DNA from: Sphingomonas sp. SUN039
Lineage (GTDB): Bacteria > Pseudomonadota > Alphaproteobacteria > Sphingomonadales > Sphingomonadaceae
Direction: 5' to 3'
DNA: 64,000 nt
Assembly: GCF_024758725.1 (NCBI RefSeq)
Contig: NZ_CP096972.1
Span: 478,001 to 542,000 of the forward strand
Part shown: positions 1-64,000 of the stretch, one piece after another
Layout: every line of letters starts with the position of its first letter
Position numbering within the stretch: the stretch's first letter is position 1
Position numbers and translations under genes: made by a program
Notes under the pieces: generated by a model
What the model saw: the letters and a program-made list of their open reading frames with translations, nothing else
Database searches by the model: none
Told to the model about the DNA's origin: nothing

Positions 1-1
1 C

Positions 2-406
2 GCTCTGCTCCACAATCTGAAGCACAACCAGGTGCTGCACGAACGGATCATCCTGTTGACGGTGCAGGTGGCAGGCGTGCCGCACGTCGAGCCCGATGCC
101 CGCTCGGAAGTCACCGTGCTTGGCGATGGCTTCTTCCGCGTCGTGCTCCGCTACGGATTCATGGAGGAAATCGACATCCCGCGCGATCTCGCCGGTATTT
201 CGACCTGCGGCGAACCGTTCAACATGATGGCGACGAGCTTCTTCCTCGGTCGTCAGAAGCTGATCGCGTCGAAGCAACGACCGGGCATGGCGTTGTGGCG
301 CGAACAGCTGTTCGCCTGGATGTCGAAGAACAGCGAAAGCGCGATGGAGTTCTTCAAGCTGCCGACCAACCGCGTCGTCGAACTCGGCAGCCAGGTGCAG
401 ATCTAG
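2..406 (+). CDS. kup: Kup-type potassium uptake protein, C-terminal part (cut by window start)
   Basis: The reading frame enters from the left edge and ends at TAG 404-406, giving the last 134 or so residues. The run [18 protein letters not shown] near the start is characteristic of the cytoplasmic C-terminal domain of Kup/HAK/KUP low-affinity K+/H+ symporters, which sit in the inner membrane. The membrane segments lie outside the window, so only the soluble tail can be judged. It converges on trpS, and the two stop codons overlap by three bases. An internal GTG at 32 is not a real start because the frame is open upstream of it. Confidence 0.85.
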
Positions 407-1413
407 CGACCCGAAACCAGCCCCAGCGCATCGTATGCCGCCGCCAGCGTCGGCGCGGCCAGTGCCCCCGCGCGCGTTGCGCCGTCGATCAAAATCGCAT
501 CGATTTCCGGCGACCTGCGCAGCCCTAAATACCGCTCGCGGATTGGGCTAAGTGCCACCACCAGCCGCTCCGCCAGCGCCGCCTTGAACGGGCCGAAATT
601 CGCGCCGCCGTATTCCGCCAGCACTGCATCGGCGCTGCGGTCGTCAAGCGCGGCCATGATCGTGATCAGGTTCTTCGCCTCGGGTCGACCCTCCAGCCCC
701 GCGACGTCGCCCGGCAGCGGCTCGGGGTCGGTCTTTGCCTTGCGAATCTTTTGCGCGATCGTGTCGGCGTCGTCGGTCAGATTTACCCGGCTCATGTCGC
801 TCGGGTCGGACTTCGACATTTTCGCGCTGCCGTCGCGCAAGGACATGATCCGCGCGGCCGCGGGCGGGATGGTCGGTTCGGGCAGGGTGAACACCTCGCG
901 GCCCGTATCGGCATTGAACTTGACCGCGATGTCGCGCGCCAGTTCCAGATGCTGTTTCTGGTCGTCGCCGACCGGCACATGCGTCGTCTGGTAGAGCAGC
1001 ACGTCGGCCGCCTGCAGCACCGGGTAGTCGAACAGCGCGACACTGGCACCGTCGCGGTTCTTGCCCGCCTTGTCCTTCCACTGCGTCATCCGGTTCAACC
1101 AGCCCATCCGCGCGGTGCCGTTGAGCAGCCAGCACAATTCCGCATGTGCCGGTACGCGAGCCTGATTAAAAAGAACCGACTTGGTGCTATCGATGCCGCA
1201 GGCGACGAGCGCGGCGGCCATATCGGTCAGCGCGTCGCGCCTCGCCTCGCGGGTCATATGGTCCGACAGCGAGTGAAGATCGGCGAGGAAATACAGGCTC
1301 TGCCCGCCCTTGGCCGCGACCTCGTCCTGCATCCGCACCCAGTTGCGGATCGCGCCGAGGTAGTTGCCGAGGTGGAGGTTGCCGGTGGGCTGAATGCCCG
1401 AAAGGACGCGCAT
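403..1413 (-). CDS. trpS: Tryptophan--tRNA ligase
   Basis: The 336-residue product attaches tryptophan to tRNA-Trp in the cytoplasm. The class I signature is visible as [10 protein letters not shown] near residue 15 (HIGH-type motif) and as [10 protein letters not shown] in the second half (KMSKS loop). The frame is open further upstream, but the family start [16 protein letters not shown] fixes the ATG at 1413. The length fits bacterial TrpS (about 330-340). The gene starts 5 bp after the end of murJ on the same strand, so the two are probably co-transcribed. Confidence 0.95.
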
Positions 1414-1418
1414 GGGGA

Positions 1419-3002
1419 TCAGGCTTTCCGTGTGAACTGGCGGCGAAGTTCGCCGAGACTGGCCCCGCCGAGCAGCAGGACGGCGACGCCATAGACCGCG
1501 CCGCCGATGCCGCAAAGCGCGACGAGTGCGGTGACCCGCTCCTGCCAGCCGCCCGCCATAAAGGGATCGAGCCACGGGTTGAGCGCGAACAGCGCTGCAC
1601 CCATTGCGGTGCTGGCGGCGATGATGCGGAGCGCCTTTGCCTTGAACCGTGCGTCGAGCTGCAAATGGTTGCGGCGGTGCAGCCAGGCATAGAGCAGCGC
1701 GAAATTGACCCAGGCGGCGAGGGCGGTCGACAGGGCGATTCCGGTAAAGCCCGCGTCGAGGACCAGCACCGACAACAGATTGCCCGCCAAATTGACCAGC
1801 ATCGAGACGACCGCGAGCCGCACCGGCGTTTTGGTGTCCTGCCGCGCGTAAAAGCCCGGGGTCAGCACCTTGATCAGCACATAGGCGGGCACGCCGAGCG
1901 AGAAGGCGGCGAGTGCGCCCGATGCACCCAGCGTATCGGCGGCGGTGAACGCGCCATGCTGGAACACGCCGCGCACCAAGGGGGTCGCGGAGACGACCAG
2001 CGCGACGGCGGCGGGGAGGGCGAGCAAAAGCGACAATTCCATCGCGCGGTTCTGGGTATGCGCGGCGGCTTTATGGTCCTCGCCGCCGATCTGGCGCGAC
2101 AGAGTCGGCAGGATCGCGGTGCCGACGCCGATGCCGATCAGGCCGAGCGGGAGCTGGTTAAGGCGGTCGGCGTAATAGAGGTAGCTGACAGCGCCTTGCT
2201 CAAGGAAGCGCGCTGCCAGACTCGTGGAGATCAGCAGGTTGAACTGGATCGCCCCCTGGCCGAGGGCGGCGGGGCCGATCAACAGCAGTAACCGCTTCAC
2301 ATCGGGCGACAGGCGGGGCCGCGCGAGTTTCAGGACGACACCGGCGCGGCGGCATGACCAGACCAGCCACAGCAATTGCAGCGCGCCCGCAGCGGTGACG
2401 GCAATGGCTTGGGTCTCGGCGATTTGGGCCTGGCTGGTGCCGCGAAAGAACAGGATCGCGACGATCATCGCGATGTTGAGTAGCACCGGCGCGGCGGCGT
2501 TGACCCAGAAGCGGTTGAGCGAATTGAGGATGCCGCCGAGCAGCGAGACGAGGCTGATGAGGGCCAGATAGGGGAAGGTGATGCGGGTGAGGTGAACCGC
2601 GAGGTCGAACTTTTCGGGACCGCCGTCCGGAAACCCGCCGGTCATGGCCCAGACAATCTGTGCGGTCGCGGCCATCATGATCGCGGTGAACAGGATGAGG
2701 AAGGGGAGCAGGACCGAGAGGACTTGCCCGGCGAATTCGTTGGCCGCCGCAAGTCCGCTCTCGGCCGCTTCCTGCTCGGCCTGTGTCATGCGGCGGTTGT
2801 ACATCGGCACGAAGACAGCGGCGAACGCGCCCTCGGCGAACAGCGCGCGGAACAGGTTCGGCAGGCGCCACGCGATCAGGAAGGCGTCGCTCGCCAGCCC
2901 CGCGCCGACGTAGCGCGCCATCAGCATGTCGCGCACCATGCCGAGCACGCGGCTGACGAGAGTCAGGCCGCCGATCGACGCGGTGGCGCGGACGAGGTTC
3001 AA
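1419..3002 (-). CDS. murJ: Lipid II flippase MurJ (MviN family)
   Basis: The 527-residue product is hydrophobic throughout, with about 14 membrane segments, and starts with the family hallmark [19 protein letters not shown]. MurJ moves lipid II across the inner membrane for peptidoglycan synthesis. The start is TTG at 3002; no ATG precedes the conserved N-terminus in frame. The gene begins 7 bp after the secB stop and runs into trpS, which suggests a secB-murJ-trpS transcription unit. Confidence 0.93.
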
Positions 3003-3009
3003 TTCGGGT

Positions 3010-3516
3010 TCAAGCCTGGCCTACCGGCGCTCCCAGTGCCTCGGCCTGTTCGGCCTGCGCGACATAGAGCTGGCCGAAGTCGATCGGTTCGAGCAGCAGC
3101 GGCGGGAAGCCGCCGTCGCGGACGGCATCGGCGAGCACGCGGCGCGCGAAGGGGAACAGGATGCGCGGCGCTTCGGCGAGCAGGAACGGCTGGAGCTGAT
3201 CCTCGGGAATGTTGCGGAGCGCGAAGAGCCCGGCGTAGGACAGCTCGACCTGGAACGCGACCTTGTCGGCGGCGACGGCTTTCGCCTCGACCTTCAGGAT
3301 GACTTCATAGGCATCCTCGCCGACCTGTCCCGACGCGATGTTGAACTGGATGTCGATCTGTGGCTGCCCCTGCCACTGATATACGGCCGGCGCATTGGGA
3401 TTTTCGAACGACAAGTCCTTGACGTACTGCGACAAAAGTCCGGCCTGCGGCGCAGTGTCTTCGCCGTTGCTCAGCGGTTCGGTATTGGTGATTTCAGGTG
3501 CCGCGTCGTCGGCCAT
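3010..3516 (-). CDS. secB: Protein-export chaperone SecB
   Basis: The 168-residue product keeps preproteins unfolded and hands them to SecA. The family core is visible: QYVKDLSFENPNAP near residues 30-43, the VILKVEAKA strand, and the RNIPEDQLQPFLLAEAPRIL region followed by LFPFARRVLADAVRDGGFPP. The length is typical for alphaproteobacterial SecB. It lies just upstream of murJ on the same strand and is divergent from the Tim44-like gene across a 167-bp gap that should hold both promoters. Confidence 0.95.
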   Translation of the reverse strand: MADDAAPEITNTEPLSNGEDTAPQAGLLSQYVKDLSFENPNAPAVYQWQGQPQIDIQFNIASGQVGEDAYEVILKVEAKAVAADKVAFQVELSYAGLFALRNIPEDQLQPFLLAEAPRILFPFARRVLADAVRDGGFPPLLLEPIDFGQLYVAQAEQAEALGAPVGQA

Positions 3517-3683
3517 CGTCTTTGGTCTTTCGTCAGGTGAAGTTGGGTGCGGGCGCGGTTACATGGCTGCAACCGGCACCGCAAGGCTCGACTGTCGATG
3601 GCGGTTTCGCGCCGCGTGCGAATGCCCGTTTGAAGTGTCGGCCCCTTGCGCTTATGTAGGTAGCGACGTGTCTGGAGTGAGTT

Positions 3684-4337
3684 GTGTCGACAATGGTCGA
3701 AATCGTGGTTCTGGCGATGGTCGCGGGGTTCCTCGCGCTTCGGCTCTATGCCGTGCTCGGCAAGCGCACCGGCCATGAACAGCCGTTGCCACCGGTCGAG
3801 GAACACAGCCCGCCTGTCGCCTATCCTACGGTGGCTTCACCCAGCCGGACGCCGCTTGCTGCGCCCGATTCCGTTTTCGAGGAAGGTGCCGCGGCGGGCG
3901 TGCGGGCGATCATCGCGACCGAGCCATCGTTCGACGTGGCGCGGTTTATCGACGGGGCCAAGGGTGCCTACCGGATGATCCTCGAGGCCTATTGGTCAGG
4001 CAACGCCGGTGAGCTGGCGGGACTGACCAGCGACGACGTGCGCGCCGCCTTTGCCGAATCCATTGCCGACCGGACGACGGCGGGTCACGTCCTCGACAAC
4101 CGTTTGGTGACGATCGAGAAGGCGCGCATTGTTGCGGCCGGGGTCGAGGGCCGCGAGGCGCGGGTGACGGTGGCGTTCGACGCCGATATTGCGACGGTAA
4201 CGCGCGATGCCGACGGCACTGTCGTGGCGGGTTCGCTGACCGATGCCGTGCCGACCGTCGATGTCTGGACGTTCAGCCGCACGTTGAAGAGCGACGATCC
4301 CAACTGGATTTTGACCGACACCGACGAGTCCGCCTGA
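3684..4337 (+). CDS. Tim44/TimA-like membrane-anchored protein
   Basis: The 217-residue product has one N-terminal membrane helix (EIVVLAMVAGFLALRLYAVLG), a proline-rich linker and a C-terminal Tim44-like fold (FIDGAKGAYRMILEAYWSGN, then LAGLTSDDVRAAF and the strand pattern of the family). Bacterial Tim44-like proteins are inner-membrane anchored; their exact job is not settled. The start is GTG 3684 or ATG 3693. The stop overlaps the mltA start as TGATG. Being divergent from secB and next to mltA is a common sphingomonad arrangement and suggests a role at the envelope. Confidence 0.8.
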   Translation: MSTMVEIVVLAMVAGFLALRLYAVLGKRTGHEQPLPPVEEHSPPVAYPTVASPSRTPLAAPDSVFEEGAAAGVRAIIATEPSFDVARFIDGAKGAYRMILEAYWSGNAGELAGLTSDDVRAAFAESIADRTTAGHVLDNRLVTIEKARIVAAGVEGREARVTVAFDADIATVTRDADGTVVAGSLTDAVPTVDVWTFSRTLKSDDPNWILTDTDESA

Positions 4338-5566
4338 TGCGGATTGTCGCGGGGGGCCTGATGCTGCTCCTGTCGGCGTGCGCGGGCGGGATCGTGCCTC
4401 CGGCTCCCGCACCTGTCCGGCCTGCGCCCGTGGCGATTGCGCCCAAGCCGACACCGCCCAAACCCGTCGCACCGCCTGCGTCGATCCCGCCGACGGCCAA
4501 TGCTGTGAAAGCCGGCGTCGTCGCAGGACCGGAAGTGGCGACGCTCGCGATTTCGCCTGAGGCGGCATCGCGCGCCCTCGCGGCATTTCGGCTGAGTTGT
4601 CCGGCGATTCAGCGCCGTAACGACCTGTCGGGCCTGACGCGTGGCGCAGATTGGACTGCGGCCTGTAGCGCCGCATCGACGGCAACCGACGCGCGTGCCT
4701 TTTTTGCTGCACAGTTCGAAACGGTGCGGGTCGGGACGGGGCAGGCCTTTGCCACCGGCTATTACGAACCTGAAATCGCGGGCAGCCGCACGCGGGATGC
4801 CGCCAACCAGGTGCCGGTTTATGGCAAGCCTGCCGATCTGGTCGAACTCGATCTCGGCGATTTTGCCGAAGGGTTGAAGAACAAGACGATCCGGGGACGG
4901 ATATCCGGCGGCACCTTCGTCCCCTATTTCGACCGGACCCAGATCGAGGAAGGGGCGCTTGCCGGACGCGGGCTGGAGATCGCCTGGGCCGCCGACCCCA
5001 TCGAATTCTTCTTCCTCCAGGTGCAGGGTTCGGGGCGGTTGCGGCTGCCCGACGGATCGGTGATGCGGATCGGCTACAACAGCCAGAACGGCCGCGACTA
5101 TACCGGCATCGGGGCCTTGATGCGTGATCGCGGGCTGGTCGGCCCGGGGCAGCTTTCCATGCAGGGCATCATGGCGTGGCTGCGCGCCCACCCGGAGGAA
5201 GGCCGCGCGATCATGCGCGAAAACAAGAGCTGGGTCTTTTTCCGCGAGCTGACCGGTGCGGGACCGATCGGCGCGTTGAGTGTCGCGGTCGCTGCCCGCA
5301 CGAGCGTCGCGGCGGACCCGGCGTTCATTCCGCTTGGTGCACCGGTGTGGCTCGACCTCGATCGCGCCGAGGCCGACGGCCTGTGGGTCGCACAGGACAC
5401 CGGCGGCGCGATCAAGGGCGCGAACCGTGTCGATACCTTCTGGGGTGCAGGCGAAGAGGCGCGACGGATCGCGGGCGGAATGTCGGGGCGCGGTTCGGCG
5501 CTGATTCTGGTTCCGCGCGGCACGCTTGCGCGGTTGAATGCCGATGCCGCGCGTCCTCAGCCCTGA
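4337..5566 (+). CDS. mltA: Membrane-bound lytic murein transglycosylase A
   Basis: The 409-residue product cleaves peptidoglycan glycan strands to 1,6-anhydro products. The first 15 residues form a lipoprotein signal with lipobox LSAC, followed by a Pro/Ala-rich linker. The MltA core is visible from GYYEPEIAGSR, and the C-terminal 3D domain carries the aspartate motif in QDTGGAIKGANRVDTFWGAG. It is translationally coupled to the Tim44-like gene upstream and overlaps the Smr gene downstream by 29 bp. Confidence 0.92.
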   Translation: MRIVAGGLMLLLSACAGGIVPPAPAPVRPAPVAIAPKPTPPKPVAPPASIPPTANAVKAGVVAGPEVATLAISPEAASRALAAFRLSCPAIQRRNDLSGLTRGADWTAACSAASTATDARAFFAAQFETVRVGTGQAFATGYYEPEIAGSRTRDAANQVPVYGKPADLVELDLGDFAEGLKNKTIRGRISGGTFVPYFDRTQIEEGALAGRGLEIAWAADPIEFFFLQVQGSGRLRLPDGSVMRIGYNSQNGRDYTGIGALMRDRGLVGPGQLSMQGIMAWLRAHPEEGRAIMRENKSWVFFRELTGAGPIGALSVAVAARTSVAADPAFIPLGAPVWLDLDRAEADGLWVAQDTGGAIKGANRVDTFWGAGEEARRIAGGMSGRGSALILVPRGTLARLNADAARPQP

Positions 5567-6077
5567 CGAACGCGCGCTGTGGCGGCGGGTGACCGCCGAT
5601 GTGCGCGGCGAGGGCGGAATCGAGGGCAATGACGCGACGGTGCGCGCGGCGAAACCGCTACCGCTGCACCGAAAAGCCGATCCCGTCGCGCGCCCTACGC
5701 TGCCACGCCCGACCGCACCGCGTGCGACGCTCGACGGCAAATGGGACCGTGATCTCAAGGGCGGCAAGCTGTCGCCCGACCGGACCGTCGATCTCCACGG
5801 GTGCACGCTGGCGCGCGCGCACGACCGCGCGCTGGACGCGCTCGAACAGGCCGTGGCCGCAGGGGAGCGGCTGGTTGTCGTGGTGACCGGGAAGGCACCG
5901 TCATCCGGCACAAGCCGCCTCGATACGCCGCTGCGCGGCATCATCCGTGCGTCGATTGCCGACTGGATGCAGGCCGCGCCGTTTGCCGACCGGATTGCCG
6001 CTATCCGTCCCGCCCATCCCCGTCACGGGGGATCGGGCGCGCTTTATGTGGTTTTGCGACGCTCGGACCGTCGCTGA
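5538..6077 (+). CDS. Smr/MutS2-type nuclease-domain protein
   Basis: The 179-residue product has a basic, proline-rich N-terminal half and a C-terminal Smr domain with TVDLHGCTLARAHDRAL (the DLHG motif) and the later GKAPSSGTSRLDTPLRGIIR, which matches the family's H-G-K..G....L motif only loosely. Small Smr proteins bind or nick nucleic acid; the substrate is not clear from sequence. It begins inside the 3' end of mltA (start ATG 5538 or 5544), so it is coupled to that operon. Confidence 0.85.
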   Translation: MPMPRVLSPDERALWRRVTADVRGEGGIEGNDATVRAAKPLPLHRKADPVARPTLPRPTAPRATLDGKWDRDLKGGKLSPDRTVDLHGCTLARAHDRALDALEQAVAAGERLVVVVTGKAPSSGTSRLDTPLRGIIRASIADWMQAAPFADRIAAIRPAHPRHGGSGALYVVLRRSDRR

Positions 6078-6177
6078 AGGTTCAAATCTCAACGCTTTCT
6101 TAAGCGCGCCCGTGCGACGATGCCCGATGCGGTTGGGACGACCGCCCTTGTTAGGGACAGCAGGGATTTTGGGACGC

Positions 6178-7857
6178 ATGGAAGGAGTGACGCTCAAATC
6201 GCGCGCCGTCGCCTTCGCGTTCTGCGTCGGTGCGACCGCGTTCATCCTTGCGCTCATTGCGCTTGCCGACCCCACGCCCGATGCGCCGGGTGTGTTCAGG
6301 GCGGTGGCCATCGCGATCGTGTGTGCCATCATGAGCTGGGCTTCGGCGGAACGCGCGCTGGCGGGCGTTGCCGAGGCAGTCGATGTCGCGACGGCCCGGA
6401 TCGTCGAGGCTGCGGAAGGCGACCTGACCAGCCGTACGCCGTCTGCCGTGGAGGAGGCGCTGCCGCTGCTCTCGGGGGCGCTCGACGGCATGTTCGCACA
6501 GGTCCGCGAAAACCTCGAGAGCGCGACGACGCTGGCGTTGTTCGACCCGATCACCTCGCTCGCCAACCGGACCCATTTCCGCCACGAGGCCGAACGCGCG
6601 TTGAAAGCCGTGCCGACGGGCGGCATGTCGGTGCTGGCGTTCATCGACCTCGACAATTTCAAGGCGGTCAACGACACCTTCGGCCATGCCAGCGGCGATC
6701 AGGCGCTGGTCATGGTGGCGAACCGGTTGCGCGCGGTGGCCGCAGGCGAAGTGGTGCGCCAGTCGGGTGCTGCCGGAGAGCCGATTGTCGGGCGTCACGC
6801 CGGCGACGAGTTCGCGCTGTTCTTTCCGCATGTGGAGGGGCGTGACGACGCGGCGCGGCTTGGCGGGGCTTTGCTCGATGCGCTGACCAAGCCGTTCGAT
6901 ATCGGTGGCCAGCAGGTCACCGTCGGCGCGTCGATCGGCCTGGCGCTCTCGCCCGAACATGGCACAATGCTGACCCCGTTGATCCGCGCCGCCGACGTGG
7001 CGATGTACCATGCCAAGGCCAGCGGGCGCGGCCAGTATCAGCTCTTTGCCGAATTGCTGGCCGAGCGGATGGCGCGACGGACGCTGCTCGAGGTCGAACT
7101 GCGTCATGCCATCGAACACAAAGAATTCACCATCGCCTACCAGCCGCAAGTCGCACTGGCCGACGGACGGGTACAGGCGGCCGAGGGTCTGTTGCGGTGG
7201 AATCATCCGACCGACGGTCTGCGCTTGCCCGCAAACTTTATCGCTTGTGCCGAGGAAAGCGGACTGATCCATGAGATCGGCGACTGGGCCATAGACGAAA
7301 TTGCGCGCCGCGTCGCGCACTGGACCGATGATCCGATTGCGCCGCGTTTTGCGGTCAACCTCAGTCCCCGCCAGATTACCCGTCCCGAGTTCTTCACGCG
7401 CCTCAACGGCGCGTTGGCGCGTGCCCGGACACCGCTGTCGCTGATCGAATTCGAGGTCAGCGAAGCGGTGCTGATGGAATGCAGCCCCGCTGTGCTCGAC
7501 CGGATCGGGCAGTTGCGCCGCGACGGGGCCACGATCGCGATCGACGACTTCGGGTCGGGCCTGTCGAGCCTCGCGCGGTTGCGCTCGCTGCCATTCGATA
7601 CGGTCAAGCTCGACGCGAGCCTGATCGCTGGCATGGAAGGCGATCAGGCCGCGCGCGACGTGGTGCAGGCAGTGATTACGCTGGTCCATGGCCTTGGCGC
7701 CAAGGCGATTGCCGAGGGGGTGGAAACCGCCGGGCAATATGACATGCTACGGGTCATGGGCTGCGACGCGGCGCAGGGCTATGCGATTGCACCGCCCATG
7801 ATCGAGGCCGATTACCGCGTTTGGGCGGGAAGGGCTGCCGACAGGATGCGCGCGTAG
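6178..7857 (+). CDS. Membrane GGDEF-EAL cyclic-di-GMP enzyme with variant motifs
   Basis: The 559-residue product has two membrane helices in the first 60 residues, then a GGDEF domain (FIDLDNFKAVNDTFGH; signature RHAGDEF about residue 207) and an EAL domain (IAYQPQVALADG, AEGLLRWNHP about residue 336, IDDFGSGLSSL, KAIAEGVET). AGDEF can support diguanylate cyclase activity. EGL in place of EAL keeps the metal-binding Glu, so phosphodiesterase activity is possible but unproven. ATG 6178 has GGGA-type purines upstream; ATG 6127 is possible but has none. The end overlaps dapE, which is convergent. Confidence 0.88.
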   Translation: MEGVTLKSRAVAFAFCVGATAFILALIALADPTPDAPGVFRAVAIAIVCAIMSWASAERALAGVAEAVDVATARIVEAAEGDLTSRTPSAVEEALPLLSGALDGMFAQVRENLESATTLALFDPITSLANRTHFRHEAERALKAVPTGGMSVLAFIDLDNFKAVNDTFGHASGDQALVMVANRLRAVAAGEVVRQSGAAGEPIVGRHAGDEFALFFPHVEGRDDAARLGGALLDALTKPFDIGGQQVTVGASIGLALSPEHGTMLTPLIRAADVAMYHAKASGRGQYQLFAELLAERMARRTLLEVELRHAIEHKEFTIAYQPQVALADGRVQAAEGLLRWNHPTDGLRLPANFIACAEESGLIHEIGDWAIDEIARRVAHWTDDPIAPRFAVNLSPRQITRPEFFTRLNGALARARTPLSLIEFEVSEAVLMECSPAVLDRIGQLRRDGATIAIDDFGSGLSSLARLRSLPFDTVKLDASLIAGMEGDQAARDVVQAVITLVHGLGAKAIAEGVETAGQYDMLRVMGCDAAQGYAIAPPMIEADYRVWAGRAADRMRA

Positions 7858-8948
7858 ATTTCGGTGAGCGCGGTCAGGTCGTCGAGCGCGACCGCCTCGT
7901 CGAGCTTGTGCATCGTCGCATTGCACAGCCCGAATTCGACGGTCGGGCAGAGTTTCGACAGGAAGCGCGCATCGGAAGTGCCGCCGGTCGTGGAGAGTTC
8001 GGGGTCGATACCGGTCACGTCGCGGACAGCACCGGCGACAAGTGCGCTGAGCGCACCAAGGGGTGTCAAAAAGGCCTCGCCCGAGACTTTGGCGGTGACC
8101 GTCGCGCGCGGCGTAATCGACGTCGCGAGGTCGCGGATGCGCGCGACGAGAGCGTCGCCGCGTTGCAGGTCGTTGAAGCGGATGCTGAGCCGCGCGGTGG
8201 CGCTGGCGGGGATGACATTGGTTGCAGGATTACCGACATCGACGGTGGTGACTTCGATGTTCGACGGCTGGAACCAGTCGTTGCCGTTGTCGAGATGGAT
8301 CGCTTCGATCTCCGACAGGATGCGGACGAGCGGGGGAATCGGGTTATCGGCGAGGTGCGGATAGGCGACATGTCCCTGCGTCCCCGCCACCTCGATCCAG
8401 ATGTTGACCGATCCGCGCCGTCCGATCTTGATCGTGTCGCCGAGACGGTTTGCCGAGGTCGGTTCGCCGACGAGGCACAGATCGGGGATGAGGCCGCGCG
8501 CCTGCATCCGTTCGATCAGCGCGACCGTGCCATAGGTTGCCGGGCCCTCTTCGTCGCCGGTAATGATAAGCGTGAGCCGCCCGGCATGGTCGGGCTTATG
8601 CGCCGCCGCAGCGACGAAAGCAGCGATGCTGCCTTTCATATCCACCGCACCGCGCCCGTGGAGCAGGGCACCGCGCACCACCGGTTCGAAGGGGGCCGAG
8701 GCCCAGCCTGCACCCGGTGGCACCACGTCCAGATGCCCCGCGAACGCAAAATGCGGTCCCGTGTCGCGGCCCCGCGTTGCCAGCAGGTTTTCGACCGGGC
8801 CGTCGGGCGCTTCGCCGGTAACGAACCGGTCGACGTCGAAGCCCTGCGCCGCAAGTGCCGCCGCCAGCACATCGAACACCGCGCCTGTTGCGGGGGTGAC
8901 GCTGGGCGCGGCGATCAGGGACTTGGCGAGCGTCAGGGCGTCGGTCAT
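7812..8948 (-). CDS. dapE: Succinyl-diaminopimelate desuccinylase
   Basis: The 378-residue M20 metallopeptidase-fold enzyme hydrolyses N-succinyl-LL-DAP in lysine and peptidoglycan precursor synthesis. The zinc-ligand regions are visible: FAGHLDVVPPG (His/Asp), GRGAVDMKGSIA, TGDEEGPATYGT (catalytic Glu pair), and the C-terminal TTGGTSDARFL and H in NATMHKLDE. The ATG at 8948 starts the typical N-terminus MTDALTLAKSLIAAPSVTP. The start lies 10 bp from that of the divergent cupin gene, so their promoters must overlap the coding ends. Confidence 0.95.
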   Translation of the reverse strand: MTDALTLAKSLIAAPSVTPATGAVFDVLAAALAAQGFDVDRFVTGEAPDGPVENLLATRGRDTGPHFAFAGHLDVVPPGAGWASAPFEPVVRGALLHGRGAVDMKGSIAAFVAAAAHKPDHAGRLTLIITGDEEGPATYGTVALIERMQARGLIPDLCLVGEPTSANRLGDTIKIGRRGSVNIWIEVAGTQGHVAYPHLADNPIPPLVRILSEIEAIHLDNGNDWFQPSNIEVTTVDVGNPATNVIPASATARLSIRFNDLQRGDALVARIRDLATSITPRATVTAKVSGEAFLTPLGALSALVAGAVRDVTGIDPELSTTGGTSDARFLSKLCPTVEFGLCNATMHKLDEAVALDDLTALTEIYARILSAALPAQTR

Positions 8949-8958
8949 AGTCCCCCTC

Positions 8959-9420
8959 ATGCCCAAGATCGTGCTCGACGCAATCCCGCAAACCAACGCC
9001 ACCGGTTATCCCGCGCCGTTCGACGCGGAAGTGCAGGGCCGCTGGTACCGTCGCCTGGCCCCTGTCGCGGAGCTGACCGACTTCGGCGCGAGCCATGTCG
9101 TGCTCAAGCCCGGCGCCTGGTCGTCGCAGCGCCACTGGCATGACGGCGAGGACGAAATGGTCGTGATGATCGCGGGCGAAGGCGTGCTGATCGAGGATGC
9201 GGGCGAGACGGTGTTGCGCGTGGGCGATTGCGCGGCATGGCCGAAGGGCAGCACCAACGGACACCATATCGTCAACCGCAGCGACATTGACTGCGTGTTT
9301 GTCGCCATTGGCGGCGGGGAGCGCACCGGCGGCGGCTATTCGGACATCGATATGATGTTCACCGCCGACAATCGATATACGACGAAGGACGGGACAGATT
9401 ACGCCAAGACGCGGGTTTGA
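8959..9420 (+). CDS. Cupin-fold protein
   Basis: The 153-residue product has a single cupin barrel: KPGAWSSQRHWHDGEDEMVVMIAGEG is the first cupin motif with the His pair and Glu, and GDCAAWPKGSTNGHHIVN is the second. The metal-ligand set H-H-E-H is intact, so a metal-dependent role is plausible, but no substrate can be named. The frame is open far upstream; ATG 8959 is chosen because it starts the compact domain and leaves dapE intact on the other strand. Confidence 0.8.
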   Translation: MPKIVLDAIPQTNATGYPAPFDAEVQGRWYRRLAPVAELTDFGASHVVLKPGAWSSQRHWHDGEDEMVVMIAGEGVLIEDAGETVLRVGDCAAWPKGSTNGHHIVNRSDIDCVFVAIGGGERTGGGYSDIDMMFTADNRYTTKDGTDYAKTRV

Positions 9421-9444
9421 AGAGAAGTGAAGCGGAAGAAGTAG

Positions 9445-9521
9445 GGGGCTTCGACAAGCTCAGCCAAGCCGGTTTGGGAACGACGCTCTCCACCCGTCTT
9501 GGCTGAGCTTGTCGAAGCCCC
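9445..9521. repeat. 24-bp perfect inverted repeat (dispersed sphingomonad-type palindrome)
   Basis: The arms 9445-9468 and 9498-9521 are perfect reverse complements around a 29-nt loop. The arm core TTCGACAAGCTCAGCC is a dispersed palindrome type often seen between genes in sphingomonads (recalled, not searched). It sits 25 bp after the cupin stop, where it could end or stabilise the transcript. Confidence 0.8.
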
Positions 9522-10039
9522 TTCTGCTTCGCGCCGAGAAATCTCCTACAATGGCAGGCGCAGTTCGGCTCCTGCAGCCCGAACGCGCGAAAATGCGACC
9601 GGCGCGTCCTGCCACGGGCATCCGGGCGGGACGACTTTGTGGGTCGTTCCAGTCAGGCACGCTTGGTTAGAGGGTGCCGTATCGCCTTTGTGCCCGGCTT
9701 CGCATTGGATGTGGCTGCGCCGAAGAGTGCCTATAGAGACGAACTGTGTTGCGGTCGTTGCCGCAAGGTCGGTCTTTTCGCTCATGCCGCGTCGGTCGCA
9801 GTCTTAAGTCCCGCAGGACCGCGAAAGAAGTTTCGGGCTCTGTACACCCCGGATAGCCGGGCCACCGGCGATCCGACGGCGATGCATCGGCTTTGAAAAA
9901 CCGGATGGCTCCGCGCCGGTCGCATGTCACGAACGTCGCCGTTCGCGCTGCCAACCCTTTGCGTTGATCGGACGCTCGAATCAGTAGAGGCAAAAAAATA
10001 ACCTATAAGGATAATTATGTCAAGCGATTTCGATTGATG
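9522..10039. other. Intergenic stretch without a recognisable gene
   Basis: Frames are open here on both strands, but none gives a recognisable protein and the composition looks like shadow coding. A short AT-rich patch at about 9990-10025 contrasts with its surroundings and may be a promoter or a scar. No RNA gene was recognised. Confidence 0.5.
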
Positions 10040-10681
10040 TCAGAGCGAAGCCGCCTCGAACACCGCGGCGCGAAGTTCGGGAATGCCCATACCCTTTTCG
10101 CTCGATGTAACAATGATATCGGGATGGGCTGCGGCGCGCTTGCGGACAGCTTCGGCGGTGCGGACCGTAACATCGGCCAGTTCCGTTGCCTTTACCTTAT
10201 CCGCCTTGGTTATAACGATCCGGTAGCTGACGGCGGCGGCATCGAGCATTCCCATGATCTCCTCGTCGACCGGTTTCACCCCGTGGCGCGCGTCGATCAG
10301 GACGAAGGCACGACCCAGCACCTGCCGTCCGCGCAGATAATCGTTGATCAGGAAGCGCCACTTCTTGACGACGTCCTTGGGTGCCTCGGCAAAGCCATAG
10401 CCGGGCATATCGACGAGCCGGAAGCGGAGCGGCTCCCCGACGTCGAAGAAGTTAAGCTCCTGTGTGCGTCCCGGCGTGTTCGACGTGCGCGCCAGACCAT
10501 TGCGGTTGGTCAGCGCGTTGAGCAGCGACGATTTGCCGACGTTCGACCGGCCCGCAAACGCGACCTCGGGGGCGACCGGGTCGGGCAGGTGGACGAGCGC
10601 GGGCGCCGATTTGAGGAAAGCGATAGGGCCGGAGAAGAGTTTTCTCGCCTGCTCGGTCAGGTCGGTGTCTTCGGTGTTCAT
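10040..10681 (-). CDS. engB: Ribosome biogenesis GTP-binding protein EngB (YsxC/YihA)
   Basis: The 213-residue GTPase acts in 50S subunit assembly. The G motifs are clear: G1 AGRSNVGKSSLLN, G2 region SNTPGRTQELNFF, G3 DMPGYGFAEAPK and G4 TKADKVK. The length is usual. It is the last gene of the rpmH-rnpA-yidD-yidC-engB group on this strand, separated from yidC by a palindromic repeat (10705-10777). Confidence 0.95.
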   Translation of the reverse strand: MNTEDTDLTEQARKLFSGPIAFLKSAPALVHLPDPVAPEVAFAGRSNVGKSSLLNALTNRNGLARTSNTPGRTQELNFFDVGEPLRFRLVDMPGYGFAEAPKDVVKKWRFLINDYLRGRQVLGRAFVLIDARHGVKPVDEEIMGMLDAAAVSYRIVITKADKVKATELADVTVRTAEAVRKRAAAHPDIIVTSSEKGMGIPELRAAVFEAASL

Positions 10682-10704
10682 CGCCGAGCGTTAGCGAGGT
10701 GCTC

Positions 10705-10777
10705 CTTCGAGCGCCAGCGAGAAGCGCGTCGGTGTGCCTCGCTTGCGCTCGGCAGGGCTTCTCGCTGGCGCTCGAAG
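10705..10777. repeat. 21-bp perfect inverted repeat between yidC and engB
   Basis: The arms 10705-10725 and 10757-10777 are perfect reverse complements with a 31-nt loop. The right-arm sequence recurs exactly at 12885-12905, between yidD and rnpA, so this is a dispersed REP-like family rather than a single terminator. The loop also holds near copies of the core (CTCGCTTGCGCTCGG). Confidence 0.85.
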
Positions 10778-10781
10778 AAAA

Positions 10782-12542
10782 CTACGCCACTGTCGGCGCG
10801 GCGGGCGAGTTCTTGAGCCCCGGATAGCGCGAGTAGAGCCATTTCTGCTGCGCGATCGTTAGGATGTTCGACGTCGCCCAATAGAGCTGCAGGCCCGCCG
10901 CGAACGGGGCCATTACGAACATCAGCACCCAGGGCATGATCGAGAACATCTGCGCCTGCACCGGATCGGGCGGCGGCGGGTTCAGCTTGAACTGGATGTA
11001 CATCGTCACGCCGAGAATGATCGGCAGCACGCCGATGGCGATGATGTGCGGCGGGGTGAACGGCAACAGGCCGAACAGGTTCACCGGCGTCAGCGGATCG
11101 GGGACCGACAGATCCTGGATCCAGCCCACGAACGGCTGGTGCCGCATCTCGATGGTCAGCATCAGCACTTTGTAGAGCGCAAAGAAGATCGGCATCTGGA
11201 TGAAGACCGGCAGGCAGCCCGCCAGCGGATTGATCTTTTCGGTCTTGTACAGCTGCATGATCTCCTGCTGCTGGCGTGCCTTGTCGTCCTTGTGGCGGTC
11301 CTGGATCGCTTTCATCTTGGGCTGGACGATCCGCATCGCTGCCATCGACTGGAACTGCTTTTGCGCGATCGGGAACATCAGGCCGCGGACGGTCAGGGTG
11401 AGCGCCATGATCGCGAGACCGAAATTGCCGATGATGCCGGACAGCCAGTGGAGATAATGGAACAGCGGCTTTTCGAAGATCTCGAACCAGCCCCAGTCGA
11501 TGGCCTTGCCGAACAGCGGTATCTTGAGGTCGGCTTCATAGCCGTCGAGCACGTTGATCTGTTTTGCCCCGGCAAAGAAATGCGTGACGACGGCGGCGGC
11601 ACGTCCCGGCGCGACGGTCACGGGCGCGCGGACGACATCGGCCTGAAAGCTGCCTGCGTCGGCGCGGAAGGCGGCATCGATACGGGGATTGCCCTGCGGG
11701 GCGAGCGCGGTCAGCCAGTATTTGTCGCCGAAGCCCAGCCAGCCGCCGACGCCGCTGGCGCTGTTGACCCCGGGGACGGCCTTGGTCCCGAAGATGCGGT
11801 CCCAGAAACCGACCTCGGTCGCGGTCAGATAATGATAGTCGATGTCGTAATTCACCGATCCACCGACCGCCATCATCGGCCCGATATGCGCGATCCAGTT
11901 ATCGGGGTCGGCCGGCTTTTCGGCGCGGTTGACCACCGAATAGGGGCGCAGCACGACCGGTGCGCCGCTGGTGTTGGCGACACGCTGGTCGACGGTGAAC
12001 ATATATTGATCGTCGACCGCGATCTTCAGGATGAAAAGTTGCCCTTGGCCATTGTCCCAGCGGAGCGTGACCGGCGACGCAGGCGTCAGTTCGGCCTTGT
12101 CGGCGGTCCACACCGTATCGGCGTTCGGCACCGCGACGCCGGTGCCCATCCAGTCGAAGCTGGCAAAATAGCTTTGCGGCGCGCCCTGCGGCGACAACAA
12201 ACGGACATTGGGCGAATTCTTCGCGACCGTCTCCTGATACGACGTCAGCATCAGATCGTCGATCCGCGCACCTTTCAGGTTCAGCGAGCCGCTGACCTTG
12301 GCATTACGGATCGGCAGGCGCGGCGAGGCAGCGAGGACCGTGTCGCGCGATTGCTTTGCGGCTTGTGCCGTTACCGGCGGCGGTGCACCGGGTGCGGGAA
12401 GGGGGGTGGTCTTGCCGCCCTGAACCTTGGTCACCGGCGGGTTCGCGGGCGGAAACCAGCGGCTGGCAAGCGTGCTCCACCCGAACAGGATAAGACCCGA
12501 CAGGACGATGGCGAGAATGAAATTGCGTTGTTCGGACTGCAC
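10782..12542 (-). CDS. yidC: Membrane protein insertase YidC
   Basis: The 586-residue inner-membrane protein inserts and folds membrane proteins with or without SecYEG. It has an N-terminal membrane anchor (FILAIVLSGLILFGWST), a large periplasmic domain (about 60-340), and the conserved five-helix core with MAAMRIVQPKMKAIQDRHKDDKAR and LAGCLPVFIQMPIFFALYKV. The start is GTG 12542, giving VQSEQRNF-type residues typical of alphaproteobacterial YidC. yidD lies 36 bp upstream. Confidence 0.96.
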   Translation of the reverse strand: MQSEQRNFILAIVLSGLILFGWSTLASRWFPPANPPVTKVQGGKTTPLPAPGAPPPVTAQAAKQSRDTVLAASPRLPIRNAKVSGSLNLKGARIDDLMLTSYQETVAKNSPNVRLLSPQGAPQSYFASFDWMGTGVAVPNADTVWTADKAELTPASPVTLRWDNGQGQLFILKIAVDDQYMFTVDQRVANTSGAPVVLRPYSVVNRAEKPADPDNWIAHIGPMMAVGGSVNYDIDYHYLTATEVGFWDRIFGTKAVPGVNSASGVGGWLGFGDKYWLTALAPQGNPRIDAAFRADAGSFQADVVRAPVTVAPGRAAAVVTHFFAGAKQINVLDGYEADLKIPLFGKAIDWGWFEIFEKPLFHYLHWLSGIIGNFGLAIMALTLTVRGLMFPIAQKQFQSMAAMRIVQPKMKAIQDRHKDDKARQQQEIMQLYKTEKINPLAGCLPVFIQMPIFFALYKVLMLTIEMRHQPFVGWIQDLSVPDPLTPVNLFGLLPFTPPHIIAIGVLPIILGVTMYIQFKLNPPPPDPVQAQMFSIMPWVLMFVMAPFAAGLQLYWATSNILTIAQQKWLYSRYPGLKNSPAAPTVA

Positions 12543-12578
12543 GAGTGCGTTGCTTTCGCTGGGAAACTTGGGAACTAA

Positions 12579-12791
12579 TCAGGGAACCGGGTCGAAGCCG
12601 CTGCCGCCCCAGGGGTGGCAGCGCGCAAGGCGGCGGGCCGACAGCCAACCCCCCTTGAGCGCCCCATAGCGGCTTAGCGCCTCGATCGCATAGGCCGAAC
12701 ATGAGGGCATATAGCGGCAACTGGGCGGCAGGACGCGCGACGGGCCGATTTGCCAGCCGCGCGCGAGCAGGATGAGCAGGCGCGTGATCAC
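12579..12791 (-). CDS. yidD: Membrane protein insertion efficiency factor YidD
   Basis: The 70-residue protein has the family hallmark [16 protein letters not shown] followed by [12 protein letters not shown] near the C-terminus. YidD assists YidC-dependent insertion at the inner membrane. Its place between rnpA and yidC is the standard order. Confidence 0.95.
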
Positions 12792-12807
12792 CGCGTCACC
12801 GTTGTTC

Positions 12808-12907
12808 GAGCGTTAGCGAGAACCCTCTTCGAGCGGAGCGAGAACGCGATGCTGCGGCCAGGCACCTCGCTGGCGCTCGGCGGGGCTTCTCGCTGGCGCT
12901 CGAAGAA
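12808..12907. repeat. Second copy of the REP-like palindrome, between rnpA and yidD
   Basis: Bases 12885-12905 are identical to the right arm of the repeat at 10757-10777. The left side (about 12808-12845) is an imperfect, degenerate inverted copy with two CGAGCG-type cores. It fills most of the gap between rnpA and yidD. Confidence 0.7.
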
Positions 12908-12918
12908 GAAGGAGGGCG

Positions 12919-13287
12919 TCACCGCTTTACCTTGGCCAGTGCTTTGGCGAGCTCGGCTTTCAATGCGGCATAGTCGCGCTCGATTCCGCCCGCGCGGCCG
13001 ATCAGGACGTGGTCGGCACCGGGGACACCTTCGCTCGTCAGCGCTTCACGCGAGAGCGCGCGCAAGCGGCGCTTCATGCGGTTGCGGACGACGGCATTCC
13101 CGATTTTCTTGGTAACGGTGAAACCGACGCGCATGTCAGGACTATCGTCGGCGCGGTCGCGGACAAGCAGGACGAATCCCGGCATCGGCGCACGCTTCCC
13201 CGCATTCGCCGCGAGGAAGTCGCTACGCTTGCGTAATGTTTGAATCTTCGTGGTCGCGATTTCCGAGTCGGTGGACCGGCGGTCCAC
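12919..13287 (-). CDS. rnpA: Ribonuclease P protein component
   Basis: The 122-residue basic protein binds the RNase P RNA to mature tRNA 5' ends. The family signature is visible: FTVTKKIGNAVVRNRMKRRL, preceded by LRKRSDFLAAN. There is no ATG in frame before the conserved start, and the nearest start codon is GTG 13287, 11 bp after the rpmH stop. That gives a usual length for the family. Co-transcribed with rpmH. Confidence 0.92.
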   Translation of the reverse strand: MDRRSTDSEIATTKIQTLRKRSDFLAANAGKRAPMPGFVLLVRDRADDSPDMRVGFTVTKKIGNAVVRNRMKRRLRALSREALTSEGVPGADHVLIGRAGGIERDYAALKAELAKALAKVKR

Positions 13288-13298
13288 CTCGAAATCGC

Positions 13299-13433
13299 TC
13301 AGGCCGAGAGCTTGTGACGACCGCGGGCGCGACGCGCGCGGATCACGGCACGGCCGCCCACTGTCGCCATCCGGTGACGGAAACCGTGACGACGGGCCCG
13401 GACGAGATTGCTGGGCTGGAAAGTGCGCTTCAT
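13299..13433 (-). CDS. rpmH: 50S ribosomal protein L34
   Basis: This 44-residue gene is short but unmistakable. It reads [18 protein letters not shown], then [13 protein letters not shown], and ends RHKLSA before TGA at 13299-13301. L34 is a small, very basic large-subunit protein. It heads the rpmH-rnpA-yidD-yidC-engB group. Confidence 0.97.
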
Positions 13434-13526
13434 CGCTCATGCCTTCGGATTCGGAACAAGAAAAAGGCCGCCCGCCGAACGGACGACCGCCAATGGAGGT
13501 GCGCCTATGCGGAGCGACGGCAAAAG

Positions 13527-13838
13527 TCAATCGGCCTCGTCCGCCATTTGCGCGCGCGCCAACGCCGCCCGCCGTTTCGCGCTTCCCCGGCGCAGACCAC
13601 GGTCGGCAAAGGCACCCTGTTTGGGCCAGCGCCGTTTGAGGCGCACATAGAGCCGCTTCGACCATTTGGCGTAGCGCAGCAACAGCGTCAGCCCGGCCGC
13701 GAACAGCGGAATAAACCCCGGCCCCGGCAACGGCCCGATGATTACCGCGACAATGCACAGCAAAATGCCCGCCGCGACCAGCAGGTTGCGCCCCAGGGGA
13801 CTGCGCTCGAACGCCCGCCATCGGTCCTTCATCGACAT
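13527..13838 (-). CDS. Small PGPGW-family-like membrane protein
   Basis: The 103-residue product has one long hydrophobic stretch (LLVAAGILLCIVAVIIGPLPGPGFIPLFAAGLTLLL) with a GPLPGPGF motif, then a strongly basic tail. This matches the layout of the putative transmembrane PGPGW family, with Phe in place of Trp. Function is unknown. It lies upstream of rpmH on the same strand with a 93-bp gap. Confidence 0.7.
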   Translation of the reverse strand: MSMKDRWRAFERSPLGRNLLVAAGILLCIVAVIIGPLPGPGFIPLFAAGLTLLLRYAKWSKRLYVRLKRRWPKQGAFADRGLRRGSAKRRAALARAQMADEAD

Positions 13839-13933
13839 GACCGCGATGTGGGCAGCGCCGGTTGCATCCGCAAGGCAGACCGGCTTAGATCAATTTTTGC
13901 ATAGCCTGCGGGCGTGCAGCTGGGGGGACGACG

Positions 13934-14970
13934 ATGACAGCGACCGTGCCGACGGTGGCCTATCTGGGGCTGGAGGCGCGCAGCGTCGAGGTGCAGGCAT
14001 CGCTGATTGCGGGCCTCCCCGCGTTCAACGTGGTGGGGCTCGGCGACAAGGCGGTCAACGAGAGCCGCGAGCGGGTGCGCGGCGCGATTGCCTCGCTCGG
14101 CCTCGCGCTGCCGCCCAAGCGGATCACGGTGAACCTGTCGCCGGCCGACCTGCCCAAGGAAGGGTCGCATTACGACCTGCCGATTGCGCTCGCGGTGCTC
14201 GGGGCGATGGGGATCGTCGATGCGGAGACACTGGCGGGCTATGTCGTGGTCGGCGAGCTCGGGTTGAACGGGCGAATCGCGGCGTCGCCGGGGGTGCTGC
14301 TCGCCGCCATTCACGCCTCGGGTGCGGGGCAGGGGCTGGTGTGTCCCGAACCGCAAGGGCCGGAAGCCGCCTGGGCGGGCGAGGTCGAAGTCATCGCCGC
14401 GCCCGATTTGTTGTCGCTGCTCAACCATTTCAAAGGGTCCGTTCTGCTGCCCCCGCCAGCGGCAGGCGAAGTCGAACCGTGCGACCATGGCCCGGACCTG
14501 GCGCAGGTCAAAGGGCAGGAGACGGCCAAGCGCGCGGTCGAGATTTCGGCAGCGGGCGGGCATAATCTGTTGATGGTGGGGCCGCCAGGCTCGGGCAAAT
14601 CGCTGATGGCGGCGTGCATTCCCGGCATTCTCCCGGACTTGACCGCGAGCGAGGCGTTGGAAGTGTCGATGGTCGCTTCGGTGGCGGGGGAGCTGACGGG
14701 CGGGCGGCTGATCCGGACGCGCCCGTTCCGTAGCCCGCATCATTCGGCGTCGATGGCGGCGCTGACCGGCGGGGGCCTGCGCGTCAAACCGGGCGAAGTC
14801 AGCCTCGCGCATCTGGGCGTGCTGTTCCTCGACGAGCTGCCTGAATTCCAGCGCCCGGTGCTCGATTCGCTGCGTCAGCCGCTCGAGACCGGCAATGTCA
14901 GTGTGGCGCGCGCCAACGCGCATGTGACCTTTCCGGCGCGGGTGCAGCTGGTCGCTGCGATGAATCCGTG
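13934..14970 (+). pseudogene. comM: comM 5' fragment (interrupted Mg-chelatase-like ATPase)
   Basis: This is the first two thirds of comM, cut after the codons for MNP. ComM is an AAA+ branch-migration helicase that supports natural transformation. The fragment keeps both Walker motifs but lacks the Cys-rich region and C-terminal domain, found at 38804-39277. Joining the fragments at TG restores MNPCRCGHLGDP in frame with no base missing. Confidence 0.9.
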
Positions 14971-15457
14971 TGGCCGCGTTGCCTTGTTGCCATACGTCGA
15001 AGTGTCTCTTCGCTCATTTCGCAAAGAGTTTCAAAAGGATGGTGGAAAATCCATTGCCTCATACCTGCGTCTGAGACGGCTCGATCTCGGCTTGTTTCAA
15101 AAGGACGCTGCCAAGCTGCTTTGCGTTTGCGAGGAAGGTTACGCAAAATGGGAGAAGGGGGTCTGCGAACCTTCGGTTCGCTACTACCCATTGGTCATTG
15201 CGTTTCTTGGGTATGAGCCTTGGCCTGTTCCGCAAACATTGCCGCAAAAGCTGATGGCACAACGTCGCCGTTACGGTCTTTCGATCAAACGCGCTGCTGC
15301 TTCGCACGGGTTTGATGAAGGGACGTGGATGTCGTGGGAGCGTGGGACGCGCCGACCGACCAAGCCGTCGATGCGTCGTCTCGGGGCATTTCTCGATATG
15401 AAATCGGCGGGCCGAAATATTGGCCCGCCAATCACAGCGTCAATTCGATCTCAATAA
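13934..15457 (+). CDS. Chimeric protein: ComM N-terminal part fused to a double helix-turn-helix domain
   Basis: The 507-residue frame has two origins. Residues 1-346 are ComM/YifB: Lon-like domain, Walker [13 protein letters not shown] (about 216-223), Walker [10 protein letters not shown] (about 297), ending at AMNPC. Residues 347-507 belong to the inserted element and hold two XRE-like helix-turn-helix units ([18 protein letters not shown] with WEKGVCEPS, and [16 protein letters not shown] with WERGTRRPT). No ATG precedes the first helix-turn-helix in this frame; only TTG 14984/14987 and GTG 15002 could start it alone. The junction codon TGT (14969-14971) contains the presumed crossover TG. 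Confidence 0.85.
14955..14990. other. attL junction of the comM element
   Basis: Chromosomal comM sequence (CTGCGATGAATCCG) meets element sequence (TGGCCGCGTTGCC) at the shared TG 14969-14970. The element side carries GCCGCGTTGC, the reverse complement of GCAACGCGGC at the right junction. Confidence 0.82.
15406..15429. terminator. Hairpin at the end of the helix-turn-helix frame
   Basis: GGCGGGCC (15406-15413) and GGCCCGCC (15422-15429) can pair with an 8-nt loop. It lies where the rightward chimeric gene and the leftward DUF3761-like gene converge, inside the last codons of the former. No strong T-run follows, so it is only a candidate terminator. Confidence 0.4.
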
Positions 15458-15921
15458 AACTGCGCGACGCCGCCGTGGCGTGAACACGTGCCTGAGCGAT
15501 GTGCCGACTGGCTATAGGTGCCGTCACGACATTTGGCCGTCGCACCGTTTGGCCCGCCAACACTGGTAGCCTGACCGGTTTTTGCGGGCGCGGTGCGAGG
15601 CGCGGGGGCTGCTCGCGGTGCAGGTGCGGCCTTCGCTGCAGGCGCTGGTGCCACTGGCGCTGCACCTTTGCAGACGGCCTTGTTGGCATTGCCAGCTTTC
15701 GAGCAATCATAGTTGCGTGCACCCTTGGCAGCCGGAGCCGTCGCGGCTGCGGGTTTCGGAGCGGGCGCTGAGGCAGGTGTTGCGCCCTTACAGGCTGCCT
15801 TGTTGGCATTGCCTGCCTTGGTGCAGTCGTAATTGCGGGCGCTCGCGGGCGCTGCAACGATCATCGGGATAGCCAGCGCCAAAGCGAAATACAGCGGTTT
15901 CATCATCTTCCTCTCCATCAA
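15451..15921 (-). CDS. Secreted protein with duplicated Cys motif and C-terminal DUF3761-like domain
   Basis: The 156-residue product has a signal peptide ([19 protein letters not shown]). Two near-identical units [16 protein letters not shown] follow (about residues 29-45 and 69-85), separated by Ala/Pro linkers. The C-terminus [19 protein letters not shown] then HGGVAQFY matches the small DUF3761-type domain. It should be periplasmic or outside. A shorter start within MMERKMMK is possible. Function unknown; 16342-16614 shares the C-terminal domain. Confidence 0.75.
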
Positions 15922-15939
15922 CCATGTGAAAGCACCGAG

Positions 15940-16233
15940 TCAGTTTGGACTGGCTTCTCCGTCGCGGGGCTTAGTGCCTGCGGTGCCGGTATGCGGGTTG
16001 GTGTTCCCTCGCGTCGAATAATTGTCGTTGCGCGTCGTGTTGGGATTGGTTTGATAGTGCGGAGCGACATAGGTGCCGTTTGAGCGAGTGTATCCACTCA
16101 CGACGTGCTCGCTCGAACGGGTACTTGGCGCGTGATACGTGCTTGAAGAGCTTCGGCGCGCCACCGCGGGCGACATGCTGCTACCGACGATCACTGTAAT
16201 GGCTACCAGCGTAAGACCGATTTTTGTCATCAT
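15940..16233 (-). CDS. Small secreted protein with a GTYV-PHY-TNP repeat-like tail
   Basis: The 97-residue product has a signal peptide (IGLTLVAITVIVGSSMSPAVA) and a polar tail with SGYTRSNGTYVAPHYQTNP and NDNYSTRGNTNPHTGTAGTKP. Similar tails occur on many small secreted proteobacterial proteins of unknown function (recalled). ATG 16233 is chosen as it starts the signal peptide. It lies between two secreted small genes on the same strand, so they may form one unit. Confidence 0.65.
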   Translation of the reverse strand: MMTKIGLTLVAITVIVGSSMSPAVARRSSSSTYHAPSTRSSEHVVSGYTRSNGTYVAPHYQTNPNTTRNDNYSTRGNTNPHTGTAGTKPRDGEASPN

Positions 16234-16341
16234 ACTCTCCCTCGTTCGCAACCTACTCACTCGGAGTCTATTTAACGAGGATTACAGGTGGCGGTCACAA
16301 GGGCAATCGAATTCCACGTTCGTCAGGCACGGCGGACAGGA

Positions 16342-16614
16342 TTACAGCCAGCGCGAAACACCACCGTGATGCGAACAGGTGCCGCGATGGCTTTCGCTAA
16401 AACTCCACGTGCCATCCCTGCATTGCGCGCTTGCTCCCGCTGGCGCACGGTTTGCACGAACGGGACGGTGCACACGGTGGCCGCTGCGAGCGGTGTAGTA
16501 TTCACTCCCGTAGGTGTTGGGATAGCTCTGCGTGGTGTGATGCGTCCTGCGCGCGATGCCGGTTGACGGCGCGAGCAAGGCAAGCGCCATAGCAATAGCA
16601 AGAACCTTCCTCAT
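16342..16614 (-). CDS. Small secreted DUF3761-like protein
   Basis: The 90-residue product has a signal peptide (VLAIAMALALLAPSTGIA) and ends with QCRDGTWSFSESHRGTCSHH then GGVSRWL, the same domain as the tail of the 15451-15921 product. The start ATG 16614 overlaps the stop of the upstream gene by four bases, so the two are translationally coupled. Confidence 0.75.
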   Translation of the reverse strand: MRKVLAIAMALALLAPSTGIARRTHHTTQSYPNTYGSEYYTARSGHRVHRPVRANRAPAGASAQCRDGTWSFSESHRGTCSHHGGVSRWL

Positions 16615-16841
16615 CCTGCATCGCCTTGGGCCGCTGATCGCTCGGCGATGATCTCGGGCAGCCGCTTGGCAACCTCGTTCCAGACGATGATGTCGCTTTC
16701 GTGTCCGCTCACTTTGGCCTCGGCAAGACGTAGTGCTACGGCGGCGTGGACATTTTCGCCGTGTGCCGACACCATCATATTGGCGACTGACCAGTACTCC
16801 CATTTGGCAACCGTCATGTGCATATCCCTAGCCGACGACAT
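16611..16841 (-). CDS. Hypothetical small cytoplasmic protein
   Basis: The 76-residue product has no signal peptide and no recognised domain. It includes KWEYWSVANMMVSAHGENVH and a helix-rich tail (NEVAKRLPEIIAERSA). ATG 16817 may be the real start, as it has AGGGAT just upstream. It is coupled to the secreted DUF3761-like gene downstream. Confidence 0.55.
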   Translation of the reverse strand: MSSARDMHMTVAKWEYWSVANMMVSAHGENVHAAVALRLAEAKVSGHESDIIVWNEVAKRLPEIIAERSAAQGDAG

Positions 16842-17067
16842 AGAACGCTACGCGACTGCGACCTGTCGTCAAGCACATGTCCAACCTCGTTCGATTGCTG
16901 CTTTTGCTCATGTGGCAAACGCTCTCCGCCTTCGTTTCCGATGGCGAGATGGCAGCAATCGTTTGCCCATGACGGGCTGGCTCAGCCATCTCGTATCATC
17001 GCCCCATTGAAGAACGGTTCGACATCGGGCTATTCGTTGAATCGACAGAGTGCATGGGGGAACGGGT

Positions 17068-17910
17068 ATGTCCGATGATAAGCCGACTGGCGAGGTCGAT
17101 GTCACGAGGGAATGGCGAGCCGCGCAAGGCCAGGTGGCCGCCGCCAAACGCCTTCGCATCTTCGCTGGGCTTTCGTGGGCCGTTGCCATCGGTACGGAAA
17201 TCACGGGGGTTGTGCTGCTCCTCAAGCACAAGTTCGATCACGGCAACCTCGCGCTTTTGATCGGCATCTTGGTTGTGATAGCGGTTTTTGCGATTGGCGG
17301 CAGCTTGTTGTGGAAGGCCGCAAACAAGCAAGACCCGGCGCGTGCATCCGACACGGCAAAGTTCTTTTTCCAGAATCAGCTCGGCGCAATCATCACCGTG
17401 ATCGCGTTCCTGCCGCTCCTCGTCCTGATCTTCATGGACAAGGACATGGACCCGAAAAACAAAAAGATTGCGGGTGGAATCGGAGCGGTCTTGGCGATCG
17501 GTGCGACACTTGTCGGGGTAAGCTGGAAGCCGCCTTCGGTTGAGCAATACACGCAGGATATGAACGCCTGCGCGGCGCAGATCAAAGCCAGTCAGCCGAC
17601 GACGGCCTGCTCGCCCGAGGTCGCTTCTCAAGCACAGGACATCGCTCGAGACTCGGCTGATGTGGCGGCTGCGACAAAGAGCGCCGCAAATCCCGCCGGT
17701 CTGGATGTCGTGTATTGGATCGCACCTGAAAACGGGGCCAAGACGGCTTCGACGCCGCATGTCTTCCATCTGTGCCAAGGGGTAAGTCCGCTCCGTGGCA
17801 AGACGGTGAATCAAGGCTCCGTCACAGAGGCTTACGCGCAGAACGCTACCCGCATCACCAAGCAGATTTCGATGGAACAGGGGCAGTGCGGGTTCACTGC
17901 GGCCAAGTAG
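17068..17910 (+). CDS. Integral membrane protein of unknown function
   Basis: The 280-residue product has a cytoplasmic N-terminus, four hydrophobic segments (about residues 35-55, 63-85, 108-126 and 133-152), then a soluble domain with Cys pairs (MNACAAQIKASQPTTAC; FHLCQGVS; QGQCGF). The spaced cysteines suggest a periplasmic C-terminal domain. ATG 17068 follows GGGGGAACGGG. No family was recognised. Confidence 0.65.
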   Translation: MSDDKPTGEVDVTREWRAAQGQVAAAKRLRIFAGLSWAVAIGTEITGVVLLLKHKFDHGNLALLIGILVVIAVFAIGGSLLWKAANKQDPARASDTAKFFFQNQLGAIITVIAFLPLLVLIFMDKDMDPKNKKIAGGIGAVLAIGATLVGVSWKPPSVEQYTQDMNACAAQIKASQPTTACSPEVASQAQDIARDSADVAAATKSAANPAGLDVVYWIAPENGAKTASTPHVFHLCQGVSPLRGKTVNQGSVTEAYAQNATRITKQISMEQGQCGFTAAK

Positions 17911-17936
17911 GGCGGTAAGCAGCGGTTTCCTCGATC

Positions 17937-18137
17937 ATGCCGCGCGGAACCTTGCACACCGTTGACGGGCTGCTGCTGTCTGGTTCGCCGCTTCCCGTTT
18001 TGCGCGTGGATGGCGGCGGCGAGTGGCGGCTCGATATGGCAAGCCGGTTCTATAAGCTGATCGGACGTCGGGTGCGCGTAACCGGCACACGTGGTGATTT
18101 CGATCTGCTGAATGTTACACAAGTTGTCCTCCTTTAG
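17937..18137 (+). CDS. DUF5818-like small protein
   Basis: The 66-residue product reads as one small beta-barrel: LHTVDGLLLSGSPLPVLRVD, GGEWRLD and KLIGRRVRVTGTRGDFDLL. This pattern fits the DUF5818 group common in sphingomonads. No signal peptide. It begins 26 bp after the membrane protein gene. Function unknown. Confidence 0.6.
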   Translation: MPRGTLHTVDGLLLSGSPLPVLRVDGGGEWRLDMASRFYKLIGRRVRVTGTRGDFDLLNVTQVVLL

Positions 18138-18222
18138 CACCCTACTTGCTGCGCTCAATTCCGACCGCTAGCCTCTCTTGGTCGCGCCAACCGACTGGCG
18201 GACTCGGACGAGGAGAATTGTG

Positions 18223-18420
18223 ATGATCCGCCGTGTTGTAGGGAGTGCGCTGGCACTTTCGATGGTGATTGGTTTTGCTGCTGCCCCGGCACTGGCTGCA
18301 CCCTGTAGGGATGCCAAGGGCAAGTTCACGAAATGCCCGACGGCTCCGGCCAAGGCCGTCCGGTGCAAAGCGAATGGCAAGTTTGCCAAGTGCGGCTCGC
18401 CCGGTGCCAAACCCGTATAA
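18223..18420 (+). CDS. Small secreted Cys/Lys-rich protein
   Basis: The 65-residue product has a signal peptide (SALALSMVIGFAAAPALA) and a short mature part with two related units, CRDAKGKFTKC and CKANGKFAKC. ATG 18223 has GAGGAG upstream. It should be exported to the periplasm or beyond. A hairpin follows at 18427-18453. Confidence 0.7.
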   Translation: MIRRVVGSALALSMVIGFAAAPALAAPCRDAKGKFTKCPTAPAKAVRCKANGKFAKCGSPGAKPV

Positions 18421-18426
18421 CCATAT

Positions 18427-18453
18427 GGCGGGGAGCGGTCGCCGCTCCCCGCC
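18427..18453. terminator. Strong GC hairpin between convergent genes
   Basis: GGCGGGGAGCGG and CCGCTCCCCGCC (12-bp arms) pair around a 3-nt loop. It lies between the end of the small secreted gene and the end of radC. No long T-run follows on either side, so stopping may depend on stability alone. Confidence 0.65.
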
Positions 18454-18466
18454 AAAGCCATTCTAG

Positions 18467-19159
18467 CTACAGCAATCCCAATTCCCGAAAGCTCGTCACC
18501 GATTGCGCGCCGATCACCAAATGATCGAACAGCACCGCATCGACCAGTCGGCAGGTATCCGACACACGCCGCGTCAATGTCCGGTCGGCAGTGCTTGGCG
18601 TAGGATCGCCGCCCGGGTGATTATGTGCGAGGACGACCAGCGCCGCACCGACCTCAAGCGCCTTGCGGGCAATCTCCTTTGGCTCGGCTGGGCAGTGCTG
18701 AAACGAACCCCGCGCGATCTCGCCATCCCATAACAGACCACCGGTCGCGTTGAACAGAATGACGTAGGCGACTTCGATCGGTTCTTGCCCAATGCGATTT
18801 TGAAGGAAGGGGACAAGCTGTTCTGACGAACACCGCACCGGTAGCCTAAGCTGCTCGCGCTGACTGAATAACAGGCATTGTCGCCACAGCTTCAAAAAGG
18901 GCAGTGCCGCGCTCCCTTTTCCGATTGCGCTGTGTAGGCGCGACGGGCGCGCCGTGAGTGCGCCGCGCAAACTCCCGAAACTGTCGATAAGGAGGCGGGC
19001 TATTGCTTCCGCTTCGGGAATCCCTGCCGCCGCAAGAAGCTGCTCCAAGAGGTTTGCGGCCCCTGAACTCTCCGGCGTCGTTGCAGTGAGTAAGTCCCGT
19101 AAACTAGGACCGGCGGCATCAGAAAACTGGTCACGGTGATGGAGGCCACATACGCCCAC
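18467..19159 (-). CDS. radC: RadC-family JAB/MPN-domain protein
   Basis: The C-terminal two thirds are a RadC JAB domain: EVAYVILFNATGGLLWDGEI, then LVVLAHNHPGGDPTPSTAD with the metal-binding HNHPGGD motif, and DHLVIGAQSVTSFRELGLL at the end. RadC-like proteins are frequent on mobile elements; repair activity is doubtful. The start is uncertain: no ATG is in frame, and GTG 19159 (preceded by GGAA) gives 230 residues, a usual length. That start overlaps the next gene by 160 bp. Confidence 0.8.
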   Translation of the reverse strand: MGVCGLHHRDQFSDAAGPSLRDLLTATTPESSGAANLLEQLLAAAGIPEAEAIARLLIDSFGSLRGALTARPSRLHSAIGKGSAALPFLKLWRQCLLFSQREQLRLPVRCSSEQLVPFLQNRIGQEPIEVAYVILFNATGGLLWDGEIARGSFQHCPAEPKEIARKALEVGAALVVLAHNHPGGDPTPSTADRTLTRRVSDTCRLVDAVLFDHLVIGAQSVTSFRELGLL

Positions 19160-19473
19160 GGATTCCGGTTGGACGAAATCATGTTCAGGACATGCGCCGC
19201 TACCGTAATGAGTTGCAGGGCTGACATCCACAGCGGCCATATCCTGTTTGCACGAAGGGCGATCAGCACCAAGGCGAGCAACAGGGTCGCGTCGATGGCG
19301 AAAATCGCCCAGCGAATCTGTCCTCCGGTGTAGGCACCCGAGCCAAAAATGAAGGTCGCGAGTGCTGCCGCGACCAATGCAACGGCAGTCAGTCGCTCCG
19401 GTGCGCCACCGCATATCCCGGCATACAGACAGGCTGCGACGAACAGGCTGGTGATGATAACCATCGGCACCAT
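19000..19473 (-). CDS. Small integral membrane protein
   Basis: The 157-residue product is mostly hydrophobic with four likely membrane helices (VPMVIITSLFVAACLYAGIC; LTAVALVAAALATFIFGSG; AIFAIDATLLLALVLIALRA; SALQLITVAAHVLNMI), then a basic tail. It lies on the same strand as radC and overlaps it. No family was recognised. Confidence 0.55.
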   Translation of the reverse strand: MVPMVIITSLFVAACLYAGICGGAPERLTAVALVAAALATFIFGSGAYTGGQIRWAIFAIDATLLLALVLIALRANRIWPLWMSALQLITVAAHVLNMISSNRNPWAYVASITVTSFLMPPVLVYGTYSLQRRRRVQGPQTSWSSFLRRQGFPKRKQ

Positions 19474-19518
19474 TGGTTGACCGGAACATGCTTTCGCAGT
19501 CCGGTCAACAATAGGCGC

Positions 19519-19887
19519 TCAGGCAGCAATCTTGAGCACGGTACGGCCTTCGGCGGCTGACGGTGGCGGGCAGTCTTGCCACGGCCCGAATGCCGTTGCC
19601 GGTAAGTTGATCTCGGCGCGTGTTGCATTCAGGCAATGATGGGCGTCGATGATCCGGCTGCGCGCTTGGAACATCAACGCGGTCGATTCACCGATACGGT
19701 CGAACGCCGATTGTCCGATTACCGGCGACAGTCCAGTCATGGCCCGAGCGTTGAGCAATGCCGTGGTAAGCGCAGCGAGGCTTCCCATGGCACGGTCAAA
19801 ATCGCCTTCGGCTGTGGCCAACGATTGTGCGACGGACGCAGCCGCCTCGGCGCGCTGTGCGAGCGCTTGTTCCTTCTGCATTCTCAT
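19519..19887 (-). CDS. Hypothetical helical protein
   Basis: The 122-residue product is predicted largely helical (KEQALAQRAEAAASVAQSLA; FDRAMGSLAALTTALLNARA) without signal peptide or membrane segments. It ends 40 bp before the LuxR-type gene's end and shares its strand, so the two may be co-transcribed. Function unknown. Confidence 0.6.
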   Translation of the reverse strand: MRMQKEQALAQRAEAAASVAQSLATAEGDFDRAMGSLAALTTALLNARAMTGLSPVIGQSAFDRIGESTALMFQARSRIIDAHHCLNATRAEINLPATAFGPWQDCPPPSAAEGRTVLKIAA

Positions 19888-19927
19888 GGTTTCTCCTCGG
19901 GGCGGCGCAGGGGCCGCGTCGGCTGCC

Positions 19928-20473
19928 CTAGGGCAACTTTGAAAGGGTCGTGCTCAGCGATATCAAGGTATCGGCAAGCAGGTTGGTGGCGGCTGCCAGA
20001 CACAGCGCAATGAAGACGGCCGATATCAGGATGTATACCAGCCGGTCGGATATGGTCAGGTCATCGCGCGTCGCTCCTTTCACCGGGCCGGTGAACGAGG
20101 GGCGTTTGAACATCCATATATCCTCAAACGTGCGGAATGAGGCTGGTTCATGAAGCTCGCTGCCCACTGTCATCGGTATTTCCGTTTCCGGTGATGGGGC
20201 GGTCGGGATGCCGTAGGATATGGGGGTTACGTCCCTAGGGATTTCTCCCGATGCGGCGCGGCGCTCGCGCAACCGACGCACTGCTTCGTTGCGATTGGCG
20301 AGGCCAAGCCGACTGATCGCGGCGGCCAAGTGAGCCTCGACTGTCTTTGGCGATATCGAAAGGGAGCGCGCGATCTCCTTGGCCGTCATAGGTAACGAAG
20401 CCAGTTCGAGGCATTCGAGCTGGCGTTCGGTCAAAGATTCAAACGGGTCGTCCACGGTGACAGAGTGTAACAT
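19928..20473 (-). CDS. LuxR-type helix-turn-helix protein with a C-terminal membrane anchor
   Basis: The 181-residue product has a GerE/LuxR helix-turn-helix at its very N-terminus (LTERQLECLELASLPMTAKE and LSISPKTVEAHLAAAISRLG), a linker, and a single membrane helix near the C-terminus (LVYILISAVFIALCLAAATN). There is no receiver or ligand domain. A DNA-binding domain held at the membrane is suggested. ATG 20473 is preferred over a TTG 12 bases upstream. Confidence 0.75.
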   Translation of the reverse strand: MLHSVTVDDPFESLTERQLECLELASLPMTAKEIARSLSISPKTVEAHLAAAISRLGLANRNEAVRRLRERRAASGEIPRDVTPISYGIPTAPSPETEIPMTVGSELHEPASFRTFEDIWMFKRPSFTGPVKGATRDDLTISDRLVYILISAVFIALCLAAATNLLADTLISLSTTLSKLP

Positions 20474-20669
20474 TTTGGGACACAAGCCAATGAGTTGAAC
20501 CTGCTCTCGCTCGTCCGCGCAGTCGTTTTTGAGTGATGTAATAATTGGTACGGAGACGGTTCGATCAAGCGGTTACAAACATGGCACAAATATCAAACTC
20601 TGATTCGCCATGCGTGGGCAAGTGACCGACAATTCGGCGACATCATGAAAATTTGAACGGAGTTCCATC

Positions 20670-20852
20670 GTGAATGCATTTGACCGCATAGCACAGGTGC
20701 GCGAGATTCGCGCCGAAATGGATATTCTTCAGAAACGACTTGAGCGCGCTGATTTAGGACTGTCGGCATCGCTTCTATCAACGGCCAAACATGCTTTATG
20801 GGTCGATATCCGGGAACCTCGCATTGGACAAATCGTGCACTGCGCCGAGTAA
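20670..20852 (+). CDS. Hypothetical small helical protein
   Basis: The 60-residue product begins at GTG 20670 after ACGGAG and reads MNAFDRIAQVREIRAEMDIL, a probable short coiled coil. No domain was recognised. It precedes 20913-21539 on the same strand. Confidence 0.4.
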   Translation: MNAFDRIAQVREIRAEMDILQKRLERADLGLSASLLSTAKHALWVDIREPRIGQIVHCAE

Positions 20853-20912
20853 TTTATATCTTTGATACGAGTGTAGTTGCAGCGGCGCGCAAAATAACCG
20901 ATTTCTCATACT

Positions 20913-21539
20913 ATGAACGCCGCTCCGACGCTTGTTTTGACATTTCAAAGCGATGTGAGCTGCGAACGATGGGTTGCTAATCCACCCGCTCGTGAGAGTC
21001 TTACGTCTTGCATTTCCCGCGAGTCATCGAACGTGGCGACGATTACGCCCAATTGGCCACGCGCACTATCGGCCCGAACGCGCGCTGCGTGTCATCTGCT
21101 GGAAGAGACGCTTCGGTCAAGCGATGATGACACGCTGGTATCGTGGCAAGGGGGCAGCCCATTGGATCGATCTGACGCTCGAGCGCATTTGGCTGAGTGG
21201 GCAAATCTTGGGGTTGTTCCAGTCCACCAGTTGATCTCGTTTGATTTCAACGCGCCTGCTCTCGGCATTCCGGCAGTTTCGAGTCTCAATCTTAGCCACT
21301 ACGTCGGCCAAGAGCTGATCGGACTGCCGCAGCATGAATCAGAACGCCAAGAGATCGCCCGCTGCGTTGCGCGCCTAGCCTTTGACATGCTGACCAATGG
21401 TCCACTTGAAACTGGCCTACATCGGTTTCCGACACATGATGGGTTTATCGTGCTCGTCGAGGTTGAACGCCAACGGTGTCGCCTGTCGCTTATCAAAGAA
21501 AAAGTGAGTCTTATGACTGACTTGGGTTCGTTGCACTGA
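20913..21539 (+). CDS. Hypothetical protein of the element
   Basis: The 208-residue soluble product shows no signal peptide or known motif. Segments such as ARTRAACHLLEETLRSSDDD and ERQEIARCVARLAFDMLTNG suggest a mixed alpha/beta fold. Base composition is lower in GC than the core genes. It has no close neighbour that explains its role. Confidence 0.55.
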   Translation: MNAAPTLVLTFQSDVSCERWVANPPARESLTSCISRESSNVATITPNWPRALSARTRAACHLLEETLRSSDDDTLVSWQGGSPLDRSDARAHLAEWANLGVVPVHQLISFDFNAPALGIPAVSSLNLSHYVGQELIGLPQHESERQEIARCVARLAFDMLTNGPLETGLHRFPTHDGFIVLVEVERQRCRLSLIKEKVSLMTDLGSLH

Positions 21540-21805
21540 ATCCTTTCAAGAACTCAACCGTCTGCGGCTCTTGCGTCAAAATTAGCAGTTCGGCGACACG
21601 CGATGCGAGCGATGCGAGCGATGCGGCGATGGGTGCGCGACTTCGCAGTGGGCGAAGGTCTGTAGGGAAACGCCGAGGGCGGTTTTTTCGTTTGCGCATC
21701 GCTACGATTGAGCAAATATTGAAACGGAGGAAGCGGAGTCGATTTCGACTGCGGAGACATCGAATTTCCTCGGAAGTTCTAATAAAAGTTGCAGGGGGAA
21801 ATGTA

Positions 21806-23155
21806 ATGACCGTGCATCGCAAGCCCAGTCGCACTCTAGCGAAATTCGTTGCAGCAACCGCACTCTTTGCATTGGTGCTTCCGTCCCAAGTGTTTGCTGA
21901 ACCTGAGCAACCGTTAGTGGTTCGGCACAGCCCTGACGTGGCGTTTCCCGCCGAAGCTGCGGTTGGCGTTCCTGATACACCGCTAATTACGTCGATTGCT
22001 ATTAGCGGTGGAGCGGCATCGCCGACGGATCGCACCAATCGTCCAGGGCGCGTCGATGAACGCCCGCGTGTTCTTCACAGCGGGACGACCGAGGCACTGT
22101 TCTCGGCGCACCTGACGGCCCCGGCATTGTCTGTCTCGCCGAAGTTGCGACCTGACTGGATGCTCGCGCACTACATCAATGTCGGGCAGGGCAATGCGAC
22201 ACTTTTGGAGTTCAGCTGCGGGGTCGCGCTGATCGATACCGGCGGGCAGGGGCCAGCTGGAACGGCGAAACTGATTGCGTATCTCAACGGTGTCTTTGCA
22301 CGCCGCGCCGATCTCAATCGCACGATAGCGCTGGTTGTACTTACCCATCCGCACAGCGACCACACATCAGGCGTCGCCGCGCTCACGCAAGGCGGCGCAA
22401 ACCAGTTCACCATATCCAATATTGTGACGAATGCGGGTACATCCGGTTCTGGCTGGGTCGGCCAGAAAAAGTTGCTCGATTACGGGGCGGCCAAAGGTGT
22501 CCCCGTGACGCTCGTCTCGAACGAGTCAATCGTCAGGTCAGATGGCCTCACCACAACCAGCATCGACCCGTTGGCCTGTTCACCGGTCGATCCCGACATT
22601 CGCGTTCTCTGGGGAACGGACAATCAGGGCCATACGTGGGCGAAGAATCAGAACGACGATAGTGTCGTGGTGCGTGTCGATTTCGGCGAAAGTTCGTTTG
22701 TGTTTACCGGCGATCTGGAAGATGATGCTCAACCGGAATTTCTCCAGTCCTACAGCCTCAATCCCGACATTATCGACGTCGATGTGTACGAAGTCGGGCA
22801 TCATGGATCGAAGAACGGCACCACCGCTCAACTGCTACAGGTCATCAAGCCTGAAATAGCGGTCGTGAGCGCGGGCAATCCGGCTGCCAAAGAACCGGGG
22901 TTCTCCGCCTATAATTTTGGACATCCAAACAAGATTGCGATTGGACTTTTGAGCAATCCGACCTTCGGCGTCTCAATGACTCGACCAACGGGGACGTTTC
23001 CGGTTGGGGTCTCGGGCAAAGCGCCAAACAGTACGAAGCCTCCTGTCTTTGAATCTGAAACTATCTCGAAGGCGATCTTCTCCACCGGTTGGGACGGAAA
23101 TATCGTCATCGCTGCGAGTGCGACAGGGCAAAAAGTCGTCCAGACGCAGCAATGA
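21806..23155 (+). CDS. Secreted metallo-beta-lactamase-fold hydrolase (ComEC-like MBL domain)
   Basis: The 449-residue product has a signal peptide (TLAKFVAATALFALVLPSQVFA) and an MBL fold. Visible motifs are HYINVGQGNATLLEF, VVLTHPHSDHTSGVAA (HxHxDH, about residue 181), FVFTGDLEDDAQ and DVYEVGHHGSKNGT. The VGQGNA and GHHGS motifs resemble the soluble MBL domain of ComEC-type proteins, which act on DNA or phosphodiesters. ATG 21806 follows CAGGGGGA. Substrate unknown; it should act outside the cytoplasm. Confidence 0.8.
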   Translation: MTVHRKPSRTLAKFVAATALFALVLPSQVFAEPEQPLVVRHSPDVAFPAEAAVGVPDTPLITSIAISGGAASPTDRTNRPGRVDERPRVLHSGTTEALFSAHLTAPALSVSPKLRPDWMLAHYINVGQGNATLLEFSCGVALIDTGGQGPAGTAKLIAYLNGVFARRADLNRTIALVVLTHPHSDHTSGVAALTQGGANQFTISNIVTNAGTSGSGWVGQKKLLDYGAAKGVPVTLVSNESIVRSDGLTTTSIDPLACSPVDPDIRVLWGTDNQGHTWAKNQNDDSVVVRVDFGESSFVFTGDLEDDAQPEFLQSYSLNPDIIDVDVYEVGHHGSKNGTTAQLLQVIKPEIAVVSAGNPAAKEPGFSAYNFGHPNKIAIGLLSNPTFGVSMTRPTGTFPVGVSGKAPNSTKPPVFESETISKAIFSTGWDGNIVIAASATGQKVVQTQQ

Positions 23156-23186
23156 AATCGCGGCGAATGCTGCGCCGGACTGGCTG

Positions 23187-25898
23187 TTAGCCTTCGCTCG
23201 GCAGCGTTCGCAATGACCCGGCGATAACCCGAGCAACGGCAGCGCGGCGATCCCGTGCTTCGGTAATGCCGACACGGGTTTTCGACACTTTGACCTTGTA
23301 TCCGCGCACGGTTGTTTCGGTTGGGGGGACAAATAGCGCATCAAGCGTTTCGGCGAACGCATCGGGTGTCACATACTCAATCTTTGCCAGTTCTTCGTCC
23401 GATAGGGTGATATTGGCAGCGTCTTCGATGGCGCGCAGGCGCTTGGCGTCAGTGGCAATCGCAAAGACACGGCTGAAACCACCATCCAGACATTTAGCAA
23501 GGTTGTGCGCTTCATATGGCGCTTTGGACGTAACCGAGATTTCACAGGCAAGCGCAATGCCGTCGCGATACAAGGCGACATCGACACTGCCGCCTTCGAC
23601 CGGCTGCTCGATCACAGCGCGAAAGCCCCGTTCCTCGGCAATGCCTTTGATTAGGTGTTGGACGTAGCGATGTTGCGGCCCGCCCTTGCCAAGCTCGCTT
23701 GTGGTCGGTCCGATCCCATCGGGCGTGAATTCGACCGGCTCGGGAAGTGGCTCGATGCCACGCTCTGTTGGGGTCGGCGGCACTGTATCGAGAGGTGGGG
23801 AAGGGGGTGACGGCGCTTGCGTCACCGGTTCGGTCGTCGCTTTCGGAATGCTGATGGGTGCAAAATCGACGATATCGGCGCGCGTCCCGCAATATCGCTT
23901 GCGATTCAAGGCAAGCAGCGCCGCGTAGGATTCTTCGGCCATGATCGGCTGTCGTTCGACAAAGCCCAGTGGCACTGACAGCCGGATAGCTTGAGGCGTC
24001 GCGTGTTTCAGCCAGACCGCGAACTCGCTGCGATCACCCTTGCGCCGCATGTCCTCGATGAAGTCGGTCGTGGTGCGAAGCTCGCCCGCAAGCGTTCGGG
24101 CATCCTTGTTCGACACACCGCCCACGCATTTGAAACTGGTATTGGAAAGTAAGCTCGAACGCAGTCCCGTCGAGAGCTGGTCGAGCGTTTGATGCGCCAA
24201 GGTCAGCGACACCCGGTATTTACGGGCTTGCGAGAGGATCGTTTCAATTGAGTCGTCGAAATACTCCTGCGCCTCGTCGATATAGACAAAGGTGGGCGTT
24301 CGCTCGCTTGCCTTCACAGTCGAACGCTCAAGCGCGGCTTGGGCGAGCATGGCGATGAAGAAGCGTCCCAATAGGCTGCTGCCATCGGATTTGAGCATGT
24401 CCTTGGCCGTATTGACGAGGATGATTTTGCCCGATTGGAGTGCTGCGAACAAATCGAGCTTGTTGGCCGTCTGCGCGAACATGCGCTCGAAGGCCGGGGT
24501 CGAAAGCACACCCCATAGGCGCTTGAGGATCTGTTTTTTGGTCGCGGCAAAGGACGGATGGAAGAACTCGGTGGCGAAGAAATAGCGCGCCGACCCGTCG
24601 AGCTTGTCCATATGTTCTTTGAACGGTCGGCCATCCTCCATTAGCTGCATGAGCGTGTGGATCGTCGCGTCGGGGATGGTGAGCATCAACCGCGCCAGAT
24701 AGCGAAAGATGACGCCCTGCTTCTGGGTTAGCTCCGCACCGAGCATCTCACCGAAAAAGGTTTCGTAGAGTTCGATAACGCCGTTCAACACCCGCTCGCG
24801 GTCGGCAGCATCGTATCCGTCCACCCGCTTGGTGTTCGTTGCAAACAGATTGAGCGACGCGGGGTAGTCGACATCGGACGGGTCGATCAAAACGAGGCGC
24901 TCAGCAAGCGAGTTCGGTGCGAGGGGATCGAACAGGTCGAGCCGCACTAGCTTGTTGATAAGGTCGCCTTGGCTGTCGATGACGACAACCGATCGCTCGT
25001 CGCTTTGCGCCTTCCGTAGGTCGGCATAGATCATTCGCTGCATCAACTGGGTCTTTCCGTGCCCGGTGCCGCCGACGATGTGGCAATGTTCGAAGCGCGC
25101 CTCGTCAGAAACGTGGAACGGCACCGGCAACCGCAGCAATTTCAGGAAAGGCGTGTCAGCAAAATAGAGTTCGACCAATTCGTCGAGCGATTTTCCTGAC
25201 ATGTCGCGGTGGGTCGGGTGCTTCAATCGCTCGGCGCGTTCGTGCGGGTTGTCAGTTGGGCTAAATCCCGACGCCACCATAAGGTTGCGGGTGAGGGTGC
25301 GCTGTAGATCGTCGAATAGCCCGTATCGTATCGTGTCGTCGTCATACGGAAACAGCATGATGCTGCTCAGAAGCTCATGGGGGTCTTCGACCATTTCGAT
25401 CAAAGGCACCCCAAAGGCATCGTCGCTCCAGGGCGAAAAGCACGGCTCGGGAAGGGCAGCAAAGACGCTTTCGTAGAGGGAGGTGAAGCGCCTGCCGACG
25501 ATACCCAGCAAATAGTCGGGGTCGCTGATCCAGCGTTTGCGTCGTTCGATCATGGCGCGGAAGTTCACCGCCACCTCAAGATCGCTCTCGATGCTCTCCC
25601 ACAATGCGGCGACCGGCATGATATCTTCGCGCCGCAATATGGCATCGCTTGCCATATAGAGTTCGACCAAGATTTCGGTCGCGGGCGCGCGCTTGACGCT
25701 GTCGGTTGCGTCACTGAGCCATTTGGCGACAAATCCCTCGGGCGGAGTCTCGGCGAACACCGATGTGTGCCAGCGCTCTTGCACACTATCCCATGCTGCG
25801 CGGGTATCGCGAAGCTCGGTGCTTCGAGGATTGGCACTCAACAGCGATTTGAGATTGCCCCATGCCACCTCAGAGTTCCAAGACCTCCTCGCCGCCAA
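23187..25898 (-). CDS. HerA/TraG-type DNA-translocase ATPase with C-terminal PD-(D/E)XK-like domain
   Basis: The 903-residue product has an N-terminal region of about 260 residues without known motif, a motor with Walker A GGTGHGKTQL (about 275-284) and Walker B TFVYIDEAQEY (about 537-546), a proline-rich linker, and a C-terminal domain with QPVEGGSVDVALYRDG then IALACEIS (about 766-786). The D...ExS pattern fits PD-(D/E)XK nucleases with Ser replacing Lys. It resembles conjugative coupling ATPases but no relaxase is nearby. DNA mobilisation or defence are both possible. Confidence 0.75.
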   Translation of the reverse strand: MAARRSWNSEVAWGNLKSLLSANPRSTELRDTRAAWDSVQERWHTSVFAETPPEGFVAKWLSDATDSVKRAPATEILVELYMASDAILRREDIMPVAALWESIESDLEVAVNFRAMIERRKRWISDPDYLLGIVGRRFTSLYESVFAALPEPCFSPWSDDAFGVPLIEMVEDPHELLSSIMLFPYDDDTIRYGLFDDLQRTLTRNLMVASGFSPTDNPHERAERLKHPTHRDMSGKSLDELVELYFADTPFLKLLRLPVPFHVSDEARFEHCHIVGGTGHGKTQLMQRMIYADLRKAQSDERSVVVIDSQGDLINKLVRLDLFDPLAPNSLAERLVLIDPSDVDYPASLNLFATNTKRVDGYDAADRERVLNGVIELYETFFGEMLGAELTQKQGVIFRYLARLMLTIPDATIHTLMQLMEDGRPFKEHMDKLDGSARYFFATEFFHPSFAATKKQILKRLWGVLSTPAFERMFAQTANKLDLFAALQSGKIILVNTAKDMLKSDGSSLLGRFFIAMLAQAALERSTVKASERTPTFVYIDEAQEYFDDSIETILSQARKYRVSLTLAHQTLDQLSTGLRSSLLSNTSFKCVGGVSNKDARTLAGELRTTTDFIEDMRRKGDRSEFAVWLKHATPQAIRLSVPLGFVERQPIMAEESYAALLALNRKRYCGTRADIVDFAPISIPKATTEPVTQAPSPPSPPLDTVPPTPTERGIEPLPEPVEFTPDGIGPTTSELGKGGPQHRYVQHLIKGIAEERGFRAVIEQPVEGGSVDVALYRDGIALACEISVTSKAPYEAHNLAKCLDGGFSRVFAIATDAKRLRAIEDAANITLSDEELAKIEYVTPDAFAETLDALFVPPTETTVRGYKVKVSKTRVGITEARDRRAAVARVIAGSLRTLPSEG

Positions 25899-26259
25899 AG
25901 GTCGCGGCGGCGTCGAGCACCTGCTTGAAGGTTGCTGCTGCCTCTTTGATCTGCCCCTCGACGGCGAGCATTTCCATGATGTCCTTGCACTCGATCTTCT
26001 TGCCGTTGGTGAGGTCGCTCACCTTCACGGAGATGTTCATGGAAGCCAGCACGATGTTTGCGGCAACGGCGGCCGTGAAGCCCATCACGCCCGTGCCTTT
26101 GGCCCGCGTGTCGCTCCTTTCATAAAGCAGGGTGTCGCCGAGCTTGTATCGCGCGATATGTTCGCGCTCGGCATCCGTGATCTCGGCCCGAACCTCAAAC
26201 ACGAACATAGCCTTGCCCATAAGGCTGGATTTTTGGCTACGGCGAATGAGCAGCTTCAT
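25870..26259 (-). CDS. Hypothetical partner of the translocase-nuclease
   Basis: The 129-residue product shows no known domain: EVRAEITDAEREHIARYKLG, LYERSDTRAKGTG, one Ala-rich helix and an acidic C-terminal helix. It overlaps the start of the 903-residue ATPase gene by 29 bp, so the two are translationally coupled and probably act together. Confidence 0.65.
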   Translation of the reverse strand: MKLLIRRSQKSSLMGKAMFVFEVRAEITDAEREHIARYKLGDTLLYERSDTRAKGTGVMGFTAAVAANIVLASMNISVKVSDLTNGKKIECKDIMEMLAVEGQIKEAAATFKQVLDAAATFGGEEVLEL

Positions 26260-26289
26260 GGTTTTGTCCCCCCGGATTTTAGATGAAAG

Positions 26290-26553
26290 CTATATGGTCA
26301 CGTCCTTGGGTAATTGGCTTGCAATGCGCTCGAACAGCGCGCGCGGATCGCAGCCAAGCGCGCGGGCAATGACGTAAAACTCGATCACGTCGATCCGACG
26401 TTCCCCACGCTCGATATAGGAAACGAACGGCTGTGGTCGCCCTAAGCGCCTTGCCAGTTCAAGCTGGGTCACACCCGCAGACTTCCTTGCCGAGACGAGC
26501 ACGTCGAGCAGCACGGCATATGCGGGAGTGAACACAGATTTCGGCACACGCAC
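26290..26553 (-). CDS. XRE-family helix-turn-helix regulator (copy 1)
   Basis: The 87-residue product has one XRE domain: SARKSAGVTQLELARRLGRP, FVSYIERGERRIDVIEFYVI. There is no ATG in frame near the domain; GTG 26553 or GTG 26547 are the likely starts. It lies 30 bp upstream of the 129-residue gene on the same strand. It is clearly related to the XRE protein at 28198-28461, which precedes the second ATPase. Confidence 0.75.
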   Translation of the reverse strand: MRVPKSVFTPAYAVLLDVLVSARKSAGVTQLELARRLGRPQPFVSYIERGERRIDVIEFYVIARALGCDPRALFERIASQLPKDVTI

Positions 26554-26646
26554 CTTGGGACAGGTGAAATTGAGCCACTTCCGATAGATACGATCTTCGG
26601 ATATATGATATTCATATACTTTGGTCTGATGCGGGGGTTGTCGGAT

Positions 26647-26988
26647 ATGAATGCACGTCACCTTGTTGCCATCGCAGCGGCTTCGTTCTCGACGATAGCG
26701 CTCGCTGCCAGTCCTAAAGCGGCGACGATTCAGATGGTGACGATCTCCGACGTCGGTCGGCCACATACCGTCATCGACGGTGCTTGTGCGGCGGCAATGT
26801 ATCCGCCGATGACCATGGCGGATGGGTTCGATAAGACGCTGAACAATGCACAGTCGGCCTTGGCCGATGTCGCCAAGCGCAACGGGGCCGATGCCGTGGT
26901 CGGTATGACGATTTCGTGGGAGACGCCCAATTCGGTCGGCGCGAAGGGAAGGGTGTTGGTCTGCGGAACGCTGGTGAAGTTCAAATAG
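26647..26988 (+). CDS. Small exported protein, possibly YbjQ-like
   Basis: The 113-residue product has a signal peptide (HLVAIAAASFSTIALAAS) and a compact domain with VTISDVGRPHTVID and LADVAKRNGADAVVGMTISW. The AKRNGADAVVG stretch resembles YbjQ-type folds, but this is tentative. It lies between two leftward genes and overlaps the end of the TraG-like gene by 8 bp. Confidence 0.55.
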   Translation: MNARHLVAIAAASFSTIALAASPKAATIQMVTISDVGRPHTVIDGACAAAMYPPMTMADGFDKTLNNAQSALADVAKRNGADAVVGMTISWETPNSVGAKGRVLVCGTLVKFK

Positions 26989-28144
26989 CGCCCGGTGCAA
27001 ATGTCCGACCACTAAACGCCCTGCTTGGTGTCCCGTCGATCATCAGCTTGATATAGAAGGCATGGTTGGGCAGATTGAGCAGATCGAGAACGTCGAAGGT
27101 CGGCTGAAACTCGCGAGCTAGAACGCTGGCATCCCCCGGCCCCACTCGAAAAGATACGAGCGTCCCTGCGTTACCCAGCACCGAATGTCGCACGTCGTCG
27201 TCGAGCTGATGGAGATACTGGTGTGCGACGACCAAACCCAAGCCCACCTTCCTCATTTCCGGCATCATGTTGGCGAAGGCGAGCGTGGTGAACGTCTGGA
27301 ACTCATCGACATACAGGAAGAACGGACGACGCTCGGATATGAACGTCTCTGATCGGCTGAGTGCTGCCAGTCCGATCGTTGCCACCATAATGCTACCGAG
27401 AATGTTGGCGCTGTCCTCACCCATCCGTCCTTTGGCGAGATTCACGATCAAGATGCCGCCGGTGTCCATAACGGAGCGGAAGCTGATGGGGATTTCAGGT
27501 GCGACCAATGCCCGATACAATCGTGGATCGGTAAGGAGCGCACCGAGCTTGTTCTGAATCGGTGCGACCATCTCCGCGCGCAAACGATCCGGTAGCTGTT
27601 CAAACTCGTCAAGCCAGAAGCGACGCACCACGTCGCTCCTAATCCCGCGCACCACCCCCTGTCGAAATGTCTTGTCGCCGTAGAGGCGGAGAACATCGGG
27701 AAGGACAGAACCGTCGCGCTCGATCAAGGCATAGAGGGAGTTGCGAAGGACGTGTTCCATGCGAACGCCCCAAGCATCGCCCCATAGCTTCTTCATGGCG
27801 TCGAGAAGACCGTTAACCGCCAGCGGTATCTTGTCCTCGCGCACCCGACGTAGCGGGTTGTATCCATAGGGCTGATGGCGTGCTGCGGCGTCCAGATAGA
27901 TAAACGGGCGTCTGCTCAAGCTGGCGGCATCCCGCATCCGCTCAGCAAGGTCGCCATGTGGATCAATGAGGGCAAACCCTCGGCCATGCTCAAGATCGGA
28001 TCGCGCCAGCGTCTCGATCAGCGTCGATTTCCCGACGCCGGTCTTTCCCAGCATATACATGTGCGACAGCCGGTCGGTCTGTTTAATTCCGAAGCGCGTG
28101 AACCGGTTGCGGGAGTTGGTTTCGGCGAAATAGGATATGTCCAT
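26981..28144 (-). CDS. TraG/VirD4-type DNA-translocase ATPase
   Basis: The 387-residue product has Walker A GKTGVGKSTLIE (about 33-41), DPHGDLAERM, and Walker B FFLYVDEFQTF (about 274-281) followed by EMRKVGLGLVVAHQYLHQL. This is the type IV secretion DNA-binding ATPase fold without an N-terminal membrane anchor. Shorter than usual coupling proteins (often 500-700), it looks like a soluble motor. An XRE gene lies upstream at 28198-28461. Confidence 0.8.
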   Translation of the reverse strand: MDISYFAETNSRNRFTRFGIKQTDRLSHMYMLGKTGVGKSTLIETLARSDLEHGRGFALIDPHGDLAERMRDAASLSRRPFIYLDAAARHQPYGYNPLRRVREDKIPLAVNGLLDAMKKLWGDAWGVRMEHVLRNSLYALIERDGSVLPDVLRLYGDKTFRQGVVRGIRSDVVRRFWLDEFEQLPDRLRAEMVAPIQNKLGALLTDPRLYRALVAPEIPISFRSVMDTGGILIVNLAKGRMGEDSANILGSIMVATIGLAALSRSETFISERRPFFLYVDEFQTFTTLAFANMMPEMRKVGLGLVVAHQYLHQLDDDVRHSVLGNAGTLVSFRVGPGDASVLAREFQPTFDVLDLLNLPNHAFYIKLMIDGTPSRAFSGRTFAPGAI

Positions 28145-28176
28145 CGGGCCATTGTGCGCGGACGCAGCCACACTGA

Positions 28177-28196
28177 CACGGGGGCAGAATATCCGC
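28177..28196. repeat. 20-bp repeat, copy near the TraG-like gene start
   Basis: Bases 28177-28196 match 31451-31470 at 18 of 20 positions (shared CACGGGGGCA and AATATC). One lies between the XRE gene and the TraG-like gene, the other upstream of ardC, so it may be an operator. Confidence 0.5.
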
Positions 28197-28197
28197 T

Positions 28198-28461
28198 CTA
28201 TGGCTGGCCTTCATACAACGGACGCAGAATCTCGTCAGGCGCGATCTGGAGCGCCCGGCAGAATCTCACGAATTCGTACACATCAAGACGTCGCTGACGC
28301 CGCTCGATTTTGCTGATCGCCGATTGGGTGTCGCCGAACATCGCCCCGAGGTCGGCTTGCGTGATGCCGAGTTCCTGCCGCCGCGCTATCAGCCGGTCGA
28401 TGATGTCGATGTACGGCTGCTCGAAGGCGGACTTGCGTGAATACGGCATAGTCACGCCCAT
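28198..28461 (-). CDS. XRE-family helix-turn-helix regulator (copy 2)
   Basis: The 87-residue product has one XRE domain: RRQELGITQADLGAMFGDTQ, AISKIERRQRRLDVYEFVRF. ATG 28461 or ATG 28449 may be the start. It shares the pattern G-TQ--L, S-IER--RR-DV-EF with copy 1 at 26290-26553, so the two are paralogues, each upstream of an ATPase. It likely controls the TraG-like gene. Confidence 0.8.
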   Translation of the reverse strand: MGVTMPYSRKSAFEQPYIDIIDRLIARRQELGITQADLGAMFGDTQSAISKIERRQRRLDVYEFVRFCRALQIAPDEILRPLYEGQP

Positions 28462-28557
28462 TCGCAGGCCATTTTAGAATAGTGCAAAATAGACTATTGA
28501 CTTGCTTTCGAGCTGCGCTGAGCATTCGCAATGGGAACAGATGGGTGGGGAAGGCGG

Positions 28558-28992
28558 ATGGGTAAGGTGTTGCGATCTGGAACGACGCTGGTTGGCGTCC
28601 TCGTCCTTGGAGCCTGTTCGGGGGCCAGTGGGCTTAGCGCCGCCGACAAGACGGGGATCATGGCCGACGCCAAGGCGCGCCTCCTTGCCAGAAAATGGCA
28701 GTCTCAGTTGTTTCAGATGAGTATGTGTTCGGACGTCTTTTCGGTCGGCGATCCGCAAATTGTCGACACGACCCTCGGGAAGGACACGGGGAAGGTGAAG
28801 ATGATCATTCCCATAATCGTCACCAACCCTGAAACGCATTTTGGTCAGCAGACGGCACCGGATAAGGCGTGCTACGGGTTCGCTCACCCAGGTTGGAATA
28901 TCAACGAACCCTACAACGTCACGTACGAGTTCCAGATTGAGCATTGGGAATCGGGCTGGCGCGTATCGCAGATACAAGCCAACGGGTTCTGA
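28558..28992 (+). CDS. Lipoprotein of unknown function
   Basis: The 144-residue product has a lipoprotein signal with lipobox VLGAC (TLVGVLVLGACSG). The mature part has no recognised domain; it holds three cysteines and ends YEFQIEHWESGWRVSQIQAN. ATG 28558 follows GGAAGG. It is divergent from the XRE gene. Confidence 0.65.
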   Translation: MGKVLRSGTTLVGVLVLGACSGASGLSAADKTGIMADAKARLLARKWQSQLFQMSMCSDVFSVGDPQIVDTTLGKDTGKVKMIIPIIVTNPETHFGQQTAPDKACYGFAHPGWNINEPYNVTYEFQIEHWESGWRVSQIQANGF

Positions 28993-29043
28993 TCCCCGAC
29001 AATCGTCAAAATGGCAGTCTCCCGTAAGCGCGGCTGCCGGTCT

Positions 29044-29457
29044 TCAAAGGCTGTTCGACGGCCCTCTGATCGTTGTCGTCTCGGTAGTGACGCAATCTCC
29101 GTCGCGTTCCTCAAGTTTGGTTGCAAGGCGCGAAAACATTGTCCGAAGTGCTTTTCGCGTCAGCCTCCACGTGTGGTGCCACAGAAAATCAAAGGCGCGA
29201 CCACTCAATTCCCAAAACTTGATAACGGCCTCGGCGCAGCAGACAATGAACCTTGCGATATAGGGTGTAGCGTGCACAATGACGGTCACTGAACCAAGCC
29301 AGAACAGGAACTGGCAAGCTTGATCTGTAAGTGCCAACCACTCTGGCATAGAACCGTGCCCAGCAAGCATATGCGCTAGGTCGGATGTCAACAGGGCATA
29401 GTGGCTAAGGCCGGAAAAGAGGGTTAGTATTATGGCATGCGGGGCATTTCGACTCAT
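29044..29457 (-). CDS. Hypothetical membrane protein
   Basis: The 137-residue product has two likely membrane helices (HAIILTLFSGLSHYALLTSD; QFLFWLGSVTVIVHATPYIA) and a basic, helical C-terminal half. GGAG lies upstream of ATG 29457. It converges on the lipoprotein gene. No family recognised. Confidence 0.5.
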   Translation of the reverse strand: MSRNAPHAIILTLFSGLSHYALLTSDLAHMLAGHGSMPEWLALTDQACQFLFWLGSVTVIVHATPYIARFIVCCAEAVIKFWELSGRAFDFLWHHTWRLTRKALRTMFSRLATKLEERDGDCVTTETTTIRGPSNSL

Positions 29458-29463
29458 GGCCAA

Positions 29464-29866
29464 TCTCCTAGACTGACTGTTGTTGACTAGCCCCGCTAGG
29501 CTGGGGGCGCGGCGCCAACCGCAACCCAGTCACCTAGACCCCTGATTTTCCGAGCTATGGCGCGGAAGATTGGGGGTCTTTCTTTGGTGTGGAAAACACA
29601 AACCGCCACCCAAAGAGAAGCAAGGCTTCTAGTTGCTCGCACGTCCCGCAGGGCGAGCGTTGGAGTGGCGCTGGGCGGGGCCAGCCGGTATGCCAAGATG
29701 GCACCATCTGGTGGCGATACCCCCCATTTACCACCAGATGTAGAAAGCTATCCCCAAATTTTTTGATGAAGGCAATCGGACATTTGGATGAGTCTGAAAA
29801 CGATACTATCGTCCAAATACGGGGCTAGGCTGGTACTGCCAGCGATACTGTAAATGGGGGGAATAC
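29464..29866. other. Non-coding stretch with small inverted repeats
   Basis: No convincing gene. Short open frames here have no recognisable product. It holds a 10-bp inverted repeat at 29705-29714 / 29731-29740 (CATCTGGTGG, CCACCAGATG, 16-nt loop) followed by an A/T-rich run, and GC-rich short repeats at 29490-29515. A transfer origin or regulatory region is possible but not shown. Confidence 0.45.
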
Positions 29867-30421
29867 GTGCCAAAGGCCAAGCAGCGACTGCATCGGCGAA
29901 TCGGTCGATGGAAGCCTATAACGAAAGGTATGGAGCGAAAAAACCCCGACTCGATTCGGAAGTTCTTTTTTGACGTGATCGCGCATGACTACGGCAAGGA
30001 TACGGTTCCGTTTGCGGATGCGATCCAGTGGGCCATTTCGCGAATAACTCCTAACGAGCAGCGCCTTTATCACTACCCACGAACGGCGGAGTGGCTGTAC
30101 CTAGCGACGAGAAACGAAAAGCATATTCACTATGGCGATATTGAAATTGCGGCTCGGAGTATGGGTTTGCCGACGGCGCTTATCCTTACCTACACACGTA
30201 TTTTCTCCGAGTTCCAGTCTGACGAAAAGACGAAGGCGATGAAGTCCCTTCGCCTTCTCGAGGCCTTCAAAGCGTCGATTGAAGCACTGATTGCCATCGT
30301 GTCGGCTCATGCTGCCAGTCCGACCGTGGGCGATACTCGGCTGTCGTTTGAAGATTTCGATGCGATGAGGAAGGCATATAGAACGGCTTTTGATCTGCCA
30401 TTGTTTGACCAACCCGAATGA
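29867..30421 (+). CDS. Hypothetical soluble protein of the element
   Basis: The 184-residue product starts at GTG 29867 after GGGGGAATAC and is basic at the N-terminus. Segments include IRKFFFDVIAHDYGKDTVPF and HYGDIEIAARSMGLPTALIL, which look like a helical, possibly DNA-binding, protein. No family recognised. It ends against the terminator at 30425-30448. Confidence 0.6.
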   Translation: MPKAKQRLHRRIGRWKPITKGMERKNPDSIRKFFFDVIAHDYGKDTVPFADAIQWAISRITPNEQRLYHYPRTAEWLYLATRNEKHIHYGDIEIAARSMGLPTALILTYTRIFSEFQSDEKTKAMKSLRLLEAFKASIEALIAIVSAHAASPTVGDTRLSFEDFDAMRKAYRTAFDLPLFDQPE

Positions 30422-30424
30422 AAA

Positions 30425-30448
30425 ACAGCCTCCCGCTAGGGAGGCTGT
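30425..30448 (-). terminator. Rho-independent terminator of ardC
   Basis: ACAGCCTCCC (30425-30434) and GGGAGGCTGT (30439-30448) form a perfect 10-bp stem with loop GCTA. On the minus strand the stem is followed by TTTTT, so it ends the ardC transcript, with the stop codon just 4 bp before it. Confidence 0.88.
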
Positions 30449-30451
30449 AGG

Positions 30452-31351
30452 TCACCATTCTCCCGCTGCCACAATCTCATGCAGATAGGTGGCAGCCTGA
30501 TTGGCAAGCCGGGAGGCTGTAAAAATCGCACGGGTATCGTTTTTGAGCAGTTGCAGCCAATGCCCGACGTAAGCGGCATGGTCGGGACGAGGCGTGTTGC
30601 TCACGCCCAGGTCGGCACATAGGAATGCTGCACCGATCTCGGCCACCAATTCCTCGGCGGCAACGTCTTCCATCTTCAATCGTTCACCGAACCTATCGAG
30701 ACGGTGCTTTGCCCCGGCCCAGTGTACGAGTTCGTGGAGGACCGTTGCGCCGTATGCCTGAGTGGCGGAGCTTGTCGGCGTGTCGATGAAACGGCCGATC
30801 TCGGGCATTTCGATATAGTCGCCGGGGATATTATAGCGAGCCATCGTGCCGATATGCACGTCGGCCTTACTGGCCTGCACGAACAACGCCACCGATTCCA
30901 TGATCTCGCCGGTTCCCGGTTGACGCCTCTCCTCCGGCGGCGTCCAACCTTCGACTTGATCGGCATTGAACACCCTTGATGCTCGGGCAAAGAGCCGAAT
31001 GGAAGGCTCGTCCCCTTGGGCTTTCGACTCCTCCTCGATCCGTTTGAAGAAGACGATGGTGGAACCCCTCTCGCCCTTGGCGACCTGAGCGCCCACCTCC
31101 TGCCACTGACGGTATGTTCCCCAATACCCGCTGCGATATCCCTGCTCATACGCCTGCGCCCAAAGCGCGATGACGTTGATGCCGTGATATTCCATATGCG
31201 TATGAGCGTTCTGCGGCTTTGCGATGGCAACACCGTTTCCATGCCACGGCATAACGAACTCACCGGCTCCCGCTTCGATTGCGGCAACGATAGTGTTGGT
31301 GACGGCACGATATACATCGAACCGTTCACTCGAAAGAACATCGGATTTCAT
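30452..31351 (-). CDS. ardC: ArdC-like antirestriction / ssDNA-binding metalloprotease-domain protein
   Basis: The 299-residue product has the ArdC N-terminal domain (FVMPWHGNGVAIAKPQNAHT, INVIALWAQAYEQGYRSGYW, GAQVAKGERGSTIVFFKRIE) and a C-terminal zincin motif TVLHELVHWAGAKHRLDR (about residue 205). ArdC proteins protect incoming plasmid DNA from restriction. ATG 31351 has the strong site AGGAGG. Its presence points to transfer of this DNA between cells. Confidence 0.9.
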   Translation of the reverse strand: MKSDVLSSERFDVYRAVTNTIVAAIEAGAGEFVMPWHGNGVAIAKPQNAHTHMEYHGINVIALWAQAYEQGYRSGYWGTYRQWQEVGAQVAKGERGSTIVFFKRIEEESKAQGDEPSIRLFARASRVFNADQVEGWTPPEERRQPGTGEIMESVALFVQASKADVHIGTMARYNIPGDYIEMPEIGRFIDTPTSSATQAYGATVLHELVHWAGAKHRLDRFGERLKMEDVAAEELVAEIGAAFLCADLGVSNTPRPDHAAYVGHWLQLLKNDTRAIFTASRLANQAATYLHEIVAAGEW

Positions 31352-31450
31352 ATTTTCCTCCTGCACAAGCGGGAGCGTCCCAAGGATTGAGGCGCTCCCC
31401 ATTGCGAGGGAGGTTCCGAGGTTCAGTGTGGGGCAGGGGGCCGATGTCGG

Positions 31451-31482
31451 CACGGGGGCACAATATCGGCTGGGCCGATGAT
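31451..31482. promoter_or_regulatory. Repeat and palindrome upstream of ardC
   Basis: Bases 31451-31470 match 28177-28196 (18/20). Overlapping it, AATATCGG, a 5-bp spacer and CCGATGAT (31462-31482) form a palindrome with the same 8-5-8 layout as 35023-35043. It sits about 100 bp upstream of the ardC start and 12 bp outside the left 33-bp inverted repeat. Confidence 0.5.
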
Positions 31483-31494
31483 CTGGTGCGGGTC

Positions 31495-31527
31495 GAGGGA
31501 CTTAGGGACGTAAGGGACTTATTCCGG
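31495..31527. repeat. Left 33-bp inverted repeat
   Basis: The arm contains three spaced copies of AGGGAC. It differs from the right arm's reverse complement at one base (T for G). It lies 75 bp upstream of the small gene at 31602. Confidence 0.85.
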
Positions 31528-31601
31528 GGAACATATCGACCTCACCATTTTCGGCGTTATCGGTTGTCCCGATAATCTGCCGCCGTGCAGCATTCGATCT
31601 G

Positions 31602-31808
31602 GTGCATGACACTGAGAGCGTCATGCTCATTGCCGACGAACACCTCGACGATTTCATTTGCCGGTATGAACGAGCGTTCGGCGACCGCCTGACCCGTGAA
31701 GATGCCCGTCCGATCGCTACTGGCCTCGTCGATCTCTACCGTCTCATCACGCGGCCTTTGCCAGATACGGACTCTCATCCGGTGCAAACCGATCCCGAAG
31801 CAGCTTAA
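31602..31808 (+). CDS. Small hypothetical protein inside the recombinase cassette
   Basis: The 68-residue product includes [20 protein letters not shown] and [20 protein letters not shown], a pattern I recall from small proteins on sphingomonad mobile elements. ATG 31602 or ATG 31623 may be the start. Its last 62 bp overlap the 3' end of the recombinase gene on the other strand. Confidence 0.55.
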
Positions 31809-33396
31809 GACTACGCAGCTCGATTTCCCTGTTCGGGTCTGCGAGGCTGTCCGATATGTCCTTGAGAAGCCGGTTTCCGGTCGCCATCGTCTGGTCAGAA
31901 AAAGTTCTAACATCCTCTACGACAGTGCACCGACGTGGAATTTGCCCAAAAAATGGGTTCACCGAGAAGGGTTTCATGGCCTCAACGCTCAGTATTTTGC
32001 CCTTAAGTAAAAAGTTCGAACCGACCGTTTTGATGATTAATTGACGATCACTTTTTGTACCCTGCAAAAACCAATCCACGGCGCATCTGCTGAACGAAAT
32101 CACGTCGCGCAAAAGTTCGAACCGATTTTGTGGATCTGGTTCGGCAAGCCCTTTTTGAAGCGTTTCACCCTCGGATGCGAGCCGTGCTTTCTCAAGGACA
32201 AACTCGTCATCGGACAGCATGCGACGCAAACGCATGGCAGTGAGTTCGCGTATTTGCGACGCATTTTCGTCCATAGCGGCCAAGCATGATCGACGCTGAG
32301 TTTCCAATGTTTCTTGATTGGAAGCCCGTTCGCGCTCCAACGCATCGAACGCCCATTCTTCAACATCGCGATCAATGGCGAGGGATGACAAGAAGGCGAT
32401 AAACTGCTGTTCGAGCACATCCTGTTCGACCGAGCGTTCCACGCACTTCGGCCCTAACCCGCGTTTGGTGCAGTGATAATAAGTGTAGCGTGAGCCATAT
32501 CTGTTCGTCTTTTGCTCGGCAGTCACCATCATGCCGCACGTTCCACAGCGAATGAGGCCGGTATATAAAAAGTCGTGACGGGAAGATTTGGCAATGCCGT
32601 CACGCTTCAAGAGCCACTGGACCCGCGCGAACTCGTCTTTGGTGACGACCGGCTGATGCTGGCCGGGATATATCTGTCCCTTCCAGAGTATCTTGCCCGC
32701 ATAGAATGGATTGCCCAGCATTTTGTAGATCGTGGACAGAGCGAGCGGTTTGCCGCCGCTGCGTCGTTTGCGGGGAGAAACAAAACCCCATTCGTCGCGG
32801 GCAATGAGGGCGATCTGACGCGGCGAAAGCACGCCCGTCAGGAACATGTCGAATATTCGTCGCACCAGCGCAAATCTATCTGCATCTGGCAGGATCGTGC
32901 GCGTCACCGGACAATTGAGATAGCCGATTGGTGCATGGTTGGGTCGCCAGCCCTTTTCGAGCTTCGTCTGGTTGCCGCGTTTGACGTTTTCCGACAGGGC
33001 ATCGCTGTAGTATTTGGATTGCCCGAACATGATCGACAGCATGAATTTGCCCTGCGAGTTGTTCTCGAAGGTGTAGGTCGAGAATTTCAGGTCATGCAGC
33101 ACGCCGCAATCGAGCAGATAGATAATTTGCCCGCCGTCGATGGAGTTGCGCGCCAGTCGGTCGGGTGCCCAAGCGACGATGCCCTCGGCCTCGCCACGCT
33201 CGATCCGTGCGAGCATCTGGGCGAATATCGGTCGTCCGGGGGACTTGGCACTCCTTGATTCCACGAAGGTCTGGACGACCTCGATGTCATCCCGGTCGCC
33301 GAACGAACGTAGCATCGCTTGTTGTTGGGATTCGAGCGAAAGGACTTGTCGATCCTCAGCCTCGGACGATTTTCGGCAATAAAGAAAATATCTCAT
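31747..33396 (-). CDS. Large serine recombinase (second copy in the element)
   Basis: The 549-residue product has the resolvase catalytic domain ([20 protein letters not shown] with the nucleophilic Ser; [38 protein letters not shown]), the recombinase domain, a zinc ribbon ([13 protein letters not shown] ... [13 protein letters not shown]) and a coiled coil (about 345-420). ATG 33396 is 5 bp from the right inverted repeat with no clear ribosome site, so its promoter must lie in or beyond the repeat. It probably acts on the flanking repeats. Confidence 0.9.
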
Positions 33397-33401
33397 AGGG
33401 G

Positions 33402-33434
33402 CCGGAATACGTCCCTTACGTCCCTAAGTCCCTC
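33402..33434. repeat. Right 33-bp inverted repeat
   Basis: Reverse complement of 31495-31527 with one mismatch. It ends 5 bp before the recombinase start codon and so covers the place where its leader should be. Confidence 0.85.
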
Positions 33435-33673
33435 CGAACCGTCGCTATGAATCCGCGCGGACGTTGTGCAAGTTAGGAGGAATATTGGGAAAATAGGGAG
33501 TAGGGAGTGCATGGGTAGGTAACGCCGGAATCATACGCTTTGAATCCGATTCACGCGAATCGCGCTATCCCCATCGTGCGACGAACAGACAGCGAGCAAC
33601 AGGCGTCACAATACCTCTCATACCGGTATTGTGACGCCTGTCGTTAAGGTGCCGTCCCCCTCATGCTGGTGGA
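33435..33673. promoter_or_regulatory. Intergenic region with a 16-bp perfect inverted repeat
   Basis: Arms 33600-33615 and 33625-33640 are perfect reverse complements with a 9-nt loop (core GGTATTGTGACGCC). Located 33 bp upstream of the ATPase gene start, it looks like an operator or a replication-related site. A similar half (ATATTGTGACG) follows the same gene at 35038. No gene seen. Confidence 0.6.
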
Positions 33674-35035
33674 ATGACACCTGCCAAAACCGATACCACG
33701 ATACCGACTATTTCGCGGGTCTGCCCCGATGGGACGATGGTCGAACTGCTATATGACGCCGATACGGCAACCACCGCACTTGCCGTCTGTGCACCTGATG
33801 GCTCGATAACGGTCGAGGCCCAGGTCGATCTTCCGACCGGCGAGCGCCTCATCCCGTATGCCGCCACCAATAACCTGCTGACCTCGGGATGTGTGCTGCT
33901 GCCGTCAGCGGTCGGCGAGTGCGTATCGAAGGCGGAACTGATCGGTGACATCAAGGCGTTCATCCACCGTCATGTCGATCTGCCAGAACTGTACGAAGAC
34001 ATCGCCGTTCATTACGTTCTGCTGACATGGGTGCACGATGCGTTCAACGAACTGGGTTATCTCAGGTTTTTAGGAATGCCCGGTAGCGGCAAGACCCGCC
34101 GCCTGCTCGCCATAGGATCGCTCTGCTACAAGCCCTTCTTTGCATCGGGGGCATCCACGGTTTCCCCTATATTCCATGTGCTCGATGCCTTTGGTGGCAC
34201 CCTCATACTCGACGAAGCCGATCTACGGTTTTCGGACGCCACTGCCGATCTGACCAAAATTCTCAACAACGGCACGATGAAGGGTTTGCCGGTGCTCCGC
34301 ACCATGACCAACAGGTATCGCGAACTCAATCCGCAAGCGTTCAAGGTCTTCGGCCCCAAGCTCGTCGCCATGCGTGCACCCTTTGCGGACGATGCCCTTG
34401 AAAGCCGTTTCATCACCGAATCTACCGGTAACGCGCCACTGCGTCCCGACATTGATATCCATCTGAGCGATACGATGAAGTCTGATGCGCTGCTGCTTCG
34501 TAACAAGCTGTTGGCATGGCGATTTCAGGCCCGACACGCGGTCGGCCCTGACCCTCGTCGACTGGTCGACGGTCTGTCTCCACGGGGTAACCAGTCGGCT
34601 TTGGCACTGCTGTCATTGATCGACGACGAACCGCTGCGAACTAAGATCGCGGACGACCTCGTGGCTTGCGAGGCGCGTGTGACAACAAAACGCGCCGCCT
34701 CAGCGGACGCCACGATGGTCAAGGTCTTGCGACTGATGTTCCGCGTGGCACCGACACCGTATCTGACGCTCGCTGACATCACCGCGCAGTTCAACGATGC
34801 GATGGCCGAGCATGGTGCTGCACCAATCGAGAGCAAGGCAACGGGCTGGTTGGTGCGCGGGAAGCTCGGACTGGTCACAACCAAGACGCGAGGCGTCTAT
34901 GTCATCCCGCAAAGCGAACGCGGTAAAATCGACGCGCTCGCGGACAGGTTTGGTTTGCCGGCCGAAATGGTGATAGCGGCACCGGAGATTGCGGCGCTGG
35001 GATTTCTTGCGCGAAGCGCAAAAATATCGGCCTGA
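33674..35035 (+). CDS. P-loop ATPase, helicase/primase-associated type
   Basis: The 453-residue product has Walker A LGMPGSGKTRRLL (about 135-143) and Walker B GTLILDEADLRF (about 178-185), then an Arg-finger-like stretch, and a C-terminal winged-helix-like part (LTLADITAQFNDAMAEHGAA). Similar ATPases act with phage or plasmid replication proteins. No primase domain is visible in the N-terminus. It could be the element's replication helper; function not proven. Confidence 0.65.
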   Translation: MTPAKTDTTIPTISRVCPDGTMVELLYDADTATTALAVCAPDGSITVEAQVDLPTGERLIPYAATNNLLTSGCVLLPSAVGECVSKAELIGDIKAFIHRHVDLPELYEDIAVHYVLLTWVHDAFNELGYLRFLGMPGSGKTRRLLAIGSLCYKPFFASGASTVSPIFHVLDAFGGTLILDEADLRFSDATADLTKILNNGTMKGLPVLRTMTNRYRELNPQAFKVFGPKLVAMRAPFADDALESRFITESTGNAPLRPDIDIHLSDTMKSDALLLRNKLLAWRFQARHAVGPDPRRLVDGLSPRGNQSALALLSLIDDEPLRTKIADDLVACEARVTTKRAASADATMVKVLRLMFRVAPTPYLTLADITAQFNDAMAEHGAAPIESKATGWLVRGKLGLVTTKTRGVYVIPQSERGKIDALADRFGLPAEMVIAAPEIAALGFLARSAKISA

Positions 35036-35055
35036 CCGATATTGTGACGTCTCCC
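35023..35055. promoter_or_regulatory. AATATCGG palindrome after the ATPase gene
   Basis: AATATCGG, 5 bp, CCGATATT (35023-35043) is a perfect palindrome overlapping the ATPase stop codon. The layout matches 31462-31482. It lies 80 bp upstream of the XRE gene at 35124 and may be its operator. Confidence 0.5.
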
Positions 35056-35123
35056 GCGAAAACGGGTGCGACGCGATGATGAATGGAGCGACCGTTTAGG
35101 TCGCAGCCATAATTCCAACCCTT

Positions 35124-35465
35124 ATGCCTCACAAAAATTCTGTGCGCCGTGTCCGTAATCGTTCCGCCCTCACCCAAGAAGAGCTGTGCAATCTGGTCGA
35201 TATATCGCAATCGACGCTTAGCGAGCTTGAGCTTTTTCGAGAGGCGACGAGCCTCGACACCGCACTTGCCCTCCAGGTCGTTTTCGGGACGCAACCCCGA
35301 AAGCTCTTTTCAGTTCTATATGCCCGTATTGAAAACGCCGTAATGGGCCGTGCTGCTTCGCTCGATCAAAAGCTCCGCGACAAAACCGACGCGCGATCAC
35401 TTAGAAAGCTGCGGACGCTCGACGATATGGTCAAGCGCGCGACCTCTCAAACCACCGAGCTATGA
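35124..35465 (+). CDS. XRE-family helix-turn-helix regulator
   Basis: The 113-residue product has an XRE domain (RVRNRSALTQEELCNLVDIS, STLSELELFREATSLDTALA) and a helical tail. It overlaps the next gene by four bases (ATGA), so it is co-expressed with the RuvC-like protein. Confidence 0.8.
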   Translation: MPHKNSVRRVRNRSALTQEELCNLVDISQSTLSELELFREATSLDTALALQVVFGTQPRKLFSVLYARIENAVMGRAASLDQKLRDKTDARSLRKLRTLDDMVKRATSQTTEL

Positions 35466-35980
35466 TGCCAAAGAACTCTCTTATCTTTGCGCTTCATGCC
35501 ACCTCGCGCGGGTTCGGTTATGTCGTCTTTGAAGGCCCGTTCGCGCCTTATGACTGGGGAACGGTCATCGCGCGAGGGGATAAGAACGGCATCTGCTTAC
35601 AGAAACTGGAACGGATGCTGGATCGCTTTCTGCCGGAAACCCTGCTGCTCGAAGATGTCAAAAGTGTCGCCAAGCGAGGCGAACGGATTGCTCGCCTCTA
35701 TAAGGCGATTGCCAGTCTGTGCGTCAGTCGCAACATAGATATCGCCGTTTATACCCTCGGCGACATCAAGGCATGTTTTGCCAGTGTGGGGGCCGTGACC
35801 CGGCAGGAAATTGCCGAAAGTGTTGCCCGCCAGATTGATGCCTTCGGGTATCGAAAGCCAAAACCGCGCAAGGCATGGCAGAGCGAGGATCGGCGCATGG
35901 CAATGTTTTGCGCCGCTGCACTTGTCCTGACCCACTACCAAATGGGTGCGCTAACACTTTTCGACGATCTGTCTCGTTGA
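35462..35980 (+). CDS. RuvC-like (RNase H fold) protein lacking the first catalytic Asp
   Basis: The 172-residue product follows the RuvC layout: strand FALHATSRGFGYVVFEGP at the position of the first catalytic strand, LLLEDVKSV (Glu64) and SEDRRMAMFCAAALVL (Glu142/Asp143). The first acid is replaced by His12, while the later acids and spacing fit. It may bind branched DNA without cutting, or use another residue. Coupled to the XRE gene upstream. Confidence 0.65.
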   Translation: MMPKNSLIFALHATSRGFGYVVFEGPFAPYDWGTVIARGDKNGICLQKLERMLDRFLPETLLLEDVKSVAKRGERIARLYKAIASLCVSRNIDIAVYTLGDIKACFASVGAVTRQEIAESVARQIDAFGYRKPKPRKAWQSEDRRMAMFCAAALVLTHYQMGALTLFDDLSR

Positions 35981-36037
35981 GTGTCCAGAACGGACGATCT
36001 GCGATTGAACGGTACTGACCCGAATGAAGATCAAAAA

Positions 36038-36062
36038 GGGGAGGCGTTTGTTACGCCTCCCC
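36038..36062 (-). terminator. Rho-independent terminator of the retropepsin gene
   Basis: GGGGAGGCGT (36038-36047) and ACGCCTCCCC (36053-36062) form a perfect 10-bp stem with a 5-nt loop. On the minus strand it is followed by TTTTT, and it includes the TAA stop of the leftward gene. Confidence 0.85.
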
Positions 36063-36470
36063 TGACTTCAAAATACGTACACTTGATCCTGCGAGGTGGA
36101 TTTCGGTCTGCCTTAGCAGCCCCATGCCGATATATCCTACGTGTTCTCGCCGCTGTCGTTTCGACGCAGCGCTCGCGTATGGGCAGACGAAAACCTCAAT
36201 CTGCGTCATCTGCTCAAACCAACCAACGTAACCCGATGTGACGAATCCGTTGACGTCGCTACCGTCCATCATCGTTGCAGAACTGATTTGTTGGGTGATC
36301 GGCCAGCCTAGAAGTGACACCCAGTCCTCGAAAACCAACAGCTGAAACGAAGAACCTGTGTCCACCATCAACGGTGATGTGACCGGTTTACCATCGTCCT
36401 TGCCATAGAAAGCAAGTTCGATGAGCGGATGCCCGCGCTGGCTATAGTGACCCGTCTGCGAAACCGACAC
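36051..36470 (-). CDS. Retropepsin-like aspartic protease
   Basis: The 139-residue product has the clan AA active site PLMVDTGSSFQLLVF (Asp37) and a GYIGMGLLRQTEIHLAG stretch typical of the C-terminal part of single-domain retropepsin-like enzymes, which act as dimers. It overlaps the upstream gene by 29 bp, so they are coupled. The neighbour may be its substrate or regulator; this is inference. Confidence 0.75.
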   Translation of the reverse strand: MSVSQTGHYSQRGHPLIELAFYGKDDGKPVTSPLMVDTGSSFQLLVFEDWVSLLGWPITQQISSATMMDGSDVNGFVTSGYVGWFEQMTQIEVFVCPYASAASKRQRREHVGYIGMGLLRQTEIHLAGSSVRILKSGEA

Positions 36471-36945
36471 TTGCAGGCATTCCTACCTGTGTCGTCCATG
36501 ATGGGGTCGTTGCGCCGAAGCGAGCCTCGAAGTTTTCACAGGCCTCGCGCCGTGTTCCGCCAAAAACATATGCCCCCGATTCAGCATCGATGGAAACCCA
36601 CTCACCGAAATGCAGTGGCTCAATCGTAGCTTCTAGTTTCGCATAGTGTTGCTTGGCTTGGCTGGCAACAGCATCCAACCTTTCCCAAAATGCGTTCATG
36701 TCTCTCCTCCCTTCGTCAAGGAGGGGTGCCGTCAAACTCCCTTTGCGGGAGCTGGCAACAGCCCCCACATTTAGCAGTCTCACGGTTCTATTTTTTGGAT
36801 GTTGGTCGCTTGCAAATGCAAACACTCCCAACAGCCCACCTAATACTGTATCAGACGCGCTTACTGATTGCACATAATCGCGCACACGGATCGCTTCGCT
36901 TTTAACTTGTCGTGCTACATTCCAAGCCCTTGTGCGCACTGCCAT
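36442..36945 (-). CDS. DUF5678-like protein coupled to the protease
   Basis: The 167-residue product has a hydrophobic/helical N-terminal part (VLGGLLGVFAFASDQHPKN) and a C-terminal small domain LHFGEWVSIDAESGAYVFGG, TRREACENFEARFG, which matches the DUF5678 pattern. Such proteins are often found beside aspartic proteases (recalled). No clear signal peptide. Confidence 0.6.
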   Translation of the reverse strand: MAVRTRAWNVARQVKSEAIRVRDYVQSVSASDTVLGGLLGVFAFASDQHPKNRTVRLLNVGAVASSRKGSLTAPLLDEGRRDMNAFWERLDAVASQAKQHYAKLEATIEPLHFGEWVSIDAESGAYVFGGTRREACENFEARFGATTPSWTTQVGMPASVGFADGSL

Positions 36946-37324
36946 CTTCAGTCTCCGGCTTTCAGTAGGCTCTGGCCGAAGCAGCGTAGTCTTTCAGACA
37001 TTAAAATGTCTTGCAGAGTCTGGTGAACGGGGGCGTAAGCGACGCTTGCTGCGGCCTGTCGCGCTCAAACATCTGGGTGTCTAGGCAACGAGCCAACGAC
37101 AATCTCCCTAAGTGAACAAATGGTTTATTGGTTACCAAAAAGTTAATCAACCTAGGGTCGGCAGATGGTGCATAACTGTCGGTAGGCTGCCCCTTGGATG
37201 GGCTGCTCCCCCTCGAATTTGAGTGCCATTTCGAGTTTTGACGGCGTGATGTCGTAGGCAAAAACCTCCTTGCCCCCGACTCCGATCCTCCTAAGATTCC
37301 TGTTCAAAGCGGGAAGGGCGGCAT
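36946..37324. other. Leader region of the element's serine recombinase
   Basis: No firm gene. On the minus strand a frame of 86 codons (37001-37261, TTG start) has an AAGGAGG site just upstream, but its product is low-complexity and unrecognised. On the plus strand GGGAAGGG precedes the recombinase ATG 37325. The stretch is AT-richer than its surroundings around 37090-37160, as expected of a promoter. Confidence 0.4.
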
Positions 37325-39277
37325 ATGCCAAGCGACGGTACACCCAAGCGTGTCGGTATCTGGATCAGAGTTTCGACTGAGGATCAGGTGAGGGGCGAAA
37401 GCCCCGAACACCACGAACGCAGAGCGCGTGCATATGCCGAAGGTCGCGACTGGCAGGTCGTCGAAGTGTATCGTCTCGATGCCGTGAGCGGCAAGGCGGT
37501 GATGCATCACAGCGAAGCCAAGAGGATGCTCGCCGACATCAAGCGCGGGCATATTACGGGGCTGGTCTTCTCGAAGCTCGCGCGCCTTGCGCGCAACACC
37601 CGTGAACTTCTCGAATTTTCAGAACTGTTCCGCGCGTCGAACGCCGACCTGATCTCGCTGCAAGAAGCCATTGACACAAGCTCTCCCGCCGGTCGCTTGT
37701 TCTTCACGATGATCGCCGCAATGGCGCAATGGGAACGCGAGGAAATTGCCGACCGTGTGCGGGCCTCGGTGCCGGTGCGCGCCAAGATGGGCAAGCCGCT
37801 CGGCGGTGGTGCCACGTTTGGGTATCGCTGGGTCGATAGGCAGTTGGTGCCTGATCCTAAGGAAGCGCCGGTTCGCGCGCTCCTCCATGAACTGTTCGTC
37901 GAACATCAACGCAAGCGCACGGTCGCCCGCATCCTCAACGAACGCGGATATCGCACCCGCAACGGGTCGAAGTTTTCCGATACCACAGTTCGCAACCTGC
38001 TTGATGACCCCACCGCAAAGGGTCTGCACCGCGCCAATTACACATACAGCGACGACCGCACTAAATCATGGGCGCTCAAGCCCGAAACCGAGTGGGTGTA
38101 TCATCCGGTCGAGGCGATTGTGTCCGAAAAGCTGTGGGACGAATGCCAGGGCATTCTCCAAGCGGTAGCAGCCCGACGAAAGCCAATCACACGGCGCAAT
38201 GTCCAGTTGTTCTCGGGCTACGCCTTTTGTCAGTGTGGCGGCAAAATGATGGTGCCGTCGAACTCGCCAAAATACATCTGCGACACCTGCCGCAATAAAA
38301 TTCCCGTCGCCGATCTGGAAGCAGTGTTTCAGGAACAGCTTCGCCATTTCCTCATCGAGCCTGATGAAATCGAAGCGCACAACCGCGCCGCGCAAGAGGC
38401 AATGCGCGACAAAGAACGCCTGCTCGAAACTCTCGTCGCCGAGCGCAAAAAGATTGAAGCTGACGAACGGGTGATATTCGAGCTTCACGCCAGTGGACAA
38501 ATTCCGACCGAAGATTTTGGTCGCCACCATCGCCCGCTTAGCGAGCGCATAGGGCAACTGTCCGAGGAACTTCCCAAGGTTCAAGCGCAACTCGATCTAC
38601 TGAAAATCGCCTCCGTCTCGCGGAACGAATTGATGGGAGAGGCGCGTGATCTGGCTGAAAGATGGAACGACCTTCCACACCTTGAAAAACGTCAAATCAT
38701 CGAAGCGATCACCGACCGCATCGTTATCGGAAAGGAGGATGTCGAGATCATGCTTCTCCACCTCCCTTTTCAAGCAACTGACGGCATAGACGCAACGCGG
38801 CTATGCCGCTGCGGCCACCTCGGCGATCCGGCTTTGGCGTGCAGCCGTGCGCCGAAATGCGCGGCGGACTATCAGGCGAAAGTGTCGGGGCCGATGCTCG
38901 ACCGCATCGATCTGCACGTCGAAGTGCCTGCGGTCAGCGCCGCCGATCTCGTCCTGCCGCCGCCGTCGGAAGGTTCTGCGGAAGTGCGTGCCCGGGTGGC
39001 GGCGGCGCGCGCGGTGCAGTCGGCACGTTACGGCGAAGGCGGTCCGCGCACCAATGCCGAAGCCGATGGCGAAGTCCTCGAAAAGCACGCAACTCCCGAC
39101 GAGCCCGGTCGTCGCCTGCTGGCGCAAGCCGCCGAAGCGATGCGGCTGTCCGCGCGTGGCTATACCCGCATCCTGCGCGTCGCCCGCACTATTGCCGATT
39201 TGGCTGGCAGCGAGGGTGTGGGCCGCATACACATAGCCGAGGCGCTGAGTTACCGACGGCAGGCGCCAAGGAATTGA
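37325..39277 (+). CDS. Large serine recombinase fused in frame to the ComM C-terminus
   Basis: The 650-residue frame is chimeric. Residues 1-493 are the recombinase: catalytic RVSTEDQVRGES (Ser17), LVFSKLARLARNTRELLEF, AAMAQWEREEIADRV, recombinase domain, a short zinc-ribbon (AFCQCGGKMM ... YICDTCRNK), a coiled coil (about 350-460) and the usual end IIEAITDRIVIGKEDVEIML. Residues 494-650 are ComM from CRCGHLGDP. The crossover TG starts codon 494. The recombinase has no stop of its own, so its C-terminus depends on what lies beyond the att site. Confidence 0.88.
   Translation: MPSDGTPKRVGIWIRVSTEDQVRGESPEHHERRARAYAEGRDWQVVEVYRLDAVSGKAVMHHSEAKRMLADIKRGHITGLVFSKLARLARNTRELLEFSELFRASNADLISLQEAIDTSSPAGRLFFTMIAAMAQWEREEIADRVRASVPVRAKMGKPLGGGATFGYRWVDRQLVPDPKEAPVRALLHELFVEHQRKRTVARILNERGYRTRNGSKFSDTTVRNLLDDPTAKGLHRANYTYSDDRTKSWALKPETEWVYHPVEAIVSEKLWDECQGILQAVAARRKPITRRNVQLFSGYAFCQCGGKMMVPSNSPKYICDTCRNKIPVADLEAVFQEQLRHFLIEPDEIEAHNRAAQEAMRDKERLLETLVAERKKIEADERVIFELHASGQIPTEDFGRHHRPLSERIGQLSEELPKVQAQLDLLKIASVSRNELMGEARDLAERWNDLPHLEKRQIIEAITDRIVIGKEDVEIMLLHLPFQATDGIDATRLCRCGHLGDPALACSRAPKCAADYQAKVSGPMLDRIDLHVEVPAVSAADLVLPPPSEGSAEVRARVAAARAVQSARYGEGGPRTNAEADGEVLEKHATPDEPGRRLLAQAAEAMRLSARGYTRILRVARTIADLAGSEGVGRIHIAEALSYRRQAPRN
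38785..38820. other. attR junction of the comM element
   Basis: Element sequence (GACGCAACGCGGCTA) meets comM sequence (CCGCTGCGGCC) at TG 38804-38805. Joining this element end to the left end gives arms GCAACGCGGC and GCCGCGTTGC around a 6-base spacer TATGTG whose middle is the crossover TG. Confidence 0.82.
38804..39277 (+). pseudogene. comM: comM 3' fragment
   Basis: The last 157 codons of comM: the Cys-rich part CRCGHLGDPALACSRAPKC, the conserved KVSGPMLDRIDLHVEVPAV and the C-terminal helical domain (SARGYTRILRVARTIADLAG). It has no start of its own and is in frame with the recombinase. The 5' part is at 13934-14970. Confidence 0.9.
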
Positions 39278-39300
39278 CGGGGAAACGGGGGAGCTAGACG

Positions 39301-39876
39301 ATGGAATGGATGATCATGCCGCTGAAGCGGTACGCCGAATTCAGCGGGCGTTCGCGGCGGAAGGAATATTGGATGTTCTTCCTGTTCAACATCCTCGTCG
39401 GCCTCGGTTTTCTGGTTCTGATGCTGGTCTTTGGCGGGGCCGCGCTGTTCGCGGCGGGCGCGGGCGGCGATACTTCCAATCCGGCGGCACTGATGGCCGC
39501 CGGTGGCGCGGTGGGCATCATCTATCTTCTCAACGTGCTGTTCAGCCTCGCCATGCTGATCCCGTCGATCGCGGTCGGGGTGCGGCGCCTGCACGACACC
39601 GACCGGCGCGGCTGGTGGTTGCTGGCCCCGCTGGCGCCCTATGTGGCGATTTTCGTGTTGAGCTTCGGCATGATCGGCATGGCCGCATCGGGCGGCGCAA
39701 ACGAGACGACGACGGCTGCGTCGGCGGCCGTGCTGATCGGCATCTGCGGACTGGCGGTGTTGGTGCTGGGCGTGATGCTGCTCGTCTTCATGTGCCTGGA
39801 AGGAACCCGCGGCCCCAACCGCTTCGGTCCCGACCCCAAAGACCCGGGCGGAGACCTCGAAACCGTGTTCAGCTGA
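39301..39876 (+). CDS. DUF805 membrane protein
   Basis: The 191-residue product begins MEWMIMPLKRYAEFSGRSRR, the DUF805 hallmark, followed by KEYWMFFLFN and four hydrophobic helices with the RRLHDTDRRGWW motif. Inner-membrane protein of unknown function. It follows comM by 23 bp and was probably its downstream neighbour before the insertion. Confidence 0.88.
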   Translation: MEWMIMPLKRYAEFSGRSRRKEYWMFFLFNILVGLGFLVLMLVFGGAALFAAGAGGDTSNPAALMAAGGAVGIIYLLNVLFSLAMLIPSIAVGVRRLHDTDRRGWWLLAPLAPYVAIFVLSFGMIGMAASGGANETTTAASAAVLIGICGLAVLVLGVMLLVFMCLEGTRGPNRFGPDPKDPGGDLETVFS

Positions 39877-39924
39877 CGCTTGCAGGCGCGGGGCGCGCGT
39901 CGTAAGCGGCGCGTCCCAGCCTGT

Positions 39925-40009
39925 GCGGGCGTGGTGGAATTGGTAGACGCGCCGGACTCAAAATCCGGTTCCGCAAGGAGTGTGGGTTCGATTCCCACCG
40001 CCCGCACCA
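39925..40009 (+). tRNA. tRNA-Leu(CAA)
   Basis: An 85-nt sequence folds as a class II tRNA: acceptor GCGGGCG / CGCCCGC, D-loop TTGGTAGACGC, anticodon stem CCGGA / TCCGG with loop CTCAAAA (anticodon CAA), a variable arm, T-loop GTTCGATTC and encoded CCA. The last 54 nt recur at 55613-55666, marking it as an island integration site. Confidence 0.95.
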
Positions 40010-40429
40010 CCTGGAAAAATACATTAAAATGCCGGATTCAAGTACTCGCTTCGATTGCTTTCGGCAGACGAGCGTGACCCTGTGACGTCACAATTTGTTT
40101 GCGGGTAATTTCGGAGCCGTCAGTGCTCCAGCGTGATGTCGACCTCACACTCTCCGATCTAGGCAGATACGCCGGCCAAACTCGTGACGGAATTTACTAA
40201 TGTCGTTCCCGCGCGCTATGATAATGTCCGGTCAGCGACGGCGCGACGCGACACCAAACTGCCCCCAAAACGCGAGCCAACGAATCTACCGATTGAGAAT
40301 GTTCGCCAAGAAGGTGCGGCCCTGATTGAGCTGATCTATCCTTGACCAAGTGAACGTTATCAGATAGGTGAACGTTCACAATCGGCGATCCGAGGCATCG
40401 GGCGAACGAATTTGGGGAGGAAAAACGGT
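40010..40429. promoter_or_regulatory. Leader of the TonB receptor gene with LacI-type operator
   Basis: No gene seen in 420 bp, including no integrase remnant. The perfect palindrome GTGAACGTTCAC lies at 40368-40379, with a second half-site-like copy GTGAACGTTA at 40350-40359 and a TTGACC box at 40342. GGGGAGG precedes the ATG. The same core (GAACGTTCAC) lies upstream of the GH3 gene. Confidence 0.65.
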
Positions 40430-43381
40430 ATGAAGGCATTGCGCAAACCCGCATTTGGGCAGCTTTTGCTGGGAGCTTCGGTGCTCGCGATCGGATTCGC
40501 AGCACAGCCGGTCGCGGCACAGACTGCTGCGGCGGACACCCCTTCAACTGCAGACGAAATTGTCGTCACCGGTATCCGTGCAAGTCTTCGCGCCTCGCTC
40601 GATATCAAGCGCGATGCGCAGGGTGTTGTCGATGCGATTTCTGCCGAAGACATCGGAAAATTTCCTGACACCAACCTTGCCGAGTCGCTGCAGCGCATCA
40701 CCGGTGTGTCGATCGACCGTAACAGTGGAGAAGGCTCCACGGTCACGGTTCGTGGTTTTGGGCCGGACTTCAACCTTGTCCTTCTCAACGGGCGCCAGAT
40801 GCCAGCCTCGAGCCTTGGCGGCAGCAATGGCGCGCCAGCCTCGCGCAGTTTCGATTTCGGCAATCTGGCGTCCGAAGGAATCGCGGGAGTCGAAGTCTAC
40901 AAGTCGGGCAGGGCAACGCTTGCCACGGGCGGCATTGGCTCGGTTATCAACATCAAGACAGCGCGCCCGCTGGACCGACCGGGCTTCCATGGCAGCATAG
41001 GCGCGAAAGGCGTCTACGATACGTCGAGCTTCGACGGTAAGAAGATCACGCCTGAGATTTCAGGCATCATCAGCGATACATTTGCGGATGGCCGCATCGG
41101 CATCCTCGTGAGTGGGTCTTACCAGAAGCGCAATGGGAGCCAGGCCCAGTTCAATGCGGGCTGGCGCGAAGGCTATCTGGGCAACGAAAACAACTGGGGT
41201 TCGCTGGCACTGCCGGGCGATCCGCGCTACGCGAACATCGCCAATCGCCCCGGTCCCAATTCGACCTATCAGGTCACCCAGAACGCCGGCTATGACTTCA
41301 CGACATTTACGCGTGAACGCATCAACGGCCAGCTAGTTTTGCAGGTGAAGCCGACCGATACGCTGGTTGCCACCGTGGATTACACCTTCTCCCAGAACAC
41401 AGTCGATGCACGCACGAACAGCATCGGTGTATGGTTCAATCACAACAATACGAGCAGCAGCTGGACCGATGGGCCCGCCGCAGGCCCGAACTTCTATGCC
41501 GAGACATTTACTGCGGCCGAAGGCAAGGATCTCGCCATCACTGGCGCAGTTGCGGCCAATCGCTCGATCAACCGATCGATCGGCGGCAATATCAAATGGG
41601 ATGGTCCGGGCGGTCTTCGTCTCGAACTCGACGGCCATCACTCCACGGCGGAAAGCAAGCCGACCTCGCCCTATGGCAGCGCCATCGCAGTCGGCAGCGC
41701 AATTTTCGGCGTCCAGTCGCAACGCGTCGATTTTACCCATGCACTACCGGTCATTTCGGTCGCCATGTATCCAGGCTCGGCGATCACGGCGGCCAACATC
41801 CGCCCCGCAGGCAATGCGTTCCGCAACGCCTACATGCGCGACGAGATCAACGAGGTTTCGTTGAAGGGCGGATATGATTTCGACTCTTCGTTCATCGACA
41901 GCCTCGATTTCGGTGTCACCATGACCGACAACCGGGTGCGCTCGGCGTTCGGCGTGATCCAGAACGACACCTGGGGTGGCACATTGTCGGCGGCAGATAC
42001 GCCAGACAGTCTTTATACCATCACCGGCTTGGCCAATGATGCGCGCGGTCAGGAAGGTGCGGGCGATCCGGCGATCATTCCGAGCTATTTCAAGATCGAC
42101 ACGGTTGGGCTGATTACGCTTTTGAACAGCCGGTTGGGAATCTGCGCCTCTGCGCAGGCGACGGGCACATGCCTTGCCAAGTTCACTGCCGATCGCACGG
42201 TCCACGAGCGCACTTGGGCTCCCTACATCCAATCGTCGCATACGTTCGATCTTCTCGATGGTCCGGCCCATCTCCGGCTCGGCCTGCGATATGAAAGCAC
42301 TAAGATCGACTCTTCCGCCCTCGTGCCGATCCCGAACCGCACAGTGTGGACGGGTGGCAACGAAACCGCGATCATCTATGGCGCCAACCAGGCGTTTACG
42401 ACGCTCACGGGGCAGTATCGAAACCTGTTACCGGCTATCGATTTCGACATGACGCCAGTGCGGAACGTCAGACTGCGTGCGTCGTACAGCCACACGATCA
42501 CACGCCCCGATTATGCAAGTCTGCAAGGCGGTACCACGCTTGATTCGCCGATCCGTATAGGTGGCAGCACCGGTGCTAGCGGCAATCCCGGCCTGCTGCC
42601 CTATAAGTCGAAGAACATCGATCTTTCGGCAGAGTGGTATTACGCGCCGACGAGCTATATTTCGGTGGGATACTTCCACAAGGACGTCTCGAATTTTATC
42701 AGCCAGACGCAGGTCAATCAGCCTGCCTTCGGGTTGACCAATGCAGCGGGCGGGCCAAATGCGGCAGCGGCCCGGGCAGCACTCGGACCGAACGCGACCG
42801 CCGCCCAGTTGGTCGCCTATATCGCGCAGCGTTTTCCGGCGAGCTTCGATGTGGCAACCAATGGTATCATTGGACAACCAGGTGATCCGCTCGTCAACTT
42901 CATCATCACGCAGCCAACCAACAGCGCCCAGAAAGCCAAGCTCTCGGGTTGGGAATTCGCCGTCCAGCACAGTTTCTGGGAAACCGGGTTCGGCGCAATC
43001 GTGAACTACACGATCGTCAACAGCGACACGCAGTTCGATAATACCGTACGCTATACTGTGCCACAGTTTGCCGTAAACGGGGTCAGCAACAGCGCGAACG
43101 CCGTGCTGTATTATGACAAAAAGGGCGTTCAAGCCCGCATCGCTTACAACTGGCGTGCCGGCTTCCTTTCGGGCTATGGCTTCGATCCCTATTACATCGA
43201 ATCCTATGGCCAGTTTGACGCCAGCGCGAGCTATGAGATCCGCAAGGGGCTCACGATTTTTGCCGAAGGCATCAACATCACAAATGCAGACCGTCGCGGG
43301 CATCAGCGCAACAACCAGACTGTGTTCTTCGCAGCTCCTGGCTATGCCCGATATGCAGCGGGCGTCCGTTTCGGGTTCTGA
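40430..43381 (+). CDS. TonB-dependent outer-membrane receptor (Caulobacter type)
   Basis: The 983-residue product has a signal peptide (LLLGASVLAIGFAAQPVAAQ), a TonB-box-like DEIVVTGIRASLRASLDIKR, a plug domain (VDAISAEDIGKFPDTNLAES, LQRITGVSIDR, VTVRGFGPDFNLVLLNGRQM) and a long beta-barrel ending in Phe (YARYAAGVRFGF). It should import glucan oligosaccharides given its neighbours. The start ATG 40430 has GGAGG at good spacing. A terminator follows, so it can be made in excess of the downstream genes. Confidence 0.93.
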   Translation: MKALRKPAFGQLLLGASVLAIGFAAQPVAAQTAAADTPSTADEIVVTGIRASLRASLDIKRDAQGVVDAISAEDIGKFPDTNLAESLQRITGVSIDRNSGEGSTVTVRGFGPDFNLVLLNGRQMPASSLGGSNGAPASRSFDFGNLASEGIAGVEVYKSGRATLATGGIGSVINIKTARPLDRPGFHGSIGAKGVYDTSSFDGKKITPEISGIISDTFADGRIGILVSGSYQKRNGSQAQFNAGWREGYLGNENNWGSLALPGDPRYANIANRPGPNSTYQVTQNAGYDFTTFTRERINGQLVLQVKPTDTLVATVDYTFSQNTVDARTNSIGVWFNHNNTSSSWTDGPAAGPNFYAETFTAAEGKDLAITGAVAANRSINRSIGGNIKWDGPGGLRLELDGHHSTAESKPTSPYGSAIAVGSAIFGVQSQRVDFTHALPVISVAMYPGSAITAANIRPAGNAFRNAYMRDEINEVSLKGGYDFDSSFIDSLDFGVTMTDNRVRSAFGVIQNDTWGGTLSAADTPDSLYTITGLANDARGQEGAGDPAIIPSYFKIDTVGLITLLNSRLGICASAQATGTCLAKFTADRTVHERTWAPYIQSSHTFDLLDGPAHLRLGLRYESTKIDSSALVPIPNRTVWTGGNETAIIYGANQAFTTLTGQYRNLLPAIDFDMTPVRNVRLRASYSHTITRPDYASLQGGTTLDSPIRIGGSTGASGNPGLLPYKSKNIDLSAEWYYAPTSYISVGYFHKDVSNFISQTQVNQPAFGLTNAAGGPNAAAARAALGPNATAAQLVAYIAQRFPASFDVATNGIIGQPGDPLVNFIITQPTNSAQKAKLSGWEFAVQHSFWETGFGAIVNYTIVNSDTQFDNTVRYTVPQFAVNGVSNSANAVLYYDKKGVQARIAYNWRAGFLSGYGFDPYYIESYGQFDASASYEIRKGLTIFAEGINITNADRRGHQRNNQTVFFAAPGYARYAAGVRFGF

Positions 43382-43414
43382 CATTTGAGACTTGATCAGC
43401 ATATTCTGTGACCC

Positions 43415-43447
43415 AAAGAGCCGCGCTGCACGCCAGCGCGGCTCTTT
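43415..43447 (+). terminator. Terminator after the TonB receptor gene
   Basis: AAAGAGCCGCGCT (43415-43427) and AGCGCGGCTCTTT (43435-43447) form a perfect 13-bp stem with a 7-nt loop, followed by T residues. It probably reduces read-through into the halogenase-like gene. Confidence 0.88.
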
Positions 43448-43489
43448 TTCTCCTTGGTTTGGGCGAATGTCCGCTATGGTTTCGGAGTG

Positions 43490-45040
43490 ATGGTCGGCTC
43501 GGTTCAACAGGTTGTCATTGTAGGCGGCGGCACAGCCGGCTGGCTCTCTGCGTGTGTGCTCGCTGCCAGGCGACCCGATTTATCGATCACATTGGTAGAA
43601 TCGCCTGACATTCCGACAATCGGCGTTGGCGAAGGCACCTGGCCGACGATGCGCGCAACTCTGGCGAGCATTGGCATTTCCGAGACGGAGTTCCTTGAGG
43701 CGTGCGACGCATCGTTCAAGCAGGGCTCTCGTTTCGATGGCTGGATCGATGGAACGACTGACGACAGCTATCTGCATCCATTCACTGGCTTGCCCCCTGG
43801 AGACGCGCGCGAACTGTTGGCTGCCTGGCACGAGGCGGGTCGCACAATGCCATTTGCTGCGGCAATGACATCGCAGCATGCGATTTGCGCGCGTGACCTT
43901 GCGCCACGGCAGCGTGCGATGCCTGACTATGCTGGCGCACTGAATTATGGGTACCATCTCGACGCCGGGAAATTTGCCGCATTGCTGGCAAAGCATGCAA
44001 TTGAGCGCCTTGGTATCACTCGAATTGCGGATGACGTCACAGGCGTTGTCCCGTCGGACAATGGCGACATCGCTGCGCTCGAACTGCGCCATGGAAGAGC
44101 ACTCGCAGGAGATTTCTTTATCGACTGCTCGGGGCAGGCCGCAATACTGATTGATGGCTATTGCAAGGCGGACTGGATTGATCGGTCGGATGTGTCATTC
44201 AATGATCGGGCGCTGGCTGTGCAAGTGCCCGTAACGGCAAATAGCGCTGTAGCATCACAAACTATCGGCACGGCCCATGAGGCGGGTTGGCTATGGGACA
44301 TCGGCTTGCCGACACGTCGCGGTGTCGGCTGCGTCTACAGCTCGCGATTTATGGCTGATGATCAAGCCGAGCGTGTGCTCGCAAGCTATCTAAGGGCGAA
44401 GTTTCCAGACTTTGACGCCAGTCACCTTGCCCGCCGCAGGCTTTCATTTCGGACAGGCCATCGTGCGCAATTTTGGACGCGGAATTGCCTAGCCATTGGG
44501 CTGTCCGCTGGCTTCATCGAGCCACTCGAAGCCTCGGCGATCGTTTTGATCGAGCTGTCGCTCAACGCGCTAAGCGACAACTTTCCGGCGAGCCGGGCGA
44601 CAATGGAAATCCACGCTGCGAGGTTCAACACGCTGTTTCGCTACCGGTGGGATCGGATCGTGGATTTCTTGAAGCTGCATTATGTTCTCAGTCGTCGTCC
44701 CGAGCCCTATTGGCAGGCGCAGCGCACAGCTGAAACGATCCCGCCCCGCCTGACAGAACAGCTGGTTCTTTGGCGTGAACAGCCACCGTCTTCATGGGAT
44801 TTTCCGCAGATCGATGAGATCTTTCCAGCCGCAAGCCACCTTTATGTCCTTTACGGCATGGGATTTTCCGCCCCGCCTCAGCACGGAAAGCCGTCGGCGG
44901 CGGCCGTCTTGAGTCTTGCTGATGTGCGTGAGCGATCTCGCGGCCTGACTGCTGCCTTGCCGACCAATCGCACATATTTGTCGGCAGTCGCGGTTGAAGC
45001 CAAGCCGCACGCCCTGCAGGGAGCAATGGCCCGAACATGA
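43490..45040 (+). CDS. Tryptophan-halogenase-family flavoprotein (copy 1)
   Basis: The 516-residue product has the FAD motif [25 protein letters not shown], a Lys in [13 protein letters not shown] at the place of the catalytic Lys, and GWLWDIGLP near the GWxWxIP motif, with Gly replacing Pro. These proteins occur with TonB receptors and SapC in sphingomonads, and a halogenation role there is unproven. ATG 43490 follows CGGAG. The end overlaps sapC by four bases. Confidence 0.85.
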
Positions 45041-45756
45041 GCAACCACCGGATCCTCAACAGTGCCGATCACGGCGACCTCAGAGTGCACACCGGCGCCG
45101 GCGCCCAATATGGCGACAATGTGATGGCTTGCCTCGCTCCCCCAGCGGAATTTCGGCAGATTCAGGGCCATTTCCCGATTGTCTTCCGGCGTGACATCGA
45201 GACCGGCGCATTTGGAGCCGTGGCGCTTTTCGGGTTTGAGAGCGGTGAGAATTTATTCCTTCAGGGCGAGACCTGGGCAGCCAGCTATCGCCCGATGGCG
45301 CTCGCAATCCAGCCTTTCCTTATTGGCCGCCCTGCCGAGGGGTTCGATACGCCGCGGGTCCATGTCGATACGAGGCATCCGCGGATCGCGATGGGTGGAG
45401 ACGGAATGCGCGTGTTCGACGAAGACGGCCGCCCGAGTCCCTATCTGGAACTGATCGCCGAGCGCCTTGGCAACCTCGACTATGCTCATCGGCAGAGCCC
45501 GGCCTTCTTCGAGGCGCTTATCCGTTACGACCTGATCGAACCGTTCACGCTTGAAGTGCCTTTGAATGACGGCTCGCGTCATTCGCTTGTGGGATATCAC
45601 ACGATCAACGAGGGCCGCCTTGCAGAGCTTGACGGGGAAGCGCTCGGCCAACTGAATGCTGAGGGGCATTTGTCGCCCCTGTTCATGGCAATGGCTTCGC
45701 TTTCGCGCTTCGGCGAACTGGTCGCGCGCAAAAACGCACGGATTGTCGGTGGCTGA
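45037..45756 (+). CDS. SapC-family protein
   Basis: The 239-residue product shows the SapC pattern: [46 protein letters not shown], and [20 protein letters not shown]. SapC was named from S-layer loci, but in TonB-receptor loci its role is unknown. It is coupled to both neighbours (ATGA before, GTG overlap after). Confidence 0.85.
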
Positions 45757-46780
45757 CGCCGATCCGATATTTTTTGCTGCGATCCCTTCGGTTGTCGAGC
45801 GAGAGGCGGCAACCCCGGAGGCGCTCGACACATTGCTGCGGGGATGCCGGTCTCCCTTTGTGATCCGAGGACTGGTGGCCGACTGGCCCATGGTCCAGAC
45901 CGGCCTTCGCGCACCCCGTGAGGTCAGGCAGTATCTGATAGAGCGCGCGCGAGACGTGCCATTTGCGGTTTCGGTCGGACAGCCAGGGCATAATGGCCGC
46001 ATGTTCTATGATGCGGCGATGGATATGAATTTCCGGACGGCGCGGGGCAAGCTGACTGACATTTTCGGTGGGATCGACGCGAATGAGGGGCGTCGCGACC
46101 CGCCCAGCGTTTATCTTGCCTCGATCGACGTCCCGACGCATTTTGTGGGCATAGAGCAGGAAAATCCGCTCGATCTGGGTTCGCGCGAGCCACTGGTGAG
46201 TTTGTGGATAGGGACGCCAACGCGGATCGCGGCACACAATGATTTTCCTGACAATCTGGCCTGCTGTGTTGCCGGTGCACGCCGCTTTACGCTTTTTCCG
46301 CCCGAGCAATTTCGCAATCTCTACCTCGGGCCGATCGACAACACGCCGGCCGGTCGTGCTGTGAGCATGGTCGATTTCCATGCGCCCGATTTCGACCGCT
46401 ACCCGCGCTTCGCTGACGCGCTTGCCAAGGCGCAGCTTGCCGAGCTCCAGCCAGGCGATGCCCTCTTCATTCCCTCAATGTGGTGGCACCATGTTGAAGG
46501 GCTCGCGCCGTTCAACATTCTGCTCAACTATTGGTGGCGCGACACGCCGCGCTACCTGGGCCAGCCGCAGGATGCCCTCAACCACGCTATCCTCGCGATC
46601 CGCGATCTGCCCGCCGAAGACAAGGCCATCTGGCGCGACATGTTCGCGCATTACGTGTTCGAAAGCGGCCCTGCCGTGGCTGCGCATATTCCCGAAAACG
46701 CCCGTGGCGTTCTTGATCCCCTGACGGCGGAGACCGCGGGGCGGTTGCGCGCCTTTCTCTTGAGGACTTTGAGCCGATGA
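45749..46780 (+). CDS. Cupin-like / JmjC-type protein
   Basis: The 343-residue product has a JmjC-like cupin fold: PFVIRGLVADWPMV, TRIAAHNDFPDNLACCVAGA with the HxD iron ligands, RRFTLFPPEQFRNLYLG and GDALFIPSMWWHHVEGL with the second His. Fe(II)/2-oxoglutarate hydroxylase activity is likely for the fold; the target is unknown. GTG 45749 overlaps the sapC stop. The stop overlaps the start of halogenase copy 2. Confidence 0.82.
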   Translation: MADADPIFFAAIPSVVEREAATPEALDTLLRGCRSPFVIRGLVADWPMVQTGLRAPREVRQYLIERARDVPFAVSVGQPGHNGRMFYDAAMDMNFRTARGKLTDIFGGIDANEGRRDPPSVYLASIDVPTHFVGIEQENPLDLGSREPLVSLWIGTPTRIAAHNDFPDNLACCVAGARRFTLFPPEQFRNLYLGPIDNTPAGRAVSMVDFHAPDFDRYPRFADALAKAQLAELQPGDALFIPSMWWHHVEGLAPFNILLNYWWRDTPRYLGQPQDALNHAILAIRDLPAEDKAIWRDMFAHYVFESGPAVAAHIPENARGVLDPLTAETAGRLRAFLLRTLSR

Positions 46781-48279
46781 TGAGCGGATACACCAAACGC
46801 CGGATTGTTGTGGCTGGCGGCGGAACTGCCGGCTGGATGGCCGCGGCCGCGCTGGCGCGGACGATGGGTGATGCGATCGAACTGACGCTCGTTGAATCCG
46901 ATGCCATAGGTACGGTCGGCGTGGGCGAGAGCACGATCCCGCCGCTGGTCACCTACAACCGATTGCTTGGGATCGGCGAAGCCGATTTCATGCGTGAGAC
47001 CCAGGCGACGTTCAAGCTGGGCATCGAATTCGAAAACTGGAAACGCGATGGAGAATCCTATTTCCACTCCTTTGGCCTGACGGGCCGCGATCATTGGTCT
47101 GCGGGCTTTCAGCATTTCTGGATGCATGGGCTGACCAAGGGCCATTCGGCATCCTACGACGACTATTGCCTCGAACTGCAAGCAGCTCATGCGAGCCGGT
47201 TCGCGCATCTGCCGGACAACCGGATGAATTATGCCTATCAGCTCGATTCGTCGCTCTATGCGGCCTTTTTGCGGCGCATGGCAGAGGCCGATGGGGCCAG
47301 GCGGGTCGAAGGCAAGATCGCACGCGTTGAGCTTGATGGTGCATCGGGCGATATCGCCGCGTTGGTGCTCGAGTCAGGCACGCGCGTCGAAGGCGACCTG
47401 TTCATCGACTGCACGGGATTTCGCGCGCTGCTGATCGAGGGCGCGCTGCAGGTCGGCTATGACGACTGGAGCCATTATCTTCCCTGTGACTCCGCGATCG
47501 CCGTGCAGACATCGAGTGTCCGCCCGCCGATCCCCTATACGCGTGCGATTGCCCATGATGCGGGCTGGCAGTGGCGCATCCCCCTGCAACACCGGCAGGG
47601 CAATGGAATCGTTTATTGCAGCCGCTATCTTGACCGCGAGGTGGCGCTCGATCGCTTGGTCTCAACGGTTGAGGGGACGCGGCTGACCGAACCGAATTTC
47701 ATCCGCTTCGTGACTGGCGCGCGGCGCAAGCAATGGCATCGTAACTGCGTGGCGGTGGGGCTGTCCGGCGGGTTCATGGAGCCGCTGGAATCGACGAGCA
47801 TCCACCTGATCCAGCGCGCCGTCCTGCGCCTGATCCGTATGATGCCGATGGGCGCGGTGAGTGAACGCGACGTTGCCGAGTTCAACGAGCAGCAAATGAC
47901 CGATATGCTACAGGTCCGTGATTTCCTGATCCTGCACTATAAGGCGACCGAACGGCGCGACAGTCCATTCTGGCGCCAGTGCGGCGACATGGAAATTCCC
48001 GAAAGCCTGACGCAAAAGATCGAGCTGTTCCGCGAAACCGGCCGCGTGTTCCGGAAGAATGAAGAGCTTTTTGCCGAAAACAGCTGGGTTCAGGTGATGA
48101 TGGGGCAGGGGATCACGCCGCAAGCCTATCACCCGGTGGCAACAAAGCTTTCGGACGAAGAACTTCACCACCTTCTGGCCGGGCTTCGCGATAGTGTCGC
48201 AAAGACAGTGGCGAGCCTGCCGCAGCATGACGCCTATGTCGCCCATTATTGTGGCGCTCAAAATGCCGTCGCCGCGTGA
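46777..48279 (+). CDS. Tryptophan-halogenase-family flavoprotein (copy 2)
   Basis: The 500-residue product has VVAGGGTAGWMAAAALA, GVGESTIPPLVTYNRLLGI, FKLGIEFENWKRDGESYFHS with the conserved Lys, and AGWQWRIPLQHRQGNG, a full GWxWxIP motif. All main halogenase signatures are kept, unlike copy 1. It sits in a tightly coupled gene run (ATGATG at the start; stop overlaps the GH16 start). Confidence 0.88.
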   Translation: MMSGYTKRRIVVAGGGTAGWMAAAALARTMGDAIELTLVESDAIGTVGVGESTIPPLVTYNRLLGIGEADFMRETQATFKLGIEFENWKRDGESYFHSFGLTGRDHWSAGFQHFWMHGLTKGHSASYDDYCLELQAAHASRFAHLPDNRMNYAYQLDSSLYAAFLRRMAEADGARRVEGKIARVELDGASGDIAALVLESGTRVEGDLFIDCTGFRALLIEGALQVGYDDWSHYLPCDSAIAVQTSSVRPPIPYTRAIAHDAGWQWRIPLQHRQGNGIVYCSRYLDREVALDRLVSTVEGTRLTEPNFIRFVTGARRKQWHRNCVAVGLSGGFMEPLESTSIHLIQRAVLRLIRMMPMGAVSERDVAEFNEQQMTDMLQVRDFLILHYKATERRDSPFWRQCGDMEIPESLTQKIELFRETGRVFRKNEELFAENSWVQVMMGQGITPQAYHPVATKLSDEELHHLLAGLRDSVAKTVASLPQHDAYVAHYCGAQNAVAA

Positions 48280-49220
48280 TCGTTCGTTGCGTCAAAATAT
48301 GTTTGGCGCTGGCGCTTCTGGCAATAGTCCCGACAGCGCGCGCCGACGACTGGCAGCTTGTCTGGTCCGACGAGTTTGACCAGCCAACAATCGATGCGAC
48401 CAAATGGAGCTCTGACGTCGATTGCTGGGGCGGTGGCAATAACGAGCGGCAGTGCTACACGGAGAGCCGCAACAATGCCGCGATTGTCGACGGCAAGTTG
48501 GTCATTACCGCATTGCGCCAACGCGCCAGCGGCTCAGCTTTCCCCCAGTCCCAGCGAACCACTGCCGCCACGCGCACCGCTGCAGCGGCGCGTGACTACA
48601 CCTCAGCGCGGCTGACCACGCGCGGCAAGGCGTCATGGCGCTACGGTCGTATCGAGGTCCGGGCCCTCGTGCCGCAGGGGCAGGGGGCATGGCCAGCGAT
48701 CTGGATGCTGCCCGAAGAGGGTGCCTATGGCCCATGGGCGGCATCGGGCGAAATTGATATTCTGGAGGCGGTAAATCTGGGCGTTCGCTGCAAGACGTGT
48801 CTTACGGGACGGGAGGATACGATCCTCGGCACATTGCACTTCGGCGGCAAATGGCCAGCAAACCTGCATAGGGGAACAGAGGTACATGCCCCTGAAGTGT
48901 TGGAGGGCTTCCATAACTATGCGATTGAATGGCAAAGGGATCGCATGATCTGGCAAATCGACGGCCACACCTATGCCGAGCGATCTTCAAACGAATGGTC
49001 GACGACCGGATCCAAATCTCCCGGCGCGCCTTTTGATCGAAAATTTCACCTGATCGTCAACCTGGCCATTGGCGGTGGCCTTGCAGAGAGCAGGGGAACA
49101 GGTGGCGTTGCTACAGGCGGCTTCCCCAAACGCTTTGCAATGGACTGGATTCGTGTCTGGCAGAAGCGCGACAGGACGGATAGATCGCCGACCGGGCAAC
49201 CGAGCGAAGAGGGCAAGTAG
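48276..49220 (+). CDS. GH16 family glycoside hydrolase (laminarinase-like)
   Basis: The 314-residue product has a signal peptide (CLALALLAIVPTARA) and a GH16 domain: WQLVWSDEFDQPTIDATKWS, GRIEVRALVPQGQGAWPAIW, the catalytic ASGEIDILEAVN (Glu159, Asp161, Glu164) and HNYAIEWQRDRMIWQIDGH. The insertion pattern fits endo-beta-1,3-glucanases. GTG 48276 overlaps the previous stop (GTGA). It should cut the glucan outside the inner membrane. Confidence 0.9.
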   Translation: MIVRCVKICLALALLAIVPTARADDWQLVWSDEFDQPTIDATKWSSDVDCWGGGNNERQCYTESRNNAAIVDGKLVITALRQRASGSAFPQSQRTTAATRTAAAARDYTSARLTTRGKASWRYGRIEVRALVPQGQGAWPAIWMLPEEGAYGPWAASGEIDILEAVNLGVRCKTCLTGREDTILGTLHFGGKWPANLHRGTEVHAPEVLEGFHNYAIEWQRDRMIWQIDGHTYAERSSNEWSTTGSKSPGAPFDRKFHLIVNLAIGGGLAESRGTGGVATGGFPKRFAMDWIRVWQKRDRTDRSPTGQPSEEGK

Positions 49221-49223
49221 CGC

Positions 49224-50288
49224 ATGGCGAGACGGCGCCAGGCTGTAACGATCAAGCACGTCGCCGCAGATGCCGGGGTTTCCCTGCAAACGGTGAGCCG
49301 CGTGATCAACAACGAGCCCAATGTGCGGCCGGAAATGAAGCAGCGGGTGCAGGGCGCAATCGACCGGCTTGGCTATGTGCCCTCCATCGCAGCGCAGCGG
49401 ATGAGCGGTTCCCGCTCCTACCTTATCCTCGCGCTTAACGATCGTGATCGCACCATTGCAGATTGGCGCGCGCGACAGGGAACGGACTGGGTGGACCAGA
49501 TGCTGCTCGGTGGCATGCTGATGTGCGCCGAGCACGGCTATCGCATGATCTTCGAACTGGTTGACACGCACAGCGACCATATCGAGCGCGAAATTTTGGG
49601 CGCGATTGCGGCGCTCCAGCCCGATGGCATCATCCTGACTCCCCCGCATTCGGACAATCCGCAGATCGTTTCCTTCCTGGCCAAGCAGAATATCCCGTTC
49701 GCCAGGATCGGTTCGCATGAGAACGGCTTTGGAATTCCCGTTTCGATGGACGACCATGGATCAGCCCGCATGGCCACAGAATATCTTTTGGGGCGTGGGC
49801 ACCGGCGTGTCGGCTTCATCGCCGGCTCGCCTGAATATAACCTCAGCGGCTGGCGTGTGGATGGGTGGAAAGCCGCGATGGCAACCGCCGGGCTTCCGAC
49901 AGATGGCCTCCTTGCCGAGGGTGATTTCAGCTATTCGTCGGGCGAGTCCGCGGCCCGGCAGCTCTTGGAATCAATGAACCGTCCTACTGCAATCGTCGCG
50001 AGCAACGATCAGATGGCGCTTGCGACATTAGAGGTTGCCCGGTCTTTGGGCCTAGATGTCCCAGGCCAGCTTTCAGTCATCAGCTTTGACAACACGCCGC
50101 TGGTTCATTTCACCCAGCCGCCTCTGACTGCGATTGATCAGCCGATCGCCTCGACGACGTCGAAGGCTGTGGAACTGATAATTGCCGCCCATAAGGGTGA
50201 AGCCCGTCCAGAAGCACTGACCGTGATCACGGCTGATTTGGTTGAACGGGGTTCGGTCGCCGACTGCATCGACCGACTGGGTGGCTGA
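49224..50288 (+). CDS. LacI-family transcriptional regulator
   Basis: The 354-residue product has the LacI helix-turn-helix TIKHVAADAGVSLQTVSRVI followed by the hinge IAAQRMSGSRSYLI and a periplasmic-binding-like sensor domain ending in DLVERGSV. It lies within the glucan locus, so it most likely controls it through the GAACGTTC palindromes at 40368 and 51534. It starts 3 bp after GH16 and overlaps the MFS gene. Confidence 0.93.
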   Translation: MARRRQAVTIKHVAADAGVSLQTVSRVINNEPNVRPEMKQRVQGAIDRLGYVPSIAAQRMSGSRSYLILALNDRDRTIADWRARQGTDWVDQMLLGGMLMCAEHGYRMIFELVDTHSDHIEREILGAIAALQPDGIILTPPHSDNPQIVSFLAKQNIPFARIGSHENGFGIPVSMDDHGSARMATEYLLGRGHRRVGFIAGSPEYNLSGWRVDGWKAAMATAGLPTDGLLAEGDFSYSSGESAARQLLESMNRPTAIVASNDQMALATLEVARSLGLDVPGQLSVISFDNTPLVHFTQPPLTAIDQPIASTTSKAVELIIAAHKGEARPEALTVITADLVERGSVADCIDRLGG

Positions 50289-51501
50289 GCCGCTGACACC
50301 GCGAACTGAGTCGACGCGCTTCCTGCTGCTATACGGTCTTGCCTGGGGTGGCGGGGCCGTTGCCTTCGTCCCGTTCCTGACGATCCTGCTTCCGTTGCGC
50401 GTTGCGTCGCTCGCGCCAAGAGGAATGGAGGTCGTCTGGCTGGCCTATATCGCCTTCGCCGGCGCGATTGCGGCCAGCATCAGCAACATCGCGTTCGGCT
50501 ATCTGAGTGATATCACGCGCAACCGACGCGCCTGGATCTGGGGCGGCATGGTGCTTTCGTCAGGGCTGCTGCTCGCGATCAGCACTGCGGACGATCTTTC
50601 GGCGTTGGTGGTGTTGGTGGTGCTTTGGCAAGTCGCGCTAAACATGATGCTCGCGCCGCTTGCGGCATGGGCGGGGGATCGCGTTCCCGATTCACAAAAG
50701 GGCTTGCTTGGTGGGCTACTAGCGTTCGGACCGGGCCTGGGTGCACTTTCTGGTGCACTGGTGACCTTTCCTGGAATGGCATCGCCCGCCCTGCGGTTAG
50801 GGCTCGTCGCGATCTTTGTCGCTTGCTGCGTCATGCCGGTGCTGGTTTTTGGCATGCGGCCCGCAATCGGTGAGCAGCGACAGTCTACCGTTGATGTCGG
50901 CGAACAGCGCATCGCCTATAGCGGCGATATCGGGCCGCATGCATTCACGCGCATGTGGGTGGCGCGTCTGTTTGTACAGATCGCCGAGGCTGCCCTGTTC
51001 GCCTATCTCTATTTCTGGTTCCGTTCGATTGACCCTTCGATGGACGACAGCCAGACGGCGCGCGTGTTCAGCGTGGTGCTCGTTCTTTCGGCGCCGTTGG
51101 CACTGATCACCGGTCACTTCACAGACCGGATGCGGTGGCCGTTTCTGCCACTGGCAATTTGCGCTGCGATCTCGGCCATGGCCCTGATCGGTATGGCCGT
51201 CGCGCCCACACTGCCACTGGCAATTGCCACGTATGCGTTGTTTGGGCTGGCAACGTCGGTTTTCCTCGCGCTGCATTCGGCGCAAGCGCTTCGCGTTTTG
51301 CCGCGATCCGATCGGCGGGGCCGCGATCTCGGGCTCTTCAATCTGACGAATACCGTTCCGTCGCTGATCATGCCCTGGCTGACGCTGGCACTGGTTCCCC
51401 GGTTCGGGTTTCCTGCTCTCTTCCTCCTGTTTGCGATCCTCGCTGCGCTTGCGAGCGTTATCCTGTGGCCGCGGGCTGCCAAATCCGAGGCCTTTGCTTG
51501 A
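50281..51501 (+). CDS. MFS transporter (SLC45/sugar type)
   Basis: The 406-residue product has 12 predicted membrane segments, FGYLSDITRNRRAWIWGG (the A-like motif between helices 2 and 3), and a matching second half with GHFTDRMRWPFLPLAI. Substrate not clear; an oligosaccharide or glucose uptake step is likely by context. GTG 50281 overlaps the lacI stop. Confidence 0.8.
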   Translation: MAEPLTPRTESTRFLLLYGLAWGGGAVAFVPFLTILLPLRVASLAPRGMEVVWLAYIAFAGAIAASISNIAFGYLSDITRNRRAWIWGGMVLSSGLLLAISTADDLSALVVLVVLWQVALNMMLAPLAAWAGDRVPDSQKGLLGGLLAFGPGLGALSGALVTFPGMASPALRLGLVAIFVACCVMPVLVFGMRPAIGEQRQSTVDVGEQRIAYSGDIGPHAFTRMWVARLFVQIAEAALFAYLYFWFRSIDPSMDDSQTARVFSVVLVLSAPLALITGHFTDRMRWPFLPLAICAAISAMALIGMAVAPTLPLAIATYALFGLATSVFLALHSAQALRVLPRSDRRGRDLGLFNLTNTVPSLIMPWLTLALVPRFGFPALFLLFAILAALASVILWPRAAKSEAFA

Positions 51502-51566
51502 TTTTGTGTCTCTTGCATGCAAGTGAATGATGAGAACGTTCACAAGAATGCGGGAAGAGGGTATCA
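51502..51566 (+). promoter_or_regulatory. GH3 promoter region with operator-like site
   Basis: GAACGTTCAC (51534-51543) is the same core as the palindrome before the TonB receptor gene. A second palindrome, CTTGCATGCAAG, lies at 51512-51523. GGGAAGAGGG precedes the ATG 51567. Confidence 0.65.
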
Positions 51567-53999
51567 ATGATTGCCGCGCGCGCGCTGCTGGTCGCAGCTT
51601 TGTTTGTTTCGGGATGCTCTGCATCGATCCAGCAGAACCGGCCAGCTGCCGCGCCGACGCCGCCCGCTCAGGCAAACCCCGCCAACTGGCCGGCGGCGAA
51701 GAGCCCGGACGCTTTTTCTGATCCCAAAACCGAACAACGGATCGCAACGATCCTCGCGCGAATGACGCTCGAACAAAAAATCGGCCAGATGATCCAGGCC
51801 GATATTTCGGCCATCACGCCAAAAGACCTTGAAACCTATCCACTTGGTTCAATCCTCGCCGGGGGCAATTCCGGACCCTATGGCGACGAGCGTGCCAGCG
51901 GCGCGAAATGGGACCAAATGGTCAGCGAATACCGCGAGGCCTCACGCAAGAGCGGCGCGGGAATCCCGATAATTTTTGGTGTCGATGCCGTCCACGGCCA
52001 TTCTAACCTGCCGGGCGCCACGATCTTCCCGCACAACATCGGGCTCGGTGCGGCGAATGACGATGGGCTCATTGAGCGGATCGGAGCCGCGACCGCTGCC
52101 GAGGTCGCGGGAAGCGGCATCGACTGGACTTTTGCGCCAACACTCGCTGTACCTCAGGATCTTCGCTGGGGACGCAGCTATGAAGGCTATGGTGCCGATC
52201 CGGCGCTGGTGGCCCGTTATGCCCGAGCAATGACGCGCGGCCTGCAAGGTGAACTCACTCGTGGCCAGTCCATGGGATCAAGCCATGTGGCTGCGACCGC
52301 AAAGCACTTCCTTGCCGATGGGGGAACGGCCGGTGGAAAAGATCAGGGTGACGCCGATATCTCTGAGAGCGAGCTCGTTGCGCGCCATGCGCAAGGGTAT
52401 CCTGCCGCGATCGATGCGGGAGCCCTGACGGTGATGGCCAGCTTCTCAAGCTGGAATGGCGTCAAGAATCACGGCAATGCCAGTCTGCTGACCGACGTGC
52501 TGAAGGGCCGGATGGGTTTCGCCGGGCTCGTTGTTGGTGATTGGAACGGCCACGGACAGGTGCCGGGGTGCACCGTCACCGACTGCCCTGCAAGTTTCAG
52601 GGCCGGCCTCGATCTCGCCATGGCGCCTGACAGCTGGAAGGGCCTTTTTGCAGCCACACTTCGCGAAGCGCGCGACGGCTCGCTCCCCATGAGCCGGATT
52701 GACGATGCCGTGACGCGTATCCTGCGCGTCAAAGCCAAGCTTGGTTTGCTCGATACGGCCCCCGTTCGCCGCGGCGATCATGCCCAGATTGGTGCACCCG
52801 ATCATCTTGCCCTTGCGCGGGAAGCGGCGGCAAAATCACTGGTTCTGCTCAAGAACAACGATGGGGTGCTTCCACTCCGCCCGGGCGCGAACGTCCTGAT
52901 CACGGGGCCGGGAGCCGACAGCATGGCAATGCAGGCCGGCGGCTGGACGATTACGTGGCAGGGCACGGATACAACAGCTGCTGATTTTCCGAACGGCCAA
53001 ACGATAGGCCGCGCGATTGCTGCCGCCGTTGGCGATGCTGGTGGCCATGCTGCCATTTCCGCCGATGGCAGCTGGTCGGTACGCCCGGACGTTGCGGTCG
53101 TGGTTTATGGCGAAACGCCCTATGCCGAATATCAGGGTGATGCTCCGGACCTGGCATTCCGTGCCAGCAAGGGCGAGCAGGACCTGATCTTGCGGCTCAA
53201 ATCTCAGGGCATTCGCGTCGTCTCTGTCTTTCTCTCGGGCCGCCCGATGTTTACCGGCACGCAGATCAATGCATCTGATGCGTTTGTTGCCGCATGGCTG
53301 CCCGGTACGCAGGGCAATGGCGTCGCCGACGTTTTGGTTGCCCGCAGCAATGGCAAGACGGCGCGCGATTTTACCGGCCGCCTGCCGTTTCCTTGGCCGG
53401 CTGATGCGCTGTCGCCGGTCAAATCTCCCTTGTTTCCCATTGGGTATGGGCTGAACTATTCAAATGCTAAAAACATGGGGCCAGTCAACGAAGAGCCCAG
53501 GGTGGATCTCGTCGCGTCGGCGAGCGAAGATACCTACCTGACACGAGGGCAGGTGCCATCGCCCTGGCGCCTGGGCCTCGACAGCGCGGTAACGGCGCGC
53601 GCGCTAGACCTCACCGCGCAGGAGGATGCCCGTCAGTTCAACTGGGCCGATCACGGTTCGATTGCGATTGACGGTCCCGCAGTCAATCTCACGCGTCAGC
53701 TGGATGAGGGGTTTGTGCTTCGCATCGACTGGCGCATCGATGCTCTGCCCGCAGGGCCGCTTCTGGTCGGTTTGGGGGGGGCAAGTCTCGATCTCGCTTC
53801 GCAGCTGCAGACCAGTCCCCCGGGCACAAAGATTGAGACCCGCATTCCGTTGCGCTGTTTCAAGGAAGCAGGCGCAGATCTTCGCGCGGTCGGTACGCCT
53901 CTGCGCCTGACTGCCAACAAGGGCTTTGTTGCAACCCTGCGTGACATCCGCATCGAGCCAGTTGGCAGCGCGATTTCCTGCCCCACAAAAGCGCAATAG
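51567..53999 (+). CDS. GH3 beta-glucosidase (lipoprotein)
   Basis: The 810-residue product has a lipoprotein signal with Cys17 (VSGCSA). The GH3 barrel shows MTLEQKIGQMIQADI, IPIIFGVDAVHGHSNLPGAT, VAATAKHFLADGGTAGGKDQ and the nucleophile LVVGDWNGHGQVPGC (Asp325). The second domain and a C-terminal galactose-binding-like extension (from about 640) match ExoP-type exo-1,3/1,4-beta-glucosidases. It should release glucose from oligosaccharides in the periplasm. Confidence 0.92.
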   Translation: MIAARALLVAALFVSGCSASIQQNRPAAAPTPPAQANPANWPAAKSPDAFSDPKTEQRIATILARMTLEQKIGQMIQADISAITPKDLETYPLGSILAGGNSGPYGDERASGAKWDQMVSEYREASRKSGAGIPIIFGVDAVHGHSNLPGATIFPHNIGLGAANDDGLIERIGAATAAEVAGSGIDWTFAPTLAVPQDLRWGRSYEGYGADPALVARYARAMTRGLQGELTRGQSMGSSHVAATAKHFLADGGTAGGKDQGDADISESELVARHAQGYPAAIDAGALTVMASFSSWNGVKNHGNASLLTDVLKGRMGFAGLVVGDWNGHGQVPGCTVTDCPASFRAGLDLAMAPDSWKGLFAATLREARDGSLPMSRIDDAVTRILRVKAKLGLLDTAPVRRGDHAQIGAPDHLALAREAAAKSLVLLKNNDGVLPLRPGANVLITGPGADSMAMQAGGWTITWQGTDTTAADFPNGQTIGRAIAAAVGDAGGHAAISADGSWSVRPDVAVVVYGETPYAEYQGDAPDLAFRASKGEQDLILRLKSQGIRVVSVFLSGRPMFTGTQINASDAFVAAWLPGTQGNGVADVLVARSNGKTARDFTGRLPFPWPADALSPVKSPLFPIGYGLNYSNAKNMGPVNEEPRVDLVASASEDTYLTRGQVPSPWRLGLDSAVTARALDLTAQEDARQFNWADHGSIAIDGPAVNLTRQLDEGFVLRIDWRIDALPAGPLLVGLGGASLDLASQLQTSPPGTKIETRIPLRCFKEAGADLRAVGTPLRLTANKGFVATLRDIRIEPVGSAISCPTKAQ

Positions 54000-54017
54000 C
54001 CCCAAGGAGATCGAAGC

Positions 54018-55313
54018 ATGGCAATCGGCGCCCCTGCCACCGGCAGTTCTGACAACGCCCAGGCGGCAGACGATGGCGGCCATATCGATGCGCCGCAGCT
54101 GCAGCTTTTCGTCATGGGCCTGTTCTTTATCTTCGGCGGGATCACCAGCCTGAATGACGTGATCATTCCCAAGCTGAAGGAGTTGTTCACGCTCAATTAC
54201 ACCCAGGCCATGCTCGTGCAATTCTGCTTCTTCACGGCCTATGCGCTTGTTGGGATTCCCGGCGCGCGGCTGATCAAGAGGATCGGCTATATGCGCGGCG
54301 CGGTCGCGGGCCTGCTGACGATGATGGTGGGTTGCCTGCTGTTTATTCCGGCCAGCCAGACCGCGACTTATGGCGTGTTCCTTCTCGCTCTGTTTGTCCT
54401 CGCCAGTGGAGTCGTAATCGTTCAGGTCGTTGCAAACCCGCTGATCTCGCTTCTCGGCAAACCAGCCACGGCACACAGCCGGCTGACGTTCGCCCAAGCC
54501 TTTAACTCGCTTGGCACGACGGTTTTTCCTTACTTCGGTTCGATCCTGATCCTCGGTGGCCTGGCAAAGGTGAGTGTCAACCAGCTTTCCGGTGCCGAGC
54601 TTGACGCCTACCGAACGGCGGAGAGCCAGGCGATCGTCATGGGCTATCTCGGTATCGCTGTGGCGCTTCTGCTTGTGGCAGGTGCCGTCTGGATGTTCCG
54701 CAATGCGCTGAAGGACGAACGGCACGCCCCGAGCACGGGCCTCGCCGGGCTCGATTTGCTGAAGCGACACCGGTTCGGTTTCGGTGCCCTGTGCATTTTC
54801 CTGTACGTGGGCGCGGAGGTTTCCATTGGCTCGCTGATCGTGAACTACCTCAAACAGGCGCACGTCATGGGGCTCGATGAGCAAGCAGCCGGCAAACTGA
54901 TCGGGCTGTACTGGGGTGGGGCAATGGTTGGCCGATTCATCGGGTCGGCGGTTCTGCGCGTCGTAAGCCCCGGCAAAGTGCTCTCGGCTGTCGCGGTTGG
55001 CGCGATCACTCTTCTGGCGATCTCCACGCATACCAGCGGCACAACGGCGGGCTACAGCCTGTTGGCGATCGGGCTGATGAATGCGATCATGTTCCCCACG
55101 ATTTTTTCGCTGGCGTGCGAGAAACTCGGGCCCCGCGCGGCAGACGGGTCTGGCATCATCAATGTGGCGATCTTTGGCGGAGCGGTCATTCCGCTGCTGA
55201 CCGGCGCGATTGCCGACACGACCGGAAGCCTGGCAACCGCACTCGTGCTGCCAGCGCTTTGCTATGCTGTCATCGCAAGCTTTGGCTGGTATGCGCGTCG
55301 GCCCGCAGTTTAG
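54018..55313 (+). CDS. Sugar MFS transporter, glucose/galactose (FucP/GluP) type
   Basis: The 431-residue product has 12 membrane segments with FFIFGGITSLNDVIIPKLKE, the FGGIT/LND pattern of the FucP/GluP family, then GRFIGSAVLRVVSP and NAIMFPTIFSLACEKLGPRA. It takes up a hexose with protons; glucose released by the GH3 enzyme is the likely substrate. It starts 18 bp after GH3 with AAGGAG upstream. Confidence 0.88.
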   Translation: MAIGAPATGSSDNAQAADDGGHIDAPQLQLFVMGLFFIFGGITSLNDVIIPKLKELFTLNYTQAMLVQFCFFTAYALVGIPGARLIKRIGYMRGAVAGLLTMMVGCLLFIPASQTATYGVFLLALFVLASGVVIVQVVANPLISLLGKPATAHSRLTFAQAFNSLGTTVFPYFGSILILGGLAKVSVNQLSGAELDAYRTAESQAIVMGYLGIAVALLLVAGAVWMFRNALKDERHAPSTGLAGLDLLKRHRFGFGALCIFLYVGAEVSIGSLIVNYLKQAHVMGLDEQAAGKLIGLYWGGAMVGRFIGSAVLRVVSPGKVLSAVAVGAITLLAISTHTSGTTAGYSLLAIGLMNAIMFPTIFSLACEKLGPRAADGSGIINVAIFGGAVIPLLTGAIADTTGSLATALVLPALCYAVIASFGWYARRPAV

Positions 55314-55951
55314 TCTTAAGGCTGTCGGATGTTAACCTGAAAGCGGCCCAAGCCAGTTTGGTAAATGAACAGACGGCGCCTAATCGCTATCATGCGCGTT
55401 TAATGCTGGCCGTGGGCGACATTCGATTTGCAGCGTTGCGGGGACCAAAATCAGATGTCCGCTTTCGGTGTATATCAAACGAGTTTGAATGACCGGTTCT
55501 AGGGCGCGAAGCAAACGCGCACTGGAAGTCAAACTTACACATACTCTTACGCAGTTTTTACTTGCCGGCCATAATACATAACCTTATCAATGATTTATGG
55601 AAATCTCGCCCCACTCAAAATCCGGTTCCGCAAGGAGTGTGGGTTCGATTCCCACCGCCCGCACCAGGGTTGCCGACAAGTTGCCGATACAGCAAGCGGG
55701 AAGTCCTTGCCCGGTCGGGCAGCGAGCAAGCCGACATTCATTGGCACGACCAGCTCTGCAACATGGGTAGGCGTGCGGCCGCGGGCCAATTCGCGTCCGT
55801 GCCGCATCGCCGGGGCGGTGTCATGGTGGATATCCGGGTACGCAACATCGCCTCGCGATCAAAGCAATTGATGACACCAAGCCTGTTCGTGCATCGGTGA
55901 CATGCGGGGCCGGGGGCATCGTCTATGCCCGTTCACCCGAATGGAGAGGCT
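55314..55951. other. Island right end and leader of the GH39 gene
   Basis: No convincing gene in 638 bp. It holds the 54-bp tRNA-Leu 3' copy (55613-55666). To its left the sequence is AT-rich; to its right lies the presumed old flank of the tRNA. No integrase remnant was recognised. GGAGAGG precedes the GH39 start. Confidence 0.6.
55613..55666 (+). repeat. tRNA-Leu 3' fragment (attR of the glucan island)
   Basis: These 54 bp equal 39956-40009, from within the anticodon loop to the CCA end. The 5' half of the tRNA is absent, so it is not a gene. Spacing between copies is 15,657 bp. Confidence 0.93.
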
Positions 55952-57472
55952 ATGGATCGCCGGAGCTTTCTTACCCGGGGCGCTACCCTGGCGACCGCAG
56001 CTGCGATACCGACGCGCGCGCTTGCCGAGGTGCAGACCGTCCGGGTTCGCGTCGATTTACGCAATACGGTGGGCGCGCTGCCGCATGTCTGGACCGAATG
56101 TGCGGGGTCCGACCGCGCGGCGATCACGATGCGCGAAAGCTGGCGCAAGGATCTCGATCGATGGAAGGCCGAAATCGGTCTCAAGCGCGTGCGGTTTCAT
56201 GGCATCTTTTGCGACGAAATGGGTGTCTATGCGCCGAGCATCCTCAATCGCAGGGTCGCCAAGCCGAACTTCCGCAATGTGTTCGAGGTGTATGACGGGC
56301 TGCTGACGCGCGGCGTCGCGCCCTATGTCGAACTCAGTTTCATGCCGAAGGCACTCGCGTCAGCCGACACCGGTTTCGGTTTCTACAATGGCAATACCAG
56401 CCCGCCGACCTCGAACGAGGCCTGGGCCACCTTCGTCGCCGGGTTCGTGCGCGCGCTGATCGCGCGCTATGGCCTGGCGACCGTGCGCCAATGGCCGTTC
56501 GAGGTGTGGAACGAACCCGATCTGCGCTTTTTCTGGAGCGGCACGCAGCAGCAGTATTTCGACATGTACAAAGCGACGGCCGTGGCGATCAAGGCGATCG
56601 ACCCGCAGCTGCAGGTCGGCGGTCCCGCCACGTCGCAAGCCGCGTGGATCGGCGATTTCGCGGCATGGACTGCCGCCAACAACGCACCGGTCGATTTCTT
56701 CGCCACGCACATCTACGCCTCGGACAATCAGGCCAAGGTGTTCGGACCCGGTACAAAGATGCTGCAGTCCGACGTGATTCCGGCCGCCATGAAAAAGGCA
56801 CGGGGAGAGATCGACGCCTCGCCGCACAAGGGCAAGCCGCTGTACCTGTCCGAATGGTCGTCGGACAGCCCGGCCATGGTCGCCCATATCGTCAAGGGGT
56901 GCCTGCCGCATGTGCAGGGCATGTCGCACTGGGTGATGAGCGGTACCTATGAGGAACTCGGGGTGCGCGACCATATCCTGAACGAAGGCGGCATCGGTTA
57001 CGCGCCGATGGTGCAGCAGATCGCGCTGCCGACCTTCAATGCGTTCAAGCTGATGCGCGCTTTGGGCACGCAGCAGCTGGCAGCGGACGGACCTGCGCTG
57101 GCATCGAGCCACGCGAACGGTTCGACCGCGACACTGGTCTGGAATCTCGCCGAGGTTTCACAGCCGTCGGGCGTTCCGGTTCCGGGCGCGGCGCGCAAGC
57201 AGGTCGGCGACGCCAGACGCCTGCATGTGCACTTCGACGGGGCTAAAGCCGGGGCGGTCGCAAAGGTTCGCTACGTCGATCAGGAGCGCGGATCGCCCAT
57301 GCCGGCCTGGCGCAAGATGGGGTCGCCGCAATATCCAACATCGGCGCAGCTCGTGGCGCTGCGCAAGGCGGCCGAGATTGCGCCGCCCGTGTCGATGAGG
57401 CTGGGCGCCGATCGGGATCTCGTGCTCGATCTGCCGCCCGAGGGACTCGCGTTGATCGAGCTTGCGGCTTGA
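55952..57472 (+). CDS. GH39-family glycoside hydrolase (beta-xylosidase-like)
   Basis: The 506-residue product has a twin-arginine-like signal (MDRRSFLTRGATLATAAAIP). The GH39 core includes KRVRFHGIFCDEMGVY, PFEVWNEPDLRFFWSGTQQQ (acid/base Glu in NEP) and KPLYLSEWSSDSP (nucleophile Glu in SEW). Most GH39 enzymes are beta-xylosidases or iduronidases; xylA and xylB nearby support xylosidase. ATG 55952 follows GGAGAGG. Confidence 0.88.
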   Translation: MDRRSFLTRGATLATAAAIPTRALAEVQTVRVRVDLRNTVGALPHVWTECAGSDRAAITMRESWRKDLDRWKAEIGLKRVRFHGIFCDEMGVYAPSILNRRVAKPNFRNVFEVYDGLLTRGVAPYVELSFMPKALASADTGFGFYNGNTSPPTSNEAWATFVAGFVRALIARYGLATVRQWPFEVWNEPDLRFFWSGTQQQYFDMYKATAVAIKAIDPQLQVGGPATSQAAWIGDFAAWTAANNAPVDFFATHIYASDNQAKVFGPGTKMLQSDVIPAAMKKARGEIDASPHKGKPLYLSEWSSDSPAMVAHIVKGCLPHVQGMSHWVMSGTYEELGVRDHILNEGGIGYAPMVQQIALPTFNAFKLMRALGTQQLAADGPALASSHANGSTATLVWNLAEVSQPSGVPVPGAARKQVGDARRLHVHFDGAKAGAVAKVRYVDQERGSPMPAWRKMGSPQYPTSAQLVALRKAAEIAPPVSMRLGADRDLVLDLPPEGLALIELAA

Positions 57473-57545
57473 CTCACGGCAGAACTTCGGTTCATGGAGA
57501 GATAGTTCAAGATATGAACTTAAAAACGGAAGAGGATGGTTCGAG

Positions 57546-57872
57546 ATGACGCGCAAGATGTTCGCAATTGCCCTGTTCGCTGCCGCGCTTTCGCCGGTAG
57601 CTGTCGCTGCACAGACTGCGCCGGCACCGACCGCGCCCGCTGCAAAAGCTGCCTACAATACGACGGACACGGACATCGGCACGTTGCTCGACGATCCTGC
57701 CGCCAAAGCCATTCTTGAAAAGCATATGCCGGGGTTCACGGCCAACCCGCAGATCGACATGGCGCGCAGCATGACGCTGAAGGCGATCCAGGCCTATGCC
57801 GCCGACAAGATCACCGACGAGGCGCTTGCCAAGATCGACGCCGATCTCGCGAAACTCCCCGCCGGGAAGTAA
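57546..57872 (+). CDS. Small secreted protein, paralogue of the next gene
   Basis: The 108-residue product has a signal peptide (MFAIALFAAALSPVAVAAQ) and a helical domain: DIGTLLDDPAAKAILEKHMP, PQIDMARSMTLKAIQAYAAD, DEALAKIDADLAKLPAGK. It resembles the 57903-58190 product in order and length. Function unknown; similar domains occur beside glycan-degrading genes (recalled). Confidence 0.7.
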   Translation: MTRKMFAIALFAAALSPVAVAAQTAPAPTAPAAKAAYNTTDTDIGTLLDDPAAKAILEKHMPGFTANPQIDMARSMTLKAIQAYAADKITDEALAKIDADLAKLPAGK

Positions 57873-57902
57873 TTTTGTGCTTCGAGGTTGGGGAAACTGA
57901 CT

Positions 57903-58190
57903 ATGGATGCGCCGCTCTACCCGCCCGCAACCGCCTATGTGCAACCGGTCCGTGTTCACCGCCCGCTCGATACCAAGGATACGGCTATCGCCGACCTGAT
58001 GGCGATCCCCGAGGCATGGGCGATCGTCCTGAAGGAAATCCCCAATATGCAGCAGCGCATCGGCAACGAGCAGTTGAAACCGCATCTCGGCAATTTCTCG
58101 TTCCGGTCGCTCACCCAGTTCGGCGTGGTGAAGGCCGCGGACCTCGACCGCATCGACGCGCAGTTGAAGGCGCTGGGGTCGGCAAGATGA
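57903..58190 (+). CDS. Small protein related to the preceding secreted protein
   Basis: The 95-residue product has no signal peptide but shares the domain: AIADLMAIPEAWAIVLKEIP, NMQQRIGNEQLKPHLGNFSF, ADLDRIDAQLKALG. ATG 57903 follows TTGGGGAAACTGACT; TTG 57888 is an alternative. Its stop overlaps the GH2 start (ATGA), so they are coupled. It may be the cytoplasmic or accessory counterpart of the secreted paralogue. Confidence 0.65.
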   Translation: MDAPLYPPATAYVQPVRVHRPLDTKDTAIADLMAIPEAWAIVLKEIPNMQQRIGNEQLKPHLGNFSFRSLTQFGVVKAADLDRIDAQLKALGSAR

Positions 58191-60670
58191 CCGGCAATGA
58201 ATTCTGCACGGATCGGCGCGAAGCCATGGCGATTACGGCCGGAGCTGCGGCGCTGACCCTCGCCATGGGAACGTCGGCCCTGGCTGCCGATCCCGTTTCA
58301 TCGCTGCGTGTCGGGCGCGATCAGCCGTTCGACAACGACTGGCGGTTCTTCCGTGGCGCGGGCGAAGGCTATGAGCAGCCCGTCTTCGACGACAGTAGCT
58401 GGCGCAGTGTCGACCTTCCGCACGACTGGAGCATTGAAGACGCGCCCGGCGGCACCGCCGGCCCGTTCGACAAGAAGTCGAAGGGCGGCACCGCGACCGG
58501 TTTCACCGTCGGCGGGGTAGGGTGGTACCGGCGCCGCTTCCGCACCGACGGCCTGCCCCGCGATACGCGGGTCGAGGTGCTGTTCGACGGCATCTATCTC
58601 GACAGCGACATCTGGCTGAACGGGCAGCGCCTCGGCAGCAACGTCCACGGCTATATGCCGTTCGCCTTCGACCTGACGCCGTTCCTTGATCGCGGCGGCG
58701 ACAATGTGCTTGCCGTGCGGGTCCGCAATCTCGGTCGCAACAGCCGGTGGTATGGCGGCTCGGGGCTCTACCGGCAGGTCAAGCTGGACGTCGTTCCAGC
58801 GGGCGCGCGAATTGCCCGGTGGGGCGTCGGGGGGTGGACGCGCAAGATCGACAGCGCGGGTGCCGCAATCGATGTCACGACCCGGATCGAGAGTGCCGAT
58901 GCCGCGCTCGAACTGGTCACACGATTGCGCGATGCGAAAGGCGTTGTGGTCGCCGAAACAACGTCGCCTGTGGCGGCCGAAGTCAAGCAGGCGCTCGTCG
59001 TGCGCGCGCCCCGCCTCTGGTCCCCTGACAGTCCGCTTCTCCATAGCCTCGAAACCGAATTGCAGCGGGGCGGTGTGGTCGTCGACCGCATGGTCCAGCC
59101 GTTCGGAATCCGTATCGTCACGATGGACCCGCAGCGGGGCCTCGCCATCAATGGCAAAGCGATGAAGCTTCGCGGCGGTTGTATCCATCACGATAACGGC
59201 TTGCTCGGCGCGTGCGCCTTTGCCGATGCCGACGACCGCCGCGTCCGGCTGCTGAAGGCGCGCGGCTACAATGCCATCCGCAGTTCGCACAATCCGGCGT
59301 CGCGGACATTGCGCGACGCCTGCGACCGGCTTGGCATGCTCCTGATCGAGGAAGCTTTCGACGTCTGGCATTCGGCCAAGGAGCCGCAGGATTTTTCGAC
59401 CCGCTTCAAGGATCACTGGGCCGAAGTCGTGTCGGCAATGGTGCTCAGCGCACGCAACAGCCCCAGCGTCATCATGTGGAGCATCGGCAACGAAATCCCC
59501 TATCGCACCACCGACGAAGGGCTCGAATGGTCGTGGAAACTCGCCAATGCGGTCAAGCGGATCGACCCGACGCGCCCGGTGACGGCGGGCCTCAACGGTG
59601 TGCTTGGTGCGCCGATGATCGCGGATGAGGCGAGTGCGCGGCGCGGTCGCGGGGGCAAGGTCGACAATGCCTCGACGATCTTCCTCGATGTCCCCGGCTA
59701 TAACTACCGGCTCGAGGATATCGAAGCCGAACATGCCGGCCATCCCGAACGCGTCGTCTATGCGTCCGAGACGTTCGCCAAGGAAGTGTTCGACTATGCC
59801 GAACTGACCGAGCGGGTGCCGTATTTCCTCGGGGAGTTCGTGTGGACGGCGATGGATTACGTCGGCGAAGCGGGTATCGGAATTGCGACGCATCTGAAGG
59901 CCGGCGCATTTCCATTCTACATCGCCGGATATCCCTGGGTGAATGCATATTGCGGCGACATCGACCTGATCGGACACCAGAAAGCTGCGTCGCGCGCGCG
60001 CGATGTCGCCTGGGGGCTGAGTCCGCTCGAATTCGCGGTGCAGCGGCCGGTGCCTGAAGGAAAGGTCGAATTCATCGCACCCTGGGGCTGGTCCGACGAA
60101 CTGCAGAGCTGGAGCTGGACGGGATCGGAGGGCAAGCCGCTTCTCGTACGGCTCTATTCGCGCGGAGACCGGGTCGAGCTGTTGCTGAACGGCAAGCAGG
60201 TCGGTTCGAAAGACCTGAAGCCTGCCGACAAATCGAAGGCGGAATTCAGCGTTGCTTATGCGCCCGGCACGCTGTCAGCCGTCGCCTATCGGGACGGCAC
60301 GGTCATCGGACGCCGGACCCTGGAGACGGTCTCGGCACCCGCCAGGCTGCGGGCGACGGCGGAACAGCCCAAAGGCAAAGGCGCACGCCAGTCGCTCCAT
60401 TATGTCGCCATCGACATCGTCGACGCGCAGGGACGGATCGTTCCCGACGAGAAGCGCAAGCTGAACGTGACGGTCGACGGACCCGCCGACCTGATCGGCT
60501 TTGGCAGCGCCAACCCGCTCGCGGTCGGCTCGTTCCAGTCGCGCGAGGCCGAAAGTTTCCAAGGCCGCGCGATGGCGATCCTGCGCAGTCGCGGCGCGCC
60601 GGGAACCGTGCGGATCGAGGTGCGGGCCGACGGCCTGCAGGGTGCAGCGGCTACCGTGCGACTGGTTTGA
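58187..60670 (+). CDS. GH2-family glycoside hydrolase (beta-galactosidase-like)
   Basis: The 827-residue product has a signal-like N-terminus (TAGAAALTLAMGTSALAAD), the sugar-binding domain (WRSVDLPHDWSIEDAPGG; VEVLFDGIYLDSDIWLNGQR), the barrel with MLLIEEAFDVWHSAK, the acid/base SIGNEIPYR (Glu436), nucleophile YASETFAKE (Glu528) and C-terminal beta domains. A role in trimming plant-type glycans fits the neighbours. Start ATG 58187 overlaps the previous stop. Confidence 0.9.
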   Translation: MTGNEFCTDRREAMAITAGAAALTLAMGTSALAADPVSSLRVGRDQPFDNDWRFFRGAGEGYEQPVFDDSSWRSVDLPHDWSIEDAPGGTAGPFDKKSKGGTATGFTVGGVGWYRRRFRTDGLPRDTRVEVLFDGIYLDSDIWLNGQRLGSNVHGYMPFAFDLTPFLDRGGDNVLAVRVRNLGRNSRWYGGSGLYRQVKLDVVPAGARIARWGVGGWTRKIDSAGAAIDVTTRIESADAALELVTRLRDAKGVVVAETTSPVAAEVKQALVVRAPRLWSPDSPLLHSLETELQRGGVVVDRMVQPFGIRIVTMDPQRGLAINGKAMKLRGGCIHHDNGLLGACAFADADDRRVRLLKARGYNAIRSSHNPASRTLRDACDRLGMLLIEEAFDVWHSAKEPQDFSTRFKDHWAEVVSAMVLSARNSPSVIMWSIGNEIPYRTTDEGLEWSWKLANAVKRIDPTRPVTAGLNGVLGAPMIADEASARRGRGGKVDNASTIFLDVPGYNYRLEDIEAEHAGHPERVVYASETFAKEVFDYAELTERVPYFLGEFVWTAMDYVGEAGIGIATHLKAGAFPFYIAGYPWVNAYCGDIDLIGHQKAASRARDVAWGLSPLEFAVQRPVPEGKVEFIAPWGWSDELQSWSWTGSEGKPLLVRLYSRGDRVELLLNGKQVGSKDLKPADKSKAEFSVAYAPGTLSAVAYRDGTVIGRRTLETVSAPARLRATAEQPKGKGARQSLHYVAIDIVDAQGRIVPDEKRKLNVTVDGPADLIGFGSANPLAVGSFQSREAESFQGRAMAILRSRGAPGTVRIEVRADGLQGAAATVRLV

Positions 60671-60702
60671 CCGGCACGATTTTTCCCTGACGGCGATGCT
60701 GT

Positions 60703-62016
60703 TCAGAACCGGTTGATCTGGTTCTCGCACCATTCCTGACGACCCGATTTGCGTACCGGCGCGAGGTCGCGATCGATCGCGATGTCGGCGATCTGCGCGA
60801 GCGTTGCGCCCGGTGCGTGGATCGACCGGCCGAGCGCGCCCTGCCAGTCGGCATAGCGTTCGGCACGAAAACTATCGAGCCTGCCGTCCCCGATGATCGC
60901 CTCGGCCGTGATTAGGGCATGCGCGATCGTATCGATCCCGCCGATATGGCCGTGGAACAGGTCAACCGCGTCGATCGACTGGCGGCGGACCTTGGCATCG
61001 AAGTTGAAGCCGCCGGTCGTGAACCCGCCCGCGCGGATCAACTCCAATACCGCCAGCGTCAATTCCTCGACCGAATTGGGAAACTGGTCGGTATCCCAAC
61101 CATTCTGGTGGTCGCCGCGGTTGGCGTCGATCGAGCCGAAGATGCCGAGCGCGCGCGCCATGGCCAGTTCGTGTTCGAAAGTGTGGCCGGACAAGGTCGC
61201 GTGGTTGGCCTCGATGTTGACCTTGACCTCGTCCTCGAGACCGAAGCGCTTCAGAAAGCCGTAAACCGTCTGTGTGTCGAAATCATATTGGTGCTTGGTC
61301 GGCTCATGCGGTTTCGGTTCGATCAGGATCGTGCCGGTAAAGCCGATCCGGTGCTTGTGATCGACGACGAGACTGAGGAAACGGCCGAAATTATCGAGCT
61401 CGGTCCCGACCTCGGTGTTGAGGATCGTGTCATAGCCCTCGCGTCCGCCCCACAGCACATAGTTCGCGCCGCCAAGCCGGTGCGTCGCTTCGAGTGCATC
61501 GCGCACCTGGCTCGCCGCCCATGCCCAGACTTCCGGGTCGGGATTGGTCGCGGCTCCCGCCATGTAGCGCGGGTGGCTGAACAGGTTTGCGGTGCCCCAG
61601 AGCAGCTTGCGGCCATGCTGGTGCTGGAGCGCTTCGAGATGATCGACGGCTTCGGCAAAGCTCTTGCGGAACGCGCCTATCCCCTCGGCATCGGCCATGA
61701 CATCCACATCGTGGAAGCAGTAGAAGGGCACGTCGAGTTTCTCGACGAAGGCGAGTGCCGCCTCGCGTTTGGCCCTGGCGGCCGACGCGTCATTGGCACC
61801 TGCGTGCCACGGTCGCGAGAAGGTGCCTGCGCCGAACACATCGCTGCCCGGCCAACAAAACGTATGCCACATGCACACAGCGAAGCGCAGATGGTCCTCC
61901 ATCCGCTTGCCGAGCACGATGCGGTCCTTGTCGTACCAGCGATAGGCCAGGTCGTTGACGGTGTCGGCCCCTTCGTAGCGGACCGGCGCAAATTCGGCGA
62001 AGTAATCGGCAGACAT
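60703..62016 (-). CDS. xylA: Xylose isomerase
   Basis: The 437-residue enzyme converts D-xylose to D-xylulose. Family signatures are clear: [32 protein letters not shown] (catalytic His), [38 protein letters not shown] and [18 protein letters not shown]. The frame is open upstream, but ATG 62016 starts the typical N-terminus [16 protein letters not shown]. It follows xylB by 11 bp. Confidence 0.96.
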
Positions 62017-62027
62017 CGGGAGTCCTT

Positions 62028-63467
62028 TCAGATCGATTTCAGGGCGGGATAGGCGGCGCGGAACCGCTCGAGTCGAGGGGCGAGGCGGTCGGCGAGTTCG
62101 GCTTCGGGTTCGATGACGGCGCGGACCGGCGGGCGCGTGCAGACATCGGCGATGGTCGCGCCGGTCGCCCCGATCTGCGCGAGCCGTGCGGCCCCCAGCG
62201 CGGGGCCGACTTCGCCACCGTCGAGATAGGTCAGCCGCGCGTCGAGCGCCGCCGCGATCACGCGTCCCCAATGCTGCGAGCGCGCACCGCCGCCGACAAC
62301 CGCCAGCGTTTCGACCATGGTTCCCGCCTCGCGCAAGGCGGCAAGGCCGTCGGCATGCGCGAAGGCGACGCCCTCAAGAACGGCGGCAGCAATGCGCCCC
62401 GCGTCGGAATCGTTATCGAGCCCGAGCAACATGCCACGTACATGCGGATCGTTGTGCGGCGTCCGCTCGCCCGACAGATAGGGCAGGAAGAGTTCGTCCC
62501 CGGTCCCGGTGCCGACCTGCTCGGCGAGCGCGAACATGCGCGCGACATCGACTCCGCAGAGCCGCGCGGCCCAGTCGACACAGCTTGCGGCGGACAGGTG
62601 GACGCTCATCTGATGCCACATGTCCGGGAGGCAGTGACAGAACGCGTGGACAGCGCGCGCCGGATTGGGTCTGAACGCGCGCGTCGCGACGAAGATGACG
62701 CCCGATGTACCGAGCGACAGCAGCGCGTCGCCGTCGTCGACGACACCGACGCCTGCAGCCGCGGCAGCGTTGTCGCCGCCGCCCGCGACGACCGGCACGC
62801 GCGCCATGCCCCAGCGTTCGGCCACCGCGGGTCGGAGGTGCCCGGTAACGGCGCTGCCTTCGTGGAGCGACGGCATCTGCCCTTCGTCCAGATGACATGC
62901 CGCCAGCATCGCGTCGCTCCAGCTACGCTTGCCTGTGTCGAGCCAGAGCGTGCCTGCGCTGTCGGCCAGGTCCGAAGCCTTGTCGCCGGTGAGCGCCAGG
63001 CGGACATAGTCCTTGGGCAGCAGAACTGTGCGCACCGCGTCGAACACGCGGGGTTCATGCTTCCTGACCCAGAGCAGCTTGGGCGCGGTGAAGCCGGGCA
63101 TCGCGATGTTGCCCGTGATCGCGCGCGATTCGGGCACGGTGGCTTCCAGCTCGCCGCATTCGCCGAAGCTGCGGCCGTCGTTCCACAGGATCGCCGGGCG
63201 CAGCGGGCGGTCGTCCGCGCCGAGCAGGGTCGCGCCGTGCATCTGGCCCGCAAGTCCGATTGCCTGCACCTTCGCGCGGATCGCGGATGGCAGTTCGAGC
63301 ACCGCTGCCTCGGTCGCCGCGACCCAGTCGTCCGCGTCCTGTTCGGACCACAAGGGGTGAGGGCGCGCCACCGAGAGGGGTGATGTCGCCTGCGCGCGCA
63401 AGCTGCCGTCGGGTGCGACCGCGACGACTTTGACGCCCGACGTGCCGACATCGATCCCCAGGTACAT
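62028..63467 (-). CDS. xylB: Xylulokinase
   Basis: The 479-residue FGGY kinase phosphorylates D-xylulose. Signatures: [59 protein letters not shown] and [23 protein letters not shown] 63467 is fixed by that N-terminus and AGGAAG upstream. It forms an operon with xylA and diverges from the oxidoreductase gene. Confidence 0.96.
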
Positions 63468-63597
63468 GTGCTTCCTCTCCCGGAACCGGCGGCCGCCACT
63501 GGCGGGCCTGATGCCTTTTCGGTTGTGGCGCAACTTGACACTGCGCTCTCCATCAAACTAGAACGATCATTATAAACATGCAAATCCGGAGAGGGCG
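63468..63597. promoter_or_regulatory. Divergent promoter region between xylB and the oxidoreductase gene
   Basis: The 130-bp gap carries an AT-rich stretch (about 63551-63585: AACGATCATTATAAACATG) in a GC-rich context, likely holding one or both promoters. GGAGAGGG precedes ATG 63598. No copy of the GAACGTTC operator was seen here. Confidence 0.5.
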
Positions 63598-64000
63598 ATG
63601 CGGCGATTGCGGATGGGGATGATCGGCGGTGGACCGGGGTCGTTTATCGGCCCTGTCCATCGGATCGCCGCCGAAATGGATCGCGAGATCGAGCTGGTTG
63701 CCGGCTGCTTTTCGAGCGCTGCCGGGCGCAGCCGCGAGGCCGGCGAAAGTTACCGCATCGACCCGGCGCGCGCCTATGCCGATCTCGATACCCTGTTCGC
63801 GCGCGAGCGCGACCGCAGCGATGCGATCGACTTCGTTGCGATCGTCACGCCCAATCATCATCATCTGCCCGCCGCACGCGCCGCGCTTGCCGCCGGAGTT
63901 CCGGTCATCAGCGACAAGCCCGCGACCGCGACCCTGGCAGAGGCGCACGAGCTGGCCGCGCTGGTCGCGTCATCGGCGTTGCCCTATGCGCTGACGCACA
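63598..64000 (+). CDS. Gfo/Idh/MocA-family oxidoreductase (cut by window end)
   Basis: The first 134 residues are visible. They show the NAD(P)-binding motif GMIGGGPGSFIGPVHR and the family pattern VAIVTPNHHHLPAARAAL and GVPVISDKPATATLAEA. Sugar dehydrogenases of this family often sit in glycan-use loci. The substrate domain lies beyond the window. Confidence 0.88.
   Translation, partial: MRRLRMGMIGGGPGSFIGPVHRIAAEMDREIELVAGCFSSAAGRSREAGESYRIDPARAYADLDTLFARERDRSDAIDFVAIVTPNHHHLPAARAALAAGVPVISDKPATATLAEAHELAALVASSALPYALTH

Follow-up and report, generated by a model that had tools for sequence, protein, structure and literature searches.

Large serine recombinases that appear to lose a helix-turn-helix domain when their element integrates into comM

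The element that interrupts comM, a natural-transformation gene, in Sphingomonas sp. SUN039 most probably encodes one protein made up of a large serine recombinase, a linker specified by the attP site and a helix-turn-helix (HTH) part, and removal of the HTH by integration would leave an enzyme whose behaviour depends on its state; we put the probability of this reading at about three in four. That attP lies inside a single recombinase-HTH gene which integration cuts is supported at the sequence level by the existence of natural uncut genes and by the agreement of the reading frame across attP in 40 recombinases. The make-up of the enzyme thus seems to be coupled to the state of integration through an attP placed in the linker between recombinase and DNA-binding domain.

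The interrupted comM and its recombinase

The window, by which we mean the whole stretch of 64,000 nucleotides analysed here, contains a comM gene split at a TG dinucleotide (14969, 38804) by an integrated element of about 23.8 kb (14971..38805, unstranded). The 5' part of comM, coding for residues 1-345 (13934..14968, +) and identified against uninterrupted comM in genomes of the same genus, is followed by the shared TG of attL (14969..14970, +) and by the right half of attP, TGGCCGCGTTGCC, on the element side (14971..14983, +). At the other end, the left half of attP (38791..38803, +) codes for the end of the recombinase and is followed by the shared TG of attR (38804..38805, +). The initial annotation had read the recombinase as running without a stop through the right junction in frame into ComM, and ComM as running in frame into a double HTH at the left junction, with the shared TG starting a codon in both cases, and all of this holds. 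The recombinase ORF (37325-39277, +; 650 aa) meets no stop before the TG at 38804, which it reaches after 1479 nucleotides or 493 codons (37325..38803, +), and continues in frame into ComM residues 346-502, the 3' part of comM that here serves as the recombinase tail (38804..39277, +); Pfam places Resolvase, Recombinase and Mg_chelatase_C all within this ORF. The ComM ORF (13934-15457, +; 507 aa) reaches the TG at 14969 after 345 codons and stays open in frame for a further 162, which match HTH_31 and HTH_3 in Pfam. This double HTH part (14969..15457, +), fused to ComM 1-345 in the chromosome, would be the C-terminal domain of the uncut recombinase, and the protein predicted for the circle would have 493+162 = 655 aa.

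When rejoined, the comM of the window is an open frame of 502 aa, and the uninterrupted site is found in two genomes of the same genus with 502 aa (G204) and 511 aa (G310). The two halves match comM with 252 and 49.5 bits, and besides them the window genome holds no second strong comM match, the six others scoring at most 27.8 bits. Rejoining attP yields an inverted repeat that has the shared TG, the sole shared core there, at its centre and GGCAA-N8 and N8-TTGCC as arms; a count by eye over the 13 positions nearest the T/G centre on either side found 11 to be complementary, and a scan also placed the best inverted-repeat centre at T/G. The consensus of the attP sites was GGCAA-N8-CA/TG-N8-TTGCC. 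As judged from these sites, the crossover in the window would occur at a shared 2-bp core in an attP with inverted arms, which is a trait of serine integrases.

The recombinase of the window (P0001) matches PF00239 at 5.7e-32 and PF07508 at 2.1e-16. Residues R15, V16 and S17 are invariant across the 45 rows of the recombinase alignment A3, the serine being presumably the nucleophile, as are C303, C305 and C320; the zinc ribbon match of the window protein, at 14.9 bits, lies below the Pfam cut-off of 25.3. A structure model of the uncut relative L039 (45 rows; mean pLDDT 84.5, pTM 0.43) matched serine integrases in the PDB over the whole model, the DdrO repressor coming up further down as a weak match (E 0.005). 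By catalytic and Recombinase domains, zinc ribbon and coiled coil, the enzyme belongs to the large serine recombinases. While a pTM of 0.43 means that the placement of domains in the model is not reliable, the recombinase is ordered to residue 478, residues 481-518 are disordered and two HTHs occupy 523-640. The att codon of L039, 495, falls inside the disordered stretch, indicating that attP encodes a linker. All recombinase domains precede att, and integration leaves the catalytic protein unsplit.

Relatives, uncut genes and reading phase across attP

A scan of genome contigs gave 125 recombinase relatives, the best 80 of which were kept and, together with the window and L002, made up 82 recombinase loci. 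L002 (genome G368) was the only match besides that of the window itself among 397 genomes of the family at E 1e-60, and a search of 385 genomes of the class with L028 gave two matches, of which one was the window itself and neither extended as far as the HTH. No relatives were found in plasmids and phages at an E limit of 1e-50, nor in viral contigs. In 59 of the 82 loci the frame reads on past the recombinase match into comM without a stop, one of these (L015) having its frame broken inside the recombinase; 55 run antisense into the N-half of comM and four in sense into the C-half. The sense insertions are those of alphaproteobacteria and a separate case in the Bacteroidota, L075. A central CA goes with antisense insertion and TG with sense, although this is no independent test, since the junction patterns demand that match. 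Elements of this one recombinase family occur in many phyla with comM as their main target, those with a central CA lying in the opposite orientation to those with TG.

At the remaining 23 loci no comM was recognised. They include three uncut recombinase-HTH genes and three decayed loci (L023, L046, L064) that retain an uncut attP-like site but whose frames end shortly beyond it; the others lie elsewhere, have decayed or have no clear status. The att centre could be resolved in a minority of these 23. Two candidates were rejected as comM junctions, L039, whose own attP resembles the junction pattern, and L074, where the junction lies beyond the stop, and neither is among the pairs described below. 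At L067, L069, L070 and L072 the core beside comM-like sequence reads GT rather than CA. The recombinase runs into an apparent tRNA gene at L073 and L076, which suggests that the family has other targets. Beside an antisense half in L038, the frame 1328-2929 matches comM residues 1-496, a whole second comM.

The initial annotation had proposed that the circle carries a recombinase-HTH fusion, and a search for free proteins of this kind was successful. Uncut genes, measured stop to stop, were found in L010 (616 aa), L028 (688 aa) and L039 (648 aa), each joining Resolvase, Recombinase and HTH domains within a single frame, and a fourth of 647 aa was found in G459. These genes resemble integrated pairs rejoined at att: L039 is identical to rejoined L029+L085 at 520 of 641 residues without a gap, L010 to L017+L133 at 484 of 600 (4 gap columns), and L028 to L030+L087 at 391 of 644 (15 gap columns). 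On the tree, L039 pairs with integrated L029, L010 with L017, L028 with L032 and L059, and the uncut gene of G459 with L064. Intact comM genes (588, 537 and 512 aa) carrying the target ATGAAYCCNTG are present in the genomes that hold L010, L028 and L039. G459 and G440 also hold an integrated copy (L065 and L048), and the best comM N-domain match in these two genomes lies in frames of 355 and 366 aa. The contig ends of the four uncut loci do not overlap, giving no sign of a circular form, and L039 lies on a contig of 330 kb; the uncut elements therefore sit elsewhere than comM and are not proven to be excised. That uncut genes coexist with intact comM is a hint of some restraint on the full-length enzyme, though these elements may be immobile for other reasons.

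The second line of evidence comes from the HTH ends. A profile of the HTH part (A1) matched 43 of 49 genomes at an E limit of 1e-7 and 20 of 31 at 1e-12. Requiring recognisable comM junctions in one orientation at both ends, which were located without regard to reading frame, gave 46 recombinase/HTH pairs from 40 genomes, while 19 of the 59 comM-adjacent recombinases stayed unpaired for want of an HTH end bordered by a recognised comM junction. All 46 pairs agree in phase across attP with HTH frames open to att (26 in phase 0, one in phase 1 and 19 in phase 2), and all 46 rejoined frames are open; counted by recombinase the agreement is 40 of 40. Some pairs may be false couples, since several HTH ends occur in some genomes. 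On a tree of 44 recombinases (the 40 and the four uncut) the phase label changes six times, with well-supported branches forcing four changes for phase 0 and five for phase 2, and agreement throughout despite such changes means that shifts on one side of attP have been matched on the other. For the 17 pairs that could be placed on a single contig, the two ends share a strand and are separated by about 25-87 kb. Thus the recombinase-HTH frame that had been read across attP in the window is open beyond chance, neither a broken rejoined frame among the 46 pairs nor, among the 59 comM-adjacent recombinases, a stop ahead of comM having come to light.

Genomes with several HTH ends at comM junctions were G413 (L108, L119), G431 (L131, L132), G450 (L147, L148), G449 (L145, L162, L146) and G435 (L086, L088). 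The ends share a contig in G413, G431 and G450, as do two of the three in G449, and these are perhaps tandem arrays at comM; those of G435 are on two contigs.

What the HTH module might do, and other readings

In the proposed scheme the element would encode one protein, comprising a complete large serine recombinase, a flexible linker encoded by attP DNA and a C-terminal HTH module, often of two HTHs. At the sequence level, the two parts form a single open frame in the uncut gene, and recombination with comM at the central dinucleotide severs this gene such that the recombinase keeps all recognisable domains and loses the HTH, the latter coming to lie downstream of antisense comM in most elements and, in the window, fused to ComM 1-345. 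The HTH would make the enzyme behave differently when free and when integrated; it most likely binds the element, at its own promoter or the att region, and when bound may hold the expression or the activity of the recombinase down, or directed, in the free state. Integration would change the enzyme by taking the HTH away, and excision would restore it. The HTH side has dN/dS values of 0.11-0.51 in the 21 finite cases of the 25 pairs listed, with synonymous sites near saturation, and so it must be translated and under selection somewhere; we infer that it is selected as part of the uncut protein, since the uncut gene is the state in which all 40 have an HTH in frame with an upstream gene. No shared operator was found upstream of the recombinase in 88 upstream stretches, some of them duplicates, of which 30 contain inverted repeats against 13.9 in mononucleotide shuffles. 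A bolder proposal, which we advance tentatively, is that of a serine recombinase edited by its own product, in which loss of a regulatory domain would record the integrated or free state of the element and set direction without a separate directionality factor, the module having spread through bacterial phyla with comM as its target.

The HTH could instead be an accessory targeting domain, needed by the uncut enzyme near attP or attB in order to integrate, its loss then stabilising the integrated state as in a one-shot integrase. We regard this as doubtful. It would fit recombinase domains that stay whole after HTH loss, an HTH side whose dN is the higher of the two in 24 of 25 listed pairs, as expected of an element-specific DNA binder, and the excess of integrated over uncut copies (59 against 3 of 82, plus the one in G459). 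However, genome sampling favours integrated copies, and in 3 of 3 genomes the uncut genes sit beside an intact comM, so that the uncut form is not obviously a good integrator. The same coexistence with intact comM would suit an HTH acting as a tethered directionality factor that biases the uncut enzyme against attP x attB and keeps the excised element out, and control of direction by an artificial integrase-RDF fusion has been published (PMC5737554, seen in part). This we hold to be improbable, as the element must integrate at least once using the uncut protein.

A functional role for the ComM swap as such, with both ComM-HTH and recombinase-ComM chimeras acting, is very unlikely, despite both chimeric frames being open in the window and in G368. 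Insertion is antisense in 55 of the 59 comM cases, and the tail gained by the recombinase there has a median of 13 codons from att to stop (range 3 to 427, n=46), which makes any exchange with ComM incidental; this short tail is of non-ComM sequence and reads as arbitrary, with loss of the HTH as the regular event. Of the 40 recombinases with a partner, only those of the window, L002/L110 and L077/L139 show a two-way in-frame exchange with ComM. Other comM insertions in the same frame, for which the initial annotation suggested a search, were found in these two pairs, but the HTH frame of L139 has two stops further on, and the sense insertion L075/L152 is out of the ComM frame, in phase 1. The circle form as a recombinase-HTH fusion lost on integration is hence retained as the cutting of one gene, while a swap of C-termini with ComM as its core event, also put forward initially, is not supported. 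Finally, two neighbouring genes with attP between them, their frames agreeing by accident or by single inheritance, are hardly credible given agreement in 46 of 46 pairs over three phases and six changes on the tree, 0 of 59 recombinases stopping before comM and the existence of uncut one-frame genes, even though 41 of 46 HTH parts have an in-frame TTG no more than seven codons past att, inside the arm of attP, and 8 of 46 show an ATG ahead of codon 28 among the three starts listed first, which would permit a separate start.

Known systems and the contents of the element

Serine integrases are standard tools of genome engineering, and the cause of their direction is a central question. The Int protein of Mx8 is a tyrosine integrase. 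Phage Mx8 (and Mx9) has its attP within the integrase gene, and int acquires a new 3' end upon integration, by which activity is modified and not abolished (PMC6070905, as far as the text seen goes). The present family shares the attP within the integrase frame and the new 3' end, but its enzyme is a large serine recombinase that loses a whole HTH domain, it occurs in many phyla with comM as main target, and it has no match in phages (E 1e-50) or viral contigs. Archaeal suicidal (SSV-type) integrases also carry attP within their gene and are partitioned by integration, and the part of the review consulted describes recombinases that disrupt their own gene as exclusively archaeal (PMC8371274); these are tyrosine recombinases split into inactive parts, whereas the present recombinase stays whole. 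In mycobacteriophage BPs attP lies in the reading frame of the repressor, and integration removes C-terminal residues and changes the fate of the protein (PMC4557955, in the part seen). Here too a protein loses its C-terminal part through an attP inside its frame, with the difference that BPs has attP in the repressor gene and loses a degradation tag, while the present family has it in the recombinase gene and loses a DNA-binding domain. Other mobile elements insert at the orthologous place in comM orthologues of several species (PMC4774983, seen in part); they share the target, and their integrase CF65_00446 can be set beside the present family by target alone.

Within the literature searched (open text, without supplements or catalogues such as PMC10083194), no attP inside a serine recombinase gene was recognised and no account was found of a serine recombinase shedding a DNA-binding domain at integration. 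The earlier remark that no comparable case had been described needs qualifying on account of Mx8, though no serine example came to light in the literature searched. Integrase genes that contain attP have been described before; the shedding of an HTH by a serine recombinase is apparently new, with strong structural evidence and a conjectural mechanism.

The cargo of the window element includes a RadC-like protein (18467-19489, -), a metallo-beta-lactamase-fold protein (21629-23155, +) and an ArdC-like protein (30452-31453, -). A second large serine recombinase of 549 aa is encoded within the element (31747-33396, -), sharing 22% identity over 237 columns with the one at att, and the uncut locus L194 likewise contains two such recombinases, the additional one at 16711-18315. 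Two TrwB/HerA-like ATPases (23187-25898, - and 26981-28171, -) are also matched by the PADLOC model mads_8. Such ATPases likewise lie near two of the uncut recombinases (L196:11636-14716 and 15327-16502; L195:16090-19143), and L195 and L196 have an NA37 gene in common near the uncut recombinase, where L194 has instead a lanthionine-type dehydratase and a cyclase.
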